Assembly (NCBI GenBank): GCA_003290165.1
Contig: QNQO01000197.1
Span: forward strand, 710,001-774,000
Length of the DNA: 64,000 bases
Source: Berberis thunbergii
Taxonomy: Eukaryota > Streptophyta > Magnoliopsida > Ranunculales > Berberidaceae
Direction of reading: 5' to 3'
The translations under genes and the position numbers were made by a program. Of this stretch, positions 1 through 64,000 are shown piece after piece (within the stretch, counting starts at the first letter, position 1; every line of letters starts with the position of its first letter). The notes under the pieces are model-generated. The model was not told where the DNA came from, searched no databases, and saw nothing but the letters and a program-made list of their open reading frames with translations.

Positions 1-512
1 GCGTCATTATGATTTGTTCAACTTATGCTCCATGTACAACACTTCAACTCATTATCAAACTCGCCTAATCTAGAAACCCCATTTTGACACAAATTTATAG
101 ACTTAACCTTTGGAGGTTTCAGATCCAACCATGTGAAATTTCTTATTGCTCGCACAACTTTTCCCATTCATAGCCATTGCAGACTAGTAGTACCATACTA
201 CAGTGGGATAGAAGTTTCATGATAAACACTTGCATTATCCTTCCCTTCTCTAAGGAAACCATTCAAATTAAAATATCTAACTCCATAGAATGCATGCTAA
301 TTGCTTGCTAACAAACACTCTTTGCTTCCGTTTTTGCAAATCCCCCAAGCCTTAAGAGGTTACAAGTATTATTTCCGAGTTCTCATTTTAGATGCCAACA
401 AGAGTAATGTGAACCTTGTGTCTATTTCCTCCTACATTCCAACTTGTATCTAGAAAATAGCCTCACATTCCCACCAATAAGTGATACCATTGCTACCACA
501 TCTATCCACAAG
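1..512. other. Intergenic, nothing recognised
   Basis: AT-rich sequence with no open frame that resembles a protein I know and no repeat shared with the rest of the window. Its last eight bases (505-512) are the left target duplication of the adjoining hAT element. Confidence 0.5.
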
Positions 513-1993
513 CAGGGGTGGACCTACTAAGGGGTGAGGTGGGGCTGTTGCCCCCCTCAACTTTCAAAATATTTTTAGTATATATTAAGCCTTAAAAAAA
601 TTTCAATTAACAATGTCTCTATTGGTGTAGTGGTTGGAAGTTGATCATTTTTTGCAAACAACGATACTCTTTAAGTGCAAGATTTCTTTATGGCTATTAA
701 CTATACATTTTTTATGTTTATTGATAATTACTATTCTTCATCTTGTTGCTTCCCTAATTTGTTTTTATTTATTATGCAATTTTATTAGTAATTGCAAACA
801 TTACGATAATTGTTTAGTTTAATAAAAACATTTTTGGCCCTCTTGAAGCATATGATTTCTTTGTGGCTATTCACAATTATATTTTTGACATTGTATCATA
901 TGCCCCTTCTTTTTTTTTATTTTCAACGCAATTTTATATGTAATTGCAAACATTAAAGAAATGAATTATTTTTTTCACAAGGAGTATAAAACCTACAACA
1001 ACAAAATATTTGAAATTAATATCTAAAATAATAGATGTAAAATTCAATGAAAATATTTTTCATTAGCCAAGTATTGCGGTTTCGTTTTTTGAGTTAACTT
1101 TGGTATCTTGATTTTAAGAAATATTTCACAGTGTAAAGATAAAAAGGTAAAATTTTCGAGGATACATGAAATATATAATGAATTTCGAGAGCATATAAAT
1201 ATGTGAAAAGAATAATATGCAAGTAAATAAAAGTATTAAACACAATAAATGAAACTAAAAATACCTATAATTAAAAAATCAAAAGGTAGTTTAAAAAATC
1301 AATTAATAAGTAGAACAAGTAATAATTAGGAAATTAGGGGTTGGTTTAAAAAATCAATAGATAATTAGAATAAATGATAATTAAAAAAAACTCAAATTTT
1401 ACGAATAAAATTCAAAAAAAATTCGAAAAAAAATGTAATTTTTAGTAGCTAGTTTTTTTATTTTATCAAAAAAATGAAATTTTTGAAAAATTTCCAAAAT
1501 GTACGAAACAAAACCATCCAAAAATGCAATTTTTTCTTTCGACATTTTTTTTCATAATTTCAAAAAAAATGAAAATTTTGGCAAAATTTCGCGAAGTCAC
1601 AATCCTTGCCATTAGTCAACTCGAACAAAATTTGAGCATCATATAAACCACTTTTTCTATGAAATTGTATTAGGATCATTTTCTTTTCGCAAATTTCAAT
1701 TTTTATTATTATCTTCAAATTGATACTTATCCTAATTATTTTGTGATTTTAATTATATATTCTAGTTGTTACGCTTGTTTGCCCCTTGCTAAAATTATCG
1801 ATATTATGACATTATTTTGGCTTAAAATTGGATTCAATTTGGTATATGCAATTTATTTTGATAGTTGTATTTTTTTTATTAATTACAAGCTCTAGTAGGA
1901 AATTGTTTTTACTCCACCTTTGATAACTACTATCATCAACTAATAATTATTTACTATTTTGCCCCCTTAACTAAAATCATCGGTCCGCCACTG
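513..1993. mobile_element. Non-autonomous hAT transposon, 1.48 kb
   Basis: The ends are imperfect inverted repeats: CAGGGGTGGACC at 513 and, read on the minus strand from 1993, CAGTGGCGGACC. The element is flanked by a perfect 8-bp duplication, TCCACAAG, at 505-512 and 1994-2001. An 8-bp duplication with CAG-GG-starting ends is the signature of the hAT superfamily. The interior is AT-rich with long A and T runs, and I see no transposase. Sub-terminal C-rich blocks (near 553 and near 1960) are also inverted relative to each other. Seen directly: ends and duplication. Inferred: mobilised in trans by a hAT transposase. Confidence 0.9.
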
Positions 1994-2001
1994 TCCACAA
2001 G

Positions 2002-3308
2002 AAAAAGTGCACCAAACAGCATTTAGTAACTCTTAGCTTCACATGTTATGAGCAACACCAAAACAATAAGTAATTGAAAAGAAAATGAAATGTCTCTAGT
2101 ATTCTACATTACGATCAGACCATTGTACTTTGCATGGATCTGACCATTTTACTTTGCAGTTTTAATGACTGGCCTTTTATTATAGTACTTATAATCCAAT
2201 GGGATTGTATTTGTTGGAATAAAATTCCAATTTCATATTTATGTTTATCGTGAAAGTATTTTAGAATTATGATTTGTTTCTGCAAGTCAAACTATAAGAT
2301 TGTAGGACTGGAAGTATCTTACCTTTCCACTTGCCTCCCTTCAATTTCTTGTTGGTTAAGAAGTAAGATTGTGCCACACAACATACATTTGTTAATCTAA
2401 ATAATTGTTTTTACTTTCGTTTTTAGTTTCAGAAATTTCCACGGGTAAAGTCGCAATGTACCCCCATTGTATAATAATCTTTTTTTTTTCTACCGGGGTT
2501 GTTGACCCTTTTTATTTCTTTATTAATCCATGGCTAAAGACTACGTAATTGACCCCATAGGGTTAACCAAACCATGTCCAAAGACTACATGATTGTTGCC
2601 AATTAGCATCCTTATCACCTCCATTTCTCATGAAGATTTGATTTTATTCTACTCCGTTTCGATCCATCTAAGTAGCTACATTCAATATCTGATAGCTTAT
2701 CAACGACAGAGCACATGTGTTCCTCATAATTAGGCGAAAACTCACAAATTTTTAATTGGTGAGCCTCAGACTCATGAGTCTCAAACTTGTGACCTTTCAC
2801 AAGGAGAATAGATGTCCGACAAATAACAATCCTTTTCTTGGATTACTAATAAATGTTTGGCATCCCACCCTTTCCTCTTATAGGTTTAATTAATTGTTGG
2901 TTAAGATTATTTTTAAAATTTTTATTTTAAGGCAAACTAAGGTTAATAGAGCACCACACCTTTATTTAATGAAAATGAGATAGATGTACAAACTTAGGGA
3001 GGATTTACCCTTGCTCTATAACCAAAAAATAAAATTAAATAAAATAAACACCGAGAAAATAGCATTGCATAATTGAGAAACCTGAGGATTCCAACTTGAT
3101 CATCTCCCATAAGATCCTAACCACTTGCATATCTTGTTATTTCATTACGGTAAGAATCTGGCCATACAGTAGTAGTTTTCTGTCAAGGTTATTTGTTTCC
3201 TATTTGTTGTAATTGTATCTCTAGCCTCTATGAGGTTCTAATTGTTGGGAGATTTACGTGAGCCTAAGAATGGCTAATAATTGTTGATGTAACAAACAAA
3301 CAAGATTA
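2002..3308. other. Intergenic, nothing recognised
   Basis: About 1.3 kb of AT-rich sequence between the hAT element and the first Helitron-like copy. Short open frames occur on both strands but none resembles a known protein or has convincing splice structure. Confidence 0.45.
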
Positions 3309-3895
3309 TCTATCTTACAAATCGTGATGGTGTTTCACTGTTTGGGAGATAAAAGATAGTCACGATTGAAACTTGCGGAGGATGTTGATGGTAGAGATTC
3401 ATTATCAACAATGACATGTTTGTAAATAAGTTGCAGGTAGAAGGGCAAAAGAAATGAACAAAAAAGTGAAAATTTTGTGGATATGTGGCAGAGAGAGAAT
3501 TTTTGTGTTTTTTCGATGAAAATCATCATAATTATTTACCTAGTTGTCAAATTTTAGTAAACTGTATATGATTGAAATGCATTTTTGAAGATTTTTTAAT
3601 GAAACCAGTCACTAATACAAATGCTTAAAGTTTTAAGTATGCATTTCACGCCATATGCATTTTTTCAAAATAAAAAAACTGTAATCTAATGCACTTCACG
3701 TCAGAAGTGTTTTCAATATTAAGACACATTCAAGCAAAGACCATGAACTCCGTATTTGGAAAATCAAAGTTTGGGAAGGATCAATTGTGGCGGTTTTAAA
3801 ATGTGTTTTCTCCTAATTGTTTAAAATTTTAATCGAGTTTGACCTATTGCCACGATCCACCTTCTATCGTGCCAACGGCACGGAAAATACACTAG
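3309..3895 (+). mobile_element. Helitron-like element, array unit A (long type)
   Basis: Begins TCTATCTTACAAATC after an A and ends CACTAG before a T, as Helitrons do (5' TC, 3' CTRR, insertion between A and T). A hairpin, CGTGCC-AAC-GGCACG at 3868-3882, sits nine bases before the terminal CTAG. No RepHel gene is present, so it is non-autonomous. It is the first of at least five head-to-tail units. Confidence 0.75.
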
Positions 3896-4108
3896 TTTAT
3901 ATAAAAATCAGAATGGTGTTTTAGGTTGGAGATAAAAGACGGCTAAGATTTACCCAAACACAAAGATCCAATGGATCACATAGGGGGGGGAGGGGGGTAG
4001 GGTGTTGGCTGAAATTTATATTCATATAAGATTGAAATACCCCTGGCCAAAGTTGAAAATTTTGCTTTTATCATACAATTTGAGTGTCGAATGCACGTGG
4101 AACGCTAG
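3896..4108 (+). mobile_element. Helitron-like element, array unit B (short type)
   Basis: A 213-bp unit directly abutting unit A. It begins TTTATATAAAAATCAG, shares the first 50 or so bases with the long units, then differs (G-rich run near 3981-3999), and ends with a weak GTG/CAC hairpin and GCTAG. A close relative is unit D at 14691-14898. Confidence 0.65.
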
Positions 4109-4475
4109 TTTATATTACAAATTAGAATGATGTTTGGGGTTGGAAATAAAAGACGATTTAGATTGAAAATTGCGGAAGATGTTGATGGTGGAGATCCATT
4201 ATCAATAATGGCATGTTTGTAAATAGTTGCAAATATAATGGTAAAGAAAATAAACAAAAATGGGAAAAAGTTTGTGGAATGCATATATGGTGAAGAGAGA
4301 AATTTTGTGTTTTTTAAAATTAAAATTTACATAATTATCTACTTAGTTGTCGAATTTTAGTAAATTAGGTATGGTTCAAATGCATTTTTGAATATTTTTC
4401 CAATGAAACCAATCACGAATACAAATGCTTAAAATTTTAAAACCAATCATTAATACAAACGCTTAAAATTTTAAA

Positions 4476-5085
4476 CAGTGTTCTAAAAAGCGCTAGGTGC
4501 TGGTAAACTACGAGCAGGGGCCTAGGCGGTCTTAGGTTTTGTATTATAACTTTAATAATTTACAAAAGTTAAGCATAATATATTATCAATTACATCCAAT
4601 TTAATGCTAAGATACATATGCAAATTTAAAAACATGAAAAATTAACAATCATGAACAAAATTTATTAAAACTCATATGAAACTGAATTTGTGGATAAATA
4701 TGCAAGCCTACTCTTTTATTTTTCTTCAAATTGCATGAATAATTAACCTCAGTCATGGTTGATAAAATCTACATTAGTAAAATTGGTACCGGTAGATCCT
4801 TTGAGAATTTCAATAAGTAATCATCATTTGCTACAATTAGACATATACTGAATAAATAAAATAAAATATTTTATTTCTAAAAAAGATGAAAGAAAAATAA
4901 AATAAGAACACAATCAGCCTTATTAAAATAAATAAAAAAATAAAAAAATCACCTAGACCGCCTAGGCCGCCCAGACTCCACCCCGCCCAGACCTGCCTAG
5001 ACCGCCTAGGCCCGCCCAGACTGCCCAGCCATTAATCTGGGCGGTTTTCTACCTTCTAGCACCTAGGTCAATTTTTAGAACACTG
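4476..5085. mobile_element. hAT MITE, 610 bp, inserted in Helitron unit C
   Basis: Inverted ends CAGTGTTCTAAAAA are present on both sides and extend with interruptions to AGGTGCT. An 8-bp duplication, ATTTTAAA, lies at 4468-4475 and 5086-5093. The right half holds CCTAGGC/CCGCCCAGAC-type repeats (4953-5040) that pair with the GCCTAGGCGG block near 4521. No coding capacity. Confidence 0.9.
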
Positions 5086-5703
5086 ATTTTAAATATGCAT
5101 TTCACATCGCAAGTATTTTCCAAAACAATAAGAATTTTTCAAAAAAAATAATTGTAATCTAATGTACTTCACGTCGTAAGTATTTTCAATAGGCCCTGCT
5201 AAATTACAACACCACTTCTTCTGATGGACACCACTAACACCCTACTTTCTGAAGGACACCACCACCTTTCTAAATGACACCACCACCTATAAAAATTCTT
5301 AACAAAAAACATTTCCCTTTCTCTCCCATATGATATCTCCCTCTCCCTCTCCCAACGTTTGAACTTCTGAGAGACATTCTTCCACCCTCATTCTCTTTAT
5401 ACTTTCTACTGTCATGCTCTACTTTATATTTTTTCCCTCTACCGTTGGTGTGCGATTGAAAGGTTGGAGGTTTTAAGATGCTTTCATGCGATTTGGGGTC
5501 TGTTGGTGTGCGAATCAGTGTGTTTGTGTGCGATTGAGGTTTGTATGTTGTTTTAGGGCTCAGTTGGTTCGATTTGGTGTCGATTTAGTGTGTGGTCTTC
5601 GTTGTGTTCGAATGTTCAACCAAACCTAAACTAATTCAGGTAATCTTCTATTCCCTTCGTTGTGTTCGATTGTTTTGTTCTAATTGTTTCATATTTATTT
5701 TAA

Positions 5704-5935
5704 ATGTTTAGTATGGCAAAGAGAAACAAAGATGTTTTGGAGGAGGTTGGTGGTAATGTTGGTGGTGGTGTTGGTACTGTTGGTGGTGGGGTTGGTGGTG
5801 ACGATGACAGAAGTGTAGGTGGGGGTGATGGTGATTGTGGTGTTGGTGGTGGTGTTGGTGTTGGTGTTGGTGTTGGTGGGGATCATCCAACTGAAATACA
5901 ACCAATGATGACGTCTTTCAAAAAGTCCATAGCGT

Positions 5936-5995
<60 letters not shown>

Positions 5996-8541
5996 GGAAG
6001 AGGAAAAAATCCAACAATGGAATGAGAAAGAAATGGAGATGAAGAGGAGATAAAGCGAAATGAAGATGAGAGAAGATGCAATGGGGAGTGATTTGATTAC
6101 CGCGGATGAAGCGGCGACACTCCTCTTGCTATCTCAAAGTCAATATCGTATGGTTTGTAACATTGAGGAAGTGGATAAAAGTGAGATGGATGAGGGGGAC
6201 GAGGAGAGTGAGCAAACGCAAGGGATGCAGGGTCATGGGGTAAGGAGGCTGAGCATGGTCAGGGGGACGAAGAGGGTGAGCAAACGTGGGGGATAAGAAG
6301 CTTGAGCATGTTCAAGGGGATGATGAAGGTGAACAGGGTCAGGGGGATGCGGAAGCTCAAGGGAAGCGGTAGCCCAGGGTGATCCAAATGAATATTCAAT
6401 TATTTTTGTAGAACCTGGTCACGATGAAAGTTCAAAACCTGGCAAAGCTTTTTATCCTAGTGGTCCCAATGATGCATCCATATTAGTGAATTATGATGGC
6501 CATGTTGCTCACTCCATTTGGTCTAGTTAGGAGGTATTTATAATATTTTCAAGTTATTTTCAATATACAAACAAAATGATTTTACATTATTTGGACACTG
6601 ACTAGTTTTTCTTATTGTGTAGGAGCGAGAGGAGTTGAAATGTCAGCATCAGTACAAGAATTTTATAGATTGGAGGTTGCATGAAGAGCCAAAGGAAGTT
6701 ATTTCAATGGTCTATAAGAGTGGTTTCCAACTGTTGATAGACCATTGTAAGGATCATATCGACAAGGTCACAATTTGTGTTTTCTTCAAGCGTTGGCAAA
6801 CTGAGACCAACCCTTTTCACCTCCCTTTTGGAGAAATGACCATCATTGTCGATGATGTCTATCGTATCACTCATTTGTCGATTGTTGGTAAGCCGATTAT
6901 GGTGAAGAGAACTCAAATGAAACCAGAGGAGTGTGTTCAACTTTTGGTTAACGGTTTGGGGATTCATAGAGCAAAGCACAAAAGCATGTCCAGAAGTATC
7001 AGAGTTTCATGGAGATGAAATTTATTAACAATCACTATTGTGGAAAAGTGAGCACGAGTGATTCTCTTCAAAAGAAACAAGTTGCACGAGGTTACTTGTT
7101 ATTTCACTTGAGCATGATGATTTTTACTGAGAAGACTAGAACCAAGGTGCGCATCGAATATTTGAAATTGCTGACGAAGTTGGTATTTTGAATTTCTTGT
7201 ATCATCAACTTGGTTGTGCTAGCAGAATGGGCACCAAACAAATATCTGGATATTTTCCTCTTTTGGACGTACAATTTTGGTTTAATTGTTTGGTTAATTA
7301 TCTTTTTAGTATTTCAGATATTGATTATTTATATGATATGTTTAATTCTTTTGTAGTGTTGGATATATGATCACTTTAGCCTTTGGGGTACGACTCGAGA
7401 CTCATGGATGGATCGTCTCCCCACCATAGCTAAGTGGGATTGCCCCCAACTTAGCGGGATCGTGAGTTTAGAATTTTGACTCTTAGGGAAAATCTTGATG
7501 ACATGTCTCCTGAAGAGGTAAATGCAGAATCCAAGCGAAGAACTCCACTTCACAGCATTACATGGTTCCAAGGTTGCTTGATGTGCCCTAATGTTGAAGA
7601 ACCCTATCACCATGATTGAGTGATGAGACGGATGGGAAGGGTACAAGTCATTCCAAGTCTCCCCATTCAAGCCAAAATGAAGAATGGAGGTAGATCTAGC
7701 CACAACTACTCGGTGAAACATGAGATATTGTCTTAATTTGCTACAACTTGGCATAATCATCTCATGTCAATTGAAAACCAAAGAAAGCCAGTAAAGATTC
7801 CATGGGATTGCAACAATGTCTAATTGGAGTGGTCATCCATTCATCCAACCACCAAAGACTAGGAGGACACATCCCTTAAGAAATCAATTGTTCATATCTC
7901 ACACCGAGTAATTGATATATAGTTTAACAAATTTGCTCACATTTGAAATACATAATTTATTTGTTTTTTTTACTAAGATCAATGTTTTCCTTGCATAACA
8001 AGTTGGTTGATGAAGCTCTTCAGTTGGTGGACGCCTTTAATGAATGAGGGAATGTGAAAAAGGTTGTGTTGCTCAATAGAATAGGTGAGCTGCTAAGACA
8101 AATGTATACATAGATTTTCCCCTCCTTACGAGGTAATGAGGAAGAACAACAACCTAGTCAAACTGGTGATGGTGGTGGTGTTCCAACTGGTGGTGCTCTG
8201 GGTGGTGGTAGGGGGAGGGGTGGTGGTACTGGTGGTGGTGTTGGTGGTTTGGTGGTGGTGGTGTTGGTGGTAGAGAAAGATGTGATGGTGGTGGTGATGG
8301 TGCTGATGATGGTGCTGGTGGTATAGGAAGGGGTAATGGTGGTGTTGTTAGTGGTATAGGAAGGGGCGATGGTGGTGCTAGTGTTGGTAGAGGAATGGGT
8401 GATGGTGGTGGTGTTGGTGGTGGTGGTAGTGGAGGAATGAGTGATGGTGATGGTGCTGAAGACAATGAAGTTCTTGCTGCTGGTGGCGTTGAGGGCAGAA
8501 CCAAGAAGAGGCATAAAAGAATATGCCTGAAAAAAGCCTAA
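5704..8541 (+). pseudogene. Plant mobile domain (PMD/MAIN-like) protein gene, decayed
   Basis: The central part (6635-7018) encodes a piece typical of the plant mobile domain, the family that includes Arabidopsis MAIN and many MULE- or gypsy-borne proteins; FHLPFGEMTIIVDDV is the recognisable core. Upstream (from the ATG at 5704) is a Gly/Val-rich N-terminus encoded by GGT repeats, then an acidic stretch (6060-6296). Downstream, around 7370-7540, frames read WGTTRDSWMDRLPTIAKWD and similar pieces in the expected order. Near 8150-8541 a second GGT-repeat tract encodes Gly-rich sequence and a basic end (KKRHKR). The reading frame is broken by several stops and shifts, and an (AT)n tract follows the first exon. 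The exon structure is not resolved. Function of the family in transposons is unknown; domesticated members act in gene silencing and meristem maintenance. Confidence 0.75.
5939..5992. repeat. (AT)27 microsatellite
   Basis: Uninterrupted AT dinucleotide run of 54 bases within the decayed plant-mobile-domain gene of the MULE, directly after an in-frame TAA. Confidence 0.97.
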
Positions 8542-8859
8542 AAAAAGACTAAGAAGAATTGATGTATAATTTTCAAAAACAATTTTCAGATACAATTTTT
8601 TGTCTTATATTGTGTAGTTAGTTAGTGATTTCAGAAACAATTGTCAGACACAATTGTTTGTCTTAATGACTATATGTTTATGTTACTAAATTATGATTTC
8701 ACAAATATGATTCGTATCAGTATTTATGTATATCTCAGTAATGGTTCTAATGTTAACTATAGTCCAAGTAAAAGTAACGAATTCTATAAAATAAAATAAA
8801 AACCATGAAAATTTTGACACAAAGTGACTTAAAACACAAAATCTGTCATTTTTTTTCTA

Positions 8860-10470
8860 CAAACGCATGAGCCGCTGTGAATGTCATACACAAAATCACA
8901 GTGACCACAGCATTTGGGTCTTGAAAACTAATGACAGAAAATAACACCAAACGCAGCGGTTCATGCGGTGATTAGAAACAAAATCGCAGCGGTCAACGTG
9001 AACTATGCTTCTAGCATTGATCGCTGTGTTTGGACATAAAACACACTCTGTCCAAATTTAGGATTTTTTGTATATGAACTTTTTTTATGGGTTTGATATG
9101 CTATTGCCGTATTTGATTTATTGTTAAACCTAATTTTTTACCTTCTCTAGTTAGGGTGTTCAAAAGTTGAGTTTGCAATAACCAAATTTTTGTCAGAGTT
9201 TGGATTTCTGTCCAAACGCAACGGTCAATGTGAAAGGTAAATTTCCTCGCAGCTACAGCTACGTTTGGATAGAAATCCAAAATTTGGACAGTTTGGATTT
9301 CTATCCAAACTCAGCGGTTACTGGGATTGTAATGAACTAGCTCGCAGCGACCGTTGTGTTTGGACAGAAATTAGACTCTGTCCATTTTTTTTTTTGTATT
9401 TGAACTTTTTTTTTTCAATTCCTATGGGTTTGACACAGACATTTGATTTATTGTGAAACTCCTTTTTTGAATACCCCAACTTGAGAAAGTCAAAATTGAA
9501 GTTTTGTAGTAAATCAAATATATCAAGAGTGTATAAAACCCATAGAAATTGAAAAAAATGAAAAAAAAAAAATAAAAAAAATTGGACAGAGTCTGATTTA
9601 TGCATTAGGACATAATCAGATTTTGTCCAATTTTTGTATTTGAATTTTTTTTTCAATTCCTATGGGTTTGATACATTCTTGACATATTTGATTTATTGTT
9701 AAACCCCATTTTTGACCTTCTCAAGTTGCGGTGTTCAAAAATGGAATTTTACAATAAATCAAATATGTCAATAGTGTATGAAACTCATAGGAATTGAAAA
9801 AAAAAAAACTTGAAATACAAAAAAATTGACAGAGTCTGATTTTTGTTCTAACGTTGCGGTCGCTGCGTGTGTAATAACTTTCCTCGCAATAGCCGCTGCG
9901 TTTGGACAGAACTCCATAGTCTAATTTTTGTCCTAACGCAACGGTCGTGGCTAGGGTTATGACACTCCTTGCAACGACTACTGTGTTTGGACAGAGATCT
10001 AGATTCTGTCCAAATTTTAGATTTTTTAATTTGAAGTTTTTTTTTTCATTTTTTCAATTTCTATGGGTTTGATACATTATTGGCATATTTGATTTATTGT
10101 TGAATCATACTTTTGGCTTTTTCAAGTTTGGATGTTCAAAAGTGAGGTTTAGCAATAAATCAAGTATGCCAATACTGTAAAATATAAATAAATAAATAAA
10201 AACTTCAAATTCAAATTCAAAAAATCCAAATTTTGGATAGAGTTTGGATCTCTTTCCAAACGCAACGGTATCTGTATTTTTTTATGTTTTGCGCGCATTT
10301 ACTGCTGCTAGTATATTTATGTTCATCGTAGTAACGGTTGCGTTGGATATCAATCCATGTTGAAATTTTTTTAGGACTCAATCGCAAGAGTCGCTGCGAT
10401 GTGGTATTCTCTAACCGCAATGGTCGTTGCCGTATTTTTGAATGGATTCGCAGCGGCTCGTGCGTTTAGT
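8860..10470. repeat. Array of palindromic hairpin modules inside the MULE
   Basis: Four or more modules of roughly 190-290 bp lie in a row (about 9030-9215, 9357-9600, 9605-9855, 9980-10265). Each has a left half containing CTGTCCAA, a T-run, TCAATTCCTATGGGTTTGA and TTTGATTTATTG, and a right half with the reverse complement of these in reverse order, so that each can fold into a hairpin with arms of about 100 bp. GC-richer spacers of the form CGCAACGGTCGCTGCG separate them. The array occupies the space between the converging plant-mobile-domain and transposase genes. Confidence 0.8.
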
Positions 10471-10615
10471 CTCTGAAAAAAAATTTGCAGCAAAAATTTT
10501 AGACTTTGAAGTTTAGTCCATTTTGCACTCTGAATTTTTTTTTTAATGTTTATGTTACTATTCAGTTATTTTTACCCATTCCCATGATATAAAGCATTCA
10601 TAAAACTACTCATCG

Positions 10616-10726
10616 AAATACAAAACCAATACAAATCTTCATGAAATACAAAACCAATACAAATCTTCCCATTCCCATGATATATCCATCCATAAAATAC
10701 AAAACCAATACAAATCTTCATGAAAT
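10616..10726. repeat. Short direct repeats, three copies
   Basis: The phrase ATACAAAACCAATACAAATC occurs three times, at about 10617, 10645 and 10697, within the MULE and downstream of the transposase gene. The first two copies are adjacent. Confidence 0.8.
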
Positions 10727-11065
10727 GTAAAATATAATTTGCTGAAATTTAATGATAAAAAAAAATATACAAGTCAGGACTACAAAAAAAAGTTGACTTC
10801 TTTTAAGATTTGATCATCGTATGTATATAAAATGTCATTTACAAATGTACAAAAAGTTACAAAATATTCTTCAATCATCAAGTACAACAATCACTTCTGA
10901 CTTTTTCTTTGTTTTTGATGCATTGTACTTGTTAACCATCACGTCATCTATCTGCAGTTGGGTTTTGAACGAAGTATTCTATGAGTCTGTTTCTGGGAAT
11001 ATGCATGAAGGCCAAGTCGGTACTATCGGAGGCAGTGGTAGTGTTGGTGTCATATAAAGCAAGAC

Positions 11066-14041
11066 GAAGTGTTTACTTTGTAGAAGGTGTGCCATGAAAC
11101 ATATACGTACATTGTTCAAGTTTGATGGTTGCGAAAAATATGGAAAACATATATTGCTCTGATTCCCATAACACACAAAAAACACAACTATAGCGGTTGG
11201 CTGCCAACTCTAACATATCCAGTTCAATCAACCATTTGTCATCGGGAATGCGTACAGTGCATTCAAAAATTGTCAGAGCATCTTTCACAAACTTCACCCC
11301 TCTGTCATTCCACATTCGAACCAAAAAGTCATTGTTACCTTCAAGCTCCAATAGTAGCTCATGTTTCAATTGCCTCCAACCAATGTTCTCGTTGTAACCT
11401 AAGAAATTGTCTATGCATCTAAATCCACAATTGCCATCGAGGCGTACATTCTGAATGTCCTCAATATAAACCCGAATCTAGTGTGGAATTTGTTTCATAT
11501 ACTTTGATTTCCACTTCGTGGCTTTATCTTTTTGCTTAGAAACATTAGCTTGACTTATAAGCTCCTATTGTGTCTTCATGTACTCATGGCAGAGGGGTCC
11601 CTTTTTGTGGACTTAACTCTCATGCTTAGACAACTTCTTCTTTTTGGGTCTCCCCTTGCCTTTTACAGGTTCAATTGGTTCAACCATGACTCATGAATCG
11701 GGGCAACTCAAATCTAGCAGCTTCCTCTTCAACACCAACTGTTGATTAGGAGTGGTTAGTAAGAATTTTTTCTTGATGATGTCTATCACTAGATCTATAA
11801 TCACTTCCGCACTTGCACAAATAAGTGTTTTGCCAAGTTGCATTCAGTGTTTGTTTAACATAAACAGTGAAAGTTGACCATTGGGACTGAAATATTGGGT
11901 CATTTCATGAGCATAAGGCAACCCATGAGTGATTCTCAACACACATTGATACTTCACAAGGTCAGGGCCCACAAATTCAGCATCAGACCTATCAATTTCA
12001 AATAGCATCAAGTCAATAGCCTTATAAGACATGGACCATGAAGTTTTCCAAATAATGAAACAATATGCTCTTTCTTCACCTTCGTGAGACTTTTTCGGAA
12101 TGACATTTTAATCTCTACAAGTTGGCCTTGGATCATGTCATCCATTTTCCTTCATACATTATAAAATGCCCCTTGGAAATTCTCCAACATCTTATTCAAC
12201 CTAGAATATGCGCCTTCAACGCGACCGGTTGTCTGTTGACCAAAATGAATGAAATTGTCGGTCCATGCATTCACAAAGAACTCCTTATGTGGATACAAAA
12301 TAGTCCGTAGATATAACACTTGGGATGTGATGTCCATCTTCTCTCGAACTCAATAATGTCTTTGCCCCATTCTTGCTCTGTGGCTAATCTATACAAGTCC
12401 GAGAAAGATTCAATAAGCTTTTGTCATCATTCATTATTCTCAAAAAAAATTTGCAATTCTTTTCCACATTTGTATTTATGTACCACCGACACGACAACCT
12501 TCTTGTTTGTGGAAATACTTGTTGAATGACTTTTATCAACCCAAGTTCCCTGTCTGTGACAAACATCTTTGATAAGTTGTCTAGCTCAAATACTCCCAAT
12601 AGCTTTTTCTAATGCCAATGTGTATGATTGTTCGGTTACAGACGACATCAAGCACCAACCAACATTGAAAGTCATGTCGGTTGACGTCACACCTACAACC
12701 TCAATTAGTGGCATCTTGTAGCAATTGGTTGTCTATGTGCAATCCATAAGCGTCACCGTTGGGAAACACATGGCTGGTAGAATTGACTCGGGATGACTCC
12801 AAAAAATATTTGTGACTGTGTTTTGTTTATCTATTGTATGTCACTTGATGTAACCATTCTCGCTCAACAAGTGCATTGTGACCTGCAAAGTTGTCATGCC
12901 TTTAAGTTGGACTGCCTTTTGGTGCTGAATAACAGTGTAAACAAAGTATGTACCAAGGGGCATACCAGATGTGGACATGTTATGCAAATAAGTCATCTCA
13001 TCTTCATTCAATCTCTCAACAAAGAAATGACATTGAAGAGATTTTGATCTTGGATGATTGTGGGTTTCACCTGTCACTTACAGCTTCCAATGATCATTAC
13101 CAAATGGCACCCCTCTCAACTGGAATGGGCACACACACTTCTTTGAACTTGTAGATCAACCAACCACCACCTTTTGCTTTTGAACATTTTTCATCATCTT
13201 TCTCCTCTCACATCCCAAGTGGAGTCTTCATTTGCTTCTATTATCAACAGGTTCCAACTTTGTAATAATCAAAACAATATTATTCTCCCTACTAATACCT
13301 TGACACTAAGATACTAAGGATGACTTTGATGCGAATACCTACAAAATAAATGCATACTGACGTTAGGAACACTAATCAATCAACATGTGAAACAAGATTA
13401 AATAATGTAATGCCTACGAGAATTAATCTTACCTCTTTCGTCATAAACAAGTAGCCATCATCATCAACTACTTCTTCTAGTGATTGTTCATCATTGGCTT
13501 CGGAATCATCAACCTTCTACAATAAGTAAATAAAAATATTTGTTTTTAATCATATACTAAGTAAGATAATGAATAAAATCATTAAGGACAGAGTTTACAT
13601 TTAGAAGGTTCGTCTCTTCCAAATATGCTTTAAGTTCCTCCGGGTCATCAACATTATGACAAAGTATATCGAAATCTATGAGATCGGCGATGACATTATG
13701 TGCACAGAATAACAACAATCAACAATAACGATCAAACTAACCCTACAAATAAGCAAATTTTAGGGTTCAAATATTAACAACTGACCCAAAAAATAACAAA
13801 GTTGTTTCAAATAAACCAAAAAGGAAATTAAATGTGATATTACGATAATGATAACAAAAATAAAACACCCATGCAAGCTCATCTCAAATTGAAAGTGTAC
13901 CTCGAGTGGAGTGGGTAGGTCTTCGTCTTGAAAAAGCTCATCTTCTTTGTTGACATCTATAAATGGACTACAATGCTGACTCTCAACTGCAGCATTATCA
14001 TCTTGAAGCCTACCAACCTCACTTTCACTGGACTCATCCAT
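11066..14041 (-). pseudogene. MULE transposase gene, decayed
   Basis: Read on the minus strand from an ATG at 14041, an acidic N-terminus (MDESSES...) is followed by blocks in the order expected for plant MuDR/FAR1-like transposases. About 12841-13077 encodes the block before the catalytic core. Near 12640-12760 the frame reads FPTVTLMDCT, then a stop, then YKMPLIEVVGVTSTDM, which is the first catalytic-aspartate region. 12384-12599 holds MFVTDRELGLIKVIQQVFP and CRWYIN, the second catalytic region. 12152-12337 holds FVNAWTD and the conserved RVEGAYSRL segment. Stops and frame changes between blocks show it is broken, although some breaks could be introns. It converges on the plant-mobile-domain gene of the same element. 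Confidence 0.82.
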
Positions 14042-14690
14042 TTCTATATACAAATTTCACCAAAACCCTAACTAAGGAAAATGAACAAGGGACGAGACAA
14101 CAAGAAGTAGAAGAAAGGGAGAGAAGCCGGTGTTGGGAGAGAGGAAAAAACCAAGAATGGAAGACAACTTTGATGGAAAACGAAGGAGGGTGGAACACAT
14201 TTTTTTCTCGTGAGAAGAGAGCAAAAGAAGCAGTAGAGAGGGGAGAGGGAGTATTAATACAAGTAAGAAAGGGAAATGGAGGCTGAAGATGGTGGTCGGC
14301 GGTTCTGATTCTGGCGAGATTGGGAAGAAAAGATGGTGGGAGAGGGGTTGTGCGACTGCAGAGGAGAAGTCGCTGGATTTTGGAGAAAAGAAAAAGGAAA
14401 AATATTTTTTATTATAGACTGATAGTGTCCTTCAGTAGATTCTAGAAAAAAATGTAATGGTGGTGTCCATTAGGAGAAGTGGTGGTGTTATTTAGCAGGA
14501 GTCTTTTCAATATTAAGACACATTCGAGCAAAGACCATGAACTCCATATTTTAGAAAATCAAAGTTTTGGAAAGATTAATTGTGACGATTTTAACATGTG
14601 TTTTTTTATATTCTTTAAAATTTTAACTGAGTTTGACCTTTTTGCCAAGATACACCTTCTATCGTGTCAACGGCACGAGAAATACACTAG

Positions 14691-14898
14691 TCTATATAAC
14701 AAATTATAATAGTGTTTTAGGTTGGAGATAAATGATGGTTGAGATTTACGCAAAAATAAAGATCTAATGATCACATCGAGGGGGAGGGTGTTTGGCTAAA
14801 ATTTATGTTCGTATAAGATTGAAATGCCCCTAGACAAAGTAAAAAAATTCTCTTTTTATCATACAATTTGAGTGCTGAAGGCACAAGAAATAACATAG
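14691..14898 (+). mobile_element. Helitron-like element, array unit D (short type)
   Basis: Begins TCTATATAACAAATT directly after unit C and matches short unit B, including the G-rich GAGGGGGAGGG block. The end has a GTGC-TGAAG-GCAC hairpin, but the terminal CTAG has become ATAG. Confidence 0.65.
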
Positions 14899-15505
14899 TT
14901 TATATTACAAAACATAATGGCGTTTTGGGTTGGAGATAAAGACAGTTAAGATTGAAAGTTGCAGAGGATGTTGATGGTGGAGATTCATGATCAACAATGA
15001 CATGTTTGTAAATAAGTTGCAAGTAAAAGATTAATGAAATGAACAAAAAAGTTAAAAAGTTTGTGGAGTGCATAAATGGCGAAAAGAGAAATTTTGTATT
15101 TTTAAAATTAAAATTGTTATAATTATCTACTTAGTTCTTAGATTTAATAAACTAGGTATGGTTGAAATGCATTTTTGAAGATCTTTCGAATGAAACCAAT
15201 AACTAAAACAAACGTTCAAAGTCTTAAATATGAATTTCACCTCGTAAGTATTTTCCAAAAAAATATGAATTTTCAAAGAAAATTAATTGTAATCTAATGC
15301 ACTTCACGTCGTAAGTATTTTCACATTTAAGACACATTCAAGTAAATACCATGAACTCCATATTTTGAAAAATCAAAGTTTGGGGCGGATTAATTGTGGC
15401 GGTTTTAACATGTGTTTTTTTTTATATTCTTTAAATTTTTAACTGAGTTTGACCTTTTGCCACGACCCACCTTCTATCGTGCAAATGACACGAAAAATAC
15501 ACTAG
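14899..15505 (+). mobile_element. Helitron-like element, array unit E (long type)
   Basis: Matches long unit A throughout. It ends with a TCGTG...CACGA hairpin (about 15478-15492) followed by ACACTAG. This intact copy shows what unit C looked like before the MULE and hAT insertions. Confidence 0.72.
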
Positions 15506-15560
15506 TCTATATTACAAATCAGAATGATATTTTAAGTGAGATAAAAGACGACCCTTGACA
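15506..15560 (+). mobile_element. Helitron-like array unit F, 5' end only
   Basis: Begins TCTATATTACAAATCAG right after unit E and follows the family for about 50 bases before the similarity stops near 15555. Confidence 0.55.
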
Positions 15561-16345
15561 ATTTTTCATATTTCAATATCTTTTACACTATTTCAATTTT
15601 TCTCTTTAACCCTAGACCATTCTCTTTGTGAACGTGCATATCTATCTAGAAGAGTTTTCAATTTTACTATCTAAAAGGAGAGCACACACATATAAACTGA
15701 AGCATTATTGTGACACCGAAACCTTGTCTACAAAATGACATGTCGAGTGAGCCTGTAACGAATGGTATTAACATTTATGGTTTCTTGTATCGATAATCAA
15801 TGTAAACTTTAATATTGTGGAAATCTAGAGTGCCAGGGCAGTGACAAGGGTTCTCTGTCCATGTGATTGTGTTCGATTGTGCCATTATAAGTATCTTTAA
15901 GATGATGGATGATTTGAGCTTGGCCTGGCCCGGGCTGACTATCTAGAAAGGCTGTTAATATTGTCATCAAAATCTAAAAAATAATAACAATACAATAATA
16001 TTTAATTTCATTATTTATTTTTTTAGCTATTAAATTGTACCATTAAAAAAACCTAATAAATAATTTGTCCGGACCGGACTGACAAAACATCACTTCTTGA
16101 CAAGTACAAAAATGGACTAGACAGAAGTGCCCCACTGACCCACCCACAAACACATATAAATCACAACCTACTCTCGCTGAACCCACGCTCCAAAACAGAG
16201 AGTAGAACAGAAGAAGCAGCATCTGAACACCCACTTCACCTTTCTCTCTCTCTCTACCCACACCAATTCCACCCACCTTGTTCGTTTCCATCGATCGATC
16301 TCGACTTCCCTGCAAACCCCAAGACCCCTCTTCGTCGATTTCCAA
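15561..16345 (+). promoter_or_regulatory. Upstream region of the DP gene
   Basis: A TATAAA at 16155-16160 lies about 190 bp before the start codon, a reasonable TATA box. It is followed by a CT-rich stretch (TCTCTCTCTCTC near 16243-16256) of the kind common in plant 5' leaders. No clear E2F site was seen in a by-eye reading. Confidence 0.45.
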
Positions 16346-19300
16346 ATGGGGTTAGGGAAAAGCCAAGAAGACGAAGAGAGGAAGAAATCGTCGAGCATTT
16401 CGAGGGGAGGTGTTGTTAGGTCTCTGGGGACGACATTCTCTGCTCAATCGCTCTCCACGAGCGGAAGCCAAGGGTCCCGAAGCGATCCCCCAGCCATGAC
16501 CACTCCAGCGAAGGAGAGCACCTTTGTTAGATTGAATCATCTTGATATTCAAGGAGATGATGAGGGGTCCCAAAGCGCCACTGCCAGCGCGTGAGTTGCT
16601 GCTAATTACTCTTTTTCTTCATTCACTCATTTCACTCTTCTTTAAACTTCCTTTGACTGGATTTCATTTAGATTACAATGTCATGCACTTTGAAATGTAA
16701 GAATACCCAATTGAAATCAGAATGAAACCCTCGGTTCTGGGGTTCACCAGATTAACGGGAATAATTCTTTATGACCAACTTTTCCTATTTGATTCTTAAA
16801 CCTATTTTTTTTAGGCAATGTTAACTGATAATTGGTGTTTATATAGTGGGCCAAAGAAGAAAAGAGGACAACGGGCAGCAGGCGGCGACAAGAGTCGGGG
16901 ACTAAGGCAATTTAGCATGAAAGGTGGCTGATTTCCTCACATTTGTTTAGTATATTATTCTAAAGGAATTAATGAATCTTGAGCATTTTCGGTCTGACTG
17001 CTGCTAATTTAATGTTTGCATAATTTGTAGTGTGCGAAAAAGTGGAAAGCAAGGGTAGAACTACATACAATGAGGTAGGTGATATCTTGGAAATCGTATA
17101 ATGTGTTTTGCATTTCATTGCTTCATATTCTACACTTTAGGATGACAACATTAATTGCTTCCATGATGGACTTATGTTGTTCGAATGGCATAGTTGTTAA
17201 ACATCATTGGTGAATCATAATCAATTGCAATTCAAACTCCTAAGTCATAATATTTTATGAGCACATCGAGCCGATGGATCTTTGGTACAATAAATGATCA
17301 TGGACAATTCTCCATGAATATTTTATAACTTCAGTGATTTTTTTGTCATAATGATAGATATGCCTATTTATACTCGTACCACTATTTCAAAACTCAAAAC
17401 TTGACCTGCAGTGTGAAAATGTGATAAGGACATTGACAATGCAGTGTGAAGATGTACGTAAAGTTTTTATTAATTTGTTTTACATTATTACATATCTAAC
17501 TCAAGTGATGGTTCACATTTATCCGTTTGGTTACATTTTGGTTTGTAGTTTATAAATTCTTGGAAATGTCTTGTTAAGAACTTAAGATCCCCCAAAGTAC
17601 TAGTATATATTGGATTCCTATGCTGGAGTGTTTGACTCGAATAGGAATGTAACCTGTTTCCGTAAGGAAGTATTGACCAAAAGGCGAGGGGTCTGCACAT
17701 GGATTTACAATGTTATATAGTTCTATAATTTTGATACGTTGTTCTTTCAGTAATATATAAATGTGGATAATATTTCGGATGAATTGATAGGTAATTGAAG
17801 ATTGAATTTGAAAACAAGATATTGAACATCCTCTTGAAGATTGAATATGAAAATAAGATACTGAACATACTCATATTGAACTGCTCACAACCTATTTAAC
17901 AATGAAACAACTATTGTGCTATTTATATCGTCTAAACATATCACCTATATAGGGGCATTTCTATGCATTCTATAATTTAATCCGGTTTTAAGCTTCATTT
18001 TGTTAGTTGTACATTTTACTTGTAGATTAAATTGTTACTTACATATTATTTAAAATGTAGTAATAAATGTATATTTTTAAATCTTATTGTTTGCAGCTAA
18101 ACAGTGATAAGTATGTCACTTGAAAAAGCCAGCTCAATTGAGTGAGAAACTGAGTGAGCTAAGGGAAAATACAGAGAAGCATAACTAACTGAAAATTCCA
18201 CCCAAGTAAACGTGCAATCAGATAAGGATACATCTTTGAGAATACCAAATGCAGTATCCCACTGCCAAACAGCTATTTGATATTGATATTTCTGTAAATG
18301 TTGATTAAGCATGGGTTTCCATTAGAGTGTCCAGTTGTGTGTCTTAGTGTTAGCCTCTCCAGAGACATGTGATGTCCTTGATACATAGTTTACAACAAAG
18401 ACACTTCTTTGTGATATTACTGACTAAGACAAAATCTGCTGGGGGGAAAACTTATATTACAACTGATTTGATTCCAGTGTCTTAGGTTTAGTGATCCAAT
18501 GTCATAACTTTCATACTTAAAAGTGGCAATATCCGATCTTAGTTGAACACTTATGCAAAAGTTTGTAATGGGTGGTCATGGATGGGATTATCATCAACAA
18601 TTGTTTATTTCCAAAATTTGTGATCAGCTATATCACAAGAAGATGGTGGCAAAACTTTAAAATTTTTTATTTACCTATCCGCCAAGTCCATTTCCATTTT
18701 GTGTAGGGCAATGCAAAGAAAAAGCTTTAACTTGGACAAACTTAAACTACATTTAAACAAACTCTAGCACATTTTTTGTTCATTTATTACGCAGATAGCT
18801 ATTTCGACTGAAATAAAAATACTTTCAAATACATTCGATTTCAAAGGCATATTGAGAAAACATGGAAGAAGTAGATGGAGTTTGAACACATATACTAAGA
18901 GAGATATAAATGAAGGAAGAAAGGTTATGGTTCGAGATTTTTTGTTATAGTAATGGAAACATAAATGGATTGGAAGCTTGAAAACTAGAAATTTTAAGTA
19001 ATCTATATTTTATCCTTTCCATATTGGTTGCGGAAAGGCTGGATGGAAGTTTCCAAAATTGTATTGAGGATAGTTGGTATTGCTGTTGGGATTCTTGAAG
19101 GTATATCATTTTCAGATGCTCTTTCATAGAGGTTTATGAAGTTATATGAAGGGTGAATGTTTTTGGAATAAGGAAATTTCGTATTGCTTTTGCAGTTTTT
19201 TGAAGATACTCTAGTGTTTATGAAGGTAATAATTTTCAATTGCGCTTTTTAGAGGCTTAGTGTGTTTTTGAGTTGTGTTAATCCGAAAAGTGAATTTCTG

Positions 19301-22300
19301 TTAGGCATAGATTTTTGTTGAAAAGGAAAAGGAAAGGGGAAGATAAAAGAAGTAGAACATCAAATCCTAATGTCAAAGGGCTCATTAAGCACTGGTGAGA
19401 CCGAAACACGATAAAGCTACATTGCACTAAAACAATATTCCTCACCCTCGTCCAACAAAATTTGACCAAAACATTAAACCATCCGCCAAACCTCCCTTAC
19501 CATCCTGCTGTGGTTGCTGTCATCACCCTTTAATCCTACCGAGTCCCATATCATCATCGTCGTCATCATCAAAAGGAAAGAATTCAAATCCAATTTATGT
19601 TCCTAATCCAAATTTATCTTTGAGACAGAATCAGAACCCCAAGGGCGTCTTTGGCCCAATCATAGGCTTCCTCTTGATGGTTTCCCGATCACTTTTCCTA
19701 AAGCCTCCTTAAGTCCTTAACTGGTAATGAAGGCACGATATTTGTAGCCATTTTTGAAAAGCAAGTTGACTAGTTAGCCATGATTTAAAATTTAAAAAAA
19801 AAATCTTTTGCCGGGTAAAATAAAGTTTGTTAGAAATGAGCAAAGAAAGCTCTTCTCATGAGAGATAGGTTGAGTTATATGTACACCACAGAACCCAAAA
19901 CAAATAAAAGACATATTTCAGCCAAGGGAGCACCGACAGTTCAAAAAAAATCATGTGTGTGTGTTTGTGCCCGACTCTTTCCTCGGATGCGGTTGTGACA
20001 CGTGGGACACGTGGGACACATGGTTATCGAGTCTGCAAGTTTGACTAAGAATCGGACACATGGACATGGTTGTGTAATTTTTATATATTTTTATTAAACA
20101 GGTGCAAATAACAAGAGGGGAGGGGGTGTACAACCCACTCGGAAACCAAAACTTAAACTTCTAGAGTTAAGTGTACAATGATGAGATATATGAAGGATTC
20201 ATGATTATTACTTTGTCACTTTGTTACTTTTGTTGATGTTTTGTGTGATTTGAGCTAGAGACTTTTGAATTATATTTTTAACTTATTTATTATCTTTCAT
20301 GAGACCCGTTCGAATTATGATGTTTGGTCGTTTAGTTATGTTGCATGCACACACGCACGCACCAAAAAGCGCATAGTTTCTCCTCTAAAATGACCGGGTT
20401 TTTTTGTTTTTTAAAAAGTTCCTCATGTCACCATGTCAAAAACGACACTGGTGCGTGCATCTTAGAATACAAATCAAGAAAATTCTTGCATTTAGTGTAG
20501 TCTTCAAAATGGTATTTCATAAACTCCAAGAAAACCCTTCACCAACTGAAAAACATACCCTTAATCTCCATTATCATCCGCTTTATCTTGTGACGTTTTC
20601 TTCAAGTATTCTTTCGTTGTGTTACAAACAAATGCCCCACAAAATAGGAGAGGGAATGAACTTCCACAATTTCCACCCTTCAGCTTAAATGAAACTAATC
20701 TTCCAAGAAAATCCTGCACCTGGATATTTGACTCGTCACGAGCATGCACAATTTCCTCCGTTCCCTATTTTTCAAATCTGCTTCAAGTGTGAACCATCTT
20801 TGTTGTTTCAAAATTGAGAAATCACTCTGTGACAATCAATAATAGACTCAAAATACATTTGGTGACTTAGAACATGGTTTATGTTTCAAAAACTAGTTAA
20901 GCTTAAGAATAGTTGAACCTTATAAATTTATGGAGAGAGCGGAGGTGAGGGGTTGTTACAGGTGCAGGTCAGGGAAGATTGCGAACGGGTAAAGGTTGTG
21001 CAACAAGATATTTGATTTGGGGCTGCAACCAAGAAAATCATGTCCTAAACGAGAAAAACAAATCCCTTCATAACACCAGGAAAACTTGTATGGAGCATGG
21101 TACCACTACCATATGCCATCTGTTGGACACTATGGTTTGAAAGGAATACACTTTGAAAGAAAAAATGGTTTGAAGGGAATAGGAGGGTTTTATAAGGAGT
21201 AAATCTTTAAGAAGACAAAGATATGTGTGAAGGTCTTAGTGCATTTGACAGATCTTGAAGGTGTATCCTTGGAGAAGATTTCAGCTTCATTGAGAGGGCC
21301 TTATCCTTTATCCTAACAGGATATTCTCTCTATTGTGGCTGGATGCTTTGTAGTTTGCTCCTTGCTTCGTTGATGCCTATTAATAAATTTATACCCCACC
21401 GCTCTTCCCTTTGAAATTATTATTAGTGGACCATGAAATCTGTTTGGGATGTCTTGTTGTCTCTTTTCATGTAAATTACGTTGATTATAACTTTGTTCTA
21501 ACCAAGTTCATGTTACCTACAAAATTTCATGTGAACTCTGGGTGTTTTACTCTTCTGCTGTGCGTCTGCCTTAACCTGAGTGCCAATCTCTTTCAGGTTG
21601 CAGATGAGCTTGTCGTGGAGTTCGCAGATCCTAAGAATGTGTTGACGTCTCCTAATCAGGTAAAATACTCTGCGCCATGCCTAACAATTACATTGTTTTC
21701 CACAACATCACCTCACTGATTGCACTACTTCCTCTCATCCATGATATATAGAGCAATTTCTTGTATCCAAGAGTTCAAAACTTACTTTCTGTGTTTGTCT
21801 TGCTTATAGCAACAATACGATGAGAAAAATATACGTCGTAGAGTATATGACGCGCTGAATGTTCTCATGGCAATGGATATAATATCCAAGGATAAAAAAG
21901 AGATACAGTGGAAGGGTCTGCCTCGCACTACCATGAATGACATTGAAGAGCTAAAGGTTTGAATGAATGAACCACACTATTCAGTGGATAATTCGTAATG
22001 ATGAAACATTTACTGGGCTGAATTACTAGCTCAAGTATTCTTATCCTTCTCTAAGATCTTGATTTTTACAGGCAGAACGCGAAGTACTTAGAAACAGGGT
22101 TGACAAGAAGGCGGCTTATTTGCAAGAGCTAGAAGACCAAGTAAGAAGCATGAGTACAGTCTTTGTTTATAAATTATATCAATGTTTCCCACCAAGGGTT
22201 TCCGGTTTTCAGCTAAACTAGTATTATGGACTCTTCACTGACATCTCTGCACTTTTTAGTTTGTAGGACTACAGAACTTGACACACAGGAATGAGTATTT

Positions 22301-23327
22301 GTATGCTTCAGGAGATGAACCCACAGGGGGAGTAGCATTACCTTTTATTCTGATTCAGGTATAACTGCTTCGCTGTTAGTTACCAATGACAACTTCATTG
22401 TCTCGTCTTTGCCCTTTTTGACTTTCCATCAGATTGGCATCTAACTCCTTGTTCCCCATCTACTTTCCCATTGAATGCCATCTCCAATGTCTGGATTTCA
22501 AGGAGCTCGAGTATTTATCCTGCTGCTTGTGATCTTATCTTAGTGATATGTGAGTGGAATTTGTTTGTTCCTATTTCAACCAAGGGATAAGTAAGAATGC
22601 AGTGCACCACAATAGCTGATTTTTCTAGACCCCCCAACCCAACTCCATGTTTGATGTGCATGCATAATATTTTAAAACTATTTCTCAGCTTTTATGTCAC
22701 GATTTTAGCAGTGTATTTCATGACACTTTTAAAGTTTGGTACTCTATTCTAATTATTCCTCACCTTCTTTTTGGCAAATTATACCATAGACACGTCCTCA
22801 TGCTACTGTCGAATTGGAACTATCGGAAGATATGCAGCTGGTGCATTTCGACTTCAATAGGTATGCTAATCTAACATGCACTTTTGTTATTGTCTCTTAC
22901 CTTCTGACTTAATACCGAGTAAGATGCCGCTGTTTGTGAATTATAGTTCATCAGCTAATGGAAAGTCTACTGTCTTATTAAGCATCTCATATGTTGGAAA
23001 TTGGCCATTCAACTTCAGGTTCATAGAACTTTGGTTGATCATATTCGTGTGCTGACCACATTTTTACAAATTAATTGCAGCACCCCATTTGAGCTACATG
23101 ATGACAATTATGTTCTCAAGGCAATGGGACTTTGTGAAAGACCAAAGGCTGATGATAATGGTGCTCATAACTCCACTGCAAATGGAGGTGAAAGTGTCAA
23201 CATGCATCAGCATGACACGTACCAGTCCCGTATAAATTATCCCTTGGGTTCGTATGCTGCAGGCAGACCTCGACCTTCGCCTTCCATTCCTGGAATACTA
23301 AAAGCACGTGCCAAGCATGATCATTGA
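16346..23327 (+). CDS. DPB: E2F dimerisation partner DP (DPB-like transcription factor)
   Basis: Nine exons join in frame: 16346-16590, 16847-16923, 17031-17074, 21597-21659, 21810-21956, 22072-22140, 22260-22358, 22790-22860, 23081-23327, all with GT-AG introns, giving 353 aa. DP proteins pair with E2F to bind cell-cycle promoters in the nucleus; the pair is restrained by retinoblastoma-related protein. A Ser/Thr-rich N-terminus carries [13 protein letters not shown], then a basic PKKKRGQR (residues 84-91), probably a nuclear signal. The winged-helix DNA-binding domain spans about 97-192 and contains the family hallmark [11 protein letters not shown] (152-162). Exons 6-7 encode the leucine-rich dimerisation helix (about 193-230). 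Exons 8-9 encode the conserved [14 protein letters not shown] region. The length is a little under Arabidopsis DPB (385 aa), mainly because the C-terminus is shorter. Intron 3 (17075-21596) is 4.5 kb. A possible AATAAA lies at 23707. Confidence 0.95.
17075..21596 (+). other. Large third intron of the DP gene
   Basis: Starts GTAGGT and ends TTTCAG. No transposase or recognisable gene was found inside. Around 19975-20070 there is a GACACGTGGGACACGTGGGACAC-type block (interrupted repeats of GACAC) resembling one in SDP6 intron 2 near 43425-43520, probably a small dispersed repeat. Open frames in it do not resemble proteins I know. Confidence 0.7.
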
Positions 23328-24286
23328 CCTGTTAGTTCAAGCTTTATCACCTTGGTATGGACTAGTTTCCTAAATATTTTTTGGGGCACCCTGATCCCCC
23401 GGTGCCTCAATTCATTGTTTAACCAGTTGAAAGAATTGAAGAAAATGGGCAACTTTTGCTCCCTGTTCAATGCCTAGAAAGGAATCTTAGCTAGACTATT
23501 TTCTAGTTTGAATTCCATCATTAGCGAAAGAACTGTTTTATTGTTTTCCTTCAGTTATTTGCTCTGATGAAAAAGTATGAAGAGCAAATGTCAACATACT
23601 CATGGGTGATCCAGCGAATGTCATTGTTTATTCTCTACATACATGTCATTGTTTATTCTGAATTATGTGATTTGTAATAGATTTTCTGTCTCTATTTAGG
23701 GTAAAAAATAAAGATACAATGTCGCTTTTTTTTCAACTTTATCAGCAATTTATCTTTTCCTAGTTCATTTCCCTCTTTTATGGAGCACTGTAATGTCTAG
23801 TTTTGATGACATGAGGATTTATATACTGATGAAGCAACTGCATGTCAGTGAGTGGGCTAATAATTAAAACGTAACACTTGCTAAAAAAAATAGCCACAAC
23901 GGGGTGGACTGCCACTGCAACATATTGATCAGACAACTCCTTGTTTGCAGTGTTTGATGATGCAAAACGTAAGAGCAGAGCCAGATATTGAGACTATTTG
24001 TGGGGATTCTCTCCCTGAGATTGAGACCGTCCTCAAGGAGAGTAGCAGGGCGGATAGGGCAAGTATAGTTATAGATAAAAACAAAAAGAGTTTGTTTTCC
24101 TGCATAGGTTCCATTACCTCTAACGCAGGGTATCTAGGGTAGGAAATGTCACTCGAATGGGGAGGGAAGGTGACTGACTTCCCTCGTTGGGAGAGGCCAG
24201 AATGACTAGAACATTCAATAATACAGTGAGGGAGCTTGGAGGTGGAACAATTGGAATCACTTACGACACAAGATAGTTTTGAGTGC
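23328..24286 (+). other. 3' region of the DP gene and intergenic sequence
   Basis: A T-rich 3' region with a possible polyadenylation signal AATAAA at 23707-23712. The rest, including a short open frame at 23945-24142, is not recognised. Confidence 0.4.
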
Positions 24287-24429
24287 TTCTAGGGAGTTTG
24301 GGTCTGCTACCTGGGTGGCATTTGTACACTTTTGCCCGTCTATTTAAACACTCTTTAAATATAACCACAACAAAGGAGGGGCAAAAGGATATATTCGCCC
24401 CCCGGGCAGCAAACCCAGGCTCCCTAGAA
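24287..24429. mobile_element. Small MITE with TTCTAGGGAG ends, 143 bp
   Basis: The two halves are imperfect inverted repeats over roughly 55 bases: TTCTAGGGAGTTTGGGTCTG on the left, and on the minus strand from 24429 TTCTAGGGAGCCTGGGTTTG. Both continue into a CTTTTGCCC block. I see no clear target duplication, so the superfamily is open. Confidence 0.6.
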
Positions 24430-24749
24430 TTATACAGTTTTGTATGAAAACTTTGAGATCGAGTGGAATGGGCATATGGGGTGCTATCTTCAATTGCATT
24501 TCAATATTAAATTATTTGATTCCCATTCAATCAAAAAAACCTTGCAAAAATCTGGTATTCTAGTCCGTTATGGTAAAGAACCTTTACGACTTACGCTGAC
24601 TAGGATGTGGATGCGCAAATATTCAATACTAGTTATTTTAATCTATAACTTCAATAATAAGAAAATTAAAATTTTAGGAGATTTGACTAAAGATTTCTAT
24701 GCAAAATAATCATAAAAATATTGTAATCAAAGATTACATTCTCACAATT

Positions 24750-25165
24750 GTAAATGCCTATTTATACTTTATAGATAATTGGGGTTTTAAATAAATTATG
24801 TTAGGAATTTAGGTATAATTAATCAATGTTTAAGAGTAGATTGATTTTGATTGTAAAAATTATACAATGTAGAGGGCAAAATGGAAAATCTAAAAGTTTG
24901 ACGTAAGGGCCTTGTTATGTTTATAAATAATTGAGGGTTTAAAATAAATTATGTTAGGGGTTTAGGTATAATGAATCAATGTTAGGAATTGTTGGTTTTG
25001 ATTGTAAAAGTATAGAATGTGGAGGCAAGATATGAGTAAAAGTTAGATGTAATGGCCTATTTATAATTTACATATAATTGGGGTTTAAAATAAATTATAT
25101 TAGGATTTAATTATAATTAAATAACATTTGGGAAGGGTTGGTTTTAAATTAAATATATTTAAGAG
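24750..25165. repeat. Tandem repeat, about 150-bp unit, 2.7 copies
   Basis: Units begin at about 24750, 24903 and 25049 with GTAA(A/G/T)(T/G)GCC, and share AATTGGGGTTT, AAATAAATTATGTTAGG and TGATTGTAAAA in the same order. The third is incomplete. Copies differ at many positions, so the repeat is not recent. Confidence 0.8.
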
Positions 25166-25230
25166 GGGTATGGTTTGGGGGTTTTAATTTTAGTTGAGGG
25201 CATCTTCAGAAGAAAAAAAATTTGCATGAC

Positions 25231-25425
25231 TAGGGGTGGGCAAACGGATGGAGGAACCGTGAATTCAAATCGAACTGAACCGTTTGGAGTAAAACGATTC
25301 AGTTTTTAATATGTAAATTAAGAAATGGTTCTGGTCGATTTCGGATATGTAGGAGAACGGATCGAGTCTGGTTCTTGAACTTTGGATTCAAACGGTTCGA
25401 TTCCAACCCGTTTGATTACAAAGTT
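25231..25425. mobile_element. Truncated hAT-like element of the CGGTT-rich family
   Basis: Begins TAGGGGTGGGCAAACGGA, the same end as the complete element at 58371, and carries GAACCG/AACGG-type blocks. No matching right end or target duplication is visible, so the 3' limit is approximate. Confidence 0.5.
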
Positions 25426-25607
25426 TTATTAAAATAATAAAACTTTTCCTCCATCTCCCTCTCACATCTCATTTTCTCGTCCTCGAGAGATTCTTGGTGG
25501 CCTGGGGGGCAAACGTACACCCCACCCAGGCATCAATCTCGCCCCTTTTTCAGGCCAGCTAAAATTGGGGCTCGTCCTCACATCTCCCATCCCCTTACTG
25601 AGATTAA
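25426..25607. other. Short intergenic stretch
   Basis: No gene recognised. A C/G-rich patch with GGGGGGCAAACGTACACCCC near 25505 can pair with itself. The last three bases are the left TAA target of the Harbinger-type element. Confidence 0.4.
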
Positions 25608-26660
25608 CAGGGGTATTCAATTAAGGATTTAAAACAATACAATGAAATCTAGGGGTATTCAAATATAGATTTTAAATGATTGTTTTATAATTCATTAAAA
25701 TCATGGGGTATTCATTTCATGATTTTTAGAAGTCCACCAAAATTAGGGAGTATTAAAAAAAAAATGAATTTGTTGACTTTATAGACTTTGATGAATTTAT
25801 ACCTTTTCAAATCCAGCCTCTTTCAAATCTGTAAGAGATAGAGAGGGGACCGAGGAAGAGGCAAACTAGTGCTCTGTTCAGTGGGATCGAAAAAGAGAGA
25901 GTTACAGAGACGAACTGAGAACTGCAATCCGTCAGCTCAGCGATCGATGCCTCTATTCTGCTTCCAAATGGTACAAATCCTAATCCCCAATCTCTAAACC
26001 CTAAACACCCAAATGCTTTGCACTTCAATTTCTTCAATGGGTTCTTCTTGTTTGCAGGGCAACAAAACAGCTAGTTGGACTCGGAATCGAAGAAGACCCA
26101 TCCAAGTTCACGCCTGCAAACCCTAGATTCCAATGTGGGAGAAATATAAAACTTGAAGACCACACAAAATCAACACCTAAGAAAATAAAGTCATAATGTG
26201 GATATTCACAAACCATAAGACTGAATAACTTAGGTGCTTGTGCCTATGATGGGAAGTGGGAATGGGTTTCAATGAAGCTATCAAATGAGATAATCTGTCA
26301 GATGGTGATATGGAAGAACATGATGTGTGCCCCTCTCAATGGTTCTTGGTTTTGACACTTTTGAGCTTGAAGACGAGAAGAAGGTGGGAATTGGGAATAT
26401 TGAGGTCAGCAATTTGATTGACGAGGAATGAGAGATGTCAGGTCTCCATTTGATGTTCTTATGGTATGTTTATATATGCTCATGGTTGCGCAAAAGTTTA
26501 ACTATATTTTAATTATAAAATTTAGAAAATTCAATAATAAAAATTCATCAAAATTTAGTTTAAAGTTAAGTGAATTCTGTAAACTTCTTTAAAATATTTT
26601 AAAATTCATTAGATTAATACTCTTTAAGAGTCTATTAAAATTCATATTGAATATCCGCTG
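25608..26660. mobile_element. PIF/Harbinger-type element carrying a captured gene fragment
   Basis: Inverted ends CAGGGGTATTCAATT (25608) and, on the minus strand from 26660, CAGCGGATATTCAAT are flanked by TAA at 25605-25607 and 26661-26663, the 3-bp target duplication of PIF/Harbinger elements. GGGTATTCAA-like phrases recur inside the left end (near 25660 and 25707). No transposase is present. Between the ends lies a fragment of a cell-cycle gene (25881-26196) and further sequence of unknown origin (26220-26460), so the element is of the Pack type. Confidence 0.8.
25881..26196 (+). pseudogene. Captured 5' fragment of anaphase-promoting complex subunit CDC23/APC8
   Basis: Two blocks joined across a GT-AG intron (25971-26057) read ELRTAIRQLSDRCLYSASKW and then LVGLGIEEDPSKFTPANPRF. 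This matches the N-terminus of plant CDC23/APC8, the TPR scaffold subunit of the anaphase-promoting complex. The expected start codon is GTG (25881), and a small insertion in the run of GA bases just after it shifts the frame. The second block runs into unrelated residues and stops at 26194. The fragment lies wholly inside the Harbinger-type element, so it was probably carried here. Identification rests on my memory of the family, not on a search. Confidence 0.75.
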
Positions 26661-27035
26661 TAAGTGAATTTAGTATCCATACAGAATAACAATGAAGAGA
26701 CGGAAAGATCGAAGAAGGTGATAGAGTTGCGGCGGTGAGAGGATGGCCAAGCGGTGTGGTGTGGTGCTCGTTGTTTATGGTGGATCTGCGCAACTGTGCG
26801 CTGGCTGTTGCGTGAAGAGATGAGCTGCTCGGTGTTGTTGATTGGTTGTTCGTGGTGGTGATGAGCTGAATCAGTAAAATGAATTGTGAAGTGGCGGTGA
26901 TGCGATATGTTGATACGATGTTGGATGCAGTTTTGTCGACGGAAAGATGGTGGTCTCTTTGTTGATGACATAGATGGTGGTCTCTCTGGCAGAGATGGTG
27001 GTGGATGCTGACATCTTCATCTCTCGGAAGCATCT

Positions 27036-27557
27036 TTGCAAAATGCCAAACAAAAGGGTGTCTTTGATTCGCAAGAGGGGTGGAGGGTGAAGCTCAATTC
27101 GCTTCTTCCCTCTCAAGGGAAATTCTTCAAACATATTAAAATTGGAGAAGATGTGTTGGTTTCTAGGAGAGTTTTGACATTGTTTGTTCTAATGACCATA
27201 GCTGATTTAAGTGATCAGCTGTTTGGGTTTCAGGATGCTTTGTTTGACAACAATGGAAATGGTCGTCTTGAATTCGCCAAAAACAATTTCACTGCTCTGT
27301 GGCCTGGAGATGGCAAGCCAAGGCTTTGGATGAACTCAATTTCAAAAATGGGTGTTATCTACAACCTCATAGTGAGAAAGGAGGAGATGTGCATTGAAGA
27401 AAGGAAAAAAAAAGTTGGTGAAAATGGATCGTTTAATGACAGAGATGAAGAGTTGGAGTTGGTGATTCCACCAGTGTTTGATTATTGCACAAAGGTTTTG
27501 TTTGATTATTGCACAAAGGTTTTGGATGCAAACAAAAGATTTGAAGAAGTGGTGGAT
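27036..27557 (+). pseudogene. 3' part of an unnamed plant gene, interrupted by the palindromic MULE
   Basis: An open frame of about 174 codons has no ATG at its left edge (in-frame stop near 27009). It resembles a family of uncharacterised plant proteins with the core GRLEF...ALWPGDGKPRLWMNS and a C-terminal VIPPVFDYCTKVLDA; I believe these are listed as DUF6817/HD-like proteins but am not certain. FDYCTKVL is duplicated in tandem (27478-27525). The frame reaches GTGGTGGAT at 27549-27557, where the palindromic element begins, and resumes after it at 35351-35377 with nine codons including a TGA stop. The tail was therefore split by the insertion. The N-terminal half is missing, so the copy was probably broken before that. 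Confidence 0.55.
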
Positions 27558-27724
27558 GAATAATTCTACAGAGCCTGTGTCTGTTGCCTGGGAGAATGCC
27601 CGGATCATCCTCGGCACGTGCTTGGGATGGTCTGTGGCACGTGAATGCGAATCAGTTTGGGCTCCAAAATCTTGGCTCCAAAAAAAAAAAAAAAATTTCA
27701 GACGAAAATCAAACCTTTTCATCT

Positions 27725-27990
27725 GGTCCTCTGCTCAAACCCCTCCTCCTCTGCTCAAACCTCTCGCCTCCTCTGCTCAAGCCGCTCCTCTGCTCAAACC
27801 TCTCATATGCTCACACCTCACGCCTCTTCTGCTCAAACCTCCCCTCTGCTCAAACCCTTCATCTGCTTCGTCATTAAGAGGGTCTGTCTGCTCAAAGGCC
27901 GCTCCTCACGCGCAGATCTGCTCAAAGGCCGCTCCTCCTCAGCTCCTCGTCACGCCTCCTCTGCTCCGCTGCTCGGCATTTGTAGGGTTT
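27725..27990 (+). repeat. CTGCTCAAAC minisatellite, left arm
   Basis: About a dozen degenerate units built on CTCCTCTGCTCAAACC, a pyrimidine-rich tract following an A-run at 27679. The right-arm partner is at about 34870-35185 and has extra units (for example a second CGTCACGCCTCC-type segment), so the arms have changed copy number independently. It is open in three frames, but this reflects the repeat. Confidence 0.8.
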
Positions 27991-28302
27991 CTTATTAAGA
28001 GGGCCTCTCTTCTTCTTCATCTTCTTCTGGTACGTTTTCTTCAACAATCACTGCTTAATATCTTAAAATTTGAATGATAATGGTAGTTTGTGTTTGAGCC
28101 ACACCATTTCGAGGGTTTGTAGAGATTTTTTTTAAAAAATTGGTTTTTTACCAAATTTGGGAAATTTTTTTTTACCTTATTTGTTTAGAAAAAATATGTG
28201 TTTCCAGATTTGTGTTTCGAAAAATGTTTTAACCAAGGAATGCTGATTGGTTTCAACAGCCTGAAACCATGTCGAAATTTTTTTTTTTTTAGCTTACTTG
28301 CA

Positions 28303-28552
28303 TATCTTCCTTTTCTTGCACAAATAGATGTTTAGTAAATGGTGTTACAATCACTAATAAAAGATGATTTTTGTGAATTATTTAGCCCTAATTTGTCACC
28401 CCATTTTGCCAAATTGTGAAACTGACCCTTGTGAGTCTCTGGATCACCCCATCTTGCATATATTCCTTTTCTTGCACGAATAGATGTTTAGTAAATGGGG
28501 TTACAATCACTAATAAAAGATGATTTTTGTGAATTATTTAGCCCTAATCTTT
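28303..28552 (+). repeat. Tandem duplication of about 150 bp, left arm
   Basis: The segment CTTGCATAT...TTATTTAGCCCTAAT occurs at about 28297-28391 and again at 28453-28548. A further partial copy (CCCTTGTGAGTCT...CTTGCATAC) is at 28875-28911. The same arrangement appears inverted in the right arm (about 34340-34600). Confidence 0.75.
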
Positions 28553-28996
28553 TATGTAACCCTAAGTACTCCATCTCTGTAAGCTTTCCTTTCTAAGTCT
28601 GTAAGTCTCCTGTACATTCTTCTTCTTTAAATAAAATCATATTATCTTATCTATTTCTGTTTTGTTTTCTCCAACCTTAACTTCAATCTACGCTCTGACA
28701 AGATCTTACAGGTCCTCTCTAAGTGTAAAGCAGAAAACTGTCTTAGAGCTGTATCGATCGATTGCAGTAGATCTAAGTTAATTGTCTTCATTGATTATCT
28801 TTGTATGCATATGGTTTAGTATACTCTTGATTCTGTATATCTTCTTCTTCTCGCCTGTTTAAATTGTGAAAATGACCCTTGTGAGTCTATAATCACCCCA
28901 TCTTGCATACCTTTATGTTAAATTTTTTTACAGAGCCTTGGCATCGATAGCTTAATAAATAAATTTTTATGTTGAAATAAGGATCTTAACCCAACA

Positions 28997-29350
28997 ATGA
29001 CATACAAGGCATATGTCGTATACCGCGGTCGTGTCCCTGGAATTTACGAAACTTGGCCAGAATGTTCAATCCAAGTAACAGGGTATAAAGGTAATTTGTA
29101 CAAGGGTTTTGCCTCAGCTGCCGAGGCTCATGCTAGTTATATGGAGTGGGTTCGCTAAGAAGTGGTGGAATATAACGACGGAGCAAGCTCATCATCTGCT
29201 GCAGAGGTGAAAAACCAGTTTGACGCTCGTGCGGGTGAAGCTGAAGCGAACAATGATAAATGGGCATTGACAAGGGATTTGATTAATGCACTGCTAGTGG
29301 TGTATCTTATGATAATGGTAGTTTTCTTGTTTAAACTTGTGGCTTTTTGA
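28997..29350 (+). pseudogene. Viroplasmin/RNase H1 N-terminal-domain ORF, left arm
   Basis: From the ATG at 28997, 53 codons encode the small domain found at the N-terminus of RNase H1 and in caulimovirus viroplasmin (core GRVPGIYETWPEC, then a basic YKGNLYKGF and an alanine-rich helix). An in-frame TAA at 29156 separates it from 63 further open codons in the same frame that end in a hydrophobic segment (VVYLMIMVVFLFKLVAF), a probable membrane anchor. Domain plus tail may be one small tail-anchored protein interrupted by the stop. In plants this domain often occurs in transposon-borne ORFs and can bind RNA-DNA hybrids. Its role here is unknown, and I see no other viral sequence. Confidence 0.65.
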
Positions 29351-30216
29351 ATGAATGTATATTAAAGATGTGATGAGACACAAATTATGTTTTGTTAACT
29401 AATGCAAAATAGTATAAACACTTCTTGAAAGTGCAAAATAGTGTACTCTTGTTGCTTGTCTACAGCATCAGTCCATGGCGATCAACTAATGGAATGCTTT
29501 ACTTGGCTTTATTCAATTTACTGACATGAATTCAGAGTTTACATTTGTAACTTATTGGCTTGATTCACATTTGTAACTTATTGGCTTGTATTGCCACTAT
29601 CAGTGTTTACTTGTATTGCTTGTATTGGCTTGTATTGCCACTGTCAGTGTTTACTTGTATTGCAACAAAGGGCAGGTCAGAGTTTACTTGTATTGCCACT
29701 GTCAGTGGAACTCCATGACTGAACAGGGAAATGAATGATTCTCTGTGTTGTATTGAGATCAAATTCTTTGTGTATCAGTTTTAATATACTGGTCGAAATA
29801 CATACTCACTGTCTGAAGATTACTAGCTTAGCTCGGTATAATTTTTTTTGCAATGTCTTGTTCTAGTGGTGATAGTAAGCTGGATATCCAATTTTATATG
29901 GTTTTGGGCATTTCTCTTGGTGTCTGCCATGGATACGTAATGTTGACATGTTCACTTAAATTAGTTTTGACTTGGAAACTCAGGCAAGTGAGTTTAATAT
30001 CAAGGTCCGAATAATTCTCTCGAAATCACAATCCTTGAATCAAACTTTTCCAATTATTGAAGCCCTGGACCCTTTTAATTGCTTCTCCAAAATGTGAAGA
30101 GCTCTTACATATTCAGTGCCACTCAAGCAAGCTATGCTAACCATGTGTTTGTGTCACTCTCAAGCAAGTTCATTTGTTTGGGTACGATGAAGTTGAACAA
30201 CACCAAACAAAAACTC

Positions 30217-30920
30217 ATGTCTTTTTAATGAAACAAACCACAGCTAGCTAACAACACCACACAAACTTTCTTCAAATATAGCAAAGTACAAGAACATAAA
30301 CTGATAAACTATTACAGATGATACTACTGCAAGTCACAAGATCCAGTTTTGGATAATTTGCTCAACATCAGACTTACATAATCTCTTTCTACATGGAGGG
30401 AAACACAGAGGACTTAAAGAAAAAGGAAGGAAAACCATGGACACATAGAGCAGTGATCATATACTAATAGAACCAGTGAAGCTAGCTCACTGCAGCAAAG
30501 AGAATCCAACTGCTGAAATGTTGACAATGCTCAAATGTTGAAATGCTGACAATGCTCAAATGCTCACAATGCTCAAATCCAACTGATAAATCACAATGCT
30601 GGAATGCTCAACAGAAATCAGATGAATCCTATCTAATGCTCAAACTGCTGAAATGCTAATGCTCAAACTACTCAAATGCTAAAATGCTAATGCTCAAATC
30701 CTAATGCTCAATGGTGAATAAATAATCCAACTTCATTACAAAGCCAATCAATCAAATAAGGCAGCAAACATAATTAATCATGTTGGCTGATTGCAAGTTC
30801 ACACACATATGCATTCACTGAAATGGTGTAATATTACAGGCTTCAAGTTCACACCATTTGTTGGCTAATATTCAGTTACAAGTTCACCATTTGGTTGCAT
30901 TCTCTGACAGTTGCATTCTC
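30217..30920. other. Left-arm-only segment of the palindrome, with ATGCTCAA repeats
   Basis: This stretch has no partner in the right arm. It includes a run of short direct repeats (AATGCTCAAATGCTGAA-like, 30525-30715) and three TTGCATTCTCTGACA-like phrases at its inner edge (30894-30940). Its absence on the right is best explained by deletion there, because the sequence at the right-arm junction (about 32650-32680) looks like a repair scar. Confidence 0.7.
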
Positions 30921-30947
30921 TGACATTTGCATTCTCTAATAACCCAG

Positions 30948-31773
30948 CCAAATTGCAGTTACATTCTGCTGATCAACTTCAACAATTCTGCTGACGGGAG
31001 CTGTTGGTTTTTTATCAACTGAAGGGTTAGGTGCCCTGGTGGGCTTCACCTGTTCACATCTGAGAATGAGAATGTCAGGAATAATTCTAAAACACTCAGG
31101 CTCAAAGTGTACAAATGTCATATGGCAAATGAGAAGGTTCAAAGTGTATTGATAGAGAACAAGCCATAAATAAACTTACAGTGGATTGATTCATATGGCA
31201 CTGATGTCGCAACTCCATGTCGTTGTTTGAAGCTGGTGGCTGCAAAAATAAATAAATAAATAAGTAAATAATCATAAGTGATAGTTACGCGTCAGTAAAT
31301 ATATTAAAAACAAACCTGAGTATTTGGATGATATGAATGCGGTGTCAAATATTCTGATCCTTCAGCTCCACTCTGGGAACAACCCTATAAATGACATGTG
31401 TACATACAAATTTAATATTCTAGACTTAAGAAATAAAATATTCATAAAAACATATTAAAAAACATACCACATTCTTCTCAAGGGCTTGATCTTTTTTTGC
31501 TTGTTTATTTTTTTTCCTTTGCATTTTTCTACCAATCTTTTCAAGTGTGGGTTGCATCCTTGAATTAGAGCGCCGGCCTTTGCTACGAACCGGTAATGGA
31601 CTATGAATGCTAGATTGCACCCCAGAACTAGTAGTGTTGGACCCAAATTCAAAACACCCATGTGAATCAACACCCTCATCACCACTATCAGTTTTGAGTT
31701 GCTCCATTTTCAAAGTCATCCATTCATGAACTTGGCATGTCTTCTTTTCATCCTCAGCGGCGTAGTCGGCCAT
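30948..31773 (-). pseudogene. C-terminal part of a FAR1/FRS-like (MULE transposase-type) gene, left arm
   Basis: On the minus strand, from the loop outward, an exon reads MADYAAEDEKKTCQVHEWM and later SPLPVRSKGRRSNSRMQPTL followed by a lysine-rich tail. This resembles the C-terminal end of FAR1-related/MULE proteins, where a helical segment precedes a PL..R.KGRP-type motif. Three small downstream exons with GT-AG borders (about 31316-31385, 31181-31240, 30948-31058) extend it to a stop. The N-terminal and catalytic parts would lie across the loop and are absent. The inverted twin is at 31811-32648. Confidence 0.5.
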
Positions 31774-31810
31774 TACACGGTTTGACAAGATGTGCAGTCA
31801 CTTCTATGAA
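31774..31810. other. 37-bp loop at the centre of the palindrome
   Basis: The only sequence separating the two arms. Both arms break inside the same codon series (ATGGCCGACTACGCC), so the symmetry centre falls inside the FAR1-like gene. Confidence 0.9.
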
Positions 31811-32648
31811 ATGGCCGACTACGCCACTGAGGATGAAAAGAAGACATGCCAAGTTCATGAATGGATGACTTTGAAAATGGAGCAACTCAAAACTGATAGT
31901 GGTGATGAGGGTGTTGATTCACATGGGTGTTTTGAATTTGGGTCCAACACTACTAGTTCTGGGGTGCAATCCAACATTCATAGTCCATTACCGGTTCGTA
32001 GCAAAGGCCGACGCTCTAATTCAAGGATGCAACCCACACTTGAAAAGATTGGTAGAAAAATGCAAAGGAAAAAAAATAAACAAGCAAAAAAAGATCAAGC
32101 CCTTGAGAAGAATGTGGTATGTTTTTTAATATGTTTTTATGAATATTTTATTTCTTAAGTCTAGAATATTAAATTTGTATGTACACATGTCATTTATAGG
32201 GTTGTTCCCAGAGTGGAGCTGAAGGATCAGAATATTTGACACCGCATTCATATCATCCAAATACTCAGGTTTGTTTTTAATATATTTACTGACGCGTAAC
32301 TATCACTTATGATTATGTACTTATTTATTTATTTATTTTTGCAGCCACCAGCTTCAAACAACGACATGGAGTTGCGACATCAGTGCCATATGAATCAATC
32401 CACTGTAAGTTTATTTATGGCTTGCTCTCTATCAATACACTTTGAACCTTCTCATTTGCCATATGACATTTGTACACTTTGAGCCTGAGTGTTTTAGAAT
32501 TATTCCTGACATTCTCATTCTCAGATGTGAACAGGTGAAGCCCACCAGGGCACCTAACCCTTCAGTTGATAAAAAACCAACAGCTCCCGTCAGCAGAATT
32601 GTTGAAGTTGATCAGCAGAATGTAACTGCAATTTGGCTGGGTTATTAG
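31811..32648 (+). pseudogene. C-terminal part of a FAR1/FRS-like gene, right arm twin
   Basis: Inverted copy of the left-arm gene piece, with the same exons and splice borders and only scattered substitutions (for example MADYATEDEKK in place of MADYAAEDEKK, and an SNIHS/SSIHS difference). An ATG at 31790 within the loop happens to open the frame. It ends at TAG 32646-32648, after which the right arm jumps to sequence found 700 bp further out on the left. Confidence 0.5.
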
Positions 32649-33530
32649 AGAATGCAATTTGGCTGAGTTTTTGTTTGGTGTTGTTCAACTTCATCGTACC
32701 CAAACAAATGAACTTGCTTGAGAGTGACACAAACACATGGTTAGCATAGCTTGCTTGAGTGGCACTGAATATGTAAGAGCTCTTCACATTTTGGAGAAGC
32801 AATTAAAAGGGTCCAGGGCTTCAATAATTGGAAAAGTTTGATTCAAGGATTGTGATTTCGAGAGAATTATTCGGACCTTGATATTAAACTCACTTGCCTG
32901 AGTTTCCAAGTCAAAACTAATTTAAGTGAACATGTCAACATTACGTATCCATGGCAGACACCAAGAGAAATGCCCAAAACCATATAAAATTGGATATCCA
33001 GCTTACTATCACCACTAGAACAAGACATTGCAAAAAAAATTATACCGAGCTAAGCTAGTAATCTTCAGACAGTGAGTATGTATTTCGACCAGTATATTAA
33101 AACTGATACACAAAGAATTTGATCTCAATACAACACAGAGAATCATTCATTTCCCTGTTCAGTCATGGAGTTCCACTGACAGTGGCAATACAAGTAAACT
33201 CTGACCTGCCCTTTGTTGCAATACAAGTAAACACTGACAGTGGCAATACAAGCCAATACAAGCAATACAAGTAAACACTGATAGTGGCAATACAAGCCAA
33301 TAAGTTACAAATGTGAATCAAGCCAATAAGTTACAAATGTAAACTCTGAATTCATGTCAGTAAATTGAATAAAGCCAAGTAAAGCATTCCATTAGTTGAT
33401 CGCCATGGGCTGATGCTGTAGACAAGCAACAAGAGTACACTATTTTGCACTTTCAAGAAGTGTTTATACTATTTTGCATTAGTTAACAAAACAGAATTTG
33501 TGTCTCATCACATCTTTAATATACATTCAT

Positions 33531-33883
33531 TCAAAAAGCCACAAGTTTAAACAAGAAAACTACCATTATCATAAGATACACCACTAGCAGTGCATTAATC
33601 AAATCCCTTGTCAATGCCCATTTATCATTGTTCGCTTCAGCTTCACCCGCACGAGCGTCAAACTGGTTTTTCACCTCTGCAGCAGATGATGAGCTTGCTC
33701 CGTCCTTATATTCCACCACTTCTTAGCGAACCCACTCCATATAACTAGCATGAGCCTTGGCAGCTGAGGCAAACCCTTGTACAAATTACCTTTATACCCT
33801 GTTACTTGGATTGAACATTCTGGCCAAGTTTCGTAAATTCCAGGGACACGACCGCGGTATACGACATATGCCTTGTATGTCAT
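33531..33883 (-). pseudogene. Viroplasmin/RNase H1 N-terminal-domain ORF, right arm twin, frameshifted
   Basis: Inverted copy of 28997-29350. It begins with the same ATG (at 33883, minus strand), but one T is missing in the GGGTTTTGCC run, so the frame shifts after the YKG motif and the alanine-rich helix is lost. The hydrophobic tail frame (33531-33719) is intact. With the left copy stopped and the right copy shifted, neither arm encodes the joined protein. Confidence 0.6.
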
Positions 33884-35350
33884 TGTTGGGTTAAGATCCT
33901 TATTTCAACATAAAAATTTATTTTATTAAGCTATCGATGCCAAGGCTCTGTAAAAAAATTTAACATAAAGGTATGCAAGATGGGGTGATTATAGACTCAC
34001 AAGGGTCATTTTCACAATTTAAACAGGCGAGAAGAAGAAGATATACAGAATCAAGAGTATACTAAACCATATGCATACAAAGATAATCAATGAAGACAAT
34101 TAACTTAGATCTACTGCAATCGATTGATACAGCTTTAAGACAGTTTCCTGCTTTACACTTAGAGAGGACCTGTAAGATCTTGTCAGAGCGTAGATTGAAG
34201 TTAAGGTTGGAGAAAACAAAACAGAAATAGATAAGATAATATGATTTTATTTAAAGAAGAAGAATGTACAGGAGACTTACAGACTTAGAAAGGAAAGCTT
34301 ACAGAGATGGAGTACTTAGGGTTACATAAAAGATTAGGGCTAAATAATTCACAAAAATCATCTTTTATTAGTGATTGTAACCCCATTTACTAAACATCTA
34401 TTTGTGCAAGAAAAGGAAGATATGCAAGATGGGGTGATTCAGAGACTCACAAGGGTCAGTTTCACAATTTGGCAAAATGGGGTGACAAATTAGGGCTAAA
34501 TAATTCACAAAAATCATCTTTTATTAGTGATTGTAACACCATTTACTAAACATCTATTTGTGCAAGAAAATGAAGATATGCAAGTAAGCTAAAAAAAAAA
34601 AAAATTCGACATGGTTTCAGGCTGTTGAAACCAATCAGCATTCCTTGGTTAAAACATTTTTCAAAACACAAATCAGGTAAAAAAAATTTCCCAAATTTGG
34701 TAAAAAACCAATTTTTTAAAAAAAATCTCTACGAACCCTAGAAATGGTGTGGCTCAAACACAAACTACCATTATCATTCAAATTTTAAGATATTAAGCAG
34801 TGATTGTTGAAGAAAACGTACCAGAAGAAGAAGAGAGGCCCTCTTAATTAGAAACCCTACAAATGCCGAGCAGCGGAGCAGAGGAGGCGTGACGAGGAGC
34901 TGAGGAGGCGTGACGAGGAGCTGAGGAGGAGCGGCCTTTGAGCAGATCTGCGCGTGAGGAACGACCTTTGAGCAGACAGACCCTCTTAATGACGAAGCAG
35001 ATGAAGGGTTTGAGCAGAGGGGAGGTTTGAGCAGAAGAGGCGTGAGGTGTGAGCATATGAGAGGTTTGAGCAGAGGAACGGCTTGAGCAGAGGAGCGGCT
35101 TGAGCAGAGGAGGCGAGAGGTTTGAGCAGAGGAGGAGGGTTTGAGCAGAGGAGGAGGGGTTTGAGCAGAGGACCAGATGAAAAGGTTTGATTTTCGTCTG
35201 AAATTTTTTTTTTTTTTTTGGAGCCAAGATTTTGGAGCCCAAACTGATTCGCATTCACGTGCCACAGACCATCCCAAGCACGTGCCGAGGATGATCCGGG
35301 CATTCTCCCAGGCAACAGACACAGGCTCTGTAGAATTATTCGTGGTGGAT

Positions 35351-35377
35351 TGTGATGTTACTGTTAGGTCACAGTGA
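35351..35377 (+). pseudogene. Last codons of the interrupted plant gene
   Basis: After the right target duplication the frame of the 27036-27557 fragment continues as CDVTVRSQ and a TGA stop. This supports the insertion point and orientation. See the entry at 27036. Confidence 0.55.
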
Positions 35378-35842
35378 AGAAGGGAAGCTGGGTTATATGG
35401 CTTCTCCTTAACGCTCTATACCGTAAAGAGAAGAGAAGATTTAGTGCTTTGTTGTTGTGTTTGATATTGAGAGATGATGTTGTATAAATACAACTTACAA
35501 GGTGGAGATACGGTTCATCACAATCGGTTGATATTACAAGTTGAGTACTAGAAGAAAACGAAGATCAAATGATTGATTTCTTCGGTAGTGATGTTGTTTA
35601 TTTCTAGGAACTGCAGGATCAAGACCGTTTCAAACGGTTTGAGTTAGGTTTCTCAAATTTTAGACATATCCACCTCTATCTATTAAAGATTTACATAAGC
35701 ATTGTTCCTCAAACTCATTCTCCTTACAAAGTTAGATCCCTGATTCTAGAGAGCGAGGGAGGGCATCCCCCGCTCCCTAGACTTAAGTTAGATTAGATTA
35801 CAAATGAGAATCAAACTTTTGTTAATTGGGCTAAAGTCACGT
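35378..35842. other. Intergenic, probably 3' flank of the interrupted gene
   Basis: No gene recognised. A short imperfect palindrome, CTAGAGAGCGAGGGAGGG facing CCCCCGCTCCCTAG at 35744-35781, resembles the ends of the TTCTAGGGAG MITEs at 24287 and 39650. Confidence 0.4.
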
Positions 35843-35851
35843 TTGTTAGAG

Positions 35852-36014
35852 CAGAAATTCTAAATGGTGAGGAAATCAGCGAGGGGGTGGTGTGACCGCT
35901 CATCCCCTCGAGATGTGCGTCTGCACCCTTGAGATGTATAGCAACACGAATCTCGAGGGAGATGAGTGGTGACACCATCCCCCTCGCTGGTTTCCTCGAC
36001 AGTTAGAAATGTTC
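35852..36014. mobile_element. MULE-type MITE, 163 bp
   Basis: A near-complete inverted repeat: GAGGAAATCAGCGAGGGGG on the left pairs with GAGGAAACCAGCGAGGGGG read from the right. A perfect 9-bp duplication, TTGTTAGAG, lies at 35843-35851 and 36015-36023. It is too short to code. Confidence 0.85.
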
Positions 36015-36205
36015 TTGTTAGAGTGCAGTTCCTTCTGATAAATCACTTTGTGTGTATTCCATCACTTTTGTCAATCAGGTGGATCATTTCTTTGAAAAGA
36101 TTGATACGACATCTCGAAAAAGGTTAAAGAATTAATAAGCAATTTAAACATACTATTCAACAAGGTTTTTTTTGTCTTTTCAATTGCATTTATGGTAATA
36201 GCTAG

Positions 36206-38053
36206 TATGTATGTTATGTATTTTACCATTCATTGTAGATTGGAACAAACGTCAAATCATAAGAATTATAGATAAAACATGGTTAGGATTGAAAGATTGG
36301 AAATGTGTTGAAGGTTGATTCATTTTTTGTGATGGTATGTTTGTAAATATAAAATATGTATAAGGGCAAAAAAAAATTTGTGTAAAAAAGTTGGTGCAAT
36401 GTAGCGGAGAGAGAAACTATTGTGTTTTTTTATGCAATGACTACTCCACACCACCAAAAATGTTTTCTCACACCATTTAAATCTCCCTCACCACCTGCTT
36501 TATTTTTTACACCACCACTTTTTCCCACACTACCAATATAAAACAAGGAAAACCATTTTTCTCCTCCTCATTCAAATCGAAACGCAAGTTTCTCGTCCCC
36601 ATTCAAATTTTTTATCTCCCCACATTGAAAACACATTTAAAATCGATTTCAACTCATTCTCTTGGTTCTATTGCTTCTTCTCTTATCGTAAAATAAGCAA
36701 GCAACATTTCCCTTATCTTGGTTCGATTGCTTCTACAACCCCTCAGATCCATTTTTCACTTCGTCTCAGATTTCGACTCCAATGCTTATGAAACAAGCTT
36801 TCAAGTTATTCATTTCTTGCCAAAAATTTCAAGAAGTTAACATAAGCAAAATTTTTAGAAAAACAAAGTTATCTAAAGGAAACTTCAGAAATATTTTCAA
36901 TTACAAAAACAAAGTAAACTTCAGAAAAAATTTCAGAAATCACAAAAAAAAAAAAAAATTGTTCGCCTGAGACAATACGAGGTTTTGCAAAAACCTCGCA
37001 TTGATCTGGACGAACAGTAAAAAAAAATTGCTAAAAATTTCCTGTTTGCCCTCGCATTGTTCCAGGCGATTTTTTTAAACAATGCGGGGTTTTGCAAAAG
37101 CTCACATTGTTATAACAACAAATTTTTTTGGACAAATTTGCGTGATTTTAGTGAAATGACTATAACTTTCTCATTTCAAAACACTTTTAAGTGATTCAAA
37201 TTGTATTTATTAGATAACTCAGAGTATTACAATATTTGTGTTTTGATCAAATTGAGAATCGGTTTCGATCAAGCACATAAGTTGGCCGAAAGTTAGGTCA
37301 CTATCCCGTTTTCATTGTGAGACAGATTTGTGCGATTTTAGTAAAATGACCATAATTTTTTCATTTCAAAACATTTTAAAGTGATTCAAGTTGTGTTTAT
37401 TAGATAACTCAGAGTACTAAAATTTTCATGTTTTGATGAGCTTGAGAATTCGTCTCAATTGAGAGTTAAAATTGGTCGAAAGTTATCCTGTTTTTAAGTT
37501 ACTATTTTTTGAATGGTGTGGGTTAATAGAAAAAAAAAATACATGGTGGTGAGACAACGCTTTTGGTGGTGTCGAGTGGTTGTTGCCTTTTTTTAATGAA
37601 CTTATATTAACTATCTACATAGTTGTTGGGGTTTCATAAACTTTGGTATCATTTAAAATATAATTTTGAAGACCTTTCCAACAAAACCAATGATCAATAC
37701 AAACACTTAAATTTCAAAATATGTATTTTATTGTTAAAATATGTAAGTATTTTAATATTTTCATGCCCAAGTATAATATTTTACAAATAAACGGATAGTC
37801 ATTTTACTATTCAAACAAAGACTCCGAATATTCAATCAATTCTAATTTTAACCGAGTTTGACTCCAAAAAAAATAGCATTTTTACCGAAAAATGGTCTTG
37901 CACCTCAGAAAAATTAGTTTACATTCTAAAATATGATTTTTTTTATGGAACTGATTGAGGGCAATGATAGAATGGTGGCGAGGGTGTTCAATGCATGATA
38001 ATTTGCACAATAAAAGTGTATGTAGAATGTCATCGGCACGGGTAATATACTGG
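36206..38053 (+). mobile_element. Helitron-like copy G, split by a MULE-type element
   Basis: Related to the 3309-15505 array but of a different subtype (AACAAACGTCAAATCATAAG near its start). The left part is 36206-36432 and the right part 37596-38053. The end carries GTCATCGGCAC and CTGG in place of CTAG, followed immediately by the next copy. The left limit is approximate. Confidence 0.6.
36433..37586. mobile_element. Non-autonomous MULE-type element, 1.15 kb
   Basis: Inverted ends of about 45 bp: CCACACCACCAAAAATG near the left edge pairs with CGACACCACCAAAAGCG from the right. An 8- to 9-bp duplication of TTTTTTTA flanks it (36425-36432 and 37588-37595). The interior has two diverged direct repeats (about 37137-37310 and 37326-37500, both with TCATTTCAAAACA and TTATTAGATAACTCAGAGTA). 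No coding capacity. Confidence 0.72.
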
Positions 38054-39367
38054 TCTATGTTACATTTCATAGTGATGTTTTATTGTGCATGCTGATTGGG
38101 ATAAACGTCAAATCATAAAGATTGGAGATAAAAAATGACTACGATTGAAAGTTGGAAAATGTGTTGAAAAATGATATTCATTTCCTATGATGGCTTGTTT
38201 GTAAGTATAAAAATATGTATATGGGTAAATAAAATGAAAAACTAGTGAAAAAAGTTTGTGAAATGTACATGTGGCGGAGAAAGAAATTTTTTATGTGTGT
38301 TTGTTTTTCCTCAAAATTAAATATGCTATAATTATTTACTTGATTGTTGATTTTTGGCAAACTTGATATTGTTAGAATGCATTTATTAAAGATTTTTTTA
38401 AATGAAATCAATGATTCGTACAAGCGCTAAAAATTAAATAGATTTTATATTATTAAGAATGTCTAATGCATTTAGCATCTGTAGTATTTTCAATGTTTTA
38501 AAGAAATGAGACAGGGCATCTTAATGTGCATTTTTAGTGAATTCAAAGTTTGGCAAGAATTGACTCTCAGTGTTTTAAAACATTTCTCCCAGCTGATTTA
38601 AATTTTTACTGAGTTTAACCTAAAGTTTATAGTATATATTTTTACCTTAAAATAGGGTTGAACTTCAAAACTAATTCATAGTGGTGTTTTACTGTTCATT
38701 GATGACTGAAACAAACGTCAAATCATAAGGATTGAAGATAAAAGATGGTTAGGATTGCAAGTTGAAAATACATTGACGATTAAGATTCATTTCCTATGAT
38801 AGCATATTTGTAAATATAAACATGTAAAAGGGCAAAAAAATAAAAATAAAAATTTATGAAAATATTAGTGGAATGTACATGTGGCGGAGAGAGAAATAAT
38901 TATGTTTTTTTTTCAAAATGAAAATTATTATAATTATCTAAGTAGTTGTCGAATTTTGATAAATTTGAAATGCATTTTTTAATATCTTTCAAATAAAACC
39001 AATGATCAGTACAAATACTTAAAATTTTAAAATATATATTTTATTATTATAACATATAAGTATTTTAATATTTAACATTTTAAAAGAAACTAATAAATAT
39101 TTTAATAAACATTCAAACAAATACCCTGGAACATTCAATCGATTTTAGTTTTAACCGAATTTAACTCTAAAAAATTTAGTATTTTTACCTTAAATAATCT
39201 TTTAGCTAAAAAAATTTAGTTTATATTCTAAAATAATAATTTTTTTTGGGATTTAATTAAGGGTCATGGTGGAGATGATGGTAAGAGTGTTCAATGCACG
39301 ACAATTTGCAACAAAAAGAAAATATAAAATTCTATGTGGAGTGCCAATGGCACCGATAATATACTAG
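38054..39367 (+). mobile_element. Two Helitron-like copies (H and I) in tandem
   Basis: Copy H begins TCTATGTTACATTTC right after copy G. Near 38690 the family start (GTCAAATCATAAGG) recurs without a clean terminus between, so H lacks its 3' end. Copy I ends with a hairpin GTGCC-AAT-GGCAC at 39341-39353 and ACTAG at 39363-39367, then T. Confidence 0.65.
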
Positions 39368-40034
39368 TATAGTGCAAAGAAAATGATAAAAAGAAATGTT
39401 CCAAAACATTCTCCATCCATCGTCTATGAACATCCCTCTTCTTCTCATGCCTCTTTCATTCTCTTCTCCCTCTCGCTCATAACCATCGTCCCTTTATTTA
39501 TTTATTTATATATTTTTGTCCATTTTTCGTGTTACTCTTAGGTATAATACGAGTATTGTTATGACATTAATTATTTATTTTTGTTTGAAGAGTAAGAAGA
39601 AATTTGTTATGACCTAAATTCATGAGTTTTGGGAATACGTTAGGAGCCCTTCTACGAAGCGAGGGAAGTAGCAAGGACCCATCTCTTTCGAGATAAGTGA
39701 TGGTGCGCAATTCGAAGCGGATTTGCTTATCTTGAGAGAGATGGATGGTCCTGGCTCCCTAGAATTTCTGATACTTTAATTAAGGGTAGTTGTCAACTCA
39801 ACAACAAGAAACGTGGATTCAGTTGAAGGAAGACAAGTGAGCTATCAAATCTTGATACTAGGGCCCCGTAGTCTCACTTAGCATATCGCCACCTATTCCC
39901 ATTTCCCAACGCAAATCATCGATCAAACAAAAGAGAAAAGTCAGACTTCTCCACACTGCGTACGTGCACCTCTCGCAACTCGCAACTAAAACAACCACAG
40001 AATCTCTCTGGTTCTCTCAGACAATCCATCAAAC
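39368..40034. promoter_or_regulatory. Upstream region of the SDP6 gene, with a small MITE
   Basis: No gene in this interval. Nothing firmly identifiable as a promoter element was seen. The MITE at 39650-39764 lies about 270 bp upstream of the start codon. The bases before the ATG (CAAACATGGCG) suit a plant start context. Confidence 0.35.
39650..39764. mobile_element. Small inverted-repeat MITE upstream of SDP6, 115 bp
   Basis: Left half GGACCCATCTCTTTCGAGATAAG pairs imperfectly with the right half read on the minus strand (GGACCATCCATCTCTCTCAAG). The ends, TTCTACGAAGCGAGGG and CTCCCTAGAA, resemble the MITE at 24287-24429. No convincing target duplication. Confidence 0.5.
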
Positions 40035-43000
40035 ATGGCGACGGCAACTCGCCTGAAGGGCTTCGGGGCGGCGGCGATGGCAGCGGCAGGGGCGTACGGA
40101 GCACTGAGCGTCAGAGGCCTGACCTTCTCGGAAAACGATCAAGGGAGCGTGGAGAGTGTTCGACGAAAGATCTCTGACGTGACCGCAAATGTTCCGTCAA
40201 GAGAGGTTCAGCAATCAGCGTTGATGGGGGCCAGTTCTGCCAACCCTCTCGATGTTCTTGTGGTTGGTGGTGGTGCTACTGGGTGTGGTGTGGCACTTGA
40301 TGCTGTCACTAGAGGGCTCCGTGTTGGCCTTGTTGAACGTGATGATTTCTCGTCCGGGACTTCTTCGAGATCGACTAAGTTGATTCATGGAGGTTAGTTA
40401 GTGGGTTGCTCTTCTTTTGTTTGACTGATTGCCTGTTTGAGTTTTGGAGGTTTTTGTTGAATGGGGTGTTCGAATTTGGTTAATAGAATGCACAATTGTT
40501 CGGTTTAGCTTTCTTGTTTGATTGGTTTCTTCAGATTCTTTTGTTGTATGGTTGCTATGGGGGTAAAGGAAAAAAGAGGAAAGATAACATTTTTAAATGT
40601 GGGGCATTGTATTTTCTGACAAAAGTGCATTTCTCCCGAAATGGCTCAGCATCTATTGTGATTAGAATAGCAAAGAAGAATGGGAACATATTTTATTTAT
40701 GCTTTATAATGCATCATAAGGAGATTTAAGAGAATTAGCTATCCATTTGCTTGCTGGATAAGAGTGGATAGCTAGTATGGATATGATTCTTTTAAGATGT
40801 TCTATTTATTTTTAAACTTACTTTATGGGCATACACATTATTTTGTCTCTTTTGTATCTTATTCTCAAAGTATGTTTTAATTTATTTGTGAAGTTCTGTT
40901 TGCTTTGCGCCGAAGATTGCCTTGGGAACAAGCTTTATGACAAGCATTAGTTCGGTGGGACACAAATTTGGGAATTTTCAATTATACAAAGCAGCATACT
41001 TTAGGAATTCATAATGGTTGTGGGCACCGGACGAGATAGACCTCATCCTAATTTCATCCCATCCCAAACGGGTTCAGGACATGACTATATGCTACTAAAA
41101 AAAATTGGGCAACAACAAATTTAAATTTATACAAGTCTAAAATTCACACCAAACATGATTCAACAATATAATACTACATGATTCAAGTCTTACACATCAA
41201 CTACATCAATAATCAAGTCTGAGGTAGTTAATACTACAAGTACATGATCATCAACAACATCATGAATCAAGTCAGACTTAATTAAAATTGATAATAATAA
41301 ATATTAAATAAATATGTTCGGGATGGGTTGGGTTGAATTGAAAATCTTTATCTTGACCTCATCCCACTCTAGATCGGGACGGGATTGGGATTGGGATGGG
41401 TTTGATCAATTCCAGAAGGATCCGGAAAAAATCAGGATGAGATCGGGATCGTGGGATGGGATGCTCATCCCTAATTCATAAGAACTGATCCATTATTGAC
41501 ATAGCTTTGTTCTTTATTTTTGTTGTTAGTGGATTTGATTTTTTAACTATTAGTAAACATGACATTACAGGGGTTCGTTACTTGGAAAAGGCCGTCTTTA
41601 ATCTAGACTATGGGCAGCTTAAGCTGGTTTTCCATGCACTCGAGGAGCGTAAACAAGTTATTGAGAATGCTCCACACTTATGTCACGCTTTGCCGTGCAT
41701 GACTCCATGTTTCAACTGGTTTGAAGTAGTGTACTATTGGATGGGATTGAAACTATACGATGTGGTCGCAGGAGCACGCCTTCTGCATTTGTCTCGGTAT
41801 TATTCTGCACAAGAATCTATTGAGCTCTTTCCTACCCTTGCGAGGAAGGGAGGGGATAGAAACTTGACAGGTACAGTTGTATACTATGATGGCCAGATGA
41901 ATGACTCTCGGCTTAATGTCGGGCTTGCATGTACTGCTGCATTAGCTGGTGCGGCAGTGCTTAACCATGCTGAGGTTGTATCCTTTATTAAGGATGACAA
42001 TAGCGACCAAATAATTGGTGCACGCATTCGAAACAATCTTTCAGGTACATCAACCATAACATTTTCAATTTGTTGCTATCATTTAATGGATTACATTATT
42101 TTTTTCTGCCTGGTACTATTGAGTCATTTCTTTGGACGTTATGTCCTTTATCAAGTAGATAAAATTTGGTTTCTCTAAAATTGTTGGATAATTGATAAAA
42201 TACACCTATGAAGGCACTGAGTTTTGACTCACATCGGTGGAGCAAAGGGATAAATTTAGTATGCAACACTCACTTACCATTTGGAAATTATCAGGCAGTA
42301 GTATTAGGTCAAGTGGGGAAAACAAAATTTATATTTGTGCCTACCAAAAACTTTAAAAAACACGTGCAAGTCATTCTAAGTTTTTTTTTTTTGACATTTT
42401 AAAAGGCCAATGTCTGATTTTTAATGCACACCTATTTGGTTGTGGAGTTCTAAGTCACAGAGTTGGGGGCAAAGGATTGAATGAGTCCATGTTGTCTACA
42501 ACTGGGTGTACAGATTTGAACCTTACACCCTTAGAAGATAACATGTTATAAGCGTTTTTTAGGGATTAATTTGGTAATTCATAAAATACATGGGTTAGTC
42601 TGCAATTAGTATCTGTAGGGTGTATATGTTGAAACCGTACACCCAGGAGCAGGTGATCTCCATTCAAGGTTGAATACTTCATTCTACCTAATTGGCAACA
42701 AGTGGACTTTTCCCATTGATTGATCTGATTCTTTTCAACCTGAAATTTTGAATCCAGTAAGGCAAAAAGGTTTAATAGATTGGTTCCTGAACATAATGTC
42801 ATGAGCCAAATTTTTATTGGATTGGGTTTACCATGGTTTAAACTGAAAAATCCTTTGATTATAGCTACGTATCTTAGATTATTATACTTATAATTGAACC
42901 TTTAAAAGTTGCCGTTAGATATCATTTCAATTAGATATGTACAATGAGATATCTTTACATTGTAGTTATATATAGTACTATCGAAATTATTCTGATGAAC

Positions 43001-46000
43001 ATTAAATTATTCTGATCGTTTTATTTAAGAAATGAACATTAAATTATTCTGATCGAAATTACATGTTACCGATATGGTTAGATATTTAAAAAGTATATAT
43101 GATGCTATCATTTTACTTGAGATAACATTATTTAATATCAGATACAACCCCATATGCAATTAAACTTATTGGATATGGAAGTTTATTAATGTTCGATCAA
43201 TTTGGGATTGGTTTTGAATGATCCATTTGTTTCACTGAACCACTACTATATAACATAGATTTGGAGCCCATAAAATCAAGTTGAAGAAATAAACTTTTTT
43301 GCGTACAAGAAAGATGATGAAAATTGTTGAAGGGCTATCATTTGTACTTTTAAAGTCCTCTCCTGGATAATATCTGAGATTTTGATTGACAAATTGTTTT
43401 CTTTGTTGTCGTCAAGTATGCACAGACACGGACACAAGCGTCGTGTCGGACAAGGACATGACACAGTGACTCGACAATTTTCCAAAACTAGGACTCGGGG
43501 ACATGGGACACAGCGACACGTCAATACCTTTATATATATAAATCATATGAACATAAACAATATTTAATTAAGAAAAATTTAAGTAAAAAGGAACAAGAAG
43601 TATGAAGATGAAAATGAAGTACAAATTGTGCTAGAAAAGAAAAAAAATGTAAAAAAATGTGGAGAAGAAGATAACACTCCGTCGCAAGAAAAGAATCAAA
43701 GTAGAGTAGAGGAGATAAGAAACAAAGGAGAGAAGAAGAAGCATAGATTACCTCTATGCTTCATCGCCCTCTTTATCTTGCATCGCATTGAAAGCTTTTC
43801 ACTTTAGATGAATTAACAACCTTCAAATTAGGTGGTTATATTCGCCCGCCTAAAAGTAAAAAATAAAATAAAGTTGGTTGTCGAGTCTTGATTGTGTTCT
43901 AATCGATTTTTTGAGTGTGTCAGAGGCGTATTCGACACGTCGATTGCGCTGACTATGTCTTTGATACCTGCCGACACGTTGACCATGTGTCGGATACGTG
44001 TTAGACACTGGTACGACAAGTTTTCCAAAGAGTCCTGGCTTCCTTGGTTGTCATTGAAAGATGATGAAAATTGTTGAAGGATTGTCTTTGTACTTTAAAA
44101 GTCCTATCCTGGAAGATATCAGAGATTTTGATTGATAAAGTGTTTTCTTTGTTGTCATTGAACACTTGGAGGTGTCACCCCTTGGCATATGATTGCCCTG
44201 ACAATTCCTTGCTTTTTCAGTTAGCAACAGAAATGCACCCAGAATTTGAATCTTACTGAAAAGCACCCAGATGTATTTTAGCTAGGGATACTTAACCGTC
44301 TTCTACTTGATTTGATCCTTACTTTCTATTGAAGTGCATCAGGCAAAGAGTTTGATACATATGCCAAAGTTGTTGTGAATGCGGCTGGACCATTTTGTGA
44401 TGCTGTGAGGAAAATGGCCAACAAAGATGCACCACCGATGATCTATCCTAGTAGCGGTGTACACATTGTTCTCCCTGATTATTATTCTCCTGAAGGAATG
44501 GGCTTAATAGTCCCTAAAACTAAAGATGGGCGTGTTGTTTTCATGCTGCCGTGGTTGGGAAGAACGGTTGCAGGAACTACTGACTCAAACACTGAGATCA
44601 CAATGCTTCCTGAACCACATGAAGATGAGATACAATTTATACTAGATGCCATCAGTGATTATCTTAATGTTAAGGTATGCGTTCCTGTTTTTGTTTTGAA
44701 AATCTATTGATCTTATTTTCACATTATTATTCCTTTCCACATGATATATTTCTTTTCTAGCTTATGCTTTGTGTATTTATTTGGTGACAGCTCACAAAGA
44801 AGTACTGTAGAAACTTAAACCTATTATTCTTCCCTTTCTGCTGGTGTTTTTATTTTTGTAATTTACAGGAGTTGCGTTTTACATGACCAAAGAGTCCACT
44901 TGCACCCATCGACCATATTCAAGGAATGCAGTGTTTTTTTTATCAGTCAAACTCAGGCCATATATTAAAGAAAAAACAGAAGAATACAAGCTAATGAGTG
45001 AGAAGTTCGCATAGCTAAAGCGAAGAGAAAAACAAAGCTAGAAAAAAAAAGGGGGAAAAAAAACAAAAACAAAAAACACTCTGCCTAAGACCTATAACAA
45101 GTAGAAAACGCTGTCCCAGTTAAACACACGGACATGGAATACCATAAACAAGGAACATAGTTAAATAATGTATCATTATTAAATAGTGTATATATATCAT
45201 TATTACAATGGTTAATACAACATCCGATACCTAAGTCAATATTATTTTGTTGTTTTATATAATAATTTCATTCTATTATCGCACGCTTTCTCTTGATTTT
45301 TCATATAACTATAGTGTTAATGTTAAAATATTTAAAAAGAGGTTTATGAACTTCTTTCTTTTCCAGATGGTTATGGTTTTGTGACAGAAAACAAATTACT
45401 ATACATTAATATATGCACTCCCAAAAAGATGGTCTCCACTGAAAGCCAAAGCACTAGCTCACAAGTGATCTACAACACTTCTTTCACAAAATATTTTATC
45501 AAGGAGCAAAATGGCCAAGGATTAATTTTTTTTCCCAAAATGCACTATGCATGTATCTTCAGCATTACCAGATTATCGTAACTTTACCAATTAATTAAAC
45601 TCTGGATGATATATTGAAGGTTAGCCTTTTAATTTATTTGTTTTTGTATGATTTTGGTCTCTTCCTGATAAGATTTGGTTCTTACCTTATTGGTAATATG
45701 GTATATGGCATATCCAATAAATTTATGAATGTTTTGGTATATGGAAATCTTTTTTTTTTTTAATCAAAAATGAAAAACGAAAGAGTCTTGAGAAGCCAAG
45801 GCGTGGAGGTTTAATATTCTCTCTCCTTTCATTAAGAAAAACGTATATTTTTTGTCACGATATTTCATCAGCATTATTGGCATCACACTATCCAGTTGAA
45901 GATATGTGCTCATGCATAATTATATTTTTGTTATTTTTGGGGTGTACATTTGTACACGCAATGTACTAAAAAAATCTACTGAAAAGCCAAATCTTCAAGG

Positions 46001-49000
46001 TTCGGTACTTGCTTTTTGTCATGGTTTGCAGGTACGACGTACAGATGTTCTTTCTGCATGGAGTGGCATTCGCCCATTAGCTATGGATCCAAGGGCTAAG
46101 AACACAGAGAGCATTTCCAGAGACCATGTTGTATTTGAGGATTACCCTGGTTTGATCACAATTACAGGGGGAAAGTGGACTACTTATCGAAGGTAATTTT
46201 TATTTATGTAGGTTACACTTTATTTAATTATTTTTATTTTTTATTCTTTATGAGTTCGGTTGAGGTCCATTTACAAAGTTTCTCCTCTCTGACGCATTCA
46301 TTAACATAACTGTATCACTTTGCATTCTTAGCAAATACAATCGATGTTTTCTCCAAATAAAACAAGTTAAATCAACAAAAGAAATAAATCAAGTAAAAGT
46401 ACTGAATATAAAATAAATAATGTTTTGGATATTTCTTCAATTCAGATCCGAATTCTAATAATGATTCATAGCATTATTAATAATAACATAGGCTTGTTAA
46501 GCAAGCCATTATTGCCCTAATTCATAAATGGAGGCCTAACCCTAGTATCCATGGGCTGCAATCCTGATCCAACTTAAATAAATGACAAAATTAAATGCTC
46601 ATTAGGTCCAAAGGGATCCTAATCCCATCAATAATTATGCCAACCTTTTGGCATTGATCCTTCATCTTTAAGATTTTCACAATTGTGATGCATCATTAAA
46701 CCTGTTTATTTACTAACATGGCCTTATTATGTTACATCGTTAGCTTTCTAATGCTCACTTGATCCTGCTTCAGCATGGCAGAAGATGCGGTCAATACAGC
46801 TGTAAAGTGTGGCAAGCTGAGCCCAACTAATGACTGTGTGACTAGCAACTTGCAAATAGTTGGCGGAGATGGGTGGGATCCTGCATCATTTACAGTACTT
46901 GCGCAACAGTATGTACGAATGAAGAAGACGTACGGTGGTAAAGTTGTTCCAGGAGCAATGGACAGTACTGCAGCCAAGCATTTGGCTCATGCATATGGTA
47001 CATTGGCTCCACGAGTGGCTTCCATAGCTCAGGTTTGACTTTGCTCTGAATTTTGTTTTTTTTTAACTTTAAGAGCTACACTTGCAACTGCATTTCCTTA
47101 TGATTGCCCTTCATATTGAAATATTATTTTCTTGGACAAGAGCATGATCTTATATCTTATTAATTTACTTATATTGGTTAGGAGGGGTATCAAGTGTCAT
47201 GTAATTCTCAAGGGGGGTTGTGTAGTTCTCATGTTAGTCCCAATGGCTCTGTGAAAATCTGCCCAATTTTGTCACTGTATTGTAGTGTTCCATTCTTTGG
47301 AAAATTTAGTGGTCTTGCTGTGTTCTTTCGATGTAGGAAATGATTGAACTTACTGCACAAGCATGTAGATTTTGTAGATAGCTTTATGACAAGATATGGT
47401 TCACATTGATAAAGCGTCAGATGTTTTATAAAATTGTTACCATTTAATTAGTTAAATTTTTTTATGTTTTTATTTGAATACACACGTGAAGTCAAGCATT
47501 GCATCAGTAAACAGTGAAAATTGTCTATGTCTACCACTAATTTAGATCTATTTTTCTCCCTTGTACTCTAACCATAAACTTGTACATCATAACATAGTGT
47601 TTTTGCCTTTTCAAGATAAAAAATTTGCCAATGTCTTATAGCTTAGCTCGTAAGATTTTTGGTAGATGGTATCACAAGAAAAGATAAAATGATTATTTCA
47701 TTGTTTACACTGAAAATTTGCTGACGTCGAATATGTGCAAGGGAAGTTAATGATTTTCAAATGACAAATAAAGCCATGTAATATACTCTCAATTCTCAAG
47801 TGCTAATAAATTATATTTAAATAGTCAAAATGCAAAGTCAATAAGATGAGAATTAAACTCTAGAAAGAAACACTCTTTCCTTTTGATTGAGACATGCTGC
47901 CTTTCGTAAGATGATAAAGAGGAATATCTCAAAATAAAGCAAGTATGCCTTTAGAGAGCCCTAGAAAAATTATGTAACCTGATCTCTTTCGTTATAGAAA
48001 AATGAAACTGGCAGTTGCTGTTGTCAGTAGGATATTTTCTGATCGACAAAGGGTGGTAACTACGATTTGCTGGTGTGACAATGCATAGAATGGAATTGAT
48101 AATTAGTCTCTGATGTGGCAACATTGGTGATGTAGGACAAATGAACATATGTAGTGCTCTGTGTTTTCTTTCAAATTATCTGATGTAAACAAATTGTTTT
48201 AGGAATAAATTTGCAGTCGTATTAGACATGTGCCTGATCGTTTGACTAGTGTTTTATTGAGAGGTAGTGTGTCATTCCATACCCATGTCAAACGCTGATA
48301 GATGGATGTTTCTAGCAATTGCTAATTTCTGAAGTATAATAATCTTTGTTGGATTACTTCCAATAATTTCTATCGTAGTCATGTCTAATTGCATCTCAGC
48401 CAATGGTTAGGCAATGATGGACTCATCCGTCATGCAGTGGTTTAAATTTTTTTATTAGGAAATGGTGATCTAGTCCCCCCCAAAACCTTTCGAATAGTGT
48501 TTTTAACCCAAACTAAAATACTGATTTAGTCTCTCTTTTTTATATTCCTTATCCCCATTCCTGTCATGTGCAAACCCATCCACACCAAAACCAGGAGTTC
48601 TGGAGTAGAAGGACCCGCCACCACCACTGGCAGCCACTCCCACCCCCACCACTAGCTTGATTCTAACCATAGGACCATTTGAATCTAGGGCCATTTCAGT
48701 CCACCACCGGCAGCTATCACCGTTATCTCCTCCTTTTCTACTCCATACCCTAAATCCCTGTAGTTTGAATGAGATTAGGTTCTGCATGAAGATTTTAAAA
48801 AGGGAATAAATAAACAATATTATTGTTGTTTTTTTGGATTTTTTTTTGCCCATTTAAGTTTCATGCAGGGGCCCAAATCCCTAAAACATGCTTTTATTTA
48901 TTTATGTATTTTAATTCTTATAGATATATTCTCTGCAAAGAGAAAAGGTCACTTAGAGTATGTAATCAGAAAAGCTCTACGAGTATGGAATCTCCATTTG

Positions 49001-49478
49001 GTGTTTCTTTTCACAAGAGTAATACATACTGTAAAGATCCCTCTTCAGGAGGTCAGCAGCTCTGACCTTAAATGTTATCTTTCATTTTCTAGAATGAAAA
49101 CCTGGGAAAGCGGCTTGCCCACGGATACCCTTTTCTAGAGGCAGAGGTTGCATACTGTGCACGAAATGAATATTGTGAGTCTGCTGTTGATTTCATTGCT
49201 AGAAGATCTCGTCTTGCTTTTCTTGATACTGATGCCGCTGGCCGAGCATTGCCACGGATAATTGATATACTCGCTGTCGAACACAAATGGGACAAGTCAA
49301 GAAAGAAGCAGGAGCTTCAGAAGGGTAAAGAATTTTTGGAAACTTTCAAGTCATCAAAAAATGCTCAGTTCCATGATGGAAAACACACAGGTAAATACAG
49401 TCTCCTCTTACAAGTCCATATTTTGTTGTTCCTCGTTTTATGGTCTAATGGGACTTTACTCTGTCTTCAGGATCATAA
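40035..49478 (+). CDS. SDP6: FAD-dependent glycerol-3-phosphate dehydrogenase, mitochondrial (SDP6)
   Basis: Seven exons join in frame: 40035-40392, 41571-42044, 44343-44674, 46032-46192, 46774-47032, 49093-49390, 49471-49478, all GT-AG, giving 629 aa, the length of Arabidopsis SDP6. The enzyme oxidises glycerol-3-phosphate to dihydroxyacetone phosphate at the inner mitochondrial membrane, passing electrons to ubiquinone; in seedlings it is needed to use glycerol from oil. The N-terminus is Ala/Arg-rich without acidic residues for about 30 residues (likely targeting or anchoring). The FAD-binding loop [10 protein letters not shown] is at 76-85 with the acidic strand end GLVERDDF near 98-105, and [11 protein letters not shown] (110-120) is a family signature. 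Exon 3 carries NAAGPFCD and [17 protein letters not shown]; exon 4, [13 protein letters not shown] and [10 protein letters not shown]; exons 5-6 encode the C-terminal domain. No key motif is missing. Confidence 0.97.
41014..41472. mobile_element. hAT-like MITE in SDP6 intron 1, 459 bp
   Basis: A perfect 8-bp duplication, AATTCATA, lies at 41006-41013 and 41473-41480. The ends are imperfect inverted repeats rich in GGGATGGG/CATCCC: CTCATCCTAATTTCATCCC on the left pairs with CTCATCCTGATTTTTTCC from the right. The interior is AT-rich and non-coding. Confidence 0.75.
43310..44161. repeat. 105-bp direct repeats flanking a GACAC-rich insert in SDP6 intron 2
   Basis: The segments 43310-43415 and 44057-44161 are similar over their whole length (both contain AAAGATGATGAAAATTGTTGA and GAGATTTTGATTGA). 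Between them is about 640 bp whose two ends are inverted relatives: ACACGGACAC / CGACAATTTTCCAAAACTAGGA on the left and GACAAGTTTTCCAAAGAGTCC on the right. An insertion combined with a local duplication, or a tiny LTR-like element, would both fit. Confidence 0.6.
49391..49470 (+). other. Last SDP6 intron, 80 nt, with an open read-through frame
   Basis: Begins GTAAAT and ends TCTTCAG. Splicing gives a C-terminus of KHTGS and a stop. If the intron is kept, the frame stays open to the TAG ending at 49572 and would add about 60 residues. The spliced form matches the usual family length and is preferred. Confidence 0.75.
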
Positions 49479-50449
49479 ATTGAATGCAGTGACTCATTAC
49501 AGCAATGATTGTGTGAAGCCTCAAATTACATGGTTCCTTACACTTGAGATTGATAGGGAGATAAATGCATAGAAGAAAATGGCGGTAATTGACCAGGGGA
49601 ACTGTTTTGGAGGGAAATTGAAATTATTTTGAGTGCTACTTAATAATCTTAGTGCACTGATTCGGTGCAGCTTCAGTTGTGTACGTATTCACTGGAACGA
49701 TTACAGTTTTTATAGAGAACGAAGTCTTCATTTCATCGTACTATTTGGGAAAAATAAAAAGTAGTTTTGCTTGTCATTTTTTTACATTGTTCATGAAGCA
49801 TCTCCCAGTCATCCCTAGGACGTTATGGAAATATATTTCCAACAAAAGTTTGATTCTCTCAGTACCTTGGTAAACTCTTGTACTCCATTGCTGTTTTTCT
49901 CCTCAGACTGCAAAATGTTGTGGTCTTATCTCTGAAAAGGAGTTCTGGTTGGGTTATATTTTTTAGTCATCTGGTGGAGTTTGGTTGAGCTTTAAAGGAA
50001 CAAAAGGAGTTTTTAAGTCCATTCCAATTTTTTTGAGCAGATAGTTCGTTTTTAATGAAATTGTTTCATTTTGGTTCAAAATATACAACAAACGCTCCGC
50101 AGGTTTTGATTGCAAGAGGAACTTCCTCTATTTTTGTGGCAAAATGTCAGATTGGAGTCGGAAAGGGGTTGAGCCGTTGAGGGAGCTCTTAATGTTTAGG
50201 GAATCGGAGTGTTTTGCATTTCGTGAAGGTGGTCAGTCTGCACGCCTTAAAACAACAATAAATCCTTGATTTACTCCCTTTTGTGCCCACCTTACCTATA
50301 TCCTCCATGAACCTGAAGCCCATGAGACTTTCTGCACTCTAATGCACTTCTGTCATCACACTGAACAACCACCGTCACCATCTTGCTCCTCTTAGTCCCA
50401 CTTATTTTGAGGATGAACAACCTTCCAGTTGTTACATGTGTTCACTTGA
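49479..50449 (+). other. 3' region of SDP6 and intergenic sequence
   Basis: T-rich 3' flank with a possible AATAAA at 49753-49758. Beyond it no gene or repeat was recognised up to the next Helitron piece. Confidence 0.4.
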
Positions 50450-50717
50450 TTTTGAAGAAAAATGTTCACACGTCCTATACACTATGATCTTTTCAACAAA
50501 ATGAATGATAAATACAAACACTTAAAAATTATAAAATATGTATTTTATTATTAAAACATGCAAGTACTTTTACTATTTTCATACTAAGTATAATATTTTC
50601 TAGAGAAACATGCATACATTTTAGTGAATGACCTTGAACATTCAACTATTCTAATTTTAAACGAATTTAACTTAAAAAAATTAGTTTATATTCTTAAATA
50701 TTATTTTTTATGGAATT
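50450..50717 (+). mobile_element. Helitron-like fragment, cut by the LTR retrotransposon
   Basis: Matches the 3' halves of copies G and I (ATGTATTTTATTATTAAAACATG, AAGTATAATATTTT). It stops at TATGGAATT, where the LTR begins. The lost continuation (GAGTGAGGGCGGTGGGGATGG) is found on the far side of the retrotransposon at 57232. Confidence 0.65.
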
Positions 50718-51282
50718 TGATGCGTCCAAAAATCGTCCTCCTGTGAGTTTGACATGCAAAACAACTATTAGAATACCAAATACCATCTTTTTGGTGGTCG
50801 AAAGCACTCCGATGCTTAAGTCAGTAACTATGTTGGAAGAAGAATGTAAATCTGGACAAAACTCAGTTAAAGTTGCATACCTTTATCGAATGTTCCCTTT
50901 AAATTTTATAATGGTCGTGATTAACCATCTGTGTGACTTAAGCATGTGAGGCGCAACGAAAGGAAATGTTTCTGTAACAGTCTCCTCCTCAATGGAGATG
51001 CGTTTGTGGAGGCGAAAGCCCCTCCACGACTCTTTCTTGGTGCAACGTTCTCATTTTTTATGAGGGAACTTGTGTTGGGTGTGGATTTGTATTTTGATCC
51101 GTTTGGGTCTGGATTTAGGTCCTGACTATTTTCCTTATTAGCGGGCCCATCTAGGCCTACGTCTTGGCTTTATTTCTGACGGACTTCATGAGCTAGTCCA
51201 ATAGGTTGTTCGTTGTGTCCTCGTGATGGGTCTCTATGCCACGTGTACGGTCATGATGATAGTTTATTTTGATGTATTATCA
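50718..51282 (-). repeat. LTR (3' LTR in element orientation)
   Basis: 565 bp, TG...CA ends, paired with 56662-57226. By eye the two LTRs differ at roughly one position in eight to ten plus small indels, so the insertion is old. Confidence 0.88.
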
Positions 51283-51569
51283 GCTACTCTCCCCTTAGTT
51301 AATGGGCATGCTGACGTGGCCACTAACTTTGGTGACGATTTGCCTTTAGATTTCATCATTACCTTGTATTTAATGCTGTCAGTTGCTTTTCGCGAGTTGG
51401 TGTCTCGATCCTTTGCTTGCCCGTTCATCTTTCACACACATTTTTTGGTTTTCTCATAGCCATCATATCATGCATGTTATCCCATGGGATGTCTCTTCAT
51501 TGCCTGGCTTTATAAAAGGAAATGTTAAGAATACATTTTCCCTCTTCACGCTATCTTTGAATTTAGGGT

Positions 51570-54090
51570 TTGTTTGTTCTTTCATTCTCTTCATTTTCAT
51601 TGCTTATTTGTTCTTCAACGATGTATGTTGGTGACAAGTTAAGTGGTAAGTCGCTAACTCTGTGTGAGGCTTATTACTCTCCTAACAAAGCTTATCAGTC
51701 GACTCTGAAAACCCTTTGTTCTGATTATAATCTCCCGTCTGACCTCGAGATTGTTCTGCCCGGACGGGGCGACAATCTTTGTAACCCAAAGGCTGGATAC
51801 ATCGCATTGTACTCGTGCATGTTCTCTTCTGACTTTCGATTTCCTGTTCCGGAGCTGTTCTGGGAATATCTGAATTTTTTAGGAGTTCCTTCTGCCCAAA
51901 TGGGCCCTAATGGTTGGAAGGTGATGGTTTCTTCTTACGCGAGGGCTACCCTGTTTGGTATTCCCTTAACTGTTAGGGTCTTGCAGTTGCTGGTCGGTCT
52001 GTTGGTGTACAAGGAGATATGTTTCCTTCGTTCCCCTGATTGTTTCAAGAATCTTAGTGATGGCATTCACGATTGGTCGCGATCTTGGTTCTACACTTTC
52101 GTGAATTCTGGCTACTTCCAATTGCGAGGTCGTTCGATTTTTCGATCAATTCGAGTCCCCAATAGGCGGAAGAATCTTTTTTTATCTGCTAAGGAGTAGA
52201 AGATCAGTGAACGGTTCTCTAAGCTTCACCATTGTCCCGTGGAGGCATTTCTTTCTGAGGGCATTCTGGAGCGTAGTGGTTTATACACTATGAATGAAGT
52301 AGAACGATCTTTATTTACTGAATCTAGTGCTAAGGTTTATGTTGCTCGTGCCGCACGTGCTGGAGTTAGTGATGCTAACATTGATTAGGAAGTGAGTTCA
52401 GTCCGAGATGTTACGAATCTCAATGCTCCTGTTATTACTTCCATTCCTGCTTCTCTAAAGAGAAAACTTGTGAGGTCTACGAGTCCATCAAGGCGATTGC
52501 TAGTAGATCCTGGTCAAGTTTTTAGGAAGAGACGACTTTTGAATCGTAGTTCTGCTCGGTTTGTGACTCGTCAGAGTTCTTTTTGAGATACTGCTTCTCG
52601 CCCGGGTCCTGCCCATGATGATGCTGCAAAGGGAGATCGTGAATCTCTTGAGGAGCTAAGCTCGCATTGAAAATGAGCGAGAAGGAGACTATTCGTCCAT
52701 TGGATGACAATGAGATGAAGCTTTTGTCTGCTTATGGTGTTTTGGATACTGCTGAGTTGTCTAATGACGATCCTCGAGTCATTAATGAGAAAATGCTCCA
52801 GTTGGCAATGGAGCAGTCTAGAGACATTGCTGGCGGTCAGCATTTCAGGGATCATTCCCCTTCTCCTTCTATTGATGTCAGCGAAGCAGCCGGGTTCCTA
52901 GTTTCCTCTTCTATTCGACAGGTTTTTCCTGCTGCTACCGTCTGTCCTTCCCTTGCCGCAAATGCTTCTCGACATGAGGGTAAATGTGATTTTTCTATTG
53001 TTATTGTTATTCCATCTGTTCTCCCCGCTATCGGAGGTGGTTCTTCAGTGCTTTCGAATCCTTGCATCCTCCATCCACGGATTAGTTGCATTGAACCTGG
53101 GCCGAAGGATATCTGTATCAAGTCTGACAACAAGTTCTGTTGGTTTACCCAGCTCGATGTGCAGGACGGTGCACGTAGATTGGTAAATGAATGGTACATG
53201 CGGTTGGTGGAGAGGCCCCCGATGTCTATGCTTGAACCTTTTGATCATATCGACCATGGTCTTGAGCAAATAATGGATGGGATGAATCATCTTGCTTATG
53301 CGAGGGTAATGGGCTTGGTTTATTGAGCTGGTCATGATCAAATGGCTCTTTTGAAGAGGAGATTGGCAGCGTTATTGCTAGTATTTTCTTATGTTCTTCC
53401 AAATTTGATGTGTTGAAAATGCAATGTGCGAGCTCGAAGAAAGTTGTCGTGGCTACTCGAGAGTCTTTGACGAAGGCGAAGAGTCTGCGAGATAAGTTTG
53501 TTGTTGATCTTGACTCTTTGAAAGCTAAGCTAGATGAAGTTTGTGTCTGTCTTCACGATGTGGAAAAAGAGTTATCCACTGAGAAAACGGCTTTGAATGA
53601 AGCTTATTGTTCTGGATTGGAGCAATTCGTTATGTGTGACGCCGCTAAGAGGCGGGTGGAACAGATAATCGTTGTGTTTAACGATGTCAAGGCAGATGCT
53701 TCTGGTATGTTTTCCACAGCTGAAGAGCAGCTTGCCGCAGCAAAAAATGAACTCACTACTGCTAAGGATAGGCTTTGTGTGGTCGAAGCCGAAGATTGGA
53801 AGCGAGTTGTTGACAGGCGGGTTGAGCTTTTTGGTTATATCTAAGGGCTCAGCGAGGACTTGTTTAAGTATCGTCACTTGGTCGGTGAAGCATTTGAGGA
53901 TGATGATGTCGAGGAATTTGCTTCAACAGCAGAGGAATCATTACCCCTTCTATCATCGAGTACTCTAAAGCCGTTGATGCTCTCTTCCCCTAAAAATAAT
54001 TCTTCTCTTGTTCCAGTTTATACGGATCCTGCCATTGCTCATGTTTCTTCTCCCACTTATTTATCACCTTCTCCGGATGTAACAGAGTAA
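51570..54090 (+). pseudogene. Gypsy-type 'Transposase_28' ORF, antisense to the retrotransposon, decayed
   Basis: The first open part (51570-52199; likely start at the ATG 51621) contains LNFLGVPSAQMGPNGWK preceded by LPGRGDNLCNPKAGYIALY, a pattern I associate with the 'putative gypsy-type transposon' domain family (PF04195). The same frame continues past stops at 52197 and 52386 to about 52600; other frames carry it on at 52667-53326 and 53410-53844, the last a charged coiled coil (AEEQLAAAKNELTTAKDRL). An acidic and Ser-rich tail follows (53860-54090). Antisense ORFs between pol and the 3' LTR are known in Tat-lineage elements such as Grande. Several stops and shifts make this copy non-functional. 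Confidence 0.7.
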
Positions 54091-54735
54091 TTTTTATCAA
54101 TAAAAATTGACTTTTGTCGTTTTTCTTCTTATTTTTGGTTTTGTTGCAAGTATCATGACTTTTGCATCAAGTTATTTTATAACTGCTTTCGTGCTTGTTG
54201 CTTGTCTAATGGTTGGTCATTGTTGTTCTTCCTGGTTTGCTAAGCTAGATGAAGTTGTGTGTCTAATTTTTGTCTTTTGATTGCTTTGTACTGCTAATTT
54301 ATTGACACATCTATTACGTTGTTTGTGCGAAGATTTGGAGTTTCTGAATTTGTAATCTTTATTGATATTTCCTTGATTTTGTCATCAGCCTTGGTCGTCG
54401 TGGTGTTTATGCTGGTTTGGAGTGTGATTTGTTTTGTCTTCCTAGGCTAGTTGTCGGCCCTTGTATTGGAGACTAATGTTTTTGTCACTTTGTTTTTCTT
54501 TGCTTCATCCTCATATGTTGTTAGTGTTTTAGATTGAGCTCGCAGCTGCTGGTGAGGCCCTTTTACTTGTGTGAATTGGCTAATGCAAACTTCTTCGTGT
54601 TTTGTGTATTCATGAAGTGTTTCATCAGTACTCTTGTTCCGATATAGATCGGTTCAAATAAGGAATTTCCCTAGTTGCTTTGTGTGTTTTGCTTCTGCCA
54701 GTTATGCAGTGTGTGGAATATATAAACTCTCTAGA

Positions 54736-56580
54736 CTATTCTTTTGATCCTGCAGTATTGTCCGCTTTTTCCTTCCACGCTATCTGTTTATCTAGCATTT
54801 CGATGAACTCGTCGAGTAGTCCTTTTTTAGCCCAATGTTTGATTTCGTCTTTTAAGTCGTAGCATTCTTTGGTATCGCGCTCATAATCCTTGTGGAATGA
54901 ACAAAATTTGCTTTTGTCTCTTCCTTTCGGATCTCCTCTCATCTAAAAGTTGACGTTGTCCCACTTTGCTATATATTTTATTACATTCGCTTGACTCGTC
55001 TTCAGGGTCGTGTAAGGCTTGTATGTGGTCTTCATTACGCTTGTCACCCATTCGTGTCGAGTTCGCATTTGTTGTGATCCCCCAAATTCTTGTCATCGTG
55101 AATTGCTCCTTCTGCCACTCAGGTGTTTTTTTACGGGTTGTCGTCTTCCTGCCTTTTTAATTCATTTTTCCCGTTTTCTCGAAAAATTTTCCCTTTTCTG
55201 GTCATTTTCCTTCACTTTCTCAAGAAGATGTGCTTTTGTGCTATTTTTAGTAGGATTGCCATGCCATTGGGGGGCTCCAGGCTAAGAGCGTCAATGAATA
55301 TGCCTATTTTAATTCGACCACGAAGGTTGCAGCGGTTGTGTCATCGCTCCATCCGTCAATCATTGTCAATTCATTTGTAAAATGGGTGACATTCCCGTAT
55401 TGGTTCATCAGACTTCTATTTGATGTGCAGGAGGTAGTGTGGCCCTTTCCCTCATTCGTTGGCTTCTGATGAATCTTGTGATAAAAACGGTGGCCAAAGC
55501 TTGAAAAAAATTTATTGACCTCGGTGGCAGCCTATTGAACGAGTTCATTGCTGTAAAAGTAAGGCTAACTGGGAATGTTCTGCATAAGATTGATTTTGTG
55601 GTCTTCTTCAAGGCTAGGGTTGAAAACTGAACTGACGGTTCAGTTTTTCACCTAAACTGTGAACCGAATCGACTTTGGTCGGTTTCAAAATTTTCAGACC
55701 GATCCGAAACCCAACTGATTCTAATTTATGTAAACTGTAACCGAACCGACTAAAATCGAACCAAAACCGAACTGACCGATTATTTTAAACATATTATATT
55801 ATTTTTATATAAAATATATATTATTTATTATATTTGGTCGGTTTGGTTTGGTCGATTAAAATCACATAGAAACCGAAAATCGAACCGACCATTTCGATTT
55901 TGAATTTTTTAAAACCGAAATCGACGAACTTAAACCGAACCAATCGGTTTGGTCGATTTTTTTGTTCAACCCTATTCAAGGCCATCATGTGGTGGAAGTG
56001 TCTTAAATGATCAATTGGGTCGAAGGTGCCTCATGTACCTCGAATTTTGGCGGAATGGACTTTTTTTTGGCATTTCTGTTTTCATGAGGGCGTCAGAGAA
56101 CGGTGGTTTTGTCAACTTATATAGTATGTTAGGATCTGTGACCCCTATTCTGAATGGGATTTCAGTAAGTGTTCATTCATACAATGGATTCCTATATCGA
56201 GGGAGCTCGTTGCTTTTGAAGTTTCCTTGTTGGGGTTCTACTGAGATGTCATCACTCCCTTGAGCTTGATTGGCCAAGTTTTGTTGTGGTTGTGCCTGAA
56301 TGGGATTAGCTAGTTGAGTGTTCTCTTATGTAATCTTTTCCAACATCTTTGTTACGTGTTCCATTTGGATTATGAGCAAATCCACCCAAGGGTCCACGAC
56401 ATCGTCATCGGATATTTGGGTTGTCCAGACTACGGTGTGCTGTAAATTTGCATTCTCGGGGGCTATTGGTTCAGTGATCTGGGCTATATCTCATTCTCCA
56501 GCTGTTAGTGGTGCATCGGAGGGAGAGTTGTCGTGATCTGCAGTCTGCATTACTTTATCTGATGGCTTGTTGATATTTTG
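54736..56580 (-). pseudogene. gag gene of the retrotransposon, decayed and split by a hAT element
   Basis: On the minus strand, pieces appear in the order expected for gypsy gag. An N-terminal segment lies at 56580-55983. A capsid-like segment at 55611-55408 reads LCRTFPVSLTFTAMNSFNRL and INFFQALATVFITRFI. Near the C-terminus (54942-54736) is CSFHKDYERDTKECYDLKDE, the CxFHxDxxHxTxEC zinc-knuckle-like motif. Stops lie between pieces, and the hAT element 55615-55974 cuts the gene between the first two. No protease, reverse transcriptase or integrase follows. Confidence 0.75.
55615..55974. mobile_element. hAT-type element of the CGGTT-rich family, 360 bp, inside gag
   Basis: Inverted ends TAGGGTTGAA are flanked by a perfect 8-bp duplication, TTCAAGGC (55607-55614 and 55975-55982). 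The interior is made of AACCGAA/CGGTTTGG-type repeats that let the halves pair, around an AT-rich core. Confidence 0.88.
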
Positions 56581-56661
56581 TTAGGTTGCTGTAAACCTTG
56601 TCACTATGTGTTTTTGTTTAATAAAAGGAAACTCGTCATTTCCCTACGGACGATGCCAAAC

Positions 56662-57226
56662 TGATGCATCCAAAAGTCATCTTCCTGTGAGTTTGACCTG
56701 CAAAACAACTATTAGACTGCCAAGGACCACCTTTTTAGTGGCCAAAGACACTCTGATGCTTAAGTCGGTGACTTTGTTGGAAGAAGGATGTAAATCTGGA
56801 CAAAACTCAGTTAAAGTTGCATACCTTTGTTAAATGTTCATTTTACCTTTTATAATGGTCATGATTAACTCCCTGAGTGACTTAAGCATATGAGGCGCAA
56901 CGAAAAGAGATGTTTATGTAACAGTCACCTCTTTAATGGATATGCATTTGAGGAGGCGTAAGCCCCTCAACGACTATTTCTTGGTGCAACGTTCTCCTTC
57001 TTTATGAGGGAACTCGTGTTGGGCCTGGATCCGTATTCTGATCCATTTGGTCTTGGATTTAGGTCCTGACTGTTTTTCTTATTAGCAGGCTTCGTTTGGG
57101 CCTATGTACTTGGCTTTATTTCTATCAAGCTTCATGAGCTGTCACAATAGGTTGTTCGTTGTGTCCTCTGATGGGTCTCTATGCCACGTGTACGACCATG
57201 ATGATAATCTATTTGATGTATCATCA
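56662..57226 (-). repeat. LTR (5' LTR in element orientation)
   Basis: 565 bp, partner of 50718-51282. The adjoining inner sequence on the minus strand gives the primer-binding-like TTTGGCATCGTCCG. Confidence 0.88.
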
Positions 57227-57781
57227 AAACTGAGTGAGGGCGGTGGGGATGGTAGTGAGGGTGTCCAATCCTAGTCAATAATGAATAGTAAAACACAATT
57301 CTAATTGTAATATAGACTAGCATATTACTCGTGTCGTTGACACTCCACATAAAAATTATCATAACTATCTATGTAGTTGTCCGATTTTGGTTAATTTGGT
57401 ATCATTAAAATGAAATTTTAACGATCTTTATAACCAAATCAATGATCAATACAATCACTTAAATTTTCAAAATATGCATTTTATTATTAAAACATGCAAG
57501 TATTTTTAATATTTTAATACCTAAGTATAATAGTTTCCAAAGAAACGGACATACATTTTAATGAACATTCAAATAAAGACCTGAACATTCAATATTTTCA
57601 ATTATTAACCAAATTTGAATCTAAAAAAATTAGTTTACTTTCTAAAATATGATTTATTTACTTTAAAAAATTATGGAACTAATTAAAGGCAATAGTGGGG
57701 ATGGTGGTGAGGGTGTCGAGTGCATGATAATTAGGAAAAAAAAGTCTATCTAGAGTGCCAATTACACGGGTAATATGCTAG
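57227..57781 (+). mobile_element. Helitron-like pieces with an inverted junction
   Basis: 57232-57275 continues the fragment cut by the retrotransposon. 57276-57350 then reads as a minus-strand head-to-tail junction of two copies: a GTGTCAACGACAC hairpin plus CTAG (57317-57320), then TCTATATTACAATTAG leftward. From about 57350 a plus-strand copy runs to its own 3' end with GTGCCAATTACAC and CTAG at 57778-57781. Confidence 0.6.
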
Positions 57782-58370
<589 letters not shown>

Positions 58371-58914
58371 TAGGGGTGGGCAATGTCGGTTCGGTTCGGT
58401 TCGGTTTTGAGCCCGAAATTGATTTCGAACCGATTTAATTCGGTTTGTCCAAAACCCAAACCGAAACCGAATTTTGTATTTGTAAACCGATGAATTCGGT
58501 TGAACCGAATTTTGGATCGGTTTGGTTGGACCGAAATTTCAGGCTCAAGCATTTGAAAGACTTTCATTAAAACATGTCCAATTTTTTTATAGACTCAATT
58601 TTTAGCCCAAAATTGAAAACTTTGAGAGAATGGGGTGATTTAGTGCAACAGGGTGTATTGCAATGCATTTGTTGCACTAATCAAGTATTGACACCTACTT
58701 TTTATTTAGTTATTTATATATATTTAATTAATCGGTCGGTTCGGTTATAAATCGGTCGGTTCAAAATCGCAAACCGATTTTGAACCGTTTATAATCGGTT
58801 CGGTTCGGTTTAAATTATTTTCTTTCTACTCATATTTCGGTTCGGTTACCGAACCGAATTTGAAAATCGGTTCGGTCAGTAAACCGAATTTAAATCGGTT
58901 TTTGCCCACCCCTA
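58371..58914. mobile_element. hAT-type element of the CGGTT-rich family, 544 bp
   Basis: Inverted ends TAGGGGTGGGCAA are present on both sides. A perfect 8-bp duplication, GGTAAACT, lies at 58363-58370 and 58915-58922. Both halves are runs of TCGGTTCGGTT and its complement AACCGAACCGA, so the element can fold nearly end to end. Confidence 0.92.
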
Positions 58915-60092
58915 GGTAAACTGATACCATAGATGGATCATGGATGGTGATGAGTAAGACATGCTATAAGCATGCAAGAATCAATGTGTGAGAGCTCTCG
59001 GAATCTACTAAAACAATCCTTGTCCCATTGGGTTTTGTTTTAAAGGTTTGGAGCTCCAATCCGTTTCTCCTTAAAAAAATAGTATGAAAGGAAGTGTCCA
59101 AGTTGTAGTTGGATTGGGAAAAAAATCATTGACGGGGGGTTTTAATTAGGAAGGAATTGCTAATTGTCTCTCTTATAGAAAATTTATTTCTAAATCATTT
59201 TTTAGAGGTTGTTGTGTGTTTGGATCATCTATATCTATTGACAAAACACGTCCAATTTGAAAATTATCCCAACATAAACATAAATCCAATGATCCATATG
59301 AATTTGATTAAAAAAATTATGGAGGAGATGAACACAAATCCAATGTTTTCCATTTAATTGCATTATGGTGGAATATATAATTTTGAGTGAAATCAAAGCC
59401 CTTTAGTTAATGGAAAAGGTTGAATTTAAGTTACATTCAATTTTTATTTTTTCTTTTAATCATTAGTCATTTATTAAATTTTTTCTTTTAAGCCACCCCA
59501 AAATTCAACAATTTACTCGCATGTCATTTACAAGACCCTCCAAGCATTCAATAATTATTAATAGGTCTCTCGTCAAAATTATTTAATACCTTTGTAACCA
59601 TTAAATTGTCAATTGGTCCTTAGGCAAAATGATTTAATAATATTCCTATCAAACGTGAAAAACACAATTATTTCCTTATTTTTTTAAAACCTCTAGAGCA
59701 CTAGGAGGCAGAGCTCATATTAGCCTATAATTTACGCAGTGTATTTGATTTATCGCATTTAATATTTATTAATTTTTCTCATTTTTCAAATAAAAAATAG
59801 ATTAATATTCATGCGAAAATGAGACAAGACGATCTAATGGTCCAACATCAACCAACGAATCAACAAAAAAAATAAGTTTAAAATGATTTTTTAGATGATT
59901 TAAATTTTTGACAAACATTGAAAATAAATTAAACTCTCTTGAAATTTTATCATATTATTACTTATGTTATGCAAAATGCAACAAGCCAAGTGGCATGCCC
60001 CATGTATGTCATGGTGGTTGCTGAAGACAGGAACAATGGTGTCATACTGAAGTCATACTGAAGGTACATACATACTATGTGAAAAGTGTATG
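58915..60092. other. Intergenic, AT-rich, nothing recognised
   Basis: No gene or complete repeat identified. The short open frame 59157-59357 resembles no known protein. Confidence 0.4.
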
Positions 60093-60780
60093 GTCGTGCC
60101 AATGACACTGGTAATATACTAATATGGAGACAAAATAGCTAGGGTTGGGATTGAAAGTTGAAAAATTATTGAAGGACAAGATTTGTACTCACATGATGGC
60201 ATGGTCTGTAAATGAACCAACATATTATCCGTGCCTACGACACTCCATATTATGTTCTTTTATATAATTATTTGTTTACAAATCTTTGCATCAATTTTAT
60301 CAAGTTCAATTAGATTCCAAGTACATCTTTGATGAAATGTCACATTTAAGCATGCAAGTCAAAAGGTTTCAGGGCATGTACTGTGCTCAGACAAACTTAG
60401 TTAAAGTTAATAGTTTGGAAACAAACCTCATTTGAAAATCCAATATTTTGTATTGATCATTGGTTTTATTTGAGAGATCTTCAAAAATGCATTTCAATGA
60501 TATCAGGTTTATTGAAATCGGACAACTAAATAAAAAGTAATGAAAATTTTAAGTTGAGAATCTAAAATAATTTCTCTCCCCGCTACGTGTACTCTTATAT
60601 TCTTCCACATAGATTTTACCACTTCTTTGTACATTTTTTTGCCTGTTTGGTCCACTTTATTTACACCCATGTGAAAATGTATTTGCGAACTATGCAAAAA
60701 CAATGTAAAAATACAATGGAAGTATAAATCATATACTAAGTATTGGGATTATGTCCATGTTTTATAAAGATTAATACAAT
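60093..60780. mobile_element. Helitron-like 3' end (+) followed by a minus-strand copy
   Basis: A plus-strand 3' end with CGTGCCAATGACAC and ACTAA finishes at about 60122. A truncated start of a further plus copy follows, and then a minus-strand copy whose hairpin is GTGTCGTAGGCAC (60230-60242). It runs right and is cut by the hAT element at 60781. Confidence 0.55.
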
Positions 60781-61194
60781 TAGGGCTGAACAAAAAACCG
60801 ATTAAACCGATCGAATCGATCTAAATCGAATCAATTGGTTCGGTTCGGATCGGTTTCGGTTTTAAAATTTTCAAAACGAAGTGGTCGGTTCGGTTTTCGG
60901 TTTCTATGTGATTTTAACCGACCAAACCGAACCGACCGAATATATATAATAAATAATATATATTTTATATATAAATAATACAATATGTTTAAAAATAGTC
61001 GGTCGGTTAGGTTTTGGTTTGATTTTAGTTGGTTTGGTTCGGTTACGGTTTGCATAAATTAAAATTGGTTCGATTTCGGATTGGTTTTGTTAATAGTTGG
61101 TTCGGTTTCGGTTTGAAAATTTTAAAACCGACCTAAGTAGGTTCGGTTCACGGTTTAGGTGAAAAACCGAACCGTCGGTTCGGTTTTCAGCCCT
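60781..61194. mobile_element. hAT-type element of the CGGTT-rich family, 414 bp
   Basis: Inverted ends TAGGGCTGAA are flanked by an 8-bp duplication with one mismatch, AATACAAT (60773-60780) and AATTCAAT (61195-61202). The interior is CGGTT-type repeats around an AT-rich core, closest in layout to the copy at 55615. Confidence 0.87.
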
Positions 61195-61202
61195 AAATTC
61201 AA

Positions 61203-62790
61203 TGATATCAAACTCATGTGGATTAATGTCAAAGCCAAGAAGATTAAAGTCAACTCATGAAGACAATTTAAAGCTAAGGGAAAAATAACTTATGGATGGC
61301 CAAAATTCAGATGAAGAGTCAAAAACTATTTGGGGAGGGGGAGGGGGGATGAACAAAATTTCCAATTTTAACTTTGAAGTTTCTCCCATTTGAAAATGGA
61401 TATTCTCTTGAGAATATTTTCTCAAGAGACATTGCCATATGCCAGAACGAGATGTCCATGACATGTAATAAAGGAAAAACTTTTGTTTTAAAAAAAACTA
61501 TTTGAGGCAAACAAAGTCGACTTCACGCCTTAATAGGTCGTTTTCAGTAGATAGCCATTCAGACAATGCAAGAAGTCGTTTTGAAGCAGGTGGTGGAGAC
61601 AGTGAAGTCGACTTCGTTAGTTTTAAACCGATTCTATAAATAAGAATCGAGATACATCTCTTTGGATCATCTCTTGTGTTTTCAAAAGTTTGGTGTCTTC
61701 CTTCTTTCTCATTGGTCTTCTCTATGAGGAATTCATTCACTCATTCAAAACCCATATCCTTTGTGAGAGGTTCATGGTGTTTTAAGAAGAAACTCTTCGT
61801 CTCTTCATGAGCTATTTGGTTATCCAAAGATAAGAAAGAAGAGTTGATGAATGTTTTATATTGATATATGACTCTTTGGAGTGTAATTGAGCCCTCAATC
61901 ACTTCTTCTCATCCTTGAGCGACGCTTCCATCATCCATTGAGTGAGGGAGTGTAAAAGAGATTTTAAGTCTATCTACCCGACAAACGAGTGTCACTAGAA
62001 GAGAGAAAACTCTTGAGTGTTGCCTAAACACACCTTCACCCCGTGTGGATTCCTATGAGTAGTTATAACTTGAGTGATCCCAAGCAGGTAGTAAGCCTTA
62101 GTTGTGTTGCATCCAATAATGGTGTGATCATTGGGTAAGTCTCGTGAAGCAAAAAATGAGACCAAAAAGTATCTCTGGGATCCCAAACACACGTTTGTAA
62201 GACTTGGTTGTGGTGCATCTCATTGGTGACCCCCAAGGTGATTGTAAGACCTCTGAAGCAAAATACTTAGTTCGTGTAGGTAAGTCTCATAGGAACACGG
62301 CGATTAGACCTTGTGAGGTTGTGAAACATTAACTGATAATGAAGTTTTCATTTGATTAAGTAATAAAGACTTGAGGTTTGCGAGCCCTTTAACCGAGGAA
62401 GTAACTGGTCGGAGCCACTTAAACTTTGACTTAGATGAACCTCGTTATATTAGTGTTCTTTGTCTGATTTGTTTTCTTTTCCTCATGACTCTATTTATTT
62501 TACCTTTCATACTTAGTTAAATCATCTTTACTTTATTTAGCATGAATTGCTTGTATGTTCAACTTGCACACCTAGGACTTCTTTGGGCTATTTTGCAAAT
62601 TATTTTTAACTAGGACTTCACTTTCAAGTGGATCAATTAACTTGTGAACCTTGTGATATTGACTTAAGTCACACCACAAACCTTCTGTAAGTTTGTGCGA
62701 TAAACTTCGAAGTCAAAAACTTCTGTTTATTTTTCAAAACAAATTCGATTTTTGAAAAGTGACTATCACCTCCTTTTTTATATTAGCATA
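61203..62790 (+). mobile_element. Possible copia (SIRE-type) LTR remnant
   Basis: Several features recall large SIRE/Maximus LTRs: paired AAGTCGACTT motifs (61515 and 61605), a TATA-like TCTATAAATAAG (61633), and an end region GTGACTATCACCTCC (62759) like the TATTCACCCCCC stretch near the inner edge of those LTRs. There is no partner LTR, no coding region and no confirmed target duplication, so this is tentative. Confidence 0.3.
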
Positions 62791-62954
62791 GTGCCAATAC
62801 ACTTTTTGTAAGTATTGTAGCATAACTCACACTTTTACCATGTCATAATGTGAGTACAAATCTTGACCTTTTATAGCTTTTCAAATTTCAATCCTATCCC
62901 TTGGAAATCTTTGTCTCAAAGACAAACAAAAATATACATGCGTTATTATATAGA

Positions 62955-63400
62955 CTAGCATATTACCGTGCCTACGACACTCCACACACACATATATATA
63001 TATATATTATTAAACTCTCCAAATTATTCTATTGATTTTATCTAAATCAATTAAATTAGATGTTTAATGAAAGTTGTATTTTACCATGTAAGCTAAAATG
63101 GTTCAAGTCATGCTAAACTCACTCAAATTTTATAAACATTTTACCCGAACTTTGTCAAATTAATCGCTTGGAAAGAAATGTCATTTTAAAATTTTAAACT
63201 TTTGTATTGATCATTAGTTTTATTTGAAGATTTAAAAATTGCATTTCAGCGATACCAAGTTGATCGAAATCGGATAGTTAAATAAAAAAAAATTGGTAAT
63301 TTAAATTTGATAATCTAAAATAAACATACTTTTCTTTTTGCTAGATGTCGATCATAATCTTCTTCTACATAGATTTTACCCTCTTAGGTATAATTGGTTG
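62955..63400 (-). mobile_element. Helitron-like copy, minus strand
   Basis: On the minus strand the end reads GTGTCGTAGGCACGGTAATATGCTAG, hairpin then CTAG at 62955-62958, followed by TCTATATAATAACG. The family interior can be followed rightward to about 63400. Confidence 0.6.
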
Positions 63401-64000
63401 AACATTCGATCAAGGCCCAATTTCATACCTAATGAATAATTGATTGTTCGAGATAAGTGCCATTTGATTCATCTTGAGATGAAAAAGGAATTGTCCTTTG
63501 TTTTGTCTCCGTATGAAATCCTCCTTAGAAAATGTCCTTATAGAATATCATCTCACTATTGATGCCAAGAGGAATAGTCCTCAATCGCTAATTTGCACAC
63601 CTTATTGTTACCTTTCTCTTAAAATTGTTTTCACTTCTCTATAAATATTTATTTTCCCCATACTTTCTAAAATGGGATATTGAGATCTTAAGGGAGCTTC
63701 CTATATATTGTGAGTTCTTGTTTCATGAGAGTTATTATCTCATTTTTTTTATTTTCGTAAGTGTAGGAATGGAGGGCTAATGACCACTAATTTAGTGTTT
63801 GATTTATAAGGATTGGGTGGTTTCAAATTATGAGAATATGTAAACCGTATGGGACACAATGTAAGAAATTTGTAATTTCAAGATAAAAAAAAGTCAATGG
63901 GAAAAAGACTTTCAAAAGGTTTCCACAAAGAATATAATTAATTCACATACATATCTTAACTTAATTGTAGTCTAGTTATTATAAAATGAAAGAGTTCAAG
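63401..64000. other. Intergenic, nothing recognised
   Basis: AT-rich sequence to the window edge without a convincing gene, repeat or terminus. Confidence 0.4.

Follow-up and report, generated by a model that had tools for sequence, protein, structure and literature searches.

The 7.8-kb element at positions 27558–35341 of the Berberis thunbergii DNA studied here (a window of 64,000 nucleotides) is a single inverted repeat forming an almost perfect palindrome. It is rather probable that it represents a non-autonomous Mutator-like element (MULE) born of break repair that copied one half in inverted orientation, with transcripts predicted to form long hairpins. Self-BLAST and arm alignment, suggested as a check in the initial annotation, recovered the inverted structure and confirmed its description of one inverted repeat with arms of 4.2 and 3.5 kb: the left arm spans 27558–31774 (forward strand, 4,217 bp) and the right arm 31810–35341 (reverse strand, 3,532 bp). 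The central loop described there also exists, but the arm alignment gives it 35 unpaired bp (31775–31809) rather than 37. The main self-BLAST pieces have E = 0.0 at 89–98% identity with gaps counted, so the palindrome is not due to chance. Outside the arms lies a perfect 9-bp target-site duplication, as previously claimed, with GTGGTGGAT identical at all nine bases between the left (27549–27557) and right (35342–35350) copies, both on the forward strand.

The size of this duplication falls within the 9–11 bp expected of MULEs, the terminal inverted repeats are long, and a 152-bp element with related ends (24282–24433) is located 3 kb upstream; on these grounds the palindrome likely belongs to a Mutator-like family, in agreement with the earlier assignment. 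The end of the 152-bp element, which also came up in pattern matches, aligns with the palindrome end over 33 bp at 82%, and its own 9-bp duplication (ATAGTTTTG and ACAGTTTTG) agrees between copies at 8 of 9 bases; it is the one candidate relative within the window. Searches of non-plant collections yielded no copies of the element in plasmid records; IMG/VR gave no match to an exact end pattern of 31 bases, and the genomes of bacteria and archaea gave none to a degenerate one of 29 bases, results that have no bearing on the host genome. The palindrome starts with GA and finishes with TC, and its outermost 169 bp (27558–27726, forward strand) are free of arm-to-arm differences, which fits poorly with uniformly old terminal repeats. 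Next comes a subterminal block of CTCTGCTCAAAC-type units (27727–27990, forward strand) with indels between the arms, recognized by tandem repeat scan and alignment; we set its bounds from the tandem arrays at 27727–27867 in the left arm and at 34875–34932 and 34996–35172 in the right arm.

The left flank contains part of a plant tetratricopeptide-like gene (27012–27500, forward strand), with 66% identity to residues 41–201 of its best relative, P0001, by which the insertion lies about 50 bp past the matched part; weaker matches to P0007 and P0012 extend to 27560. With five relatives tried, no further significant pieces of this gene were detected on either side, and an intact gene running into the element is ruled out, the best relative being covered only at residues 41–201 of 321. 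As the flanking gene is already partial, the insertion struck a gene fragment. Because the flanking piece is no more than a fragment, no read-through promoter is apparent there.

Both arms carry gene pieces. A ribonuclease H1 N-terminal domain (PF01693) reads inwards in the left arm (28976–29158, forward strand; Pfam E = 9.7e-18) and recurs, frame-shifted, in the right arm (33671–33904, reverse strand; E = 1.6e-13), the two copies differing in the arm alignment by a 1-bp indel at 29107/33774. It may be a host gene fragment of the kind expected in Pack-MULEs. At the centre lies the 3' piece of a gene, whose right copy (31778–32648, forward strand), delimited from open reading frames and by eye, has apparent exons with GT/AG borders and a stop codon at 32646–32648. 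An open reading frame at 31766–32155 passes through the loop, so that the reading frame of this piece extends from the loop to the right-arm sequence, and the piece is mirrored in the left arm (30936–31774, reverse strand; from open reading frames), where it is cut off at the centre. With one frame running across the loop and its mirror image on the left, both copies come from one parental half. The 3' piece gave no Pfam match, no relatives at E <= 0.001 among 50 candidate proteins of 0.55–1.75 times 600 aa, and none at E <= 1 when the single candidate protein of 0.55–1.75 times 130 aa was compared. The FAR1-like label of the initial annotation, which a likeness to C-terminal FAR1 sequences might suggest, was backed by neither the Pfam nor the protein-relative searches. 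No transposase domain turned up when the left arm was read in all six frames, and a non-autonomous copy need not carry one; known RNAs were likewise not detected at Rfam gathering scores across 26500–36500.

The arms differ in length mainly by a 709-bp stretch that self-BLAST and arm alignment place in the left arm only (30218–30926, forward strand). These 709 bp were likely lost from the right arm through a later deletion. At the right-arm deletion point there is a templated 6-bp filler (32658–32663, reverse strand; GCCAAA in left-arm orientation), and this junction has two copies of the 13-bp motif CAGCCAAATTGCA, with starts 26 bp apart, compared to a single one in the left arm at 30101–31000. 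In the left arm, moreover, a tandem array (30894–30937) crosses the boundary of the 709-bp stretch. The filler, the duplicated motif and the boundary-spanning array favor a right-arm deletion, and an insertion into the left arm is less likely.

Excluding the loop and the one-sided stretch, the arms differ by 31 substitutions in 3,468 aligned bases (0.9%), and the arm alignment contains indels of 36, 21, 9, 30, 1 and 1 bp. The substitutions appear to be unevenly distributed, with 18 of 882 bases differing in the outer arm (27558–28478; 2.04%) and 13 of 2,586 in the inner arm (0.50%), the boundary at 28478 having been picked after inspection of the data. A fitted change point after 28756 separates 1.81% outer from 0.43% inner divergence. 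In 2,000 permutations a fraction of 0.003 reached this contrast; with the subterminal repeat block left out, the fraction was 0.05, again of 2,000. The excess in the outer arm is thus only marginal once the tandem repeats are removed, and it could stem from mutation-prone repeats or gene conversion. Of the 20 transitions that separate the arms, CG sites account for 6, CHG sites for 2 and other contexts for 12, and the observed/expected CpG ratio is 0.43 in the element versus, for the remainder of the window, 0.55 on its left side and 0.71 on its right; these values hint at past methylation of the element.

Inverted copying of one end, as was proposed earlier for a MULE end, best accounts for a gene that stops at the centre and is mirrored there. 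In the parent element, the two terminal repeats would have been ordinary ones, each roughly 0.9 kb long, and a break within it, during excision or replication, would have been repaired such that the same half was copied onto both sides. Copying may have begun when the broken strand folded back, or it may have been primed, in place, from the inverted terminal repeat on the opposite side. The in-place route would preserve the original duplication, and the terminal repeats, being older, would show more divergence than the freshly copied interior. We slightly prefer this route because the higher outer-arm divergence that it predicts is seen in part. The 35-nt loop is equally compatible with fold-back and with end-joined gap repair. 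In animals, according to one study (PMC8277862), template switching during gap filling, with no transposition involved, is mostly invoked to explain single-copy gene-capturing elements with terminal inverted repeats.

A lesser but real possibility is that the palindrome arose elsewhere by fold-back, with a whole arm copied to the element end, and then jumped to its present site as a unit, making the 9-bp duplication. This scenario overlaps the fold-back route described above and is distinct in the later jump. It accords with a duplication that is perfect at the exact element ends and with outer ends that are both intact and identical over 169 bp. The loop length is also close to the 35.5-nt median of fold-back inversion loops in yeast with wild-type MRE11 and SAE2, as given in the available part of that report (PMC7467729). 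Even divergence along the arms would be predicted, however, whereas divergence in the outer arm is roughly fourfold higher, a contrast that becomes marginal once the repeat block is omitted. The initial annotation had likewise suggested that the product moved as a unit; in-place repair would leave the same duplications, and the outer-arm divergence leans towards the latter.

It is quite unlikely that the element belongs to a foldback-type transposon family (FB-like, of the Mutator group) whose long terminal repeats span the whole element, with no special local repair. Inverted ends do make up nearly the whole element in the arm alignment, but the ends of such families are described as composite with internal tandem repeats, and the tandem repeat scan assigns only 468 of the 4,217 left-arm bases to arrays, so that the ends are not mainly composite or tandem modules; the arms also contain pieces of genes that look spliced and break off at the centre. 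Finally, hairpin-type false palindromes are a known artefact of long reads, but an assembly artefact from a hairpin read or collapsed repeat is highly improbable here, given the 31 substitutions between the arms, the unlike flanks and the 9-bp duplication exactly at the ends (none of which a missed adapter would yield), along with several arm-to-arm indels and the filler-bearing 709-bp deletion in one arm only.

The innermost 1,731 nt have a predicted fold of -1,561 kcal/mol with 848 pairs, compared to -353 to -426 kcal/mol for three window stretches of the same length, and RNA across the element is predicted to fold into a hairpin kilobases long. Double-stranded RNA from the element would be diced into small RNAs, which in turn could direct methylation of the element itself and of relatives sharing its ends or gene pieces. 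By analogy with what has been proposed for Mu killer (Muk) in maize, the hairpin might silence relatives. In the well-known Mu killer case, rearrangement turned a transposon into a heritable silencer of the family to which it belongs. The published Mu killer study, however, detected sense read-through transcripts in plants where silencing failed and did not link them to silencing, while leaving room for a minor part played by long hairpins. It is conceivable, if unlikely, that the element is a second natural Mu killer, i.e. a fully sequenced palindrome from inverted repair inside a Mutator-like element, serving as a built-in source of hairpin RNA that methylates its own family and related host genes. 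A complete natural palindrome of Mu killer architecture in another plant, with a readable junction and later repair scar, would allow the birth of a silencer to be studied from sequence and would make the repeated acquisition of silencers by plants testable.

Several known systems resemble the palindrome in part. In Galileo, a P-superfamily transposon of Drosophila with copies that are nearly all terminal repeat, internal sequence has been recruited into the inverted ends, as here, and the longest ends occur in copies without transposase; Galileo differs in its 7-bp bounding sequences, its superfamily and its ends of at most ~1.26 kb, as far as the excerpted account goes (PMC3573991). Pack-MULEs and plant MULEs with extra terminal repeats share 9–11 bp duplications, long inverted ends and internal gene fragments with the palindrome, but the excerpted source describes additional or tandem terminal repeats, whereas the arms here meet at the centre (PMC3310237). 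The FB elements of the Mutator group (Tm1, Tetris) likewise have, in partial descriptions, long inverted ends and 8–10 bp duplications; unlike them, the palindrome is not mainly composite tandem repeats and has mirrored gene pieces. Mu killer is an internally deleted and partly duplicated Mutator element with both terminal repeats derived from one end, an architecture that the palindrome resembles. The mirrored arms fit an origin of both ends from one parental end, although the two original ends may survive in the outer arm. The parallel drawn in the initial annotation thus stands as far as structure is concerned, including partial gene copies that meet at the centre as an inverted duplication. 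Unlike Mu killer, the palindrome has arms without recognizable transposase, and they are longer (3.5–4.2 kb versus sequenced halves of 1.8 and 1.3 kb). Attempts to span the centre of Mu killer failed in the published study, whereas the centre of the palindrome is sequenced here.

The palindrome, a likely Mutator-like element (MULE), spans positions 27558-35341, and self-comparison of the window resolved this interval as one inverted repeat. In the arm alignment, its left arm (27558-31774) and right arm (31810-35341) are separated by an unpaired centre of 35 bp, and GTGGTGGAT lies directly outside each end as a 9-bp duplication; the near-complete palindrome with its 9-bp duplication, as described in the initial annotation, was thereby recovered. 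Outside the loop and the stretch found on one side only, 3,468 bases could be aligned between the arms, and 31 of them are substituted; any gene conversion from one arm to the other would set such a count back. The alignment also contains indels of 36, 21, 9, 30, 1 and 1 bp, and a further 709 bp are present only in the left arm and absent from the right. A 96-bp direct duplication at 28297-28548, with copies that are 97% alike within the left arm, is likely older than the palindrome, as it is kept in both arms.

For the gene pieces carried in the arms, a ribonuclease H1 N-terminal domain was detected on each side (E 9.7e-18 in the left arm and 1.6e-13 in the right, where the copy is frame-shifted). 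A second gene is represented closer to the centre by its 3' part, which is oriented outwards and cut off at the centre; as judged by eye, its exons appear to be spliced. The reading frame of this piece extends across the loop and on into the right arm, and therefore the parental gene likely continued upstream there. This piece had previously been labeled FAR1-like, and the identity found no support in domain or protein searches. The two gene copies mirror each other and end at about the same position, which makes it likely that one parental half was copied twice.

Such copying could have occurred by repair in place: a break would have arisen inside the already inserted element, the second side would have primed in the inverted terminal repeat and copied the same half, and the flanking duplication would be the old one, unchanged. 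For single-copy gene-capturing TIR elements of animals, one study favors a process in which gaps are filled by template switching and no transposition takes place (PMC8277862). Repair in place predicts that the original terminal repeats would be older than the copied interior. Arm divergence is 2.04% (18/882) in the outer and 0.50% (13/2,586) in the inner part, for a boundary picked after the data were seen; the fitted change point falls after 28756 (1.81% vs 0.43%), and the fraction of permutations that reached it (2,000 in each test) was 0.003 with the whole arm and 0.05 with the repeat block 27727-27990 excluded. The outermost 169 bp of the arms show no difference, which counts against this route. 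Alternatively, a resected strand may have snapped back and copied itself, in which case later transposition is needed to gain the flanking duplication; the 35-nt loop is near the median of 35.5 nt given for fold-back inversion loops of yeast with wild-type MRE11 and SAE2 in the accessible part of the source (PMC7467729). We lean slightly towards repair in place, as it would leave the same duplication and the higher outer-arm divergence points in that direction; the proposal that the product then moved as a unit is somewhat less likely. An artefact rather than a real palindrome is argued against by the unlike flanks, the inverted repeat ending exactly at the 9-bp duplication and the diverged arms.

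Where the 709 bp are absent, the right arm contains 6 extra bases, which together with their neighbours form a second copy of the 13-bp stretch CAGCCAAATTGCA, starting 26 bp further on; the left arm has a single copy (range checked 30101-31000), and a tandem array at 30894-30937 straddles the boundary of the 709-bp stretch there. End joining, in which a deletion is repaired with templated filler, gives such an appearance. The filler and duplicated motif thus point to a repaired deletion and to an original palindrome likely near 8.5 kb.

The 9-bp duplication and long inverted ends match Mutator-like elements, and this class is likely rather than proven because no transposase domain was found in six frames of the left arm. 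A MITE-like 152-bp element at 24282-24433, whose ends are 82% alike to those of the palindrome over 33 bp, lies between ATAGTTTTG and ACAGTTTTG, a 9-bp duplication alike at 8 of 9 positions. With up to 3 mismatches allowed, the joint end pattern has four occurrences in the window and none in any of 100 shuffles, but three of the four had been used to write it. Elsewhere, nested imperfect inverted and direct repeats of about 71-82% identity occupy 9050-10250 and include self-palindromic stretches whose midpoints lie near 9604, 9728 and 9925; this cluster looks like an older foldback-type one.

At the insertion site, 35 of 76 candidate proteins proved to be relatives of the flanking open frame (27012-27560) at E <= 0.01; the eight with an organism name are all from flowering plants, among them grape, apricot, tea and maple, and two of the relatives are named tetratricopeptide-like or tetratricopeptide repeat proteins. 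The best relative of the frame (P0001) is matched at residues 41-201 of 321 only, weaker matches of two others (P0007 and P0012) extend to 27560, and searches with the relatives yielded no significant further piece of the gene to either side. As the flank holds only part of the gene, the element lies within a gene fragment or immediately next to it. If the flanks were rejoined, the frame would run eleven codons from the duplication start to a stop; with the insertion, the stop comes after four. The frame is a partial copy of a plant tetratricopeptide-like gene without either end, and this fragment may itself have been moved here; just before the insertion it contains a perfect 24-bp in-frame tandem duplication at 27475-27524 (FDYCTKVL repeated). 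Neighbouring features include a DP-like exon at 22959-23324, with a Pfam score below the cut-off, and forward-strand exons at 39990-49569 with FAD-dependent oxidoreductase (PF01266) and alpha-glycerophosphate oxidase C-terminal (PF16901) domain matches, which we take to be a glycerol-3-phosphate dehydrogenase gene. A fragment of the plant mobile domain (PF10536), which is often associated with transposons, lies at 6623-7015.

The innermost 1,731 nt have a predicted fold of -1,561 kcal/mol with 848 pairs, as expected from their sequence; three stretches of equal length from the window gave -353 to -426. If the palindrome is transcribed, its predicted targets would be relatives with the same ends or gene pieces. 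CpG observed/expected is somewhat low in the element (0.43, compared with 0.55 to its left and 0.71 to its right), but only 6 of 20 transitions between the arms are at CG, so that past methylation is hinted at weakly.

Among the matches listed from open-licence papers, mainly titles and abstract starts, no other plant MULE of such form was found; plant MULEs with extra terminal repeats have been described, in the text available, without arms joining at the centre (PMC3310237). For Mu killer, the rearranged maize Mutator element that silences its family, the accessible text reports sequenced halves of 1.8 and 1.3 kb and failed attempts to span the centre (PMC3440606). According to the same text, antisense transcripts start inside the locus in silencing plants and read-through sense transcripts from the flanking gene occur in plants failing to silence, while a contribution of minor longer transcripts via long hairpins is still permitted (PMC3440606); a promoter reading through from the flank is thus neither the sole nor the best assumption. 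Foldback elements of the Mutator group, as far as the available descriptions go, share long inverted ends and duplication size with the palindrome; their ends are described as composite and tandemly repeated, whereas the 4,217-base left arm here has 468 bases in tandem arrays.
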